Assembly (NCBI GenBank): GCA_935421135.1
Contig: OW285194.1
Location: 12,609,376-12,673,375, forward strand
Reading direction: 5' to 3'
Source of the DNA: Bugulina stolonifera
Taxonomy: Eukaryota > Bryozoa > Gymnolaemata > Cheilostomatida > Bugulidae
DNA length: 64,000 nt
The notes below the pieces were generated by a model. The model saw nothing but the letters and a program-made list of their open reading frames with translations. It was not told the DNA's origin and did not search any database. The translations under genes and the position numbers were made by a program. Of the stretch, positions 1-64,000 are shown piece after piece. Numbering within the stretch: the first letter of the stretch is position 1; every line of letters begins with the position of its first letter.

Positions 1-246
1 AGGTATATTACTTATGCTCGACACTATCTAACTTCTGCCGTTCCACCCCTTCTAAACTCTCCCCCATCCCGGGTTTCTACTAACACAGTAATGTTTATAA
101 ATATGAAAGATCTTATTTTGGATGATGTCTTGAAAGATGGAAATGGGGTGTACAGAAATGATGGACGGTGGGCGTAGATCGATAATGGTGAGACTGTTGA
201 AAAACAGAGAGCAATTCCACACACCCAATTAATTCATGGGCAGCAG

Positions 247-2320
247 ATGCTTGTCAAGGTATATTACAAGCATGTTAAGTACCCTGACTTTAAACGTGAG
301 ATTGTATATGTATCAAATCAAGCACACCAATTTATAAACAATGCACTTATGGTAATTTACTATTTTACTGGGCCGGAGCATGACATTGTTGCTGACCCAC
401 ATGGTAACAGCAGACACAGGAAGGTAGGGTATACAGCAGTAAAAAAGTCTGTGATTAATAAGGTTGCATCTGATGCGCGAATCACTTCATCTCGAGAAGC
501 TATAGAGCAGCATGTTGCTGAACATGGTGGAAGGGCAATTATTCAATTTGAAAACTTTCCAAGTTCTGATCATATAAAATATGTCATGTCATGCAATTCC
601 CGATATAAAAAGTCCGCCACATTTTTAAGTGATGTTATGGAGTGGTGCAATGAGAACAGCGATTTATGTAAAATAGTCAGAATGCATCCTGAACCTGTTA
701 TCGTCATTGCCACAAAACACCAGCTTGATGACCTTGCCCATTTTGCATGTATTGAAAATTCACCTGCAATAACTATAGACCCTACATTCAACTTAGGGGA
801 TTTTTATGTCACGGCAATTACATATAGAAATCTGCTATTAAAATCAAGGCGTTTGTCTAAAAATCATGCGTGCTTTTGTGGCCCATTGCTTATTCATTAT
901 CATAAAACATTTGCTGCATATGACCAGTTTTTTACAGAATTGAGAAATTGTTGCCCTAAGTTAAATAATTTAAATGCTTTTGGAACTGATGGTGAACTAG
1001 AGTTGATGAAAGCACTCAGAAAATCCTTTCCCAATGCCAAGCAACTTTGCTGCTTTCGACATGTAGAACAAAATCTCTTATCCAAGGTCAAAAATTCAGG
1101 ACATGTAAATGCTGTAAAGGTTGCACTGAAGGATTTGTGTACATCAGCTCGTGAAGACTTTGATTCTATTTATAATGACATATTATTGCGATGCAACCAA
1201 AATTATCTGTGTTTACCATTTGTGAAATACCTAGTTAAAAATAAAAGTATGCTCTTTGTAAATGTCCACTGTAGCAATAACAATAGCGAACTATTCTACA
1301 CCAACCCTTCAGAATCTATTAATTAAGCAGTTCATGCAGTATAAGTCAGCGCAGCTATATAATTTTTTTTTAGAGGCAATGAAAGATTTTTTCAAAGCAG
1401 AATATGGTTGCGCAGTAGAAGGATACCTGGGCATATTCAAAGAATATCTGCTAGTTAACAGAGCCCATTCTGCGGGAAATTTACTAGAAATGACCAACGA
1501 GGAAAAAAGCAAATTTATAAATAAAATGAATACTATTTGTCCATTAACAACACTACCAGCATCACCACAATTAGTGGAACCAGACAATACCAATCTTATT
1601 GGTCTTAGTTTAGACTACACAGTCACTCCAGAGACAGCACAAATTAGTGTGTGCAAGCCAATCTTGCAGGCAATGTTTGCAAAGGCTACTCGCCTAATTA
1701 GTACTCGGGGAATCTTGCCAGCACCAATTGCAGATTCCACAAAACTAGCTTTTTCGGCTCTTTCATCAACTTGCCTACGTAAATATTTTATTACCATTCT
1801 ACCATCTGGCAATATTTTGTGTGAATGCAATTCTTACAAATCACATTATATTTGTTCTCATGGCATAGCTGCTGGCCACATGGCAGACAGGCTCTTTGAC
1901 TTCATTGTGTACCATCGCCGCAAACATCATGGCGGGTCGACAAGTGAAGTCTTGACTCAGAGCATAGACAAGTCTAGAGCTGGCTTGAAGGCCAATCAAA
2001 CAAAGCGGCTTAGATCATCTAACAACTTTAGTAATCGACCAGTTATTAACAAAGCTCTTGCATGCCCAGTAGACCATGATACACCAGATATGATAAAGTA
2101 TGTTAGGCTTAGAGTGAATCACCCTCATGTCTTAGTATGCTACTCGTGTAAAAGAAAAGACATGGCAGAACACGAGGCTGGTCTTGCTGTTAAACTTTAT
2201 CGTCAGTACATTCGACGGGGCCACAAATGGACACCCAGCAATCTAAAAATATCACTAAAAAAGGAATGGGCTTATTTTCATTTAGAGTGTGGTGAATTTT
2301 CTAATACACAGTGTAGATAA
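247..2320 (+). pseudogene. MULE-type DDE transposase with SWIM zinc finger, frameshifted
   Basis: Two overlapping open frames (247-1326 and 1262-2320) form one protein broken by a one-base frame change near 1318-1325. The first frame ends in TNPSESIN and stop; the other continues with LIKQFMQYKSAQLYNF, which is the expected continuation. The first part has MULE transposase signatures: DPTFNLGDFYVT (first acidic residue), FGTDGE (second) and CFRHVEQNL. The second part carries a SWIM zinc finger, CECN followed by CSHG with C-x-C and C-x-H ligands, usual at the C-terminus of this family. The start is uncertain: 247 is the first in-frame Met, and the bases just before it (GGGCAGCAG) could be a splice acceptor for an upstream exon. 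No terminal repeats were seen, so this is probably a dead domesticated or transposon copy. A sequencing error at the join is the alternative. Confidence 0.75.
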
Positions 2321-4911
2321 GGTAGCAAATTTAAGAAAAATGCCTCATAATGGTAGCATATATAAACTTTGCCACGGAAATTAAAAGAGTTTGAACAGTC
2401 ATAGAAAGTTGGTTCAAATATCGTTAGATAGCTCTCAACGAGGAGAACCGAGGGTTTTTTTTTATTTTTCGTCTAATGCGCGATGTTGGCACTAGGCCAA
2501 ATTTTGTCCGAAAAAGTGGAAAATTTGCCACGAAGATTAAAAGAATTTGAATGCTGCTAGAATTATATTTTTGACACCTACTAGTAGAGCTCAATGAGAT
2601 GAACAGAGGGTTTTCTTGGATTTTTTCTATAGGTTCTCAAATTTTTTTGACGGGAGAAAATGTACAAAAGTGATGAAAAAGTAAGGGTCTATTGCAATGT
2701 GTGTAGTTCTTTACCAAATTAACCTATTCTTACAAAATTTGTTGAGTCTGTAGTTAAAATGTTGATAAGTTAGAAGAGCCCACCCTTTACTTGATACAAC
2801 CTCCCTAATGGCCAGAAATCAAGTAGAAGTGCACCAGATATGTTGGCAATTTGCTTTAGCACCCTTTTATAATACATAGTGGAGCAGTGCATCACGCACA
2901 GCATGCCTCATTGATTCTCATTGCTGGTGCTAGTTGAAATTGGCGCTAATGTCAAAGGTCATCAATTATAACTGCCAAGCCTGAGTGATTTGATTAGAAT
3001 GTGTATCATCAGCTTGCTTGTACATGTACAATGTATTGTATTGATAATGCCGAGTGCTTCCACACGACTACTCACTTGTGTACATATAGGCCTACATATG
3101 AATACAATTTTACAAAATGCAGTGTGTGTGATGGATACTGGCGTTTTCGCAACTTTGTGACGGATGTATGCTGGAAAATGTTTGTGCGAGTAGTTAGGTG
3201 GTGAAGATACTAATACTCCACCAAATGCTCACATTGCATTTCATGAACCCTCTTAACCTCTGTATCAATGGTAGGCTCTCTACTTTACAGCTTAGTATAA
3301 TTGCCTATGCTGTAGAGTATAACAGATGTGTCTGTGTACATGTAAACAGTTGTACACTGTACCGTAGAATTAGAGTAGATAAGTCAATGATATGTACAGT
3401 ATATCCAAAAACTAGTAATTGGAAAGTTCAATGTGATGTATTTGCTAAAATTTGAGCAATTGTTACAACTATTATTGTTATGCTGCTGACCTAAACAAAA
3501 TGGCTATACAGAATGGCCATACAATAATGAGCCTATTTGCCATCATATTACTCATACAATGGAATAGCCCTATCAAATCTATCTTGCCCCCTTCTCTGAT
3601 AACATGATTTGACTAACAAACATTAACCTTTGACCTGAGCTCTGCCTTCTACTAACACTATGGCCTAATAACTATTACAATGTGCAATGATGCAGCTGGT
3701 ATGGACAGACTGACCATCACTACTGCAGACTGTATGACACTATGAGGGAAGACATTTTGATAGTGGGACTTAGATCACTATAAGGTAAAGCAAATAATTT
3801 TACAGTTTTAAGTTATTTGTGCACATTTTGATTCCTTATTATACTGTAGATACAGTATTTTAAAAGGCTCACATTTAATTTTAACATTATCTTACATTAA
3901 AAACAATTGTACATGTAATTGTAACCCCTTTTAGTATGCCTTTTATTTATGGGTGCAAGTCTGTTGTTTATCATATAAATATATTATTGTACAAGTCAAA
4001 CAATGTAAAGCTTGAAGTAGATTGTACCAGAACGTTTCCATAGTTACCCAGTTACTTCTTGTAAAAATTACTCATTACGCTATTTCCATATATTGAAAAT
4101 CTCATAAACTCTTATGTTGCAGTTGGCACTGTATGTTATGTGAATACTGTCTGTTTGAGAATCAATACTATACAAGCCATCTACACTACATGTATATACC
4201 GAACCTGTTACAAAACTAAGTGTAACGTTTTCTATTTCCAGACTGGTACTAGTGGCTGGTTGGTATTTCACCCTGCAGTGAAAAGTCAAACGGAGCATCA
4301 TCAGCTACATACAGACCTCCGTTGGCTAGCATAACCTACTGTAATATCGAACTACTGATCCTGGTTGTGCCTAACTTGTGCATTCTTGGTGCTTCTGAAA
4401 TACCGGAAAAGGGGGATTGCAGATACATTACCTAATTACAAATGTATATATTTATGTACAAAGCTGATGTAAAGAAATTTATCGAAATTTAGACTACCTC
4501 AACACTTCTGTTATCTGATTGTGCTGTTATTGGATTGCATTGTCAAATTATCATGATGTTATAATGTTGCTAACATGCACTTGTGCAGAGTTTACCCTAT
4601 GGTTGAAAGTTAACACTATTACCCCAATGTTAGAATAATAATTAAGATGTTAGCTGTGCTTCAAGTTAATTAATACATGCACTGTATATCTTTTCTTTGA
4701 GAATCTAATTAAATATGACTAACAAACTGCATTGCAATAATTATACATATTGACATAAAAACGACCCAAATTGTGAATACTGTAGACTAGTAAAGTTATT
4801 TGGCACTGGTATGTGGATGTTCTACGTATAATCTATATTGTAGAAGTTCCTCGTGATCTGTTTGAAACACTGTATACCCAAAACTCTGGGCTGCACAGTA
4901 GCATCACAGTT
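2321..4911. other. Non-coding interval with an imperfect duplication
   Basis: No convincing gene. At 2373-2475 and 2522-2625 there is a diverged direct duplication, seen in the shared GCCACG, ATTAAAAGA, TTTGAA, AGCTCAA and GAGGGTTTT blocks about 150 bp apart. It may be the 3' remnant of the adjacent transposon. The rest is AT-rich with short scattered frames that look random. Confidence 0.4.
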
Positions 4912-4916
4912 TCAAT

Positions 4917-5235
4917 TGTTAGCAGTCACTTGTGTTAGCAGTTGATCTTTTGGTGTATCCACTATGTATTCAACAACAGCACAAAAGTCAACTCATGACA
5001 ATGGACTTAGAACACAGACAGAGGCAAGTAATAAAAACATGTGCAAGTAATTAAGGCTAGTACTAAAAACAATACAGAAGTTACAACTGACCAATCAGGT
5101 TAAACTCAGTATAAAAGCATGACAAACGTTGAGGTTAATATATAGGACAAACAGCAAGTAGTAATTGCATGTAAGGCACAGAGACTGTCATATGAAAGCC
5201 ATCAATTGACAATTGTGTATTACACTATACTAACA
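4917..5235 (-). repeat. 3' LTR of the copia element
   Basis: This is the downstream LTR for minus-strand transcription: 319 bp, TGTTA to TAACA, matching the copy at 9169-9487. A purine tract lies immediately inside it (plus-strand CTCCTTCTT at 5236-5244, AAGAAGGAG on the coding strand) and is the likely polypurine tract for plus-strand DNA priming. Confidence 0.93.
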
Positions 5236-5242
5236 CTCCTTC

Positions 5243-8200
5243 TTAATTCACAATTGGCACAAGGCCGAGTCTATCTCTCAGTCTTTTGAATGTTTCGGTA
5301 TACACAGGCTTGGTGAGCACGTCAGCAACCATATCTGATGTGGGACAGTACTCCAGCTTGATTACGTTCTCCTGTACGGCTTGTCTGACATAGTGGTATT
5401 TAATGTCTATGTGTTTTGTCCGATTGTGGCTAACAGGATTAGCAGCAATAGCCATCGCACTTTGGTTGTCTTCGTGTATGGTTGTAGGGACATCTGGGTT
5501 CTCGCCTAGTTCATCTAACAACTTCCTCATCCAGCTCACCTCTTGTGTAGCTGCACTGAGAGCAACATACTCGGCTTCGGCAGTAGAGAGAGCAATGACA
5601 GTTTGTTTTTTGCTTTTCCAAGACACAGCAGCATTGCTCAGCATCAGAACGTAGCCCGATGTGGACTTACGTTCGTCCAGGTCTCCAGCCCAATCTGCAT
5701 CGCAGAAAGCAGCCAATATCTCTCCTTTCGTTCCGTCACTGGTGTATCTCAACCCAAGGTCAAGGGTTCCATTGAGGTATCGTAGAATTCTTTTCACAAG
5801 AGCCCAGTGCGTACTCGTTGGTTTAGAGGTGTACCTTGCAGCACAACTAACTGGGTAGGCAATGTCAGGTCGAGAGGCCATGCTTAGATACAGTAGACTT
5901 CCAACAACTGACTGATACGTCTCTTGGTCCACAACCGCCTCATCGTTTGTCGTACTTCTAAGCTTTAAACCAGGATCCATCGGGGTTGGGGCAGGCTTGG
6001 AATTTTCCATTCCATATTTCTTCAGAATATCACGGATATAACGTCCTTGGCCAATCAAGACATCGCCTGTTATATGGTCCTGAGCGATTTTCATTCCGAG
6101 AAAGTGATGCAGTGGTCCCATATCTTTCATGTCAAAGAAACTCTTGAGCTGTTTCTTGATAGTGTTTATCTCTGACACCTCCTTTGCTGCAATCACCAGA
6201 TCATCAACGTATACTGCAAGATACACAGGTACTTTCGCTGACTTCATGTACAGACATGGATCAGCACCAGTCTGAGTAAATCCCATATTGATCAGTTTCT
6301 CGTCCAGGGCAGCATTCCAGCAGCGTGGGGATTGCTTTAGGCCATACAAGCTCTTCTTCAGCTTGTACACCATATCCTTACCCTTACCCTTCTGTATGAA
6401 ACCATCTGGCTGCCTCAAGAAGACCTCTTCTTCTAAAACACCATGCAAGAAGGCGGTGGTGACATCCATTTGATGCAGTTGGAGTTTATACTTTGCAGCA
6501 AGGGCCATCAGTGCCCTAAAAGATTCGAATCTGACAACAGGGCTAAATGTTTCATCATAGTCCTCTCCAAACTTTTGGGTGAAACCTCGTGCCACAAGTC
6601 TTGCTTTATATCTCTCAATATTACCTTCTGCATCCCTCTTGACTTTATACACCCATTTGCTTCCAACCACTTTCCTTCCTGCTGGCAGCTCAACTAGATC
6701 CCATACATCATTGCTCTCCAATGATTTTAACTCCTTCTTCATTGCATGCAACCATTTCTTCTTATCTCTACCTTTCACAGCTTCATCGTATGTCATCGGT
6801 TCTGGTTCGTGCTTGGTATCATTAGCTACACTGACTCTCTCACCATAGAACTCAGTCTGCCTTCTCTCTCGACTGGACCTTCTCAACTGAGCGTCTTGTT
6901 CCACAGTCTCAGACTGAGCCTCAATGATCTCTTCATCAAATGTTGCATTGGTCTCTTTGACTTTTTTTGTGCTATCTATTTCCTCATATGTAGTGTAGCC
7001 TAGACTACCTTCGTCGAATTTTACATCTCTGCTGTAAAAGACTCTCCTTCTCATCTGGTCATAAAGTCTATACCCCTTGACCTGAGTCCCATAGCCAAGA
7101 TGAATGCATTTCCTGGACTTGGGATCTAGCTTGGACCGCTCATCTTTCGGAATGTGTGCATAAGCTGCACATCCAAAGCGCCTCAGGTGTCCCACTGTTG
7201 GCTTCATGCCAGTCCAAGCTTCAAAGGGGGTTATAATTCCCAATGGTTTTGTGGGGCTGCGATTATGCAAATATGTTGCCGTGGCAAAAGTCTCCGCCCA
7301 GAATACCCTTGGCAACCCAGAATCTGACAACATGCAGCGTACCCTTTCTCCAAGGGTTCGGTTCAGACGTTCAGCTACTCCATTTTGCTCAGGAGTCTTG
7401 GGGATAGTGTACTCATGTCTGATACCTTGTGTTTTCAAGTAGTCTTCAAACTCTTTTGAGACATATTCACCTCCATTGTCAGTTCGCAAGGTCCTCAGAC
7501 TTGCTCCAACACTTTTCTCAGCCACAGCTTTCCACTCTTTGAATTTTTTAAAAACCTCACTCTTCTTTCTGATCATGTAGGTCCATGTGAATCTTGTCTT
7601 GTCATCAACAAAGGTAACCACATACTCATATCCACTGAGTGATGGTACTCCCATTTTACCACATACATCAGAATGGACCAACTCGAGTGGTTCTCTGCTT
7701 TGTATATCTGATTTCACTTTGAAGCTACTTCTTGTCTGCTTTCCTTCGACACAAGGTTCACAGAAGCGATTATTCAGGCTAGGTTTATAGCCAAAACCAT
7801 TCACCATACCTTTCTTAGACAGTGTGTTCATCCTATCCCAGCCAAGATGACCATACCTTTGATGCCACAATACAGGATCACTCTTGGCTAAGAGCGCTTC
7901 CGGTTCACCCAAAGAGCACCGAATCCGGAACAGGCTCCCTACTCTGTCTGCATATGCCACAACGTCACCATTACTATCTCTTATCTCACCTCCAGTCTGG
8001 TCAAAGACCGTAGTCTTCCCATACTCCGAAGCTTTTGCAACACTGAGTAAGTTGTATGAGAGTCCAGGCACCAACAAAACATCATGCAGACGCAGCCTCC
8101 TGTGTTTTCCTGACTTCATGTTGACCTTGATTGTCACATCTCCTTGCCCCAATGCCTTCAGTTGCCTACCGTCACCTAGAGTAACCTTCACCGGTTTCTC

Positions 8201-9148
8201 TAATTCTTGGTAAGAACAGAAAATTTCTTTGTCCTGGCACATGTGGCAAGTAGCCCCGCTATCAACAATCCAATCATTACCTGACTGGCATCTTGTTGAT
8301 AGTGCATGTTGGACTATCAGACCAGCAGATTCATCACTACTACTGCTTTCACTGCTCCATGTAGCCTCGGCTTTGTGTGCTTTGTGCTTCGATTTCTTTC
8401 CTCTGTGTTTTCCTTTTTCTTTCTTTGATTTTTGATGACGGGAATTATCATTTTCCGGGCAGTTTCTGGCAATATGGCCAAACTCCTCACACCTATAACA
8501 CTGTGGTCCTTTCTGGTGTTTGTTCTTCTTCCGAACCATCATTGCATTCTCTTCACCATCATGAGCTCCATTAGCTCTGGCTTGTATTTTCCGTTCCTCA
8601 TGAAGGAGCCGCTCTGTCACAACCTCCATCTTAGGCACTTCAGCATTAGCTTCCAAAGCAGTGACTAAAACACTGTACGACTCCGGGAGACTCGCCAATA
8701 ATGTCACAACCTTATCTTCCTCCTCCATTGGTGCTCCAATCACAGCTAACTCACTAAAAACTTCAGTCATAGATTTTATGTGGTCTGTCACACAGTTGCC
8801 ATCTTGTAGGCTGAGTGAGTTCAACCTTCTCCTCAGTGCAAGTTTGTTAGCCCAGGTTTTCTTTTGGAACTGGTCTTGCAAGACATTCCACACAACCACT
8901 GGATCAACAGGGTCTCCAAGCAGATACAGCAATGATGGCTCAATACTCAGCACAATCGTAGCTAACGCCTTGTCACTACGTGCCATAAACTTAGCCCGCT
9001 TATCCACATCCGTTGACTCCGGTGCCTGCTCAGAACCATTCACAATGCCCCATACACCATCTCTGATTAACACCATGCGACACTGTATTTTCCATGTGGG
9101 ATAGTTAGTTCCATTCAACAATACGATTGATGCACCTTTACTATCCAT
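5243..9148 (-). CDS. gag-pol: Copia gag-pol polyprotein
   Basis: One uninterrupted frame of about 1,301 residues encodes all copia functions in the usual order. A Gag region comes first and ends in a CCHC zinc knuckle (CYRCEEFGHIARNC, near residue 215). Then follow an aspartic protease (IVDSGATCHMC, ~295), a GAG-pre-integrase HHCC region (WHQRYGHL), a DDE integrase (HSDVCGKM; TDNGGEY; NGVAERLNRT), a reverse transcriptase with YVDDLVIAA (~978) and an RNase H with CDADWAGDL (~1152). Integrase before reverse transcriptase is diagnostic of Ty1/copia. The open frame extends to a Met at 9214 inside the LTR, but that would read through the primer site. I prefer the Met at 9148, just inside the primer site. 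All catalytic motifs I checked are intact. Confidence 0.95.
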   Translation of the reverse strand: MDSKGASIVLLNGTNYPTWKIQCRMVLIRDGVWGIVNGSEQAPESTDVDKRAKFMARSDKALATIVLSIEPSLLYLLGDPVDPVVVWNVLQDQFQKKTWANKLALRRRLNSLSLQDGNCVTDHIKSMTEVFSELAVIGAPMEEEDKVVTLLASLPESYSVLVTALEANAEVPKMEVVTERLLHEERKIQARANGAHDGEENAMMVRKKNKHQKGPQCYRCEEFGHIARNCPENDNSRHQKSKKEKGKHRGKKSKHKAHKAEATWSSESSSSDESAGLIVQHALSTRCQSGNDWIVDSGATCHMCQDKEIFCSYQELEKPVKVTLGDGRQLKALGQGDVTIKVNMKSGKHRRLRLHDVLLVPGLSYNLLSVAKASEYGKTTVFDQTGGEIRDSNGDVVAYADRVGSLFRIRCSLGEPEALLAKSDPVLWHQRYGHLGWDRMNTLSKKGMVNGFGYKPSLNNRFCEPCVEGKQTRSSFKVKSDIQSREPLELVHSDVCGKMGVPSLSGYEYVVTFVDDKTRFTWTYMIRKKSEVFKKFKEWKAVAEKSVGASLRTLRTDNGGEYVSKEFEDYLKTQGIRHEYTIPKTPEQNGVAERLNRTLGERVRCMLSDSGLPRVFWAETFATATYLHNRSPTKPLGIITPFEAWTGMKPTVGHLRRFGCAAYAHIPKDERSKLDPKSRKCIHLGYGTQVKGYRLYDQMRRRVFYSRDVKFDEGSLGYTTYEEIDSTKKVKETNATFDEEIIEAQSETVEQDAQLRRSSRERRQTEFYGERVSVANDTKHEPEPMTYDEAVKGRDKKKWLHAMKKELKSLESNDVWDLVELPAGRKVVGSKWVYKVKRDAEGNIERYKARLVARGFTQKFGEDYDETFSPVVRFESFRALMALAAKYKLQLHQMDVTTAFLHGVLEEEVFLRQPDGFIQKGKGKDMVYKLKKSLYGLKQSPRCWNAALDEKLINMGFTQTGADPCLYMKSAKVPVYLAVYVDDLVIAAKEVSEINTIKKQLKSFFDMKDMGPLHHFLGMKIAQDHITGDVLIGQGRYIRDILKKYGMENSKPAPTPMDPGLKLRSTTNDEAVVDQETYQSVVGSLLYLSMASRPDIAYPVSCAARYTSKPTSTHWALVKRILRYLNGTLDLGLRYTSDGTKGEILAAFCDADWAGDLDERKSTSGYVLMLSNAAVSWKSKKQTVIALSTAEAEYVALSAATQEVSWMRKLLDELGENPDVPTTIHEDNQSAMAIAANPVSHNRTKHIDIKYHYVRQAVQENVIKLEYCPTSDMVADVLTKPVYTETFKRLRDRLGLVPIVN

Positions 9149-9154
9149 AGTGAT

Positions 9155-9168
9155 CTGGGCCCATAACC
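9155..9168 (-). promoter_or_regulatory. Primer-binding site, internal initiator tRNA-Met
   Basis: The plus-strand bases CTGGGCCCATAACC next to the LTR equal the anticodon arm of eukaryotic initiator tRNA-Met. The element RNA would therefore pair with an internal tRNA segment rather than the 3' CCA end. This half-tRNA priming is the mode known for Drosophila copia. Confidence 0.85.
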
Positions 9169-9487
9169 TGTTAGCAGTCACTTGTGTTAGCAGTTGATCT
9201 TTTGGTGTATCCACTATGTATTCAACAACAGCACAAAAGTCAACTCATGACAATGGACTTAGAACACAGACAGAGGCAAGTAATAAAAACATGTGCAAGT
9301 AATTAAGGCTAGTACTAAAAACAATACAGAAGTTACAACTGACCAATCAGGTTAAACTCAGTATAAAAGCATGACAAACGTTGAGGTTAATATATAGGAC
9401 AAACAGCAAGTAGTAATTGCATGTAAGGCACAGAGACTGTCATATGAAAGCCATCAATTGACAATTGTGTATTACACTATACTAACA
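9169..9487 (-). repeat. 5' LTR of the copia element
   Basis: This is the upstream LTR for minus-strand transcription, matching the 4917-5235 copy over 319 bp. The promoter is expected here; on the minus strand a TATATATTAA run corresponding to plus 9390-9400 is the best TATA candidate. The flank TCAAT at 9488-9492 completes the target duplication. Confidence 0.93.
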
Positions 9488-9492
9488 TCAAT

Positions 9493-12400
9493 TTCTTTGC
9501 ATTATTTGTCACTTGCCACACAGTCATGTACTAGGATAACATCAGCCTGTAGTTTTTCTCTAGCAACCAATGCTAACTTACTGTAGTATTTATTTGAGGG
9601 AGATCACCTATCATACAGTATGTTCACACAACTTGGCTCTTCCCAACTTTTGGCAGCATAAAATGTTCATTATTTAGTACCTGTATTTAATACAAAACAG
9701 CCATCTCATAATGTGCAATAAGAGCCCATTGGGTAAATGAGCCAGTTGGCATTATTAGTACATGTATTAGTAAATTAGTATTAGCTGAAATGCTGACCAC
9801 AAATCTTGAAAATATGCATTCCTTAGCTTGGCCTTTCACCACAATGCATACTATGCCTTGGGTAGGCAAGCTGATGCCTGTCAGCTAGAGGTCACCTGTC
9901 TACTATGACATTGCATGACAGTACTGCTCTCATAATGATATTAGAATAATTGTACAAGCAGATGATTGATGTACAGTAGGCACAATGTTTCAGCCCATGT
10001 ACAATGTACATGCAGAACCAAGCAGGCAATATAATTTACAAATACACTGTTAGTTGACTTGTTTGATTCGTTCATATAGTAAGCAACCCACCTCTCTGGC
10101 AATGTTACAGTGAGTAGGCCTTGAGGTTTGTCTACAGGTCAAGTTTGGCACCTAGCTGTAGCCCACAATAATTATGTGGATAATATCATATGCAACTTAA
10201 TCACAGAATAACTTTTGCCTATGTGCAGTTATTTCGATTACCATAGACCAATAAAGGGAGGGGAGAATGGGGGAGCCAGCCAACCTCTAACCAAGAGCCT
10301 ATTACTCTCAAAATTTTCATTTTATCAATCTGGCATTTTCATACAGAATACAGTGTGCTGCTTTTTTGTACAAGACATATTTTCAAACTGTCAATTAAGC
10401 AATCCTGTGCATGTGCTTCATTTCAGGGCAATGGGAATACCATAATTGCCTAGCAGAGTGGACAGACCATACTACCACTACACTGGCTTCTCAAACAGTG
10501 AGCAAATGTGTACTGGAAAAACTTTACAGTTTGAGATTCATTGTGTAGTGCTTTATCGTTTTACTTTAAACACTGTAAATATCACTTACAAAATAAAATG
10601 GCCAAATCTCCTAACGCAGTATATTACAATGTATGCTGAAGTTATAGATTCACCAATCCGCCCAATACAATGCGTAACAAGTAGCATCATACAGTATGTT
10701 TACACTTACTGTAATTGTAATATATCACCTTCCCTGTTGGCCGGAGTTTATGAAAAGCACTATGAAATCATAGCAAGCCTGTGATGGATTTTGACAGCAG
10801 CTGTCAACCTCCATCAGATGCTATGCTTACTCATGCACATACTAAGCTCTTGTGCCTGCAGTCTGCAATGGTCTACAATAGCTCAGTTAGAAGACTGTTA
10901 GGCATGAGTGCAGGTAGACCTGGGTTCGACTCCCGCTAGATGCTTGTTTTTCATATGAAATAAATGGTAATGGGAGAATAACTCCAAATTATTCACATAT
11001 CCTTAAATGTGCTACCTTATCTACGCTGTGTAAACAAGTTCATGTTTGCCCAGGCATTCTTATAAATATTAACAATAGGAATATTCTAGAGAATAGAGGA
11101 TTTAATTTTATATAGCATTCAGTTTATAAAGTATCACAAACACTATGGCAGTAAATTATTTTACTGTATAATCTAAGAATAGCTAGCTTATATTTTTATA
11201 CAATATATATAATATATATACATGTACATGTATATTAGCTATATATATATGTAAGCTATATAACATATAATATATAGTTTAATATATATATAGCTTTTAG
11301 ATGTTGCTTACATAGTTTAAACTAATTTCTAACTGTGTAAATTTCCAATGACATATTTTGTCTGCAAAAAATTTAATATATTATATAGCATGCATATTTT
11401 AGTGATAGTCTTTTGTAATACTCATAGAAACTTCAATAAAAATTGAATCAAGCTGACCCTGCTTTATATTTGATGTTATTTGGTTTTTCTCTGGTCATCA
11501 TTTAATTCTGAATGGAGAATTGGCAAAAATTTCATTTAATAAAAAAAGTAAATTATAAATAAAATATCAACTGCTTTATATGACTCATATGATTCTTGAA
11601 TTAAAAGTTGAAAGTAATTATTACCATACTAAATGTGACACAAATTAATAATAAATAAAAAAAAACATATCCATGATCATGAATTTAAATATGAAGTAGT
11701 TGTTAGTGTTGCAAACAGTTTTTGGTTAGCTTTGTAGCTGTTTCAGATAAAAGGCAAGGATTTGTCAATGGCTCAAGTTGCAAATGAGAATGAACAGTCG
11801 ATAGCCAATTATATATTTTTGTTTTGAAATTGCCGTGGCTACAGGTTGGAAAACCCCAAAAGCGTAGTTCCTTTTCTTGTTTTCTACGCAAGAGAACTCT
11901 TCCCATCTACAAAGCCGCCGCTAATCCATGCTAACAACCTGTTTATTTATTGATCGCTGCGGTTCTTTTAGTAGTTAGCTTTGAAACAACATGATGGCCT
12001 TAGATAGTAAGGGCGTAACAGCATTTGGGAATCGATGTTTTAGTTGCTGTTTATGACAGTTCTCCAACTATACAAAAACAATTTTGTTGCTGGTAAGTGA
12101 ACTGTTTTTACCTTCTATTCTCTGCTACTTAGTCATTGAACTGCAATATTATGTATAAATCTATTTTTTATAGCATTGTGGGCTAGATGTTTTAAGGTCG
12201 ATATGACGTGACCTAACTTCCTTCATTGCTTACTGCTCGTCTGAATAAAATTTATAAATCAATTTATTAATTAATTACATTTAAAGCTAGCTAGTATATA
12301 AACATATACTGTGTTGATAATAAACTAAATAATAATTTAAATTATCTAAATTTGCAAATATGCAAAGAATACAGTGAAATTGCATTCTGTGAAATCTATC

Positions 12401-13048
12401 CGCCGCTCGGTGAATTCCATTCCACTGTTCGGTTGTTCGGCGTTTTTCCGGCACCGGCTAATGTTCTACTGACCTTAGTGTAAACTTAACACACTTGCAC
12501 TGTCACACCATCAATCATTAATATGGAGGTTTAGCTGATACTTTTTTCAGATCTACCTAATATAGACTTCACACGCCAGTCTGAGACTCTTCAAAGTCAA
12601 AGTTACGTAACCATGATAAATGTCGGGTTCATCACCACTAAAGACCCAATGCCATTCTCATTTAAGGACCTGTTTTACTATTATTTTGAAATTGTGGTCT
12701 AATGGGATCTGGAAATTAATGATGTTTTAAGTTTCAATTTTTACTTACAAGAATGGAATATTATGTCAATGAGAGCACAACTCCAGCAGCTGGTAGCTTC
12801 ATATCCATTTACATGCACATGTACATGACCATCCACTAGTGCTAGATTAATCAAAATTAATATTCAAGAAACAAGGCACATAATCACAAGTATTATTTAT
12901 TAGCCAGTGGGTTCACAGTCTATGTTTAGATACCCCTGACTGCCAACTTGAGCTCATCACCTCTTACCTCATGTCAAACGTGTTGCCAGCAGGCTGAAAA
13001 CCTCTTCCCTCTACTAAATAGAAGAAATTGACCGATATCCCCTACTGT
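9493..13048. other. Non-coding interval
   Basis: No gene could be supported. It holds a tRNA-like sequence at 10,875-10,945 (separate entry), an AT-dinucleotide-rich stretch at 11,190-11,300 and a slightly GC-richer patch near 11,840-11,930 and 12,400-12,470. That patch could be a promoter or first exon, but no reading frame there is convincing. Confidence 0.4.
10875..10945 (+). repeat. tRNA-like sequence, probable SINE head
   Basis: An A-box-like TAGCTCAGTTAG (10,879-10,890) and a near-perfect B box GGTTCGACTCCC (10,923-10,934) are spaced as in RNA polymerase III tRNA promoters. Acceptor and T-stem pairing is poor, so I read it as a tRNA-derived SINE or decayed tRNA rather than a functional tRNA gene. 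Confidence 0.5.
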
Positions 13049-13050
13049 TA

Positions 13051-13208
13051 GGTGCAGTAGTGGAGAAATTTGGATAGCCTTAGTTCCTTGTTTGTGGTTG
13101 GGGTTTGGGGTAAGGGCGGTCAACCAGCAAAGTATAGAGAAGACAACTTCTCCTGCTTCATTTTTGGCGAAGAACAAAGGCTATCTCAAATTTCTCCACT
13201 TCTGCACC
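13051..13208. mobile_element. 158-bp MITE, family 1, copy 1
   Basis: A short element with inverted ends GGTGCAGTAGTGGAGAAATT and its near-complement, flanked by TA on both sides. A second copy of exactly the same length is at 48,861-49,018, differing by only a few bases. TA flanks suggest mobilisation by a Tc1/mariner-type transposase. There is no coding capacity. Confidence 0.85.
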
Positions 13209-14408
13209 TAACTCATCCCCTACTGGGGATTACAAGGTGACCAACCAAAGGTTATAAAATGAGTCGAAGAAATATAAAAATGAGTCGAACATGTTAACGC
13301 AAAATTTTTCAGGATAGTTTCTGAACAATAACTGTACAAATAGCATGGTAAAAAAAGTTCTGTACTCTTGTACTAAACTGCATAGATGTTTTAAATAGTA
13401 GGCTGTATTATTATATTTTCATCAACAGAAAGTAAAAGTGAGTTTTAGTTTTGTTTTAATTTCATGTTTATATCTAAAATCTACATTGTATGATTCATGA
13501 TCACAGATGTAAAAGTAGCTCAGGTGTCTAATTACACGATGGGGGTAGGGGGTATAGATACCCTCAAAGTTTTTCTCTCCAGAGTGAAAGTAGAACAGAG
13601 AAAAACTGCAATCTATTCAAGCAGAAAGATTATAGAGACGTTAAACTATTTGTAATTTATTTTGACTCTAGTTGAGCAGGTGCCAGTGAGTAAACATAAC
13701 CCTAGAGGAAAGCAATGCAAAGATATTAATAGAAAGACTAGACAATAATTATGAAACCAAACACTTTGGATGAAGTACAATATGAATTACTCATACGAGG
13801 TTGACTAATGGGCTATGACTTCTAGATGTGACTGAAACACTATTTTTCCAACATAAATGACACACGTGGACCTCAAGCTGAGGATAGTTCTCAAATTTGT
13901 AGTATTTTTGGCAATGATGTATTTTTAGCAACGAAATTTAGACAAAACTTTGAGAGGCTATCCCACATGCACAGAACAAAAAGTACTAAAGTTGCCATAC
14001 TACATGTATGTACAAGTATCATTAATACATGTATAGCAGATGTTGTACAATTATTATGGTCATCAAGACACTGTAATAATCACTGAATATCCAAAAAATA
14101 TTTTTCTCAAATAATTTAGCATCTACTAGAGCCTGAATGTACACTGTAGATATTTCAGTCTTTGTTGTGAGTTGGCATGCTTTATTATTTGTGTATTACT
14201 CAACCTGTCTGTTCCCTGTTGAAATTTTTGATCATATAATTTACATGTTCATGTTCATGTAGGTCTATTTCAACTTTTGTTGGTCTCTATTCAAATCTTA
14301 TATGGGTATAGTAGTAGTAGGAGTACTGGGCAAAGAACTTACATGGGTATACATGTAATCAGTAGTAGCAGTACATGGGTATAGTAGTACTACTATAATA
14401 CATGTAAG

Positions 14409-14584
<176 letters not shown>

Positions 14585-14920
14585 CTGGGGCAAAGACCTT
14601 ACATGGGTATTATAGTAGTAGGAGTGCTGCGGCAATGAACTTTAAAAACCAATTGCTTAGGATAGTGATGCATTACCAATTTATATTTTGTTCTTCATTT
14701 TATTTAAAATAAACCATTTTGAAGAGCATATTTATCATTTAGGCCTGACAGTGAGACAGGTGAACAGTGATAAATATATACTATTTTTATGTCTTTGAGT
14801 TCTATATTAAGCCTATTGACTCTATTTATAACATCATATCCAAATGCCCATGATGATTTTATTGGCTTCTTTTTCATGCCCCAGCAAACAAACTTATTGA
14901 GTGGTCCTGCTTACAGCCTA

Positions 14921-15527
14921 TATAAAATAGAGGACCAAACATTTAACTCCAGTTTAACGAGGAGCATTTGTTGGTAAGTTGTTATTTTATATAGCATTCT
15001 AGTCCTGCACCTGTGTACATGAAGACCATCTTTATGAAAGTTCTAATCTTGTTTTAAAATATTGTTTTCTCATACTTTATTGTAGTCTAAGTAAATGACA
15101 TTTATAAATATTGGAGCCTGAACATTTTTTCTGCATAGTCTTGGGTCCAGCTATATCTAAATGCACATGCTTAGTGCAGGAGGGGCATGCAAGCAAATAA
15201 CCAGATTGAGATAGACTAATGACCTTCACGAACTGGCAGCTTGCGTAAAGGAAGGTGACAGAAGTGCCTCTAACAGTCTATACCAGGAGGATAGATTAGA
15301 ACACATACTACCCAAATACATAGCCTTATACCTATGAGACTCTACATCTTGTCAGTATGTTTTTTTCTACAGATATAATCGACGGAATGAAGTGGCTCCA
15401 ACTCTTCATCGCTGTTATTGTAGTTATCTTACCTTGCTCTACAATGGTCTCAGCAGCATCAGCAGTTCTACTGGGGCAAAGAGGAGAGCCTGGTAGTCCT
15501 GGGAGAGACTTCAGCAAAATACTTTAA
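14921..15527 (+). CDS. Short secreted collagen-like protein
   Basis: The coding part is 15,387-15,527 (46 aa). The start MKWLQLFIAVIVVILPCS is a strong signal peptide. The tail contains two to four collagen triplets (GQR-GEP-GSP-GRD) before a stop. A TATA box (TATATAAAATA at ~14,920) lies upstream. A donor TTG|GTAAGT at 14,973/14,974 and an acceptor TTTTTTCTACAG ending at 15,372 imply a 5' untranslated exon and one intron. Secretion followed by a Gly-X-Y start resembles the N-terminus of short-chain or spongin-type collagens. With only four triplets, either it is a truncated gene or an internal donor (such as the GT after GAGCCTG) leads to further collagen exons that I could not find downstream. 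Confidence 0.5.
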
Positions 15528-17321
15528 TACTAGTCAGCAGGTAATAGCCTTAGCTCCCTTATCATTCAATCGCCCATTGACAGGGCTTCAAACATGTGAT
15601 TATACCCTCAGGCTATGAGATAGTGACATGCACGAAAGTTGTAGCTTTTTTTATGTGACAAAGATTTCTATGATTTCAACTGTCAAAATCTCAGCTATTT
15701 TTTATTGCCTCTGCATTTGTTATTCGAAATATATCAGGTTGATGGCATAAAATTTACCTGTGCAGCGTATCAGGCATATGCAATGGGCCAGCTTTTATTA
15801 CCTATCCATTTGTGTTCTAAGGTGAACATCCACCTTTGAGAAGTACAATTGTCAAAATTCACATGTTGTATAGAAAATGAGTCAATGCTTTTTTCAAAAG
15901 TAAAGAAAGCTGTCTTTATCCCACAGTCATAATACTATAAGATGTTACTTTGGTATAAAATTTTATATTTTATAGATTAATCAAAGCCTATCATCTGCAA
16001 CATATATTCACCACATCTAAAGAGATCAAAGGCCGCAGAACGAATTTCATTTAAATTAATATCGATAAAATATGTTGGTTTAGTTTTAGAGGGACAATAT
16101 TTAGAGCTTGCAAGTACTTGTACACTGTACATGTAACATAATATGCATACACATTTTTTGTGTTATTTTAACTATAATGCTATAATAAAGTAAAATTACT
16201 TTTACATGTGCTAGGTCAAATGCTGTTAATTAACCATTAAGCTAAAATAAATATTTAGTTAAAAACATCTATTTGATTACTATATATTATTAAAATACAG
16301 CTAAATTGAGATGGGTATCAGCCTGGACAACTTAACGATAGTGTTGCAAACATTAAGCTATTGCAAACATTCAAGTATCCAGATTTTGTCAGGCGAGCCT
16401 TAGGTTGTTCCTACTAATTTATCAGTCGTCGTGATTTTTTATCATGGTAAAAATGCTACCAAATATCATATAATACGCCAGAAACCACCTAAAATAAATC
16501 TCATTTATATTAAAGAAAATATTTAAAAGTGTCATCAAATTAATAGTGCAATGGTTCAGGACGTTTGTACATACGACCTGATGGACCTTATAGCACCTTA
16601 AGTGCCTAGTAGTTGCCACAGCTCTACTTATCTAACTTTTGGTATCTTGCACTTAGCTGTCTTGTTACTCATACCTACATAGTTATGCATGTTCTAACCA
16701 TACACTTATAATAATTACATATCATTTGCTGAGCAATTATGTCTTTTTTATACCCATGTAACGAGGCCTGACTTCTCAGAAATACCTGATATTGATTTTG
16801 CAAATGATCTAGATGATTTTAAGCACAAAACAAATCCCCAAAAACCATTACAATAGCACTAAAGTGAATTGTTTGATGTTTATTATAGATCATTTTTGTT
16901 CAGTGATTTTTAGCAGACAAGTCCAAATTTTTGCTTTTGTTCCTGGGCATGTAAATGCATGACTTTAAAATTTAGGTAACATAACTTTCAGTGCCACAAT
17001 ACTCTGGAAAACGTGTGATAGATACATGTATATTGTTTCAACTAACAAAATTATGTAACCAATTATTCATAAGTTAATGACAGGCATTAACTTATGTACA
17101 TTTCATATGTCAAGAATAGGAACAATACAATGTAATATCTTCAGTTCAGAAGGATTTATTGAAACATGACAAAATAGTTTTAAATTAAGAGGAGAAGAGA
17201 TATCATCTACTTCTATATGATTCCATATAGACATGCACATGTGCTAAGTGACACACTGCTAAATACTGTATAACAATAAACTAATTTCCGACAGACCAAG
17301 TGTAGTAATCAATGTGATTAG
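15528..17321. other. Non-coding interval with an interspersed repeat copy
   Basis: No gene is visible. A repeat shared with 25,951-26,264 occupies 16,545-16,826 (separate entry). The rest is AT-rich without splice-bounded frames that I can support. Confidence 0.4.
16545..16826 (+). repeat. Interspersed repeat family R1, copy 1
   Basis: About 280 bp aligned by eye with 25,951-26,264. Shared blocks include CCTGATGGACC, CAGCTCTACTTAT, CACTTAGCTG, GAGCAATTATGTC and CTTCTCAGAA, with moderate divergence. The 5' end (GTGCAATGGTTCAGGA; GTGTAATGGTCAGGA in copy 2) resembles a tRNA A box. It is probably an old SINE. Confidence 0.7.
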
Positions 17322-18349
17322 TTAGTCTAGTGGTACTGGACTGCACTCCTTATAACCACAGGGCTGGATTAAGCAGCATTTATCTGTCCCCCTGCATTGG
17401 GAGTCATTCCGGCAGCCTCCAACGTCTTGCTTGCAGTGGCTAACAGTAATTCTAGGACAAAACCCTATAAAGTATTTTATATAATATACACTGTACATGT
17501 AGAAAAGCAACAATCACATTAGGAACTTTTGCTAGCTAGTACTAGTATATACCGTGAACTGGCTCTCATCAGCGTAAGCAGAGGATAAAATTCACAAATC
17601 ATAATATTACTTTCTTCTAATGCTGAATACACATGTAAGTATTATATTTATATCCAGTATCTCTTGTCTATACTGTATACTGCTCACCAAACGACATAGA
17701 AAATACAGGTAGTACAACAGGTACCAATGCAGTACAGCTATAATCTTACCGGGCTTAGTTGCTGTATCCACTCCTTTCTTACATTGGAATCCTGAACCCC
17801 ACCAACAGCACAGTTTATCAGCCCCACAGTTACCACCAGGAACACACTCTGGCTCCTCCAGAGGTAGAGGAAAGAAGAACGGGTAAATTGGGCACCTCAG
17901 ACCCTGCAAATAAAAGAGGAGGAATCAATCTCTGTAGCGGTACGGCAGACATTACAAGTTGTTTGCATCGATACACCAAATGCGCTACTTTGTCTCAGAA
18001 GCTTCTGGTTAATAAAAAGAGAGCCCTTGAAACTTGACCTTAGCATGAAATCTTATGAAATACTACGGTCCAGAGATGTATAGTGTATTAATTAACTTAG
18101 TGACAATTTTACTTGACATAAATAGCCTGCTCTACAGCTGTTGAGTTATGTAGATTAATGTCATAGATATTATAAAATTAAAGTAAATATCAAATTTAGC
18201 TGCCGGGATTCAACCAGAAAATTGTATTATGTTGTGAAACCTGCATGTGGTTTGCATTACTTCGTAAGTAAGTCGATGATGTAGTAACTTACAGCAGAGG
18301 AACATGCCATAGCAGCCAGAACTACCAGAAGAGTGAAGTACAGATTCAT
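17322..18349 (-). CDS. Secreted WAP (four-disulfide core) domain protein
   Basis: The predicted three-exon gene encodes 117 aa: exon 1 at 18,293-18,349, exon 2 at 17,750-17,903, exon 3 at 17,322-17,464, with intron phases 0 and 1. Exon 1 encodes a signal peptide (MNLYFTLLVVLAAMACSSA). Exon 3 encodes a canonical WAP domain with eight cysteines: CPRI, HCKQD, GGCRNDSQC, DKCC and QPCGYKEC. Exon 2 encodes a Pro-rich, six-cysteine WAP-like module with ADKLCCWWGSGFQC that lacks the full eight-cysteine set. WAP proteins are typically extracellular protease inhibitors or antimicrobial proteins; the exact role here is unknown. All junctions have GT-AG signals and keep frame. A decayed copy of exon 2 lies about 1.4 kb upstream. 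Confidence 0.82.
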
Positions 18350-18486
18350 TTTCTTTTCTCAGCTTTAACTTCTTCTATTGTGTAAACTCTGGAAATTCAA
18401 AGTAATTTTATACACTAAATTTTAGAGTAATTTACTTTGTACATTCATTCAAATGGAGAAATTCTCATTATTTACATGTGCAGTGT

Positions 18487-18745
18487 ACAAGCTTTCATTC
18501 TGAAGGTTCCAGGTTCAAATCCCGGTCACGGTGGTGTTAGGAAGAGCATCCAGCCACAATTGCTCCTGTGCCCCATGTTAAGTCCTTGGGGTCATGCAAG
18601 CCAGCATGGCTTCAAGGCAACTCCTCTACCCCTGCCAAAAAAAGGCCATGTTATCTGGGCCTCTCTCACAGGGAGTTGGCCAGCACTGGCACCTGGCAGT
18701 GAGAGCTGCTAGGGGCTGGTCACACCGAGGAGTACAAGTCGGTGA
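18487..18745 (+). repeat. tRNA-derived SINE, family S1, copy 1
   Basis: A B box GGTTCAAATCC at 18,512-18,522 is followed by a body containing GGTGGTGTTAGGAAGAGCAT and CTTGGGGTCATGCAAGCCAG. Part of the body recurs inverted at 27,980-28,122. No clear A box is visible, so the 5' end may be truncated. Confidence 0.7.
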
Positions 18746-19791
18746 GTTTTTTAGTGTACAAGTGTAGCACAATAATGATCATTTACTGCAGTTGAAAGAA
18801 GTTTAAACAACATCGCATACATTACAATATTGTACATTGCAATTAGCCTTCAGTTAACGAAGATAGATACGAATGTAAATGTCATAAAGGAACAAATAAA
18901 GGTGGTATATTGTTGCTGTAAGTAAAACTGGAATAAATTCCTTGCTGAAAATACGTCATACATACATGTAGGCTTATATAAAAAATGGCCAAATGTCTTA
19001 ACAAAACTGGAAATGTATTTGTGAGTTAGTAGCCTATTAGGTAGCAAATAATTGTAATCATCTCAAGTAAAATCAACTTTTGCAGTATTTTCTCCATAAA
19101 AAATCTCTGATAAATTTGTTAACTTACCTTTGCAAACTGTAGTGCTGAACTGATGAAAAAACCAGGATTGCATATTTATATACGTGTTGGTACTATAAGG
19201 ATGCTGCGATACCACATGATTATTTCCTCCTACGTATGCCTACAATGTCCACATCCTAGTGAATATTGAGTAGACAGTTAAGATTGTCCCAATAATCTTG
19301 GTTTGTTTTCTGAATTAATTCCTCAGGGTGGAAGCATATGATTAATAAAGCGTACTTGAAATCTTAACCTTATCACAATATAATGTTGTTGTTTTTAAGC
19401 ATCTTATTGTATTCGTATTGTCTTTTAGAGAAAGAACAAGAGATGCCCATAATTTAGATTATAAATGCATGTGGTGTATTTTCATATTCCATTCACATGT
19501 ACGTGCATATAGAAACATGCTCATCCGCTTCAACTACAGTGTACATTCTTAAAATTTTTTGTCTCAAAGATAGCCTTCATTAACTTTTTTGCATGTGAGT
19601 TGTAGGCTACAAAAAAATCTAACAATTATTGATTCATTAATTCAAATAAAAAGTAGACCAAGTATAATAATCATAACTATTATCCAATAAGAATCAGTCC
19701 ACTGCCTGGAGAATGCAAGTAGCAATGCATATACATGTACATGTAGGCTACATGTATATGAAGGGTGTGGATTCAATACCACCAACCTTAC

Positions 19792-19868
19792 AGGGTTTAG
19801 CTGCTGCATCCACTCCTTTCCTCCATTGGTAGCCTGAGCCACCCCAACATCATAATTTCTCTTCCAAA
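19792..19868 (-). pseudogene. Decayed WAP-gene exon 2 copy
   Basis: On the minus strand this piece aligns with exon 2 of the WAP gene at 17.8 kb. The real exon has KLCCWWGSGFQCKKGVD; the copy reads KL-stop-CWGGSGYQWRKGVD. One cysteine codon has become TGA and another has become Trp, while the following GTAAGG donor is kept. No partner exons were found. It is a relic of a duplicated WAP gene, same orientation as the intact one. Confidence 0.75.
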
Positions 19869-20847
19869 ATGTCAATAAAATGCACATCTTAGAGTAATTT
19901 ACTTATCGTTAAAATAGATTTGCATTGTCATTGTAAAATACGCAAGTGCTAGACTGATTTCTATCTTCGTTTTATTATGGGAATATTCTTAGAATGACTG
20001 ATTCTTGTATTGAACCACTACATCTGCATGTAGACCTACATATTGCCGAGCCAACACCACATCCCACAAGGTAATGCACAACAATAAGAATGTATCCTTA
20101 GCAGATTTAGAAAGATATCCTGGTCAACATCCTACATATAGGTTGATAATTAAAGTTACCAGGACTAGCCTTGACCAGCTACAGGATTCTCTCTGTAATC
20201 AAGAGGTATTAGTATAAAAATCAGATGGGAAAGTATAATAATAGTAGTGTATTTCCTCCTCAACTATAATCATATATGTATTTACCATCATATCTCCATT
20301 CTGGTAATCATGTATATAAGTAGCGGATTATACCCTGCCAAGTCAGAATTATGGAGGATCTTCACATGAAATAGTAGCCCTGTGAGGCCATTGACCATGA
20401 CTAACCTAAGTAATATAGTAATCGATGAAACCTGAACCTACATATATGAACAATTTACATGTACAGTACCAGCTGCAATACATGTGCGTACACAACTTGT
20501 ACGCATACACGTGCACTGTAATACAATGTTCATACACATACATTGCATGTACAGATACACTGCAATACATACACATACACAATGATATGTACACATACAT
20601 TACATGTACACATGGGATGTAATGAGGTGGCTGACTGCTACCCAATCTATTTAGTCTTGTATTATATTCTAGATTTAGATGGTTTATCAATGATATATCA
20701 CTTTATACTTTTATACATGCCAAATGATGAAATACATGTACAACTGGTCTTACAGAATGTCAACACTGGTAGTCATATCATTCATAGCTTTTGTCTCTTT
20801 GCTACAGTGTTATTACTTGCATTTAAAAAAGTGTCTAGAGACAATTA

Positions 20848-21103
20848 TCTGTCTTCACGACCTCTTGGACAGGCCTGGGTGGCAAATAAAAATTACACGA
20901 TGGCCGTCCGGTCTCGGCCAGAAAGGCTATTGGCTTGGGAGTTTGCTTGGCTAGACGAAACTATCTCTAGCTCATCGACACACTTGAATTTTTTCCGGAA
21001 AATGAAGAGTTTGCTCTTTTTCCTGGCCGGTGTGTTCGTGACTCTGCCGAAAAATGCTTTCACAAGTTGGCCTGGGTCTGAAAATTAGGTCTCGAAGACA
21101 CCT
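20848..21103. mobile_element. ~270-bp MITE, family 2, copy 1
   Basis: Copy of a family also found at 35,662-35,933 and 54,676-54,946. The ends are TGTCTTCACGACCTCTTGG and AGGTCTCGAAGACACCT, inverted versions of each other. Internal blocks shared by all copies include GATGGCCGTCC, GGCTATTGGC, TTTGCTTGGC and CTAGCTCATCG. No coding capacity. Confidence 0.85.
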
Positions 21104-21299
21104 ATTTATGCAAGATTCAATTTGCCAAAGAAGCTCAGGAATGATTTGTTTCTGAGATGAACAGCACTGTGTCTTCTAGTAAATACATGTAGTATTAGAC
21201 ATCGAACCACTCAAACAAGCACCAGGTGACATTAGAGATATTTTATTGCATTATGAAGATCGCAAAATCTATTTTTATGTGTTTCTGGTTTCTTCTAAG

Positions 21300-23299
21300 T
21301 TATTTCTCTTCGCAGAATGAGTTTCCTGGTCTCCAAAGCATGGCTCTCTTTCCCTTCAACTGCAGCTTGGGGTCAGGGTAGTAGTTGCATTTCAAACCTA
21401 TAAAGTACCAAAGTACCATAACATTAGTTCGAAAATATTCTGTGTCTGGATGATATTAGGATACTGTAGTATATAGGTCGCTGAAGGCTAAAGGATGCTG
21501 TATCATATATTTAGATCGCTGTAGGCTAAAGTGTACTGTATTATATACTTAGATCGCTGAAGGCTGAAGGGTACCGTATTATATAGGTCACTGAGGTCAT
21601 GAATTTATAGGTTTGCTATTGAAACTCTACAAGTAATGACTTGTTTTTATTTGAAAATATGTGATAGGTGTTTAGGGGTCTTGCTCCAGAACTTGAAAGT
21701 GCTACCCGCTACCCACTTCCGTTCTTCAAAAGTAAGTTAAAACTATTTGAGAAAATGTCAGAAGAAAAATGCATGCATTGCAAAGCTCTACTATGTTTTC
21801 AGATCAATAGTCAATTTGCATGAGTGAACTACCTGATTCTGTTGGTAAAGTAGGAGCAAAAGTAAACTGAGCTCGAACCATGGAAACATACTGCTATGGA
21901 AAAGTACCAATATGGAAACATTTTGCTGTGGAAAGCTACCAATTGGAAACATACCGCTTTAAAAACCTTCCACCATGGAAAACTGCTAGTATACATACAT
22001 GTATAATAATACATAATGATGCATGCTATATTACCTGGCATGCATCCACAACTGGTGAAACCCATTGAGTGGCAGCTGGCTCCTTCCTTCAAATAATTCA
22101 CACAAGTTCCACCAGACTGCAGGCCGGCTACATAAATAGACAATAACATTTTTTAATTATAATGCAAACATTCATAAATTGTTTATTTCTTCCATCTCTA
22201 ATTGCAATGTATTTCCATGTAGTTTAAGATTTTGTGATTATATATGAAGTTATCAACTCCCTCATATACAGAGGATATGTACTGTATATGATAGAGATGA
22301 CAATTCTATCTGCTAAGACTAAACAACCAATCATAGTCACCGCATAACATATCCATACTTTAACATCTCATTCAATTTCAAGTTAGAAAAAAAATACTGC
22401 ACTTTATTTGCTGCTGCAGTCAAGCATGTTGGAATTGAAAGGCATAGGTAGAGGACAAGCACAAGTGCAAGTGCAGGGAACCTACGGAAAAGGCTCGGAC
22501 CAAAGGCTACATCTCTTTTGCTGGCAATCATCCAACGGCTGTTATCAACACAGCACTGAGTTTGCAAACAGTCATCATTCACCTTGCATCCTCCCTGCTG
22601 GTAAACAAGAAAAACTTTTTCAGTTTTGCACAACAAATGCTACCAGGGAGTAGAGATTGCCTTAAATAATGTAGCTTATCATGAGTTTAAAAATTTACTA
22701 CATTTAAGAGTTGAGCAGACTGTCCTTGCTAAGTATTTCCTAGCAATCATTCTGTTTAGAAACTTAAACCTTTGGGATGCAAACCTTATACTCTAACTGT
22801 GTCTCCATTGGTCACCGCCCCAACACAGACTGACAGATATCTTGCATGTCTACCTCAAAAACCCAAATGCAATATTGCATGCAGCACAGGCATACATGCA
22901 CATTCACACCTTGCCCATTGAGTCAAGCTCACGCCCCCAATCACTGTGGTACCAGTTATTAATAACTCAATTAATTAAAATCAATCTCACTTATCTTGGC
23001 ATTGTAAGTTCTCAAAAAATTCATATAATTGTGTAGCCTTGGAAAATAAAATTTACCGATTGATATAGAATGTTCAATTGTGGATTTAATCATATATTAG
23101 GTTAAGCTTTTCCAGAGGTCAAATCTGTAATGTCTATTTCAACGAATAGTTCACCAATTTTATTTACAGTTTGAAACTAAATCCTCTCAATATAACATCT
23201 TGAATATCTCATTAGTTGAACAAATAATACCTTTTCAGCAAGCTGGACTCCGTAGGTTGCGCCAACGAAAACCACCAAAAGAGCGGCTAAGCACTTCAT
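21300..23299 (-). CDS. Secreted ten-cysteine Dickkopf/colipase-like protein, paralogue A
   Basis: Four exons encode 123 aa: 23,231-23,299; 22,486-22,597; 22,035-22,127; 21,300-21,397, with intron phases 0, 1, 1. Exon 1 is a signal peptide (MKCLAALLVVFVGATYG). Exon 2 gives GGC-x5-C-x5-CC then SRWMIASKRD. Exon 3 gives GGTCVNYLKEGASC and FTSCGC. Exon 4 gives GLKCNYYPD and the final SFCEEK. The ten cysteines match the order of the Dickkopf C-terminal domain, colipases and prokineticins (C..C..CC..C..C..C-x-C..C..C, with KEG-x2-C as in Dickkopf). Ligand or digestive-cofactor function is not decided by sequence. Exon 2 has a NAGNAG acceptor that could add or drop one Gln. It is the 3'-most member of a four-gene tandem array. 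Confidence 0.83.
21455..21600. repeat. Tandem repeat, ~45-60 bp unit, three copies
   Basis: Three imperfect copies built on GTATTATATA-GGTCGCTGAAGGCTAAAG, just upstream in plus coordinates of exon 4 of paralogue A and therefore within its third intron. Confidence 0.7.
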
Positions 23300-24123
23300 C
23301 TTCAGACGATAGAAATTAATCGAGTGAGCAGCAAGCTCTAATAGGCCCTACTAAATATTCTAAACTACCATCTGTTGATTCACATAGCAAAAGTTCTATT
23401 TGACGGCCGACTTTATTGGGAATATATCTAAGCCAGTCTGCCTTACCCGAGCTGTAGAACCTTTGCTAACCTGCAAACGTGTTCAATAAATCCCGAGTCC
23501 TGCAACAGCAGGTGCGCATAAAATAAACATAAAAAGGTTCAAAAGCTGTATGAAACTGATTGTAAGCTGTCAATAGACAATTGATAGGTTCTAGTCATCT
23601 TTTAGATACAGCAAGGTTGTACATTGTACATTACTTTTGGAATTGCTGAACGGTTTGCTATGTCATGAACTACGGTTATGGAATTTGGCTATGCTATATT
23701 ATTATTTAGTTAAAAATTTTGATGCAACTACTGACTTCTGGTACGCAAATAATATTTTAATCTGGCTTTAGTTGGTTATATTAGTTACTAGCAAAAGAAA
23801 ATATTCCTAAATAAAGATGGTAACTTTACGTTTTAAATCTGACATATTAACCTCTGAAAAATGTACAATATGTACGCGCACATGTATTTGTCAACCAATA
23901 TCCATACAACATTTTACACGTCCACAATGGAAGTAGTTGAATATAACAAAACATTGGGCAATATTTCCTGTGTTCTCAACATGTGTTGTATTTTACTTTA
24001 CCAACAATTAAAGTGTCATCGAAGAATAAGGTTGTTTGAGGCATGGCTTCCAATCCAGTATTTAGTGTCATTGTTATATTTTATTAGTCACCTAATACAG
24101 CTAATACTGTCAGCTTTTCAGCT
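23300..24123. other. Intergenic interval between paralogues A and B
   Basis: This is the promoter side of paralogue A and the 3' side of paralogue B. I see no additional exon. The plus-strand frame across 23,861-24,145 runs opposite to, and overlaps, the last exon of paralogue B, and is judged spurious. Confidence 0.4.
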
Positions 24124-25456
24124 CTATGCTTTCTCACAGATGTAACTTCCAGATGTAAATATCCTTCTCTTTAAAGTATTTTTGTTACACTTTGTCCCTG
24201 AAGAAAGAGTGAATCACAGATATATTAGGCATATTCGGATATTGCACGTGTAAGCTTTATCAATACACTTAAGCTGTGTTCAGATATTAAAAGCAGTCTT
24301 ATATGAACCAGCACAATTTCCAAATACGCCGATAGTTTGATAAAGATTTCAAATTATTAGCATTAGTACTGTTTAGCTTAACACATTTTGGCCAAAACAT
24401 AAGTTTTTCTATAGTTTATAATAATTGTGTTTTATTTTTACTAAATCATTAAATACTTTAAGTACATTGTAGCGTAAAATCAAAGAAACATTATTACTAA
24501 TTACCTGATTCGCAGCCACAGTTGCCGAGCCCACGGAGGTAGCAGCTCTCACCTTCCTTCATGTAGTTCATGCACATGCCATACAGAGGTTTAAAGTTCT
24601 TTGGAACTATGCAATAAATAATTAAGGGTGCAATTACAGTAACATACCTGTAACTGTTCATGTTAATAGGTCAACTCATTAACTCTGTGCAAATGTTTTA
24701 TTAAGCTAGTGGATTTACTCGGTGCTTATTGCGACCCTAAAAATTTCATCACTGTTAAGAGATGACCTCTTGTACTACCTGGTGACTAGAAAGTACCATT
24801 CTTAGCTAATATTAAATGTCAGTTGAATGACTTGTGTTAGTTCTCAGTATGTAACTGTAGTGACCAGATACAGGTCACATGACCAGACACGGGTCACATG
24901 ACCAGGTACGGGTCACATGACCAGCACCGGATACAGACCACATGACCAGATGCGAGTCACATGATCAGACACAGGTCACATGACCAGTGATCTCATTTCA
25001 CATAATGCGCAACCAGAAGCTCAATAATAAGAGCTCTACTAATGAGTATCATGTATGTATGTTTCACATATTTGAGTATTTTACATACATGCATGTAAAT
25101 TCCTCACCTTTAAATATGGAAAGATCTCTCTTACTAGCGATCATCCATCTGGAGGCATCAACACAGCACTGTCCTGTCTTACAGTCCGAACTGGTCGCAC
25201 AGTTCTGCAATAGAATGTATCAATATGTACACTGTACACTTGTGTTTGATTCAATGATCACTCCCCACCCTCAATTCTCAAAATATACTCTTCCAAGGTA
25301 GGAATTGATTGAAGGGGCTTCTCACCTCAATCAAATAAAATTGATAATATTTGTGGCTTTATGCTATAAATTATACAATGTGTATACTGGACTCACCAGA
25401 GCTACTCTAGCCAGAGCACAGGCCAACAAAGTAGAGAGAATTATTGCTATCTTCAT
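24124..25456 (-). CDS. Secreted ten-cysteine Dickkopf/colipase-like protein, paralogue B
   Basis: Four exons encode 110 aa: 25,397-25,456; 25,108-25,204; 24,505-24,606; 24,124-24,197, phases 0, 1, 1. The signal peptide is MKIAIILSTLLACALA. Exon 2 starts NCATSSDCKTGQCCVDASRW, with the family motif RWMIASKRD after it. Exon 3 contains MCMNYMKEGESC and GNCGC. Exon 4 starts GTKCNKN and ends YICEKA. All ten cysteines and all junction phases agree with paralogues A, C and D. Exon 4 is short and weakly conserved apart from its cysteines; it was recognised from the acceptor TTTCTTCAG, the phase and the C-x-C..C..C pattern. Expected extracellular; the partner is unknown. Confidence 0.8.
24868..24988. 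repeat. ~20-bp tandem repeat, six degenerate units
   Basis: Units of CAGGTCACATGACCAGAYAC, slightly varied, lie within intron 2 of paralogue B. Each unit contains the palindrome TCACATGA or GTCACATGAC, which includes a CACATG E-box-like core. Confidence 0.8.
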
Positions 25457-25613
25457 GCTTTCTGCTGTTATTCAACAATTAAAATAAGCTGTTACACTGG
25501 TGTTGTCGGCGTGCTTTAAATATTTACAGTTAATTTGAAACTACTCCGTTACATGTGAACTAACAGTTGGTAGAGTAAAGGCAACACACCATATTCTAAT
25601 CTATCTGCTGTTG

Positions 25614-25719
25614 TAACATGGTCATACATAGAATTACATGGTCATACATAGAATTACATGGTCATACATAGAATTACATGTTCATACATAGAATTACATG
25701 GTCATACATAGAATTACAT
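25614..25719. repeat. 20-bp tandem repeat, five units
   Basis: Five near-identical copies of ACATGGTCATACATAGAATT, one with TTCATA in place of GTCATA. They lie about 160 bp upstream of the paralogue B start codon (minus-strand gene), so they could overlap its promoter. Confidence 0.9.
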
Positions 25720-25950
25720 AGCGTTGGGGAGGCCACTGGGAATTTATTTTCATTATACCTTTCAACTTGCCTTAGATTCACAGACACCTGGTAGATGTGC
25801 TTCCAAATTATTTTGAGACAAAATGCTCAAGTGAGAGGAGAGCAACTCAATAATTGCCTAAAACATTCTACACATCAGCATTTATTAGACTGCCTGCCTA
25901 CATGCAGTCAAACCGGCCTACTTTCTTCAATATTTGGCCCCGAAACAGGT

Positions 25951-26264
25951 CACTGTGTAATGGTCAGGACATTTGCCTACACAACCTCAGATTACCTGAT
26001 GGACCCTATCACACCCTAAGTGCCAAGTAGTTGTTACAGCTCTACTTATTTAGTCTTTAACACTCTACACTTAGCTGCTTCATGACTCATACCTACTGTA
26101 CATTGTTATGCATGTTTTGACCATACCATCATAATTACATATCGCTTATATGCTTATAATGTGCATTACTGAGCAATTATGTCCTTTTTATACCTCTGTA
26201 AAAAGGACCGACTTCTCAGAATTACTTAATATTCATTTTGTACACGAATTGGATGATTTTTAGC
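25951..26264 (+). repeat. Interspersed repeat family R1, copy 2
   Basis: Partner of 16,545-16,826. It has the same block order from GTAATGGTCAGGACATTTGCC-like 5' sequence to GATGATTTTTAGCA, with moderate divergence. Likely an old SINE. Confidence 0.7.
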
Positions 26265-26620
26265 ATCTTTTGTTGTACCCACATGTTTTGGGTTGGCCTC
26301 GGGCTTCTGGACGCCATCTTGTTGTGCAATATCTGGACGACACTATGTCGGCCTTTTACAACACTACATCGGCGACATCACAGCCCCCCTCCCAAAAACC
26401 ATTATTGGCATTGTGGCATCATTGCTGCTGCCTATTAAAACCTATCTCGAAAACTTATAGCCTACAGTGAGTGTTCTACCACCCGAACCTTTAACATAAT
26501 AAAATTATAGTAAAAAATAATGTTATTATATTTTCCATTCAACTGTCATCACTTCAGAACAACTCTCAGGACAGACCACAAATATTGAACAGGCTGCGAT
26601 AACTGTCGTGTTTTTTCTAT

Positions 26621-29600
26621 CTACACCGCCTCACAGATTGAGTTTTCTCCCACAAATCTTTGCTGGGTGCTGGTCTTCTTTGAAGGATAATAGTTGCATT
26701 TTGTACCTACGTTGTAACAATAGAACAACGTTATCAATTATTTTAGTCCAACAATATTAATACCTCTCATCTCTTGTATTATTGAGATTGAGTGTTGTTT
26801 TGTTTACTATACATTATATCGGTCAGTAACAGGCACTAATGATAGAATTGATGGCATATGTACATATATATATACTCTCTATTCAATATTCACATATTGT
26901 AGATATTATTACCATTGTTAAAACATCTCATAAAAAATTGAAAAAAACTGTTGGATCGCTTTGCAGTTTGTGCTATTACAGGCCTGTATAGAGTCGTTGA
27001 GCGAGAGGTTCTTCTGCAGCTATTAAAATAAATTCTGTCATAAAGTACTGTAAATGTCCTGAGTCTAAAATGATTTTCAGGAAATGGTTTGCACTTACAT
27101 CAAAAATAAAACTGTTAAAACCTGGTAATACAGAAAGTTCTAGTCTAGACTCGTATGGAAGATTTGGCACTATAATTCGTTATGCTGATCTTTGCAGTCT
27201 GCCTTTAAGTTGTTTTCCCAGAAGGAGAAGGGTATTGTGTATAAACATTCAAAGAAGGTCCTGTGTGCAGTTGGTTAAGTGCACATCTACTGCTCATCAG
27301 AAAACCGTCCTTTGTATGTTTGATGAGTTGGTGTAGTGGTAACTTGCACTACACATCGGAACTAGGTGATTGTGTACTGCAGAGAGCTCGGCTTCAAGCC
27401 ACAATCAAGGACAAGCTAACATGGTATCGTTGTACCAATATTTTAGTATACATTCCAATATTTTCTTGTGTGTGCTTGAATCATAGATACATGTACATAC
27501 TACTTTATTTTTTACCTGGCTCGCAACCGCAAGTGTTGTAACCCAAGTAGTGACAGCTGGCTCCTTTCTTCGTATAACTCATACACACACCATGTCTCCA
27601 GCTTTTTTTAACAGCTACAATAAATGCAAAAATGTGACTACTGACCAATGATAGTCTCATAATTTATTTATATTGAGCTAAAATTCTGTTGTATAAATGT
27701 GCAAATTTGCATGGAGCATAAATTTCAAATATAATGTTCATTTACAGCACATTAGTCTGTGTGAAAAGATTTAAATTGATCTCAAAGTCGAGGGACAGCT
27801 GCTGTAGATTTACTAATTAAGCAGACATGTGAAGTACGAGTTTACTTCAAAAGTTCCACTTTACATGTAAAATGGGAGATTTTGTCTCAAGCAAACAAGC
27901 CAGGTAGTTTGATTGCTTGACGATATCTGAAGCTGTAATAATCATTGTAGTAAGATTGCATGCACATAAAAAACGACTCACAGGCATGCTGTGAGAAAGG
28001 CCCAGATAACATTACATCTTTTGGCAGGGGTAGAAGAGTTGTCTTGGAGCCATGCTGGCTTGCATGACCCCAAAGACTTATATTTATATATGAAGCACAG
28101 GAGTAATTATAGCTTTACCGTGATGTCAAGAGTATTAACCTATGGGACCTTCATGTTCATTTACTAACTACTGCATGCAGGTTATACGTATTTGATTTCT
28201 CCAATTCATACTTTCTCACCTCTTTTGCTAAAGATCATCATTCTGGAAGCGTCAACACAGCATTCTCCATCCTTGCAGTCTGCGTCACTACTACAGTTCT
28301 ACAATAAAATAATATATATGCAGCCACTTATAAATTCTAGCACAAATGATTTAAACATTTATAATTTCACAGAAGACTAGCGGCAATGGTAAAATTTAGC
28401 TGGTGCTTGTATTTCCCGTCTTTCTTACAATGTCCGGCGATAAGGTTATTAATCTAGCCAACCTGTAATTTACCCTCAAAGGCTGTCCTTCAAGATATTT
28501 TTATTGCGTATTGATTAATGGCACAGTAGCTATTTGGCAGACATTTTGCATTGCACATTCTGCAGCCTACTTACGCTGTACTTTATGTGAAAGATTAAGA
28601 AAACGGTTTAGAAATATTTCCCTGGAACATGGCCTAGTATTAAGGCTATGTTCCATAATTAAAAGTTTACGTTGTAAATCTAGCAAAATGATGTAGTAAG
28701 TTATGTGTGCTATACGATATGCAAGATGATGTCATGCCCATGTACAAGAGTGTTGTCCTGTTGACATACAAAAGCTAATGGAATGATTCTACAAGTAGCC
28801 TATATTTCATAGTAACCAACATTTAAAGCTCCTATAACAAGAGACAAATTAAGGTTATGTAACTGGGGTTCTCAAAAATAAAATTCCTTTTAACACTATA
28901 TAGGCATTACTACCTGGAAATGCATAAGAAAAAAATTGGGAAGGTCTAAGAAATATTTTTCAAGTTATGGCCCATAGTAATTTTGGGGTCCGTTTACTAC
29001 AGCTCCAAATTTATGAATGGAATGGCTAGACAGGGAACTCCGTCGTGAAGGCATGACACAATGTTACAGATGCAGAAGAATAATCAATCTCATTGACATA
29101 GTACTACATGGTGTATGGCTAACATATAATGCATGTTTTAACAAGCTTTTTTCTGTTTTTGTATATGTAATATCCTATGCAAAACATATGTGTGGTGTAT
29201 ATTCTTATAAAATACATATATCCACTATTCTAGGAAATAATAAGGGCAGTTATTCTACTAGATATGTTTGTTGGGTTGTTTAGCAGCAGCTAGTGGCAGT
29301 CTAAAAGCCAACACAAAACAAAATATGCAAAAAATACAATGATTTGATCCTAGATCCCATATTTGAATAATTACATGTACAGTGTGCCGCTCTGTGGTGG
29401 TCTAAATGGCTTGTATATGCGCAGTTTACTAGGAGTTATCCCACCTTTTAATTAAGGAAAAACCCTGCTGCTAAGCAACTGACAGGTTCCGGAAGCTCCG
29501 CCTACCTTCATTCATAAAAACAAAATGGCTATAAGAAATAGAAAAGTTGATCGGTTTTTAAGCCAGTTAGCAGCATTAGGATGAGTGGATGTTCAATATT

Positions 29601-30873
29601 TAGTAACATTGCAATGGAATATCATTCCACCAGTTCTATAAAACCTTTTAAACTGTAGAGCTTCTTTTAAATAGCTGCATGTCAAATTAAATTAGCAAAT
29701 TATTATTTTATTTTCTCAAATTTGAACAAGTATTTAAAATTTACTTTATTAAGAGCTTTATTTGAATTATTAAGGATTTGTTTATATGTAGCCCGCATGA
29801 TGAAAGCTTGCTGAAAATGAATTTAGTTAGATATCTGAGCAAATGCTGCTCTATTTCGCTGTAGTTGACGCCAAAAGTTGCTAATTTTAATTTTGATAGT
29901 GGTTCAAAAAAGGGATTTCCCAGAGTTTTTGAAGCATCCACAAAGCCAAATAACTAATCAAAGACAAGCTCGCTTCTTCATGCTTCAATTGAGCTAAAAC
30001 TATTAACAAATTGGCTACTACTGCAAAGTGAAGTGAGATAGTTGACGCCAAAGTAATGTGAATAACTCAACGTAAATTGGCCAAAATCAAGAGGGGACAA
30101 CTTCACATGATATACTTTCCCTGCAGTCTAATACTATCCTACCTGTTCCTAAACACTTGTAGAAACACCTGCACATGCTAGTTTACCTTATGGAAAAGAA
30201 TTTATTCTACAAATAAGACAAAACTTGGCTAAGGTTTTACAGGCAAAAAGCCAGCATAAGAAAAAGTTCTAGGAGGCCATTATTTTATTTTATCTCTTCA
30301 TAACACCAGCTTAGGTAAACATTCATGCATATTTAACAATATTATGCAATAATTTAACTGAAAAATAAATTATTCCAGTAACAGCAGGCAAACTTCATAG
30401 CACTGTTTTCGGCCTTTGACCCCCTGTAACGTTGCGTCATGTGACTTAATGCTAACACTATAAGCTGTCCAGGCCCTTTCAGACATGGTTAAATATGTGG
30501 GAAAAATTTCGAAAAAAAATTCAGACCCCAGTTACATAACCTTAAATATACAAGTATATTGAATACAAATTTACTCATATTTGTTCCAAGATTGTCTTTA
30601 CTTTACATGTACAGTGTATATGCTACTCTATTAAATAACCTTTGTTTGGCCACTTTTTTTATATGTATATTATATAATTATATGATGTATTTTTAGCCTT
30701 TATTTATGCTCTGAGAAATAGTCCTATGTCTTGGCATTAAACTGTCATACAAGGTCTAAACCTAGTCTAGTTTTATCTAAATTGTAACTCGACTTCTACA
30801 TGTATATACTTACCAGTTCAATCCTAGCCAGAGCACAGGCTATCAGCGCTAACAGAATTACCACTACCTTCAT
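26621..30873 (-). CDS. Secreted ten-cysteine Dickkopf/colipase-like protein, paralogue C
   Basis: Four exons encode 107 aa: 30,814-30,873; 28,220-28,298; 27,516-27,614; 26,621-26,706, phases 0, 1, 1. The signal peptide is MKVVVILLALIACALA, closest to paralogue B. Exon 2 reads NCSSDADCKDGECCVDASRM, so the family Trp after SR is replaced by Met, and the exon ends soon after FSKR. Exon 3 has VCMSYTKKGASC and NTCGC. Exon 4 has GTKCNYYPSKK and ends SICEAV. All ten cysteines are kept. Intron 1 is about 2.5 kb, enlarged by the 1.69-kb transposon at 28,853-30,541; a SINE fragment sits in intron 2. Confidence 0.82.
27318..27415 (+). repeat. tRNA-derived SINE head, family S2
   Basis: A box TGGTGTAGTGGTAACTTG (27,329-27,346) and B box GGCTTCAAGCC (27,390-27,400) have tRNA-like spacing. 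It lies inside intron 3 of paralogue C, antisense to the gene. A related head occurs at 49,395-49,480. Confidence 0.7.
27980..28122 (-). repeat. SINE family S1, copy 2 (fragment)
   Basis: The reverse complement matches the body of the SINE at 18,560-18,670, sharing TTGGGGTCATGCAAGCCAG, CATGGCT, TCTACCCCTGCCAAAA and GTTATCTGGGCCT. Truncated at both ends. It lies in intron 2 of paralogue C in the gene's sense. Confidence 0.8.
28853..30541. mobile_element. 1.69-kb non-autonomous DNA transposon with TTAA target duplication
   Basis: The ends are inverted repeats starting GGTTATGTAACTGGGG, flanked by TTAA at 28,849-28,852 and 30,542-30,545. TTAA targets are used by piggyBac and Kolobok superfamilies; ends beginning with two purines fit Kolobok better. 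No transposase-like frame is present inside, so it would need a helper. It sits in intron 1 of paralogue C. Confidence 0.75.
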
Positions 30874-31381
30874 ATTTTCTGGATGGTCTCAATAACTAGC
30901 CAATCAACGCTGGTTGTTACAAAGAACTTGTGTTGTTTCTAATATTAGCCAACATCTACCCATCTGTGGGAGCTAGCAGTTGGTAATGTCTAATCTAATC
31001 TGTTCGTACAAGTAGTAGTAAAAGGTGAGAGTAAAAGGATCACAAATTTCGACGAGATTAAAATCATTTTCAGCCAGGATTCTGTCAACAAAACCAACAC
31101 AATATTCAGCTTTGGAAATATTACACCAAACGCTACCAAAAACTGTTATCTATCATTGTCCAGGCACTTTATTGTAGAGTTAGCAGCAAAGCAGGCAACT
31201 TTAATTATTGCTGATCGAATTGCATTTTTGTGGCTGTAACTCAACTTTTGATCAGTTTCATGTCTATACAATTTATAATCGTCAAGGTATATGATCATGC
31301 ATTCTATAGAATATAGAATAGTGTAAAAGTACACAATTTATTTGTCTAATAGAAGTTTTTTTAATAATGGTTATACTTTGA

Positions 31382-31485
31382 CATTTATACAGGCTAGCCT
31401 GTGAGTCAATGAGTAGACAGGGTGAGTCCAGGTCATTTATACAGGCTAGCCTGTGAGTCAATGAGTAAACAGGGTGAGTCCAGGT
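31382..31485. repeat. 52-bp tandem duplication
   Basis: Two copies in tandem containing ACAGGCTAGCCTGTGAGTCA, each with the palindrome CAGGCTAGCCTG, differing at one base or so. They lie just 3' of paralogue D. Confidence 0.9.
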
Positions 31486-31511
31486 GTAATAACAACTCAG
31501 TCTCACTAGAG

Positions 31512-32667
31512 TTACTCCTTTTTCTCCTCTTCAACGACTCTACAGAAAGAGTTTCCAGGTCTTGCTATCATTACTCTCTTGTCCTTCTGCTTCTCCTCCT
31601 TCTCTTTCTTTACCTTGAGAAGGTCATCAAAGAAGGACTCCTCTGGAGCGTAGTATTTACAGGTAGTACCTAGTGGAAAACAAGCAGTCACGGTGTTTCA
31701 ACTTTACGACTGTACGATTGTACGACTGTACGACTGTACTACTGTACGACTGTACGACTGTGTGAATGTACGATATGCCGTCACTATGAATGAAACTGTT
31801 GCCGTAAAAATCTGAGATTGGAGATCTGAAATCGATGAAAGTATTCAGAAGCTCAGAAGACTACACAATGTAGTTACTAGAATAAACTTGACTGAATTTA
31901 ATTAAATAGATTTTAAAAGTCACTTTGCTTATAAATTCAGTGTTTTCAGGTAGAGAAATCATTCGATGTAACCATAATTACGTATATTGCCTACAGATTA
32001 TACGATCAAAAAGATAAATTATACACAATCACTATGCAGGGAAAGTCATACATATAAAATGAAGCAAATATGGCATTATCTATATTAAATTATACCTGGC
32101 TCACAGCCACAGCTAGTGAATCCCAAATAGTGGCAGCTTGCTCCTTCCTTTAGATAGTTCACACAGGTTCCACCACTGATATCAAATCCAGCTGCAATAT
32201 TTTAATGACAACTTTTTAACACATGTTCCAAATATTCATTACCAGTTCTTGGTAGATCTTATTTCTAGCGACACATACATGTACATGTATATTTATTGTG
32301 CATAGTAGGTATGGCAGTGAAGAATATTACAAACTTACGGGCAAACCGGCCAACACCAATGATGTCTCTTTTACTGGCAATCATCCATCTGGAGTTATCT
32401 ACACAACATTGGCTTGCTTCACAATCAGAGCTTTCCTTGCAGCTTTTCTACAATTTAAGTAATAAAGTTGTACACTATGTTACCAAACTTGGTAGTATTG
32501 CCTTCCATTTAAGCTAAAATTAATAAACGGTAACAATTTCTAAGTTATCAAAACTTATTCTGTAGAAGTTGCATTCAGGAAGACTAGTCTAAGGTATTAC
32601 ATACCCGTACATCAACAGCAAGAGTGCAGGCAACTACTAGAATACTAAAGACAGCTACTGCATTCAT
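31512..32667 (-). CDS. Secreted ten-cysteine Dickkopf/colipase-like protein, paralogue D
   Basis: Four exons encode 141 aa: 32,605-32,667; 32,339-32,447; 32,096-32,191; 31,512-31,669, phases 0, 1, 1. The signal peptide is MNAVAVFSILVVACTLA. Exon 2 has KSCKESSDCEASQCCVDNSR then the RWMIASKRD motif. Exon 3 has GGTCVNYLKEGASC and FTSCGC, nearly the same as paralogue A. Exon 4 starts GTTCKYYAP and is longer than in the other copies: it inserts a Lys/Glu-rich stretch (KVKKEKEEKQKDKR) before RPGNSFC and adds a charged tail. All ten cysteines are present. It is the 5'-most member of the array in transcription order. Confidence 0.83.
31700..31775. repeat. 8-bp tandem repeat
   Basis: About eight copies of TACGACTG, with single-base variants, in intron 3 of paralogue D. 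Confidence 0.85.
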
Positions 32668-33676
32668 CCTTCAAATGTTGGATTTCAAATAAAATTGGAC
32701 TGAACTCTACAAACAGTATTTAATTCTATTCCCATAATGCAATTTACATGTATGTACGTAATGCATGGGAAGGAACATATGACATGTGTGTATAATTAGT
32801 TATATGATGTCACATCCTGTGATGGAAATAACATGTTAGTATTTAGTTTGAATGTTCAGCCCAACTGCTTTGATACTACTACATGTAAAGTTCCGTACAC
32901 ACCTGTTATTGTTTGGAGGGGAGCAGAGAGTGGTCTTTCAGCTATCCTTCTTTACTGAGTAGAAGATAAGACTGGCTAACACTGCTATATGGTTGCTTGT
33001 TATGACAACTCGTATGCTCAAATTGCTTTTGTATGCTTATAACTTCATAAGTATGACCCCTATCATACATTGTAGTTGCACTGGCATTTAGTTCTATGAG
33101 AAACCTAGGCTAAGCTATTCCTAGGTTATATGAAACATTACTGCTGATCTAAACAGCAAATTTCCGATAGGGCGCCGACCAGGGGTCCTACATAAAATTA
33201 TTCATCGTCCCAGAAATCATGATAAATAAAGTAGATTGTGAGAAAAACTAGCCCCGTACAATACTTAGAGTCTGAGGGGCACCGGGAGGAATTGCAGCAC
33301 TCTACCTTACTATACACAAATATAATAATAAACCAATGTCAACCATTGTCCTCGGGTCGCTCTTCACCCCCACAACGGTATCATCAATAATTTTACATTT
33401 AGCTTCAGTTTTCAGCATCAATTTTATTATCGTAATCAATTCACATAATCTGTAGTATCAACATCTGTTTCATGACAGTTGACCGGTAAATACATTCTAG
33501 CAATATTACCAGTCGCCTGCTGCCCACGTATCAATAATCTGAGTACTCGTTTGAGACAGAGAATATTATATTTTACCTCAGTAGATTATTTACTACAGAG
33601 TTTAAAATGTCATACTATTTTGAAAACTAATCAAGTTTCTTCTGGTCTTGCTAACAAGTTACTGATATTTTGTTGT
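32668..33676. other. Intergenic interval
   Basis: Upstream of paralogue D and downstream of the scramblase-like gene. No gene or clear repeat seen. Confidence 0.4.
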
Positions 33677-34864
33677 TCAACAGCTCTCCTCTCGTTGAAG
33701 TTCTCCTAAAGCCAGAATTCCCATCAGGCCTGTGAGAATCATAGAGAACTCATTGATCTCTACTTCCTGTTTGCGCATTTCAAACCGCAGAGTGTCTGGG
33801 TGGTCCACAAGTGTAGTGGCATATGCAATTTTTACAAAAGCTAAATTTTGGTAAAAGTTGACATAAGCTCGATCGCTAGCCTTTGATTTCCTAATTCGCT
33901 GCGATATAAGATTCTGGTCTAGTTTGTCGTAAAAGCTATGAGGAAATTTATTTTTGTCATGCCTTCTTCCTAATGTTTCGCCTTCGCATACAATTTCACA
34001 GCGCTCAAATCCACGATCCCCATTGACTTGGAATACCGGGTTTCTTTCAGAGTCAACAACTTGCATTGATATGTTATCGAAAGCGTCTTCCGTGTATTCT
34101 ATGTAGCCCACTACAGTGTTTCTTTTCAACTCCATTTGATATTCTTTATAAATTGTTGAATCTAAACTGCATTTGAATCCAGTGTCCTGTATCAGTGTTA
34201 TATACACATCCTCGGTTAGAAATGCTCCAAGAAGGAATCCTAAGCCAGTGTGATGTATCATTGGTGGAACATTGAGAACGCCCACTTTACACTGGAAATG
34301 ATCCTTGTCTACCAAATAATGGCTGTAAAATGCCGAGAATAGGATCCTGATTTTCTGCATAGCATCTAATTGGTCAAAGTGTTCAGTAAAAAATATAAAT
34401 CGAGATGCATTAGAATCTTTAGGCAGGAGAGTTTTAGCATTGATTGTGTCACCAGGCAAGCATTTGATACCAATCATTTTACCTCGATGATCATCAGACA
34501 TATTTACCAAATCTAGAACTTGTTCACCATTTTCATCAACTGCTTTATCAATAAACATGAATCCAGCAGTTTGGTATTCACAGTCATTCTGCTGAAGTCG
34601 TACTTCTAGCCCATCTTCTCCACTTAGATCACCATACATTTTAACAACAAGCCGGGAAGGGTTTGGGTGTGCCTGGATGTACATGGTAACTACTCCTGCT
34701 TTGTGATCCAGTATGATTCGGACTGAGTGGTGGCTACTCTCTTCTACACACTTATAAATATTCCATCTGTAGTACTCCCGCAGATTTGTATCACTGTAGA
34801 ACTGTACCATGGTGGCCTTTTTAGCCAGCTCAAATGCCTTGTGTATCCATTCTTCAGTGTTCAT
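33677..34864 (-). CDS. Uncharacterised scramblase/tubby-like protein, paralogue 1
   Basis: A single-exon frame of 395 aa from the Met at 34,864. An in-frame Met at 34,909 would add 15 residues, but the paralogue at 47.3 kb aligns from the later Met (MNTEEWIHKAF against the start of MAGKYTDVEEFINSAF). The C-terminal half alternates strand-like segments: GYIEYTED, then VVDSERNPVFQVNG, then CEGETLGRR. The end is VEINEFSMILTGLMGILALG, hydrophobic. This order resembles phospholipid scramblase and LURP/tubby C-terminal barrels, with a final buried hydrophobic helix. That is a fold-level inference, and the first half matches nothing I know. No signal peptide. It is one of three related copies around the polymerase element. 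Confidence 0.7.
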   Translation of the reverse strand: MNTEEWIHKAFELAKKATMVQFYSDTNLREYYRWNIYKCVEESSHHSVRIILDHKAGVVTMYIQAHPNPSRLVVKMYGDLSGEDGLEVRLQQNDCEYQTAGFMFIDKAVDENGEQVLDLVNMSDDHRGKMIGIKCLPGDTINAKTLLPKDSNASRFIFFTEHFDQLDAMQKIRILFSAFYSHYLVDKDHFQCKVGVLNVPPMIHHTGLGFLLGAFLTEDVYITLIQDTGFKCSLDSTIYKEYQMELKRNTVVGYIEYTEDAFDNISMQVVDSERNPVFQVNGDRGFERCEIVCEGETLGRRHDKNKFPHSFYDKLDQNLISQRIRKSKASDRAYVNFYQNLAFVKIAYATTLVDHPDTLRFEMRKQEVEINEFSMILTGLMGILALGELQREESC

Positions 34865-35019
34865 TTTTTCAGAGAGTTCAAACCAGCTCGTTATAGCTTT
34901 TGTTATCAATTTTTTTTAGTTTAGTGTGAATTATAATGATCCACAATAATACCTAGTTAGTATTTTTTAGTTATCTGAGAAAATAGTTCAAATACTTATG
35001 TTCATGATTTAAAGCCATT

Positions 35020-35500
35020 TATAAATACTATAGCATCACTCTCTACTAAACCAGTATTCAACGGGAATGTCTTATGAATAGCTTGAACAAATTCGGAAGG
35101 ACTTTCACTCTCGTGATTATCAAAGCCAATGTTTTGTGGGAATTGTGTCACTGGGGTAGCTTCATGTTAGGCTTCACAAAACAAATCAAAACAGTTGAAA
35201 GAAACTCTTTACGAATGTAATTCTTTATGATAGGGCAAATCTGGCCTCTTGGTGACTTCCTGTGGTGCTGCTATCTCAATCAACGGCTCTGGCAGCTACC
35301 ATGGCTTCGCCTACGTGCTTGTGATATAGGATAATCATACCTCCTACTTTTGTGTCAGTGTCTTCACTAAACTCTACCCTAGTCGGTATTTGGTTAAGTA
35401 TCGATTTGCTTACCATAATATATACAGCTACATGGATCTCCTGCCGTCTATTTTGAACTAAAATCTCATTAGCTTTTTCAAGCCCATGTCACATATTAGT
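35020..35500 (-). pseudogene. Decayed copy of the scramblase/tubby-like family
   Basis: On the minus strand, IHVAVYIMVSKS and RVEFSEDTDTKVGGMIIL are recognisable in one frame. They resemble the strand region SIRVAVYPHHTR..KMRFREDGG of the 47.3-kb paralogue. The frame is then broken by stops, and a second open piece (VTQFPQNIGFDNHESESPSE) follows. It is probably a remnant of a third tandem copy upstream of paralogue 1. Confidence 0.4.
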
Positions 35501-35661
35501 GTTGTATTTTAAGGGGGGAGGGGAGGCACTGCCGCCTTTGTTGCCAAAATAAAGTGGCCTAAAAACACTACTTTTAAACCCTGGTCACTGTTTCCTTTTA
35601 CATTTCCTGTACATTTGCTTGATATCTGATTTGCAACCGAAGCGCTATAACTCTACTTACA

Positions 35662-35933
35662 AGGCGCCTTCAGAACCTCTAAGATGGACCTAGGTCGCAA
35701 ATAAAAATCACAAGATGGCCGTCCAACCCAGACCAAAAGGGCTATTGGCCTGGAATTTTGCTTGGCTGGACAAAACCATCCCTAGCTCATCGGCACACCT
35801 GACCTCTTCACACAAAAATGAAGATTTTCCTTTTGGCCCAGGCCGGTGTGTTCGCGACTCTATGATGGATGCGTTCTAGAAAATATTTTTTGCAAATTGG
35901 TCTGGATCTGAGATTTAGATCGGGAAGACACCT
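35662..35933. mobile_element. ~270-bp MITE, family 2, copy 2
   Basis: Aligns throughout with 54,676-54,946 (AGATGGCCGTCC, AAGGGCTATTGGCCT, GCCCAGGCCGGTG). The 5' end is diverged (AGGCGCCTTCAGAACCTC), the 3' end is GGGAAGACACCT. The 9-bp sequence TAACTCTAC occurs just outside both ends (35,648-35,656 and 35,935-35,943) and may be a target duplication, though five bases separate it from the left end. Confidence 0.8.
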
Positions 35934-36740
35934 GTAACTCTACGGTGTTGCTAAGGAGACAATAACCAGTAATTCTGAAATAATGATTGTATTGCAGGAG
36001 GTATCCAAAATTTTCCGCAAAACTGCATAGATCTCTGCTAAAATGCTCTATAGTCATGTCAAGGTCAACAACTCTTGACATGGAGCAAGCAAAGTTGCAG
36101 TCTTACTGTGAATAAATGAATTAGGATGATATGAATAGAATAAATAATTTTTGTTGGATAGCATGTTAGATATTTATTCCAAGGCAAAATTAAATGCAAA
36201 AGCAAAATTAGGGAACCGGGCCCTCCTAGACGGATCTTCTTGTAAGGCACTGCTATGCATGAAGTCGTTCCTTCCCTGGCGCTGACACTTATCAGATGCA
36301 TGTTTAATCTGTTTTTAGTATAAAACTATAAAGCATTTGTGTTTATTATAATTATTTCAACCATTACAACTCTTCTGACAGCCAATGCTGTAGAATCATC
36401 TAACTAAAATACTTACATGTACTTATCAAGAAACAGACGGATGAAGGTAGTTTAATCTTATGTACATTAGCAACCATTATAATTATACATAACATGAAGC
36501 ATTTTAGGAAAGGATTTCTATAATTTCTAGCAACTTTGTCCAAATATATTTATCGAAAGTGGACTAGGTATGTTGATGTATAAATAAACGAACTATATAA
36601 TTTGTTCCACAGTTTGACAATACTATAATAAATTTGACTACTGTTGAGACCTCATTTTGATTGCTAGAAACTTCTGTTAATGCATTTACATTGCAACGTG
36701 ACGGCTAGTAAGCATCCTATGGCTACTACGTTGCTACATC

Positions 36741-37284
36741 AGTAGTATAGTCAGTGCAGATCTACACAGACACCCGGCCCTTTCCGCGTCGTATTAGCCC
36801 TAGATCCAAAAACTCCCCGGGCGGACGACCACCCCACCCGTCCTCTCGCCCCTCCTCTCCCCTAAACCTCACTCTATGTGCAAAGCCCTAGAACCTACTC
36901 CCCCCCATCGCGGGTGGGGTTTCAAAAACCTCATCGGCTGTTCCGCGGAACCCAGTCTAAAGAGCAAACCCCTCGCCCCGTCCCACGGCTCGGGCGAGGG
37001 GGCGCGCGCGTACGCGCGCGCCCCCCCGCCCCGCGAACCCCACCCGTCCTCCCTCCACCCGTCCCCGCCCCTCCCCACCCCTCCCCACCCCAAACCCCTC
37101 CGCCTCGCCCTCCGCCTCGCGGCGGTTCTCGTTCGCGAGTCCAGCCGTGGCCCCACGCCGCCCTCCCCCCGCCCATCCCCCGCCCCTCCCCCGCCCTCCC
37201 GCCCCAACGACCCGTCGCGACCCTCGCGGGCGGACCGTCGGCTGGAGTAGGGTGAAGCGAAGGAAAATACGGGTTAGAGTAATG
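36741..37284. repeat. Left terminal inverted repeat
   Basis: 544 bp, mirrored at 45,844-46,402. Very GC-rich in the centre, with C-tracts and the 28-bp perfect palindrome at 36,998-37,025. The two repeats differ mainly by one extra 15-bp unit (ACGGGTGGAGGGAGG) in the right copy. Open frames in all six phases here come from base composition and are not genes. Confidence 0.93.
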
Positions 37285-37299
37285 GTGTGTGATGTATTC

Positions 37300-37705
37300 T
37301 AGAATAGATGATATACGACTATGAAAATATGAGTCAGGGTAATGATACACGAGTTTGTTTTAATTTTCAATGCGTTTGAGAGTAATAATATAAAATCAAT
37401 CGATAAAAAACTTGATATGTGACTACGAAAAATATGAGTAAGGGTAATGATACGCGAGTTTGTTTTAATTTTCAATACGTTTGAGAGTAATAATATAAAA
37501 TCAAGCGATAAAAAACTTGATATACGACTATGAAAAATATGAGTAAGGGTAATGATACACGAGTTTGTTTTAATTTTCAATACGTTTGAGAGTAATAATA
37601 TAAAATCAATCGATAAAAACCGATATACGACTATGAAAAATATGAGTAAGGCTAACGATACACGAGTTTGAGAGTAATAATATAAAATCAATTGATAAGT
37701 AGACA
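37300..37705. repeat. ~104-bp tandem repeat, about four units
   Basis: Units start at about 37,317, 37,421, 37,526 and 37,629 (last one shortened). They contain GACTATGAAAAATATGAGTA, GATACACGAGTTTG and ATATAAAATCAATCGATAAA. The array lies between the left inverted repeat and the 3' end of the ssDNA-binding-type gene, so it may include that gene's 3' untranslated region. Confidence 0.9.
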
Positions 37706-37736
37706 CGAATGAGTGTGAATGACAAAAGTTTTTGCC

Positions 37737-39051
37737 TCAAAACTGTGCAGTGGCGGGGAGGAGACGCTCGCCGAGGATGGAGTCTAGAATGGCACAATCG
37801 TAGAATGTTCTCCCGCTCTTGGAAGTCTTCTGTCCCTTGTACACCATCACGGAGGGGAGGAGCTCTTTCATCGAAACTGCCAGACGTCCCGGAAGGAAGA
37901 CTTCTCCCTTTTTTTCTTCGTTTCCAATCCGGCACTCGTAGGTGGCAATGGAGTTGCTCGCATTATCACCATCACCGCATCTTGGGACGTATGTGGGTCG
38001 GAGCGCGGTCACCACCAGCACAGAACCAACGGGGAAGGAAGATAGCGTTTGCACTCGAAAAAATTCTTCCAACTGGGCCAAGGTCTTCTTTCTCAAGTCA
38101 CCGGCCAGCTTTTTCATGGCTGCTCCTGGCAGGGAGCACACGCTCTCGATACGGTTGAATGTGTTTTGTCCTTTAGCGGTCTCCTGCTGTCCCAAGTACA
38201 CCATGATCCTAGGTGGAAGGGTAAGGTCCTTTAGCTCCTCTTCTTTGACATCCGCTAGCTTGGGCATGGCGTGACGAATGTTGGTGTGAAAGCTGATGCA
38301 ATGTCTCATCCCCTTGTCATCCACATAGCTTGCCCTGGCTAAGAATGCTTTTCCGAATGCCGTTTCAACCACCGAACCTCCACTCACTTCTAGCACAGTT
38401 CCTGGCTCTAGCTCCGACAGCTTCACCGTTGTCTGCAGAGAGCTCCTCTTCTCCGCTCCCATGCTCCTACAATAATGAAAGTGGTGTATATAGATCCGAC
38501 AAAGTGGTTAAACGGGAGAAAGATAGTACGGTAATTTATAGATATACGAATAGGGCTACTTACATTAGGGTTGCCGCCACTGCACGAGCTTTCTCCAGGC
38601 TTAGTCCCCCGCTCTTTTTCTTCCCCTTGCAAGGGGACTTGGTAGCTTTTTTTCCCTTCGTCGTCTCACCACCATCCATTTCTTCCGTAGCCGTATCGGC
38701 TCCGTGGCCATCATCATCATCATCTGATATTACAATCACCTGGGGTTTCTTTTTTTTCTTAGCACAGATTTCATCTCCTTTTGGGTTCTTCCTCTTCTTG
38801 GTTGTTGTGGTCTCGCCCCTATCCGAGGCCCGCTCCGGGGAGGACGGAGAGTCCGCCATGTTAGAAAGATCCTTTCGGGCAAGACTCCCCACTCCTATTA
38901 TTTTCCCCTTCTTCCGTGCCTCTTTTAACGCATCCACCTCTTCTTTCCTCTTCTGACTGCACTCTTCTTCTTCAATAATTCCATCCATTTGTGAGTCCGT
39001 TAAGCCCGCAAATAACTCTTCTTGGTTCTGGACTATGTTGTCAGTATCCAT
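37737..39051 (-). CDS. Putative ssDNA-binding protein with duplicated OB-like motif
   Basis: Two exons, 38,564-39,051 and 37,737-38,466, joined by GTAAGT and TTGTAG in phase 2, give 405 aa. Without splicing the second exon would begin at its own Met (38,462); the in-frame junction argues for one protein. The first ~160 residues are acidic and basic in turn, with Lys-rich nuclear-localisation-type stretches (KKRKNPKG, AKKKKKPQ, KGKKKSGG) and a poly-Asp run. The rest contains a repeated unit: PPRIMVYLGQQETAKGQNTF and PSVMVYKGQKTSKSGRTFYD about 95 residues apart, with strand-like surroundings, which suggests two OB folds. Next to a DNA polymerase, an SSB role in replication is the natural inference. 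I do not recognise the exact family. Confidence 0.72.
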
Positions 39052-39188
39052 TGATAATGTACTATTGTAGTAGTGTTCCTGTACAGTAGTGATGTGCTGA
39101 ACTTTGAATGCTGAGACTGTGATCCCACTCTCCCTTTATACATCTGCTCATTTCTTGACTCCTCCCTTTTTATTATCCAATCCCAATG

Positions 39189-39950
39189 TGTCCCGATGCA
39201 TCCCGATGTGAATCCGAAGCTTCCCGATGCATCCCGATGTGATTCCGAAGCTTCCCGATGCATCCCGATGTGAATCCGAAGCTTCCCGATGCATCCCGAT
39301 GTGATTCCGAAGCTTCCCGATGCATCCCGATGCATCCCGATGTGATTCCGAAGCTTCCCGATGCATCCCGATGTGAATCCGAAGCTTCCCGATGCATCCC
39401 GATGTGATTCCGAAGCTTCCCGATGCATCCCGATGTGATTCCGAAGCTTCCCGATGCATCCCGATGCATCCCGATGTGATTCCGAAGCTTCCCGATGCAT
39501 CCCGATGTGAATCCGAAGCTTCCCGATACATCCCGATGTGATTCCGAAGCTTCCCGATGCATCCCGATGTGATTCCGAAGCTTCCCGATGCATCCCGATG
39601 TGTCCCGATGTGTCAATTCACATCGGGGTGCATCGGGATGCATCGGGATGCATCGGGAAGCTTCGGAATCACATCGGGATGCATCGGGAAGCTTCGGATT
39701 CACATCGGGATGCATCGGGAAGCTTCGGAATCACATCGGGATGCATCGGGAAGCTTCGGATTCACATCGGGATGCATCGGGAAGCTTCGGAATCACATCG
39801 GGATGCATCGGGAAGCTTCGGATTCACATCGGGATGCATCGGGAAGCTTCGGATTCACATCGGGATGCATCGGGAAGCTTCGGAATCACATCGGGATGCA
39901 TCGGGAAGCTTCGGATTCACATCGGGATGCATCGGATTCACATCGGGGTG
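39189..39950. repeat. Large inverted array of 31-bp units
   Basis: The left arm (39,189-39,612) and right arm (39,619-39,950) are reverse complements around a short centre (TCAATT near 39,612-39,617). Each arm is a tandem array of a 31-bp unit made of CCCGATGCAT, CCCGATGTGA and TTCCGAAGCTT, where the third block often starts ATCC instead of TTCC. Some units carry an extra 10-bp CCCGATGCAT. Each unit holds two small palindromes, GATGCATC and GAAGCTTC. About 13 units lie on the left and 10 on the right. It sits between the start codons of the two divergent genes, where a shared promoter or replication origin would be expected. Open frames through it are artefacts of the repeat. Confidence 0.95.
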
Positions 39951-39977
39951 GTATTGCCAAGGGTGGGGAAATGGTTA

Positions 39978-40050
39978 GACTCCGCCCACTGAATACTACT
40001 ATTTAAGGTATGAGTTTCTCACTCTAGCAGTATGAACAATCAGCCTCTGG
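39978..40050 (+). promoter_or_regulatory. Probable polymerase gene promoter
   Basis: Immediately right of the inverted array come a GC-box-like ACTCCGCCCAC (39,979-39,990) and a TATA-like CTATTTAAGG (40,001-40,010), then sequence leading into the first exon copy. Position and spacing fit a polymerase II core promoter for the plus-strand gene. Confidence 0.45.
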
Positions 40051-40057
40051 TCAACAG

Positions 40058-40407
40058 AGTGAGAGTAAACAGAGACAGCTACCTACTAGTCAGCACCTGA
40101 TCAGAGATGTCAACAAGTACAACATAAGGTTAGTGCTAAATAGGGTAATCGGCAGCAATTGTGAAGTGTCTATTGTATATAACGCTATTGAGCCAAAAAC
40201 AAAAAAAATTAACTTACACCCTACTACTATATATTTTTTATAGGGAGACTAAACAGAGACACCTACCTACTAGTCAGCACCTGATCAGAGATGTCAACAA
40301 GTAAAAAAGGTTAGTGCTAAATGAGGTAGTTGGTAACAATTGTGGATTGCTAATAGTAGTATGAGGTAAAAGAATAACTTACACCCTACTATTTTGTATT
40401 TTTATAG
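40058..40407 (+). repeat. Tandemly duplicated 5' exon and intron
   Basis: Two similar blocks lie in tandem. Each has an exon with CAGAGACA, CTACCTACTAGTCAGCACCT and GATCAGAGATGTCAACAAGTA, then a donor GGTTAGTGCTAAAT and an acceptor TTTTTATAG. The first copy's ATG (40,107) meets TAA after six codons. The second copy's ATG (40,291) splices in frame into the polymerase. Confidence 0.8.
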
Positions 40408-43400
40408 GGGGGGAGAGCTCTCGTCAGGCCGAGCACACTTGTCAACTATGCGGTCTGGTTCTCAAAACAGCGTTTTCTCTAGACAGGCACACGAAGAGAA
40501 TGCATGCACAGGCTCACCCACACAAGTGCCCGGTTTGTGGTGGATGTTTTGATGGGAGGAGAAAGCTAGGTCATCACATGAGACGATTTCATAGCGAGGC
40601 CAAGGCGGAAAAAGATGAGGGGGATGCAGAGAAGTTTGATGATGTTTTCTGGTCCAAACCTCCAACAGCTGAAGAGGGGGATGAGATGGGGGTGCTACTA
40701 GCCCGCTATTGGAGCTCGATCAGGTCCACAATACACTCTCGTCCTGTAGAAGACATTCTCAACGTTCGAGTGTGGAGAGGGGAATGTGAAGATGAAGGAG
40801 ATGAAGAGGTGTGGACTAAATTGAGAGCGATGTGGAAGAGAGTACCTTGTACTGTGAAGATTAACTGTAGCGCTGGAGTCATCCTCGAGCATAAGACCAG
40901 TGGAGAGTTGCGCTACTTTCACTCATCAAGCAACAATGCCGCGTTCTTCCCCAAGCCAAGACTGATCAGAGCAGAGAATGAGATGAGAGAGTTTTGCGAA
41001 TCTGTGCAGGAGCTCGACTTGAGAGAGAGGTCAGCACAAAGGAGACCGAACACCGCTTGGGCTTTACGTCACATTGCGAATCTGACATTCTACATCTATA
41101 AACTCCTAGAGATTGGCAAGGTGGGCGGTGTAGTGAGCAAACTCCCAGACTACATACTTAACAACCGACATGTGATAGCACTAGATGTAGACTTTTGGGC
41201 CAGAGGAGGTGCCCGTCCCTACCCAGACAAATTGTGTTTCTTTAGATGTTTGGCCATGATGTATGACTGTAACTGCGACCCAAAGAAGGGATGTTGCTGT
41301 CATCGCCCCTCTCAGACCACAACACATCGCTTGTTTAAACAATACATGAGACAATCTAGATCTTCTTCCCCACCCTCATCAACTTTGTCAGACTTTCCCG
41401 GGGTGGGCGCGAGTGATCTGCTGGCCTTGGAAGATCATTTTGACATATCTATAATAGTCTTCTGCCTAACTGATGAGGGGGTAGCTCCGATAGTTTGGTC
41501 ATCTGGGGCACGAAACAAAGCCCGTAAACTCTTTGTCAACATGTACGAAAAACACTTCAGCTGGATAAAGAATGTTGATTCGTTTGCCAGATGTTTCACC
41601 TGCAAGTTGTGCGATGGCGCTTTCACACGTTTGTCCAGCCTACGGCGACATAAGTGCTCGCCAGAGGAAGCATCGGTGTTTGTTTTCCCTGGTGGAACGT
41701 TTGGACCCCCGCCAACCATATTCACAAAACTCAAGCGAGTGGCGGGAATAGAGGTGGTGAACCCCGACCTCTTATACTACCCCTACTATATCACCTATGA
41801 TATTGAATGCTTCATGCCAAAAGACAACCTACAAACTAACACCTCCACAATGACTTTTAGTGCAAGACACGAGTTACTGAGCATATCTGTATGTTCTAAC
41901 GTCCCGGGGTTTGAGCAGGCCAAGTGCTTTGTGAGGAGTGTCGACAGCAAGGATGGAACGAAGTGCATTCGTCAATTCGTCCACTACATAGCAAAGATTG
42001 CTGACGTGGCAGGAGATTTGTTCGGAGAAAGATTCCGGGATGTACGCAAGCGACTCTCTACTTTCCTTGCGGATCGGGCGGATAGAGAAGAAGCCTTTGC
42101 TGACGAAAAGTTCTCTAACGTCTCGACTTACAGGGTGAAGTCCGGTCTCTCCGGATTAGAAAGAGAGTTAGAACAGCACATCTCCAGCGTTCCGGTGGTT
42201 GGTTTCAACTCACAAAAGTATGACCTAAATATACTAAAGGGACCTTTGCTTCGCTCTCTACAAGAGGAGGAGGGAGAAGATTTTGTCTTCATCGTTAAGC
42301 GTGTTAACAGTATGTCCTGCGTGGAGAGTAGACGTTTTAGGTTCCTTGACATATGCAACTTTATCGCACCGGGCTTCAACTACTCCAAATACTTGAAGGC
42401 ATTTGGCGTGTCAGAGAGTAAGGGATTCTTTCCTTACGACTGGGTAGATTCCCTGAGAAGGTTGGATTATTATGGACTCCCTCCCCGAGAGAGTTTTTTC
42501 AACTCGCTGACTCAGCAAGAATTGAGCGAGCAAGATTATCACCACTGTCAGGTCGTGTGGGAAAGAGAGAACATGGAAACGTTCAGGGATTTTCTCATCT
42601 GGTACAACAACCTCGATGTGGCCCCATTCATCGAGGCCATTGCACGTCAGAGCTCTATCTATCGACAAAAGGGTATTGACATGTTGAAATCCGCAATCTC
42701 GCTTCCAGGCTTGGCTATCAGATGGTTGTTTATGGAGGTGGAGGCCCGACCTTATGGCTACTCTCCTCCACAAGCCGCTCTTCCGCTGCATAGGTTAATG
42801 TCTCTCCGAGACGAACTTTGCAACTCGCAACCCATATGTCTGTTCGATGAGGAGAGCAAAAGTCTGTACCATACTCTTCGCGATAACCTCGTGGGAGGGC
42901 CAAGCATTATCTTTCACAGACATCATGAAGTTGGAGTGACCTCTATTCGAGAGAAGATGTATGGCACATCCGCAAAACCCTGTAGGTCCATTCTGGGAGT
43001 TGATGCCAACGCCCTCTACCTATACTGTATGATGGGGAATATGCCTACGGGTTATCCCAGGCGGAGGCTAGAGAGCCGAGGCTTTGCTCTAGAACCTATT
43101 AAAAAGTTCAGCAAAGTGGCGCATGGTTGGTTAGAGTTCCAATCGTGGAAGAGAGGAGAGGTCATCCTTCACCAACAGAATGGAGGAGAAATGAGGATAG
43201 GCTGTCACAACCTACCAGTGGATGGTTATAGCGAACAGAGTCGGACGGTGTACCAATTCCACGGTTGCTACTGGCATGGGCACGAGTGCGAGCTAGGAGG
43301 GAACGGAAAAGGTGTCAGAAACATGACGAATGAAGAGCTCCGGGTGGACACTGCAAGGAAAGAAGATTACATCAAGGCTCTAGGCTATAAGCTCATCACC

Positions 43401-44956
43401 ACTCGGCAGTGTGAGTGGGAAGCGCGAGTTCGTTCGGATGTAGAAGTTAGGACATTTCTCGCCATCTTCTTTTCTTCTCTCTATCCGGAGAGGGGTTACG
43501 TCAACCTCGATAAGATAATCAATAACATTCGTAGTGGAGAGTACTATGGTTTAGTGGAGTGTGACATTTCCGTACCCGAAGAGCTAAAAGCGAAGTTCTC
43601 TGAGATGGCACCTATTTTCAAGAATATAAACGTGGGAAGAGAACACCTTAGCGAACACATGCGCGCTTTTGCCGAACAGAACGGATTCTTGAAGAGACCT
43701 CAGCGAATGCTCGTGGGGAGTCTTTTTGGCGAGCGAATCACACTACTCTCCGATCTGGCTAGATGGTATCTAGATCAAGGTTTGATAATTACCAGGATCT
43801 ATCAGTTTGTTCACTTTATCCCACGAGCCATCTACAAAGACTTTGGTTCTTCGGTCTCAGACGCAAGAAGAGGTGGGGATGTGAACCCCGACCTGGCCCT
43901 CTTGGCCAGCACCAGCAAGCTCGTTGGGAATTCAGCCTACGGAAAGACCATAACAAATAAAGAGAAACATAAGACTGTCAAGTATGTGGAGACAGTAGAG
44001 GAGGCGGCTGTCAAAGTGAGGAGTAGGCACTTTTCTAGTCTAAACGAAGTTGATGAAAACTACTTTGAGATAGAGCTTCACAAGAAAAAGGCAAGTGTTG
44101 ACAATCTTTTTTTTTTATTTTGATTCTTGATTTGACGAAACTTTTTCTGAGTGGTAGGGTAAACTCTCTCTCTCTCTTTCTTTCTTTTAGATTCGAATGG
44201 ATGTTCCATCTGTCGTAGGATTCGTTATCCTCCAGAGAGCCAAGTTGAGAATGCTAGAATTCTACTACGACTTTATGGATAGGTAAGTAGCACTAGACTA
44301 TACAAAGATTTTATCAAATCCTTCTCTATTTATTCTTTGGTGTCAACCCCAACCCCCCCCCTACAACCCGTCCGTTTTATTTTCACAGATTCGTCAGCAG
44401 AGAGGACTTTGAGTACGTAGAAATGGACACGGATAGCGCTTACATGGCTCTGAGTGCTCGTAGTATAGATGAGGTCATCCGAAAAGATAAAAAAGAAGAG
44501 TTCTACAGAGAATATGGTAGATGGTTTCCCAGACCCTTCTGCGATAGGCACAAGGAAGACTTTATCACGACCAAGGTGCTTGGCCAAGAGTGGGAGATGA
44601 GGGAATGTTGTGAGAAGGTGCAACGATACGAAACACGAACCCCCGGCCTGTTTAAGGAGGAGTTTCGGGGGGAGGGGGTCATCGCGCTCAACTCAAAAAC
44701 ATACTTTTGCTGGTCCGCTGATGGTGATAGCAAGTATAGCAGCAAAGGACTAAACAAAAGAGGAAACGCCCTAACCAAAGAGAAGTTCCTCTCCGTGCTC
44801 AGGACAGGGGAGTCGGTGAGAGGGGACAATCGGGGTTTTATCAGAAGAGGAAACCAAACGTATAGCTACACCCAGCTAAAGACCGGACTCACCTACTTCT
44901 ATGGTAAGCGGAAGGTTGCAGAAGACGGGGTGAGTACGAGTCCTATAGAATGCTAG
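40291..44956 (+). CDS. Zinc-finger, protein-primed-type family B DNA polymerase
   Basis: Four coding exons (40,291-40,309; 40,408-44,090; 44,191-44,282; 44,389-44,956) give 1,453 aa; intron 2 is GC-AG (AAG|GCAAGT). The upstream start is supported because the short first exon completes a C2H2 finger at residues 18-39; finger 2 is at 47-68 and a related finger near 405. An OTU-like stretch follows (DKLCFFRCLA ~280; KHFSWI ~389). Exonuclease motifs: YDIECF (D471), FNSQKYD (607-612), YNNLDV (739). Polymerase motifs: VDANALYLY (D872), KLVGNSAYG (1177) and DTDS (1278-1281), then LFKEEF and SKTY. A Vsr-like FHGCYWHGHEC lies near 958-968. The end KRKVAEDGVSTSP matches the family terminus, so I read through an alternative GTGAGT donor at 44,930. 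It should replicate the element. Confidence 0.9.
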
Positions 44957-45391
44957 TACTGATTTCTCGGAGATGAGACTACTTCATTCGATAAATTGGA
45001 GAGTAAACGAACAGTGCATCATAACCCTTGTACATATACCCGTATAATTTTTTTCACATTCACTCTCTATTGTAAGGGGTCTCCGTCCTCAAAACGGAGG
45101 GTTTACCGGTTGTAGCCTTAAAACCGAGCAATAAAACACTAGCTAATACATTAAAAACCATTTACCTCTCCAAACCAAAGGGGTAGACGATACTAGCGCA
45201 GCTTCCGCTCATACTCACCCCTTATCAGTTCACATTTCTTCTATTGTCTTCATTCGTAGGTGGGGGGTGACATCGCACGCGCACGATGCGCTCTCTCCCT
45301 ATCGGAGTTTGCTACCCGGGGGAAAGTGGACGCGGTGGTCAAAGAAATTGGTGGCGAGTCAACGACATCATCGTAGAGGCGGGTCTATTTG

Positions 45392-45441
<50 letters not shown>

Positions 45442-45843
45442 CGATGGCGATGAGAAGACAAGCGTCCATCTATCCCGTTTATCTATTTCTATTTCTACCC
45501 CTCCGAGCGATGATGTCGTCGGCTAACCTCCTCGCGAAGTCTACGGTTTGAAGCGCGGAAGAGCCACCGCCTTCACTTTCTCTCGCCGCTCGTCACGGGG
45601 ACGGGCGATTTCCCTAGGGGAGGGTCCGGGGAAAATGAGGGTTAAGACTCGAGTCTTTCATCGAAGGTCCGGGGGCGCTCGAACGGAGGAGCGCGCGAGT
45701 GCGGTGTCACCCCGACCAGTTCAGTCTCAACAGTCCCCGGCACAGTCCCCGGAAGCACCACCACCACCACTCGGTAAGTTTTTTATAGTAGTATAGTCAG
45801 CGTCGTAAACTCTGCACGGGCACTCCGCACGGGTGTAGCCTAT
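44957..45843. other. 3' region of the polymerase gene and spacer
   Basis: Contains an AATAAA signal at 45,130-45,135, a GAT trinucleotide run at about 45,395-45,440, and GC-richer sequence leading to the right inverted repeat. If the donor at 44,930 is used, an acceptor TTCATTCGTAG ending at 45,259 would add 38 codons (VGGDIARARC...) ending at 45,376. That isoform is possible but less like the family C-terminus. Confidence 0.5.
45548..45796 (+). CDS. Small basic ORF of unknown status
   Basis: An 82-codon frame rich in Arg, Ser and later Pro/Gln (RRSSRGRAISLGEG; SQQSPAQSPEAPPPPLG). A consensus donor CTCG|GTAAGT lies inside its end at 45,772, so transcripts entering it could splice onward into or past the inverted repeat. 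GC-rich sequence gives long frames by chance. I recognise no domain. Confidence 0.25.
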   Translation: MKRGRATAFTFSRRSSRGRAISLGEGPGKMRVKTRVFHRRSGGARTEERASAVSPRPVQSQQSPAQSPEAPPPPLGKFFIVV

Positions 45844-46402
45844 CATTACTCTAACCCGTATTTTCCTTCGCTTCACCCTACTCCAGCCGACGGTCCGCCC
45901 GCGAGGGTCGCGACGGGTCGTTGGGGCGGGAGGGCGGGGGAGGGGCGGGGGATGGGCGGGGGGAGGGCGGCGTGGGGCCACGGCTGGACTCGCGAACGAG
46001 AACCGCCGCGAGGCGGAGGGCGAGGCGGAGGGGTTTGGGGTGGGGAGGGGTGGGGAGGGGCGGGGACGGGTGGAGGGAGGACGGGTGGAGGGAGGACGGG
46101 TGGGGTTCGCGGGGCGGGGGGGCGCGCGCGTACGCGCGCGCCCCCTCGCCCGAGCCGTGGGACGGGGCGAGGGGTTTGCTCTTTAGACTGGGTTCCGCGG
46201 AACAGCCGATGAGGTTTTTGAAACCCCACCCGCGATGGGGGGGAGTAGGTTCTAGGGCTTTGCACATAGAGTGAGGTTTAGGGGAGAGGAGGGGCGAGAG
46301 GACGGGTGGGGTGGTCGTCCGCCCGGGGAGTTTTTGGATCTAGGGCTAATACGACGCGGAAAGGGCCGGGTGTCTGTGTAGATCTGCACTGACTATACTA
46401 CT
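45844..46402. repeat. Right terminal inverted repeat
   Basis: 559 bp, reverse complement of 36,741-37,284 with one additional 15-bp unit near 46,070-46,100. Carries the mirrored 28-bp palindrome at 46,118-46,145. Ends CTATACTACT next to the target copy TACATC. Confidence 0.93.
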
Positions 46403-46408
46403 TACATC

Positions 46409-47307
46409 TATTACTAACAACCAAATAAGCTAATTTAAATTAGAGTCCGAGACAATCTTTTAACCTGTTTTACGGCTACATTAAACATATCATTATATTT
46501 CACTCTAGATAACACAGCAACATAAACAACAACAATTAATTTTTTTGAGTATTGTACTGCGTGCTATGACTCTCAGCAGGTGATCCCGGAAATAATATTT
46601 ATTACATCAAAGGGTATTTGTTCCAGAACAAGCATTTGTCATGCTTGAACGCTCACATTGCATTCGTTATTAAACTTTTCATGCTACGAATAAAGCTAAA
46701 TACAAGTAATAAGGCAATTTGATATGAACATTTGAAATTTGTCACTAAAAATAAAACATACAGTCTGCAAACGAGGTTTCGGAGCTGTTTTTAAAACTAT
46801 TCATTGTCCAATCAAAAATGGATTATTCTGCAGGAGATGGCAATTAGAACCCTCCTTTCACATGTCCAATAATTAGTGTCAACCTGTGCATAAAATAGAA
46901 TATAAAGATTAATAATTACTGCTTTACGATAAGATAAACAATAGGTTTAATTTTCCAATCACTGTGCACAATTTTGTTATTGGACATGTCAAAGGAGGTT
47001 TCCATTCGCCATCTCCTGCAGAATACACTGTGATGTCACACCCTTGATGCATGTCAGCTAACAAACTAAATAAAGAATAAGTGCATGCAGACTAGTGATA
47101 TCTGACCAATAAAACTTGTTTTTAATTTAAATACCAGTTTAATAGCAATTGTTCTTACATCATTCTTTCAAGTAAATTTACAATGTAAATAATTATATAC
47201 ATGTCAACCATTTTCCCAGCAAATGGTTTACATACATGTGTATAATATATTATGGTGAGTTCATCATGTTGAAGCTTGTTAAAGGCTAAACAGATAGCAG
47301 TCTGTTT
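46409..47307. other. Intergenic interval with a MITE
   Basis: Holds the element at 46,824-47,025 (separate entry). Otherwise AT-rich without a supportable gene. Confidence 0.4.
46824..47025. mobile_element. ~200-bp MITE, family 3
   Basis: Inverted ends beginning TTCTGCAGGAGATGGC and extending about 45 bp (shared CCTCCTTT, CACATGTCCAATAA with mismatches), flanked by TA on both sides. TA target and no coding capacity fit a mariner-type MITE. Only one copy lies in this window. Confidence 0.8.
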
Positions 47308-48591
47308 TTATTGGGCATTGGCCATGAGCTTTGCAGTTTTTTGAAGTTCACCCATGCAGATCACTTCCATTAAACCTGTCAAAACCATAGCAAACTCGTT
47401 TATTTCGAGCTCGGGGCGGTAGGTCATGTTGATTTTGAAAATGTGTGGAAAGTCTGGATTTGGTCTCACAGTAGCAGTTCTTTCATGTGCTAGTAATTGG
47501 TAGAAAGAAACAAAGGGCTTCTCCGTTATTGTGACAGTACGTGACACTAGCATTTGACCTTTAGTGTCATAGAATGTAGGTGGGTGTTTGTCAACATGTT
47601 TGCTCCCTAATGATGTGCCCAGACATTTTATTTCAGTCGACCTGAAATTTCCCATCGAAGTTATGTGAAACAAGTAGTTCTTCTGATTGTCCAATACTTG
47701 CATGTAGGTTTCATCATTACATTTTTCTTCACAGTTAATATAGCCTATGATAGTGCCTTTCAGACTCATTTCATATACTTTATATATTATGGAGTCTAAG
47801 GTACGCTTAAAGCTGGTATCCTGTATCGGTCTTAAGATAACATCATGAGTTGAAAATTGCTTAAGGAGGTGCCCAATGGCGGGCACGTCATCACTCATGT
47901 GTAATCGGTTATTGACGCCTGATCTGTATTGAAAAACAGGTTGCTGTGACTGGGGAATGTAGCTATTATAGAATGCGCAAAACACTACTCTCATTTTCTG
48001 AACTGCAGTTAAACTGTCAAAGCCTCGATGGAAAAAAATGTTTCTTTCATTTCCATCGTTTTTTGGGTGGTCATTTCTGTCTCTGAGAGGGAGCACTGTG
48101 TATGCACTCTCAACTTCTACAAATCCTGCTTTGCCTTGCTCATCTATATCATCTATTAAACTTTTCAGGTGGATTTTACTACCAAGTTGTCTTATGTTCT
48201 CAGTCGTTACCTCTATTACAATCTTTCCATCTTCATCTTCTGCCCCTTGAAGGTAGATGGTGCCAGCATCCCTGAAGTTCATACCGCCACCATCTTCTCG
48301 AAATCTCATTTTCAAACTCACAAAGCCACTGAGATCTCCGTCAACCTTGACCAGACACCGTGTGTGATGCGGGTAGACTGCCACCCGTATTGAGACTTCA
48401 GAAGCTTGATGGTCAATGATGAATCGAAAAGAGTTCTCGTTGCCTCGCGGCAACTGGTCATCCTTACGGATCGCAAATGAGTAATATTCTCGATTACTTG
48501 CATCAGTTTTACAATAATTAAGTGTTGCTTGATATGCATCTTTAAATGCACTATTTATAAACTCTTCAACATCCGTGTACTTACCAGCCAT
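47308..48591 (-). CDS. Uncharacterised scramblase/tubby-like protein, paralogue 2
   Basis: A single-exon frame of 427 aa starting MAGKYTDVEEF. It aligns along its full length with the 33.7-kb protein: VKVDGDLSG against VKMYGDLSG, TAVQKMRVVFCAFYNSYI against DAMQKIRILFSAFYSHYL, IQDTSFKRTLDSIIYKVYEM against IQDTGFKCSLDSTIYKEYQM, and LEINEFAMVLTGLM against VEINEFSMILTGLM. The fold inference (scramblase or tubby-C-like barrel with a hydrophobic C-terminus) is the same and tentative. No introns, signal peptide or obvious catalytic motif. The two intact paralogues and one relic flank the Polinton-like element, so the element probably landed in a tandem gene family. Confidence 0.75.
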   Translation of the reverse strand: MAGKYTDVEEFINSAFKDAYQATLNYCKTDASNREYYSFAIRKDDQLPRGNENSFRFIIDHQASEVSIRVAVYPHHTRCLVKVDGDLSGFVSLKMRFREDGGGMNFRDAGTIYLQGAEDEDGKIVIEVTTENIRQLGSKIHLKSLIDDIDEQGKAGFVEVESAYTVLPLRDRNDHPKNDGNERNIFFHRGFDSLTAVQKMRVVFCAFYNSYIPQSQQPVFQYRSGVNNRLHMSDDVPAIGHLLKQFSTHDVILRPIQDTSFKRTLDSIIYKVYEMSLKGTIIGYINCEEKCNDETYMQVLDNQKNYLFHITSMGNFRSTEIKCLGTSLGSKHVDKHPPTFYDTKGQMLVSRTVTITEKPFVSFYQLLAHERTATVRPNPDFPHIFKINMTYRPELEINEFAMVLTGLMEVICMGELQKTAKLMANAQ

Positions 48592-48860
48592 ACTACAGAT
48601 TACCCTGCAATCTGCACACTCCTAATTAAATAATTTAGTTCATTTTCAAAGTCAAATTTCATTTATTTCTTAAACCGCACAGATGAAATAATTCGCATAT
48701 TTGTTCTACAAAACTTCATAATAATATTATTGTGCATGCTCTACAAAAGTTGTGGAGGGAAAGCAAATAAAACATTGTATCATGGGTATTTATACACATG
48801 CCTGACGAGGTAGAAATTATGGTGTAGCAATCTTTAACTGGGGCAGCTCTGTTGCAATTA

Positions 48861-49018
48861 GGTGCAGTAGTGGAGAAATTTAGATAGTCTTAGTTCCTTG
48901 TTTGTGGTTGGGGTTTGGGGTAAGGGCGGTCAACCGGCAAAATACAGAGAAGACAACTTCTCCTGCTTCAGTTTTGGCGAAGAACAAAGGCTATCTCAAA
49001 TTTCTCCACTTCTGCACC
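48861..49018. mobile_element. 158-bp MITE, family 1, copy 2
   Basis: Same length, ends and TA flanks as 13,051-13,208; only a few base differences seen. The near-identity implies fairly recent activity. Confidence 0.88.
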
Positions 49019-49027
49019 TAACTCCTC

Positions 49028-49104
49028 TGCTGACAGGGGCTGCAGGGTGCTGACAGGGGCTGCAGGGTGCTGACAGGGGCTGCAGGGTGCTGACAGGGGC
49101 TGCC
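49028..49104. repeat. 20-bp tandem repeat
   Basis: Nearly four perfect copies of GCTGACAGGGGCTGCAGGGT directly beside the MITE end. Confidence 0.92.
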
Positions 49105-49394
49105 TTAACTCTAGTTCTTAACTGTCCTTTTGTAGATTAGTTACATTTTAAAAACCTATTTACTTACATTTAGAATACAACAAACAGTAAAATAAAACAT
49201 TGTATGATACTAAATGTTGTATTATTATATCATTATGATCATTCCAAAAATTCACCTTGCATAGTAGCTATGCGCCATTACCTGTAGCTCACTAAGAATT
49301 CTGATCAGCTGTATATCTTTGTAGCTATTAGATTATTGAAGCTTATAATATGAGTGACAGGAACTAGGCTCTGACAGGAAGAGCTCACCTTCCA

Positions 49395-49480
49395 TGACAA
49401 GAGTGTGTGGTACTTGAATCCCTGACCATAAGGTTTACAAACAAGCAAGTTGGCCACTACACCATCCTGCTGCCCCTACC
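49395..49480 (-). repeat. tRNA-derived SINE head, family S2, copy 2
   Basis: Read on the minus strand: A box TGGTGTAGTGGCCAACTTG, then B box GGATTCAAGTACC (plus 49,409-49,421). The spacing is tRNA-like. Related to the head at 27,318-27,415. Confidence 0.7.
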
Positions 49481-51793
49481 TTGTAAACATAATGCAAACA
49501 TGGCTTAAGTTAATGTTCTTAGGATTTATCTGCTCTTGATAGCCCTGCTAGTTTTGCTGCATATTCTGACTTACACAGCTATTGCTATTTAATATTAACA
49601 TTATTCAACTTATACAATATGTACTTAAATACAATTCATACTGTAGTTAGTTGCACATAAAAGCCTTTCTTGAGCAAATTTATTCAGTCATGATGTAATT
49701 GATGAAAATTTACAAAAATAAAATTTGAAATTGCTCTTAATTGATGTGACAAAACAACACCATGTCTAACTAACATTCACTTAAACTAAAAAATTTAGAA
49801 GTTGAAAAAGTAGGTTTGGCATGGTTAAACTTGGGGAGCTTTATAAAGTATTATTTTCAGCTGGTTTTATTTATCACTAATTGATCAAAACGCAAACCCC
49901 TCCCATCAAATAATCATAAATAATAACCTGGAGGCTTGATTAGAACAATTTTTTAAAGATTCTTCAAGTGAAGATGGCTAAATATGAGTTTACTATTCCA
50001 AATTCCACAAAAAAATTGCGGCAGAGAATAAATAATATTTTACACATGGTTTCAACTTTAATTCAACTTAAATTTAGCTACATTAGATTGCTGCGATATC
50101 CAACTCCAAAGTTCATACTTGCAGATGATATATTATAATATTTGCTTCTGCATTTTTCATTCAAAAATGCTTTTTCTATTGAGTTTTATGTGTTGCTAAA
50201 AAGTTCTCATGTCATCTTGTAAAAGTTGGAAGAATCTCATCTGAGAGGTAGAAACGTACTCTTCAACACTTAGAATGTCTCTGTGAAATCTGGAGACTTG
50301 ACATGTATACCAACCGCAACCTGCAAACCAGCTGAAAATAATACTTTATAAAGCTCTCCGTTAAACTTAATGTAGAGCTTCCATCTTCTATTGATTCTGC
50401 AGTTTATTTTTAAAAAATGATATTTTGGCGAAAGGTTTTTTTCAGAAAAGCACATGTCTGGGGATGTTTGCTATACATTCACTAGGCACTCCCACAACAA
50501 GAAACTTTAAAAGCTTTACATCTTCTAGCTAAAGCTTTTTTGTCAGTATTAAAGTTGAAAAAATATTATATTATATATTTTATATAGGACACGTTGCTAT
50601 GGTATTTTCATGAATTTTATGTCTGAAGTCTTGGTACAAGTATGTCACATGCTGGCAAGAACCTGGGCACGCCTATCTATCCTTCTCTTTAGAACGTTCA
50701 GCCTAGCCTGTGGTGTGTTTAGTATGCTTTCCCTTCCTGCCAGAGAAAAGATAAATATGACATCACCATTACCCAGTGATCACAGTCTATTATCGCTCTC
50801 ATTTAAGGGTAATTTGTGACAGTATTTTACCAGCTACTCCAAACAGCATGACCATCATTTTTCTATTACCACGAAGAGTTATCTCCTCCTACTCATGCTT
50901 TAGTCTATACAAGAAGGAGTAAAGAACCTTATTTATAAATTTCTACCAGCATGGAAGGGATTGTCTACTCTTGCTTCTTTTCACAATAATATGCATTGTA
51001 TTAATTGTACTAGTAGTCAAGGAGTAAGAGAGGAAGGAGGCTTGTCTATGAAAACCTGTATATATGTTACAATGAGCTTCCGGGTACTTGGTAAAGTCAG
51101 AAGAAAAGATGATGAATATTCTTCAAAAAGTAAAATTCACACATCAACTGAAATTAAAATATAAACAATGTCAACAATTATTTGTAACACTCTAATGAAC
51201 AGGCTGACTATATACACACTACATATTTCAATGGGATATGTAAATTCGCCAGATTTGAAGAAAATTGTGCACCTCAACATAAAATGACACGTTTTGCAAA
51301 TACCAACATGCTCAACAAAAAAGTGAAAATAATACTAATAGATTTAAACTTGCTGCAATTGGTGAAGTTTAAATCCAAATTTAAACTTTGCTCCTTCATA
51401 ATAAAAAAAACGTACAAATGAGCCAATTTGTGCAACACTTTTCTATACCATCAAGACTCCATATACTTCATTTGATTGATGGTGGATAGTTCAGATACTA
51501 TTTTAGTTGGTAAGCTAGTTTGTGGGCACTACAACATGCCCACACTAAATGAAAATAGTGCTCAAACTATAAACTATGTCAATAAATAATAATGTTTATC
51601 TCTCCATAGAAATGATTTTTATTGGATGCTATAACTGGGAGGAGCACATCGAACACAAAATTCTCCTAAACGAGCCTCCTTCCCTCTCTTACTCCTCGTA
51701 GTAGGCTACCTAATGAGTGAGGATGAACCTTAATCCCTAGGACATATCTATATGTATGTTAGCTGATATTACATGTAAATGTACATAATATAT
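49481..51793. other. Non-coding interval with two inverted-repeat pairs
   Basis: One pair is 49,835-49,868 with 50,327-50,356 (shared AGCTTTATAAAGTATTATTT and TCAGCTGG). The other is 51,008-51,040 with 51,666-51,704 (shared GGAGTAAGAGAGG, AAGGAGGCT). Each may mark an old non-autonomous element. A minus-strand open piece at about 50,640-50,735 (RESILNTPQARLNVLKRRID, after a CAG acceptor) could be a stray exon, but no partners were found. Confidence 0.4.
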
Positions 51794-54700
51794 TCATGTC
51801 ACAGTACTACCTGGGTATATATGAATTTTGCCGGGTCCAATTTCTGTTTTATACCATCCTTTGGGGGCAGTGTCATTAGCAGGTGCCCAAGACCTAGACT
51901 GCGTAGGTTTCCTTTCTCTGGAGAATGTCCTTTTGTATGTCTGTGGGCGCTCGGGTGGAGCCTGTGGAGGCTTGATTTGACTAGATAGAGCTGCTAAATA
52001 AAATCGCATGATGCTAAATACTAATGTCAAAGACTAAGTCCCAATGTTGCTCATTATATACAAATATTAAGATAAAATATCACTTTATTCATTTGTTAAA
52101 GTGTTATAACATTTAGACAGGTCATCAATAGTTCCGTAAGATTTCTGTCAAACACTGCTTCAATGAAGATTAAAGCGGTAATCTAATAGGTAGCCGGTCA
52201 TTGCGTTTTGAGTGGTCAGTGTGACGCAATGTATTACCTTGGTCAGCATAGCTCTTGCACGTGTCTAGCAGTGGATTTCTGTGAATCGGTTCCTGGAAGA
52301 AACATCACATATTTACTCACATTTTGATGTGATGATATGTGTAACTTGATATGACTAGTGGTGATATGTATGTTTAATAATGGTGATACATGTATGTACA
52401 GTGTTTAATATGTGACGATATGTAAGTTAAACATGTGGTGACATGACTGTGTCACCACATTGTATATGTTTGTATATGTTGTATAATGTTCAATAAATTG
52501 TATATGTTCAATAAATATCGATATACATGCATGTTCAACAAGCCATTGATTGGTGTCATTTCAATAATAATTTCTTATATGCGTGTTTGTTCTCTAATTT
52601 TTCCTCATGAAATCGTATTGATTAAAGGCTTCCATTTCTTATTATCTTGTTCATGTTGTCCTTAAAACTGTTTCTCTTATAATCATATCAGCTTATGTAA
52701 TGCCAAGGTTAATTATTCAAATAATAAATTATATCAGACTATCAGACATGTTTTGGATAGAGCTGAATTTTCAATCGTCACATTCTATCTACAGATTCAC
52801 CTATTGCTGCCTGTATCACTGCAACCAATACCAGAAAAGTTATGAAACTACTGCATATGATGTTGTCTAATTATGATGATGCATTATCAAACTTGTATCA
52901 TAATTTCTTCCACAATTAGTTCATTAAAACATTCTGCCACGCTAACCTGCTCGGATATATTGTCGCCTTGCTTTGCGTTGAGGGAACTTTTCTTTACTTG
53001 TTGCTCTTTCTCTAGCCTCAGTTTCCTAAGTTCACTTCTCACCAGAAAACCTTCTGGCTGTTTGGTTCCTGGAGGAAACTGCCACCTGCGGCCACATAGC
53101 AAGCAACGTCACTACACTTGCACATCTATGCAGATCTGCACTGACTATATACTACTCATCTACAAGTTCGCATTTCATATTATTTGTCTGCCAATTGTCG
53201 CACAGCTTGAGCAAAGACGCTGTTAGCTACATTTGTGTCAGTAGAGTCTGCTTATGACGCAGAATGGAGGTCGCTCTGTTAATCTGTTAATCCAGCAAAC
53301 CAGTTTTGGTCCAGAACAAGGCTAGTTGATCCTTTACATATATACTATGTGCCTGTGTTTGTTCTACTGCTAGTATGTCGACCACCATTCTCGTTAACAC
53401 TGCCACCATCAACTAAGCAACTTACTACACTGTACATGTATAATAATTATAGCTTGCATCAAATCTAAGATATTCTTATTTTTTTGCAGCCTATCACCGA
53501 CTATGTTAGTATTAGTATTGTACTGGTTCTGTCGACATGACAGTGCATTGTACTTAATCTGCTGATAGGAGGGCAGATTGCACTTACTCTGTTGGTGTGA
53601 CAGCATATTGCACTTACTTTGTTGGTATGACAGCCATGGTGCCATCCCCTGGTCTTCTCCAAGGGCCATCCACACTCTTCTTAGTCATGTTTATACCTCT
53701 GATGTGGGGCTTAAACTCATCCAACCTCACGCAGTAGTCTCTCTCATATATAGTGTCCGCTGCCCTAGGGCTACATTGCAAATGTGGAATAGAATAAAAA
53801 CTGTGCCATTACTTTAAACAGTTTTATACATAAATATTTCACTTTGTAACCCTAAAATTGTTGCACCCTGTGCATAAATTACAAATTGTTTGATTAGCGA
53901 GTTTGTTTCAATTTTGGTTTCTATGTCAGGACAAGATACTTTTTAGCCAATCATTAAATAGTATTCAAATGAATACCACAAAGGACGCTTACGGTTCTAT
54001 GTAGTCGGACATTGGACCCAGCCCACCATAACCAACTTTCTGTGCTCCAGATTTTGGCCTATTCACAAAAGATTTTTTGGACATTTCCTGAATTCCAACA
54101 CTCTTAGGTCGAGGCACTGTCGGATAGCCTCCAGTCTCTATGTATCGGAGCCCTTCTTGAGTATCTATACCAGCTATACATCTCTGCATATTAGGAATGT
54201 GCTTGTACATCTAGAGAGAAAATAATGTCAAAGTCAGATACTGTGGTATAGCCAATAGAACGGCATCTGGTGGATGATAGTGTCTATCTCGTAGTGCCAC
54301 ACAATCATTGGCTAATCTCCTCCAATCAGTGATAGCATTTCACTGAAGTACCCAGTAGTCGCATAAAGGAGGAGGCTAGCTGTATAATATCTTTATCAGG
54401 GCTCTCAAGTTCGGATTTTCAGTGCTTGCTCGGAGAGCTCGGGAGGTTTTCCATTATTAATGATTTTGGGAGATTTTCTCACATTAGATATATTTTCAAT
54501 TGAAATGCTTTAAAATCTCCAAATTAATCTTCAACTTATCTCATAGCTTGTGAGTTGCTTAGGAATTCTTAGGAAAAAGCTACTGATTTTATTACTTTCT
54601 AAGGGCAAGAACTAAATTCCATGTATGTACTGGGATTATTAGGCTGTGAGAAATTACTTAGGCTAACTCCATAGAAGGTGTCTTCGCGACCTCTTGGACG

Positions 54701-57700
54701 GACCCGGGTCGCAAATAGAATTTACAAGATGGCCGTCCGACCAAGGTCAGAAGGGCTATTGGCCTAGGATTTTGCTTGGCCGGACGAAACCATCCCTAGC
54801 TCATCGGCATACCTGATTTCTTCGCGCGAAAATGAGGATTTTGCTTTTGGCCCAGGCCGGTGGGTTCGCGACCCTGTGACGGATGTGTGCCGGAAAATAT
54901 TTTTGTAAATCGGCCTGGGTCTGAAGTTTAGGTCGCGAAGACACCTAGTGCTATAGATATGTACATGTAGGTGACCAACAGCTTTATTTATATATCTGAC
55001 CAATTACTAATAAAGTAATACTGCTACACTGCTCACACTGCAGTACATTGCGTATCTGCTTGGATTTTTGGACTGAGCAACTTGAGAGCCCTGTCTTTAT
55101 AGAGATAATAAACAATTTATCTTTGTCAACTAATCAACGCCAGGGACTGACTGGAGCTGGAGATGAAAATTACAAAATAAAATCATATTTTCTTGAAACG
55201 GGTGGGATTGTCTCCCCCTACCCCCCACCACCCCCCTCCTCCACACTATTTGTGCTGTGTTCGTGAAATTATAGAATATCTATGCTAATATAACCTTACA
55301 GCATCGTAAGACTCCAGTCTGTGTCCATATTTCTTTTTCCAATTCTCCACAGCATGCGCTTCGTTGTTAACACATTCTCGCCTAAAAAATATAAGATGAA
55401 ATTAGGTTTTCATTTACTCCGATATGTCCTATGAGTTAATCTTACCCTTTGAAACTGTCTTTAAACAGATGAATCATTACTTTAATAGAGAAAGACTCAG
55501 AGCAGTGCAGCTGGTGGTGAAATCTACCAAAATCTTCACAAACTTCTAACCTGTACCTGTAAAACTCCTTCTCATTGGCTGTCAGCTCTGTGGCTGGCAT
55601 CGTTTAGCTGATGGTAGTCGTTTAGCTGATGGTCTTAGTATAGCTATGTTGGTATATTAGTTAATACTGAAGCAGTGCATATGTAAGATATTTCTGATAT
55701 CGCATGCAAACACTGAACTAGTCGCATGAAATCTATATGCTGTTAGGTAACTTAACATTGATATTAACCAATGGTGATAACGGACATTTACTTAACAAAA
55801 TACATTGATATCATTGGACGACAGCATATACTATTCCATAATGAATATAAAATATCTATGTTAAGATATGCATGCATATTGTTTGCATTGAATGAAAGTC
55901 TAAATTTCTGTTTGAACTGGAACAATAGTAGTCATAGAGAGGTGAATAGAGTAAAAGGAGAGACAGCGCATGACAATATGCTATATTATATGGCAGCAAA
56001 GGCAGCACAGTATTTGTTTACATACATTGAACATTAATAGTATTACGTATTAATACAATTACATGTATATACTTAGCTCACATGGAATTGTATACAGATT
56101 GCGTTGTATAGCTAATGGATTTGCACCTACATGTACATTCTGCTGTCAGTTATCATAAAGTGACAAACTTGATTTCAAATTAAATTACTCAAAAATCACA
56201 TAAAACTCAATAACTAGCAGCTCAATGCAAAAACAATTTCTGAATTCCCCTTTCTACACGTATTACGAGACCAACACAAAGTTTAATTCATAACCATTTT
56301 TTCAGTCACGCTACAACTCAGACAAAAGTTTTGTGGAAAACTAGCCACACAGACACACATTAGCCCAAATTAAATATGTAACATAACTTTTTGGTGTATA
56401 ATAGGACTGTCAATAAAGTACAGACATTGCGTTACACGTAATCTACTTATCTCGAAAATATACATTCTACAGCAACGTAAGTTTACTCATTCTCTTTAGC
56501 TACAGCTATAGCATATAGCTGTAGCATATAGCTATAGCATATAGCTATAGCATATAGCTATAGCATATAGTGACAACATGGTAGGCCAAACTTCTGCATC
56601 ATCATGTTGATTTCAACATATAGATAAAAATTATGTACATATAATGTGTATTCCATGCACTCATCATCATGCTCTGTTCCTTAATCGTGTCTTACCACTA
56701 TGTCATGATTGTCACTATGCATACATGCAGGTGTATTAAATCCTTTTATCCCACACACTCTGTAGGTAAAACGTCAATACCGTTAGCATGAGTTGCGTTA
56801 CCATGTGATTGACTGAAGGCAAAATTTTGGAGAAAGAAAGGCTTCGCCAATTAGTGGGCAAATTTGAACAAAGTAAATAACAAGTCAGAAATAAAATCAA
56901 TTTATGAGTAGGATGAGGTTATTTTGTCAATTTCCCTATCACCATAAGGTAGGTGGAGGCAACCATAGATAACACCTATTATTATTATACTCAAGGTGAA
57001 CATAGTACCTACTGTGCATATAATACACTAAGTATAGTTTAGCTTCGGAAAACTGTATGTTCTACTAGGTATACAATAGTAGCCTACTGTATTTCCTCTA
57101 TTATATACTAGGTATACAATAATACCATAAATTTATTATCCTCTATGCAGGGAGCTTGTCTTTTGAGCATGCTGTACTGTATTTCCTGTACAGTACAGTA
57201 TTTCCTCTATTATACTCTTTGCTGTAGTCAAATAGACCACCACTAAGACTAATTCTATATTCTATATTTACTCAGCCATTAAACCCAAACAGCGTCCCCT
57301 TTGAAGTGCTATTCATTAGCACTAATGTACACAAAACCTCTTGTTACTACTACAAGGTTCAGTCCATGATAATAATTAATAATTACTCAGAGTTACACCA
57401 AAAAGTGGATAAATATTTGTTTACTATAATATTTAAACTGAGTAACATTAAATGGTAGTGGAATAGCTATCACGCCTTCTTGATCAATTTCTTCACCTAA
57501 TTTGTTTCTTATAAAAATAAAGCCAGGTCACGTTAAATCTTTTGGGTCCTTGGAGACTAGAAATAACTGTGTATGAATTACTTCTTAGTGAAATGCGTTT
57601 TTCAACTTACTTCTTCAAACTAGGTCTGCGTTTCAATAGGCACTAGGACGGTCATTCATAGTTGTTCTGCCTAATAACATATCCAGCACCTCAAATGAGA

Positions 57701-58256
57701 TAGCTGGTCCAATATCTGATATAGAATTCCACAGATGTGTTGAGTGGTATACAAGTACAAAACTCAATAGTGTAAATATTATTTCTTGATTTTCGAGTAA
57801 AAATTTCAAAATTTTGAGAGAAGTAAAATTGTTTGATGCTAAGCTGAAGAAAATTGTTAGTCGAAGTGCCATGTAACTCAATTTAGTATAGCACAGTTTC
57901 AGCAATTTATTGTTTATGTTGTGGTGTATTTTGCAGGCAGTTCAAACTGCTTTCAATGACTTTCTTACTGAATCTATTTTATTTCTTACAAAATTATCAA
58001 AAATATGGCACTTGATATGTTTTAGAATATCGCCATAGCCTTTGCATAAACAGGTTAAGACTGGCCAATTTTTTCGCCAAGCTACGATGGACTTGCACAT
58101 TTTGCATTTCGACACCATCTCAGACATACGACATAACAATAAACAATAAATAAGACCTTTGAGCCCACGATTGAACATCTCTTACCAGTATTCATTCTGC
58201 AGAGTCGTCCAATCGGGTAGAGGTTTGATAGCAGAACCGAAAGCAAATGCCGCCAT
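51794..58256 (-). CDS. Uncharacterised gene with two alternative first exons, possibly ciliary
   Basis: Common exons: 55,300-55,381; 53,993-54,210; 53,618-53,698; 52,947-53,085; 52,238-52,292; 51,794-51,993. First exon either 58,186-58,256 (MAAFAFGSAIKPLPDW..., giving 281 aa) or 55,557-55,600 (MPATELTANEKEFYR, giving 272 aa). Both end in phase 2 and join exon 2 in frame (RECVNNEAHAVENWKKKYG). Every junction has GT-AG and keeps frame to the stop. The protein has no signal peptide or membrane segment. It is rich in Pro, Lys and Arg, with turn-rich segments (GLRYIETGGYPTVPRPKS, PTKWQFPPGTKQPEGF, GWYKTEIGPGKIHIYPGSTV). Short helices alternating with Pro/Gly loops and the E..A..NW..KYG pattern recall ciliary microtubule inner proteins, but this is weak. 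I cannot name the family. Confidence 0.65.
53131..53156. repeat. Remnant of a Polinton-like element terminus
   Basis: Matches the last ~25 bases of the right end at 46,378-46,402 (AGATCTGCACTGACTAT then ACTACT), with two extra bases (AT) inside. It lies in intron 4 of the preceding gene. No opposite end was found nearby. Confidence 0.55.
54676..54946. mobile_element. 271-bp MITE, family 2, copy 3 (best preserved)
   Basis: Perfect inverted termini AGGTGTCTTCGCGACCT and AGGTCGCGAAGACACCT. Internal blocks GGTCGCAAATAGAATTTACA, AGATGGCCGTCCGACC and GGCCCAGGCCGGTG are shared with the copies at 20.8 and 35.7 kb. It lies in intron 2 of the possible ciliary gene. Confidence 0.9.
56505..56572. repeat. 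13-bp tandem repeat
   Basis: Five copies of AGCTATAGCATAT (one with GTAG), within the first intron of the minus-strand gene. Confidence 0.9.
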
Positions 58257-61161
58257 GACTCTGACTCGAGGTACCTTACTTACAGATGGCAAGTGAGAGG
58301 CAGCCGCTGCCGCATGACTATGAAAGTGATATACTTATTGATTGATTAGTGCAAGTGTGAGGTATAATTACCACTAAGTATTGTTTAAGTTAAGATACTA
58401 TGTATCCTATCCTTTTGATATACTTAACACCTACTTGATCTTAATTAATTATAACATTTCATGTCATTGTGTTTGACAATCCGTATATACAATCATATAC
58501 ACTCGAGTAGTAACACATTCCTGCAACTATTTCCATTGTTCTTAACAATCATATTATATTATTGTTATAAAATATATTCCTATATTTTTCTTGCTGTGAT
58601 TGTTATATTGTTATACATTACATGTAGCACTAAAGTGTATCTGTAATTAGTACCTGTAGGTGATTGTATGACTCTTTCACTACAAAACCAGTTTGGATTT
58701 TAACAATCATGGATATGCATCTGATCCAATTATCACAACAGGTAAGACTATCTAGTTCATTCACCTTACACTGCGCCATAATACACGCACATGTAAATCT
58801 ATGCGATTCCTATAGCATTAGTCCTCACATGTTGTACATGGTGAGATTTGTATGCTCTTAAAGGGAAAGGAAACAACTTCAGCAGACTTCAATAATTATT
58901 TGGTTGGAGTTGTTTTCTTTCTTTTAAGAGCATACAACTCCGACCAAGTACACATTTGGTTGCTAAATGCTACAGGAATTGCATAGATTCGTATGTGAGT
59001 GTAATGTAGTACGATGTTATGTAAAGCGCGTTTTTTCTCTTTTAACCGCAATAGAAATTGTGCCCTCTTGCCAGTCTGCAGCCAGGAAAATGGTTGATTT
59101 TTTCCAACTGAAAGTGTAAGAGGTTGAGATGTGTGTGTTCTCTCTATCTATTGTGATAAATGGTATTTATGGTGCTCATAAAAACTGACAAGTTACATAA
59201 TTTCTTATCAGAAGACAGTGAAGTACTTCTGTGAAGAGAGATGTAGAAATCTAGGACAATCACATGACACTTTGACAGACTGTCACCGAGGAGTACGTCT
59301 ATCATGTATCAATTATTCATCGATGAATAACAATTGCGCTCCAATGGGATTTCACAAATTGTTTCAAAATTAAATTATACCAACTGCACTGGGTTCTATC
59401 GCAGTGGCCATAGCTGCCCATCAATAATTTCCTAATATAAATGCAATCATTGACTACAACTATTATGTTAATGGCAGAAGAATGCAATACCCATCGGGAG
59501 TATTAACTAGTTTAAATAAATTCACCCTCTTTGTAGACTTGTAGCAACCATACACATGCAAATTCAAATGCTATGGATAAGCTTATAAAAGTTAAAGCAG
59601 TGCATGTCATTAGTCATACACCTACGTGTACTAGTGATATATTTAATGAATTCTGGGTGTGAGGTCACCAAGGACAAGACTGTGTTCTGGCTCTTCTGAG
59701 TAGGGGAAAGGGGACAACAGTTGAGGCAGAACACAAGCTATGACAGACTAATAGATGAAGTGCAGTGTTCAGTCTACTGACTTCATTGTACAAAATCAGA
59801 TTTAAGTAAGACCAACCTCATCAGCATATCAAGAATATTATTTAATTTAAAACACAATTGTGGTTGATAAATAACCTGAGGAGAATGAAATATATCTTCC
59901 GTACTTGTAGATAATTTTCAGCAGTTTTAAAATCTTACAGCGCTATAAAATGGAACATAGGAATAGAGAAATTAAAAACAGTAGAAATTCTTACTCAAAG
60001 TGTCCAGGTTTTCTTAGCAAGTTACCTTGAAAGATTGAATGAAGCTCAACAAAAATGTGAGGTGCAAACAACCTACACTATTTTCTGTGTGTAACCATAA
60101 TGGACTAGTGAGTAAATGCTTGTACCCTATTACTACATGTACATGCTTGTACAAGTGACTTAATATGTAGCTCCACACAATTCTTAATTCATTTATTTTG
60201 AAATGGTATATTGGTTAGAAAGATACATGTGAATGAAAATGTACATGTCTATGAAAATGAAATAGACTAAATCTAGTTGGCAACCAGATGTTTACAAATT
60301 CAAACATTTTAAAATGCGTTCAACAAACACTTTGACATGCAAAACACAAAATGCAACACAAATAAAGTATTATTTTATTTTGTAAATTTCCAACTAAAAC
60401 ACGTTTAAATTGCCCTGACATCAATGAGGACACTGCGTCAGTTGGACTAACATAACCAGCATGTATCAATATTTTGCTTGTGCCTAAACAAAATTAGTGG
60501 GCATTAGAATAAGTAATTTTCCTGGTTCTATAAGCTCTGTTCCTAAGTTATTGATTACCAATAGCATGGTCCTTGGGATAAGTCCTAACAAAGAAGTGTG
60601 AATAATGTATGACAGCATCAGCTGATACTATATTACACTACAGCAGCTGGTAAAATTACAGCTTTGTATAGCTGTCATCACTTTACATAGAATCTGTGAT
60701 GGTAGCATGGGAACATGATTACTTGAATGTAGTCACATGGGGGACTCTATTATTGTAATATATTCCTAACTGGTTAGCAGAATTTGTTTGATGAGAGAAT
60801 CAGCGATAATTTACAAACTGGTTATATGTTAATATTCCCATCTCCCCTGGGGTACTAACGCTTATTGACAATAATGCTACAAATATTGATTTCTCTGGTT
60901 TATAATGAACATGGCAAGACGTACAGCTAGTGTTTAGTCAATCATTGTTTCAGTAGGCAGCGCTGTACCGTCAGCGTTATTTTGTGTTCACTATTTTCTC
61001 CGGTGTTGTGTTGTAAAGCTGGTGTATCTGTGCCGCCGTCTTGTTTTGTTTTTAATCCATTTCGTCAGAAGAAGATTGAAAGACGTGGTTACATCACTTC
61101 CACCTGTATTGTCCAATTATATTTTCTGCGGTAAATTTGTTGTTGACGTTAAGGCACACAG
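58257..61161. other. Intergenic interval between divergent genes
   Basis: Upstream of the minus-strand gene (58,256) and of the CELF gene (61,162), so it holds both promoters. Apart from the foldback repeat I see no gene. The last ~250 bases before 61,162 are richer in G/T and CG dinucleotides and probably contain the CELF 5' untranslated exon. Confidence 0.45.
58760..59015. repeat. Long foldback inverted repeat
   Basis: Two arms of about 110-120 bp pair imperfectly around a loop near 58,885-58,905. Matched pieces include TGTATGCTCTTAAA with TTTAAGAGCATACA, AAATCTATGCGATTCCTATAG with CTACAGGAATTGCATAGATT, and CTTACACT with AGTGTAAT. It could be a foldback element or the source of a hairpin RNA. 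Confidence 0.75.
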
Positions 61162-63839
61162 ATGACAATGGTCGGAAGTAAGTTAGTAATTTTATTAAAT
61201 TGTGGGTGTATGTGTTATTTGATTCGTTTTACTTCGCATCAAAATATGTTTACGAAAAATATCATAGTATGTACATACATGTATGTATAAGTTTATATTA
61301 CATTTAGAACTAAGGATAGCTCTAGCATATTTACATTTACATTTTCGTCTACATTTTTGAAACCAAGTATGCTACATGCTATTATATTTCTCAATGCTCT
61401 ATTATCCCTTTAATTCTTTCCTGCCAAATGGTGAGATATAATACCCTTAAGACATGTGACACATTTGTTTTGGTACAAAGAATTGGCTATTCTATACAGG
61501 ACATGAATACATTGAAGCACCTTCTAAAAATAGCTTTCACAGCAAACTTTTAATTCGAATGCAAACTCATTGATTTCATGTTTGCTAGTGAAACTTTATT
61601 CGGTTTCTCAAAATAATGTCATGCTTCCGTAAAACTAGTCATGAAGCGCATACATGATAGTGACTATAATGTTGGAGATACTGTACTTTACCTGCGTTTA
61701 TCTGCCTTTATTTCCAGGGCTATATCAATTCCATATTTCTCTTGTCATGAGCTCTAACTTTTGCCTAAGGTTAATTGAATGTTGCGTTCTGTTGTGGTTT
61801 TTGCTTATTTTTCCAAATTTGTCGTAAAATATATATTATGAACATATCCGTTAGATATTATGAGTGTGTATATATGCCATGTACTATCTGTCTTGCATTA
61901 GAACTATGACAATATTTGACGACCTCGATCTATTTGACTCTTGGGGTCTCAATCTTTGCTCTCAGAAAAACAATGAGCGCTAAATGTTTGACACCATTAA
62001 ATTAATCAAGTATATATTTAGTATCCAAACATTAGTCTTTTTCTGGCAAGGTTTGAGACCATCAACAGTGTTGCGAATAAAGTGTGAAATCTATGTATAA
62101 ATAACTTTCACATCTATAAATAGAAAGACACAGCTATCTAGACTATTTGTAATTCTCCGGTTTGACAGCATTGTTTGTACACATTTCAGTTGCTACTGCC
62201 GTTGTGACGCCATTATTCTATAGATATGTCGTCCCTCTGTCATACGCATTGTCTATTTAGTAAGCAGCCATTTTGTCTTACAAGTTGTACTGCGGGACGT
62301 TATGTATCGTCTCAACCTAAATATCATATATACCGTTTTCAGGTTACGATATACTTGTAGTTATAGTAGTATTATTATACAACATAGCCTAAATATATAA
62401 TTACAACTACAATTGAGGGTAGAATCCTCAATCTAAAGGGCAAAATTTTGCAATAAGTTGACCAAACTTAATATCCAAAAATAACCTTTGGACTAACTTG
62501 CAAACATTAATAAAATTATCTAAAGTGGTTTTTTCGTTCAATATACGCAATGGCAATATTGTAAATGTGATATGTAATTTTGTATTATAGTTATTATGAT
62601 TAATGTTAGACCACTAGTCTCTTTAAAAATTTTAGCTTTCTTCATTATGAAAAATTCAATATCTTTATGATACTGACATCTAGGTTGTAGACCAGGATGG
62701 CACATGCATTATACCATGTCTTCATTAATTCTGTATTGATTAAAACTGTGTATTTACTCTGGCTAGTAATGGGTAACTCTAACAAGTAGTATAATATTTG
62801 AACAAAGTAGATCAATATTTTCATTTAGTAAAACCATCTGCTCCGACAAGTCTCTAATCAATTTCTAGTTTCATCAACATCCTACATTAGTTTACTTTGA
62901 TAATCAAGTGTTTTAATTCCACGTAATTCTATTATTTAATCAGCATATTGGCAGCTGTTTTATCCATTTCAAAGTTCTACTCCATTATTGAATGCAAATA
63001 CTTGTACAACATGATATGCTTTGGAGAAGTCCCGGGTCTCCAATGTCAGACCATCAGAAGTTGATTGATCTCAACTCTCAAAATTTTCAAAACAGTTTTT
63101 ATTTCCATATTTAGATATGAAATTGATCTTTCGTCTCCAGTCTGCAATTTTATGGTAAAAGGTGTACATATTTTACACTAAAAAGATCAAAAATAAAACA
63201 GAATAATTTTACATACTAAACAAGGCAATATTTTGTACTTAACTGGGATACTTACTGTATTTTAATAGTATTCAAGAGATAGGCCTATTAATTATTACAC
63301 AATACAGTAAATATGCATGCGGATTTCTCATTGCAAATATTAAATTATTTTTTATTTTTTTTGACAGTGTACACCTGTCTCCCACAGGCTACCGATACAG
63401 ATATAACACCTATACCAGGGCCAGGTAAGTGTCTAAATCACCCATCGAATTCAGCAGTGAGTGAACGATAGATAAGGATACAAAAGTGCACTCTTTTAAT
63501 TAATTGTATCGATTTTGGTATAAATTTAGAAGCGGTTAAATTTCTGCATAATCATTGTATTATTCTATTTCCGATGCACCACGCTACATGTGTAGAGAGA
63601 ATTCACAGATTATAATAATTATATAAACTCAGCTTATTTTGCACCAAGAAATAAAATCTTGTTTTGCTCTGAATGATTGTAAGTTTGTAAGTTATCAGAT
63701 ACTGTTTTAGATGACAGGAAGTTGTTCGTGGGCATGCTCTGTAAGCAACAGGGTGAAGCAGAAGTAAAAGAGCTGTTCCAAAAGTTTGGTACAATCGAAG
63801 AGTGTACAATATTGAAGGATTCGCAAGGTCAAAGCAAAG
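61162..63839 (+). CDS. CELF: CELF-family RNA-binding protein, 5' part (runs off window)
   Basis: Three exons are visible: 61,162-61,177 (MTMVG), 63,368-63,424 and 63,711-63,839, joined in phases 1 and 1. The last exon encodes the start of an [23 protein letters not shown], then [12 protein letters not shown] and GQSKG at the phase-1 donor GTTAGT. RNP2 is LFVGML. This matches the second RRM of CUGBP/ELAV-like (CELF/Bruno) splicing and translation regulators, where [13 protein letters not shown] is diagnostic. RRM1 normally precedes this segment; here only about 24 residues lie between the predicted start Met and RRM2. Either the start belongs to an alternative promoter or this CELF lacks RRM1. 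The remaining RRMs would lie beyond 64,000. Confidence 0.85.
61178..63367. other. CELF intron 1
   Basis: A 2.19-kb AT-rich intron bounded by GTAAGT and TTTTGACAG. No exon resembling RRM1 was found on reading it. Confidence 0.6.
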
Positions 63840-64000
63840 GTTAGTCCAGTTCATGTTGCAATCATACGTAGCTTAGTATTTATTATACATTGCAAGTACT
63901 GAGCAAACATAGAGAGCACCTGAGAACAGTTTATAAACACAAATTATATAAATAAGCTAGTATTGCGATGTTTCTTTTATTCTATTTGAAAGTTACTCGT

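Follow-up and report, generated by a model that had tools for sequence, protein, structure and literature searches.

A compact, abundant mobile element of Bugulina stolonifera encodes a family-B polymerase and no recognisable integrase, packaging ATPase, or capsid genes

The window, i.e. the whole 64-kb stretch of Bugulina stolonifera DNA analysed here, contains a 9,662-bp mobile element (positions 36741-46402) that encodes a family-B DNA polymerase and no recognisable integrase, ATPase, or capsid genes, and that has spread to hundreds of copies, recently so as judged from 20 sampled copies. This abundant and recently active element fits neither the definition of a Polinton nor that of a Polinton-like virus (PLV), and we consider it probable that it represents a replication-competent, integrase-less satellite, replicated by protein priming and inserted via a Polinton integrase acting in trans. 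If it does live on a Polinton integrase, it would be a satellite that keeps replication while giving up integration and packaging, in contrast to the usual non-autonomous element, which retains no enzyme. With hundreds of young copies and few candidate helpers in one genome, this split between replication and integration is directly testable.

The outline of the element given by the first-pass annotation, with a 6-bp target duplication and ~550-bp inverted repeats starting with AG, was recovered in full: TACATC lies on both sides, and the repeat arms measure 544 and 559 bp, the right one containing, by reading, one more 15-bp unit than the left. The termini are AGTAGTATAGTCAGTGCAG. Ends and repeats are arranged as follows:

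36735..36740, no strand: left target-site duplication, TACATC, read from sequence
36741..37284, + strand: left terminal inverted repeat, 544 bp, 69% GC, starting with (AGT)2, from sequence and repeat search
36741..36746, + strand: AGTAGT end triplet repeat, read from sequence, identical to the Maverick (AGT)2 end-motif
36998..37025, no strand: perfect GC palindrome of 28 bp in the left repeat, with a right-repeat counterpart at 46118-46145
37309..37670, no strand: 105-bp repeat, 3.5 copies
39191..39612, - strand: iteron block of 31-bp units with a CCCGATG core
39641..39935, + strand: inverted iteron block, separating the two divergent genes
40058..40403, + strand: ~181-bp stretch in tandem duplicate upstream of the polymerase, a probable 5' exon/intron region
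45844..46402, - strand: right terminal inverted repeat, 559 bp, finishing with (ACT)2, from sequence and repeat search
46403..46408, no strand: right target-site duplication, TACATC, read from sequence

Maverick end-motifs are given as (AGT)2 or (AG)3 in PMC8097293, and AGTAGT is predicted to be the jump-back site at which protein priming initiates (PMC8097293 and PMC4974454). CCCGATG cores number 28 across the element, and 22 CATCGGG cores lie within 39621-39941. Core counts had hinted that the iteron block is inverted in some copies relative to others, a candidate that was rejected, as none of 20 copies was inverted and the hint was traced to a sequence variant. Outside the assigned genes, the sequence consists mostly of repeats and of ~0.9 kb to the right of the polymerase, the most variable stretch among 17 main-subfamily copies. 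Rfam and tRNA scans of the 64-kb window returned nothing.

An exact 19-mer from the element end occurs 661 times in the genome (329 + 332; control, 0), rising to 826 + 833 occurrences with two mismatches allowed (control, 3 + 2). Pairing, which drew on the first 100 of the 661 end places, yielded 44 pairs, 30 of which span 9.5-9.91 kb, with the longest at 11,134 bp. Twenty copies were then fetched as the best matches of one repeat, a sample biased towards young copies of one subfamily. All 20 retain full-length polymerase and divergent-gene exons without frameshift, polymerase exon 1 is 99.76-100% identical across them, and no stop variants were found in the four exons checked across copies. 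Their compact gene content is uniform, the exceptions being L013, in which an array is affected by a deletion, and L011, which has an internal duplication. Beyond the window copy, each of the 17 testable copies has its own 6-bp duplication and its own flanks. Empty sites had been proposed as a check on the target sequence: for one insertion, other than that of the window copy, the target is present once in all three paralogous sites fetched, while a search for the L013 empty site returned only its own flanks. Given the hundreds of ends, the uniform spans, the exons kept in 20 of 20 copies, and the 6-bp duplications in 17 of 17, the element in the window is not a lone deletion.

The absence of further Polinton genes was approached with both profiles and resident proteins. 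Pfam searches recovered no packaging ATPase and, in the 16 element ORFs, no rve integrase and no protease or capsid gene (MCP and mCP included); ORFs in the ~0.9 kb right of the polymerase gave sub-threshold matches only. When 12 proteins from Polintons of the same genome were compared with the element by tblastn, the polymerase alone matched (E 1e-12 and 6e-4; next, 0.066). One whole and one partial integrase from this genome gave no tblastn match, and the best E-value obtained with two of its ATPases was 0.49. Capsid-region candidates, themselves without a Pfam match, gave nothing under E 0.06 as tblastn queries, and the absence of capsid genes is less firmly supported than that of integrase and ATPase. 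Across the 16 ORFs and the 12-protein comparison, the earlier statement that these 9.66 kb contain nothing else convincing was thus upheld.

The polymerase gene is multi-exon, as previously noted, with three exons resolved by reading between GT/AG borders and likely a further exon upstream:

40410..44096, + strand: polymerase exon that contains the majority of the domains, frame open from 40365, approximate 5' border
40437..40592, + strand: N-terminal C2H2 zinc fingers, with Pfam scores below cut-off and PDB zinc-finger proteins matched at E 8e-6
40683..41105, + strand: predicted alpha/beta domain (AF2 model, mean pLDDT 88.2)
41235..41555, + strand: vOTU-like region with Cys291 and His397, compared with the published description
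43188..43439, + strand: Vsr-like nuclease inserted in the polymerase palm, VDG..FHGCYWHGH..CEW, single matches each weak
44191..44282, + strand: next polymerase exon, GT/AG borders
44389..44956, + strand: last polymerase exon, with the MDTDSAY motif and stop codon

Its product matches PF03175 (DNA_pol_B_2) with 27.1 bits against a cut-off of 25.8, with the exonuclease and palm motifs aligned, and both Cys291 and His397 are invariant in a 64-row alignment. The modelled alpha/beta domain lies where protein-primed polymerases have their terminal-protein domain (D1), and is probably such a domain. A regular expression found the Vsr-like motif in 94 of the 120 polymerase relatives among the matches listed, and Pfam Vsr matched at E <= 0.01 in 7 of 27. 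Relatives of the polymerase occur in Branchiostoma, Exaiptasia, Holothuria, Asterias, and Patiria. Of 17 polymerase variants among copies, 7 change an amino acid, which is a depletion (P 0.003). Viral contigs scanned with the polymerase and the polymerase alignment included no relatives.

The second gene is divergently arranged, as the first-pass annotation had proposed, and is also spliced; its label of single-stranded DNA-binding protein (SSB) found no backing in Pfam, NCBIfam, or PDB:

38564..39051, - strand: divergent gene exon 1, charged, with a VIVISDDDDD stretch that we take to be a SUMO-interaction-like motif
37737..38466, - strand: divergent gene exon 2, putative ssDNA-binding protein

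Rather than a single ORF, the two exons (39051-38564 and 38466-37737) encode, by our own count, 405 amino acids plus a stop. Besides itself, this product has one relative, P0122, with 43% identity over 97%. It has no Pfam or NCBIfam match, a comparison with PDB gave five chance-level rows (best E 0.62), and the single-sequence fold was unusable (pLDDT 32). Amino-acid changes among copies are not depleted (7 of 9). The SSB assignment is a guess by analogy, and the gene perhaps encodes a replication accessory protein.

A candidate source of integrase resides in the same genome. A 15-kb Polinton (C1:4278024-4293072), flanked by 6-bp TAATAT duplications, encodes an rve integrase (PF00665, E 6e-9), an ATPase, and a DNA_pol_B_2 polymerase, and its outermost 10 terminal bases are those of the element. 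A second end type, at ATPase-bearing loci, has its 9 leading terminal bases in common with the element, and for a second Polinton-like locus (L041/L042) ends were not found. In the mechanism that we favour, the element would contribute its own protein-primed family-B polymerase, together perhaps with an accessory protein for replication; linear copying would start from the (AGT)2 ends with the terminal protein as primer and proceed by strand displacement, as its domains and ends suggest; and the retrovirus-type integrase of the resident 15-kb Polinton would insert the linear product, yielding the 6-bp duplication. The basis for an integrase acting in trans is circumstantial and consists of the shared ends and the duplication length, with one resident Polinton read for an integrase; the shared bases may simply reflect protein priming and the (AGT)2 motif common to such ends in general. 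We likewise infer protein priming and any borrowing of capsids.

Alternatively, the element could be an ordinary non-autonomous Polinton, i.e. derived by deletion from a larger parent in which this Vsr-type polymerase is accompanied by integrase and capsid genes, this parent being rare, end-diverged, or lost from the assembly. Polintons without capsid genes are known (9 of 72 lack MCP, protease, and ATPase; PMC4028283), and a parent with diverged ends would escape a copy collection that relied on the element ends. We nevertheless regard this as unlikely. The first-pass annotation had pointed to full-length copies with integrase and capsid genes as evidence for such a parent: neither was recognised in any of the 20 fetched copies, these copies are compact alike bar the two exceptions above, and none of the 44 pairs from the 100 end places listed exceeds 11.2 kb. 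Moreover, the polymerases of the element and of the single integrase-bearing Polinton examined fall into widely separated clades, on which ground derivation by deletion from that resident element was set aside. The earlier suggestion of a self-replicating, integrase-borrowing Polinton derivative hence survives in its first part, now the best-supported reading, while the word "derivative" is doubtful.

That the element has an insertion enzyme of its own, be it the Vsr-like nuclease of the polymerase or an integrase that escaped recognition in the remaining sequence, appears very unlikely. The Vsr-like motif is conserved among relatives, and ORF scans can miss spliced or very divergent genes, but Polintons typically show 6-bp duplications along with AGT ends, and the remaining sequence is mostly repeats along with the short variable stretch. 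Insertion by the nuclease within the polymerase, as once suggested, accordingly found little support and was set aside, the duplication length and the ends fitting an integrase. Finally, near-identity of the sampled copies resembles collapsed or duplicated assemblies, yet the view that they stem from genome duplication or assembly error around a dead or domesticated relic, rather than from transposition, is contradicted by individual 6-bp duplications with their own flanks and by paralogous empty sites, and we give it almost no credence.

The favoured satellite shares with Polintons/Mavericks (Polintoviricetes) a DNA_pol_B_2 polymerase with exonuclease motifs, a vOTU-like region, and a probable terminal-protein domain, as well as long terminal inverted repeats, (AGT)2 ends, and 6-bp duplications. 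Unlike them, it lacks a recognisable rve integrase and ATPase, no protease or capsid gene was recognised in it, and its polymerase carries an inserted Vsr-like domain and forms a separate clade. Intact vertebrate Mavericks span 12.7-24.6 kb (PMC8097293), compared to 9.7 kb here, and vertebrate Maverick ORFs are intronless, whereas the element genes contain introns. Packaging ATPase is reported in 83% of 72 Polintons (PMC4028283). All Polintons are said, in PMC4642659, to encode polymerase and integrase, so that the element, without a recognisable integrase, fails the published definition; the capsid-less Polintons, in which MCP, protease, and ATPase are lost together, as they may be here, presumably keep theirs. 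PMC4642659 also describes nearly all PLVs as lacking an rve integrase, as here, and suggests that integrated PLVs borrow the integrase of a resident Polinton in trans. The genes that define PLVs are MCP, mCP, and packaging ATPase, whereas in the element no ATPase was found and no capsid gene was recognised. Transpovirons are short linear elements with inverted repeats that depend on a virus-virophage system, and resemble the element in small size, repeats, and the proposed linear form and reliance on other elements, although they are not known to occupy host chromosomes in hundreds of copies flanked by 6-bp duplications. In the literature searched, mostly outside subscription journals and preprints, no earlier account was found of an element that encodes a polymerase but neither integrase nor capsid genes.

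More tentatively, the element may belong to a class of its own among animal mobile DNAs, built on a distinct protein-primed polymerase lineage (zinc fingers, terminal protein, vOTU, exonuclease, and palm with Vsr-like nuclease). It would then live as a satellite of Polinton viruses, replicating autonomously, having neither integrase nor capsid, and outnumbering its helpers tens to one. In any case, it draws attention to an animal clade of Vsr-bearing polymerases, which would mark such a class across animals if the class is real: members of this clade were also found in sea anemones, lancelets, starfish, and sea cucumbers.

The genome holding the window (234.95 Mb, 27 contigs; window at G000:C8:12609376-12673375) contains this element as a family and not as a single wreck. 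Its eukaryotic nature is evident from introns and retrotransposons. The window copy occupies the following interval:

36741-46402, element, with TACATC on either side

The inverted repeats, put at about 550 bp with a 6-bp TACATC duplication in the first-pass annotation, measured 544 and 559 bp, with TACATC at both ends of the window copy; they begin with AGTAGTATAGTCAGTGCAG and have a GC content of 69%, versus 36-37% in the flanks. The interior holds a divergent gene pair, separated by a 31-bp iteron arranged as two inverted blocks (28 CCCGATG and 22 CATCGGG cores in the window copy). The order of these blocks was constant across all 20 fetched copies, which each held 27-30 and 21-22 cores except for L013 (15 and 0) and L011 (58 and 39). 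The exact 19-bp end was found 329 times in forward and 332 times in reverse orientation across the genome (control 0), and 826 and 833 times with up to two mismatches (control 3 and 2). Pairing was based on 100 listed end places, covering contig 1 and some of contig 2; it gave 44 pairs, with a median span of 9,662 bp, and left 12 ends single. Of the pairs, 30 spanned 9.5-9.91 kb, the longest were 11,134 bp (L011, with an internal duplication) and 10,553 bp, and the shortest was 40 bp. At G000:C1:14505550-14505589, two element ends stand face to face within 40 bp as a minimal end-to-end remnant.

The 20 fetched copies are those that matched the repeat best, the window's own aside, among the 40 scored out of 696 candidates, with a bias to young copies; both ends lay inside the fetched stretch in 19 of them. 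Searching with the inverted repeat and collecting full-length copies, as the first-pass annotation had proposed, returned the same exon content every time: five exon stretches were full-length and without frameshift in 20/20 copies, with one 3-base indel (L026), and no stop variants were found in the four exons checked. Polymerase exon 1 was 99.76-100% identical across these copies, diverging from the window by 0.029% in 17 and by 0.244% in three (L026-L028). With variants called against the window copy and unpolarised, 7 of 17 distinct polymerase variants were protein-changing (P 0.003 versus a neutral 75%), compared to 7 of 9 in the divergent gene (P 0.73 versus the same 75%), hence we attribute purifying selection to the polymerase only.

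Perfect 6-bp duplications, previously noted at the window copy, recurred in all 17 copies with six bases on both sides inside the fetched stretch; L012 and L026 (cut at the stretch end) and L011 (right end outside) were left out of this count. Together with the window's own, these 18 duplications display a weak Y-R-T centre at positions 3-5 (12 T and 6 C; 11 A, 6 G, and 1 C; and 14 T, respectively). Copy L027 is inserted in a dispersed repeat, and its joined flanks yielded 47 matches (40 of 1,106 candidates scored), of which 45 cross the junction and two are its own flanks. At the three paralogous empty sites fetched (L048-L050), the homologous six bases are single, with differences at two of the six, and nothing is inserted, in line with the expectation that empty sites carry the target once. 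The joined flanks of L013 retrieved only its own flanks. The repeat represented by L048, L049, L050, and the 1,106 candidates is about 200 bp long, occurs in many copies, and includes a tRNA-like GGTTTGAACCC stretch; it may be SINE-like.

The rightward gene was confirmed as a spliced family-B polymerase, with DNA_pol_B_2 above its Pfam cut-off (27.1 versus 25.8 bits) and GT/AG borders at two introns close to the gene end; one more exon likely lies upstream. C2H2 fingers scored under Pfam cut-offs, the Pfam match to Vsr was weak, and an endonuclease match was obtained at residues 958-1024 (PHROGs, E 1e-4). In an alignment of 27 rows (the window polymerase, 25 relatives, and the polymerase of L039, a resident integrase-bearing Polinton), the element polymerase displays conserved DIEC, FNSxKYD, and YNNLD, which we take to be ExoI, ExoII, and ExoIII, along with DANALY and KLxGNSxYGK, which we likewise assign to the palm. 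A Vsr-like stretch (VDG...FHGCYWHGH...CEW) lies between the palm motifs and is absent from the Polinton polymerase; a regular expression recovered this motif in 94 of the best 120 element-polymerase relatives versus 0 of the best 120 Polinton-polymerase relatives. A Cys/His pair (C291, H397) is also conserved, and a confident AlphaFold model of residues 85-445 (64-row alignment, mean pLDDT 88.2) places an alpha/beta domain before a Cys/His domain. The C291/H397 region fits the vOTU domain described for protein-primed polymerases in PMC11071308.

Named proteins from Exaiptasia, Holothuria, Branchiostoma, Asterias, and Patiria are among the best 120 relatives of the element polymerase (of 1143 within the search threshold), and an integrase domain was annotated in none of these 120, many of which lack any domain annotation. 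Among the best 120 of 4171 relatives of the Polinton polymerase is a Stylophora protein that carries rve and chromo domains. A FastTree phylogeny of 52 sequences (window, L039, and 30 + 20 relatives; 876 columns) puts a long internal branch between the two sets; the tree was midpoint-rooted with no other polymerase families included, and has no bearing on the ancestral state.

The leftward gene consists of two exons joining in frame (405 aa by manual count), and the sole non-self relative of exon 2 is the protein P0122 (43% identity over 97%). Pfam, NCBIfam, and PDB returned no explanatory entry for its product, and a single-sequence fold was unusable. While the divergent spliced gene itself stands, its first-pass label has no backing from these databases and is kept as an analogy: the product is a putative ssDNA-binding protein, by comparison with protein-primed systems such as phi29 (PMC4974454).

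Pfam searches of 16 element ORFs (part of all ORFs) revealed, beyond the polymerase, only sub-cut-off domains of unknown function. The queries for tblastn were 12 proteins from Polinton-type loci of the same genome: an integrase in full and another in part, a pair of ATPases, one polymerase, and seven other frames, among them a 388-aa frame without Pfam match that was presumed to be a capsid candidate. Only the polymerase matched the element, at E 1e-12 and 6e-4; no further match was better than E 0.066. By these two approaches neither an integrase nor an ATPase was found, which agrees with the initial impression for the integrase. Capsid genes seem absent because no domain was recognised and no room is left for more genes, the capsid query being itself a candidate. 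Polintons are universally marked by a polymerase and an rve integrase, and Polinton-like viruses are defined by MCP, mCP, and ATPase (both PMC4642659); the element fits neither, having no recognisable integrase for the former and no recognisable ATPase for the latter. It would work like a Polinton in replication and insertion product. Capsid-less Polintons have been reported (9/72, PMC4028283). In the literature searched, which leaves most subscription journals uncovered, we saw no element described that has a polymerase yet lacks both integrase and capsid genes.

The element polymerase appears to belong to the protein-priming type, and the terminal triplet is repeated (AGTAGT), which suggests that a linear form is copied by terminal-protein priming with strand displacement. 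Adenovirus ends are 3'-GTAGTA, the first trinucleotide jumping back (PMC4974454, PMC3480470), and (AGT)2 is given as the commonest end of vertebrate Mavericks (PMC8097293). Since the 6-bp duplication is the length given for Polintons (PMC10045372) and another element resident in the same genome has an integrase and matching ends, a Polinton integrase probably inserts our element in trans, as suggested for integrated integrase-less Polinton-like viruses (PMC4642659). This resident is:

C1:4278024-4293072, Polinton, 15,049 bp, with TAATAT on both sides

It encodes an rve integrase (PF00665, 36.6 bits), DNA_pol_B_2 (95.3 bits), and a packaging ATPase, and its end, AGTAGTATAGACTCGCCGG, matches that of the element in ten leading bases. 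Nine are shared by a second end type, AGTAGTATAAAAGTACC, which flanks three further 14.8-15.1 kb stretches around ATPase matches, known by ends and ATPase alone, plus one left end near which the right end appears truncated (L045). The packaging-ATPase model PF04665 gave 10 matches genome-wide, and for the six of the first ATPase type the exact pattern located both ends at four, the left end only at one, and neither at one. Common ends by themselves are weak support for a shared integrase, because (AGT)2 is general to Mavericks and may result from replication; it is the three or four extra shared bases that point to a common integrase. The element might also derive from a parent that pairs this polymerase with an integrase between different ends, a less likely source to which we give some weight. 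A second Polinton-like locus with an ATPase (L041/L042, G000:C11:849100-864900) contains an rve and chromodomain fragment, both under cut-offs, interspersed with retrotransposon-like frames; its ends were looked for and not found. Blastn of L039-L042 against the element (E 1e-3) detected no similarity. At L046 (G000:C1:34619770-34620270), an element copy ends 98 bp left of a second-type Polinton end.

Elsewhere in the window, an uninterrupted Copia-type gag-pol frame of 1,333 aa (RVT_2, gag, rve) lies at 5246-9244 (-), and a frame at 178-1323 (+) has a MULE transposase match slightly under cut-off. Frames of 412 and 437 aa at 33680-34915 (-) and 47311-48621 (-) flank the element; they have no Pfam match, their starts are alike by eye, and they are perhaps tandem paralogs between which the element inserted.
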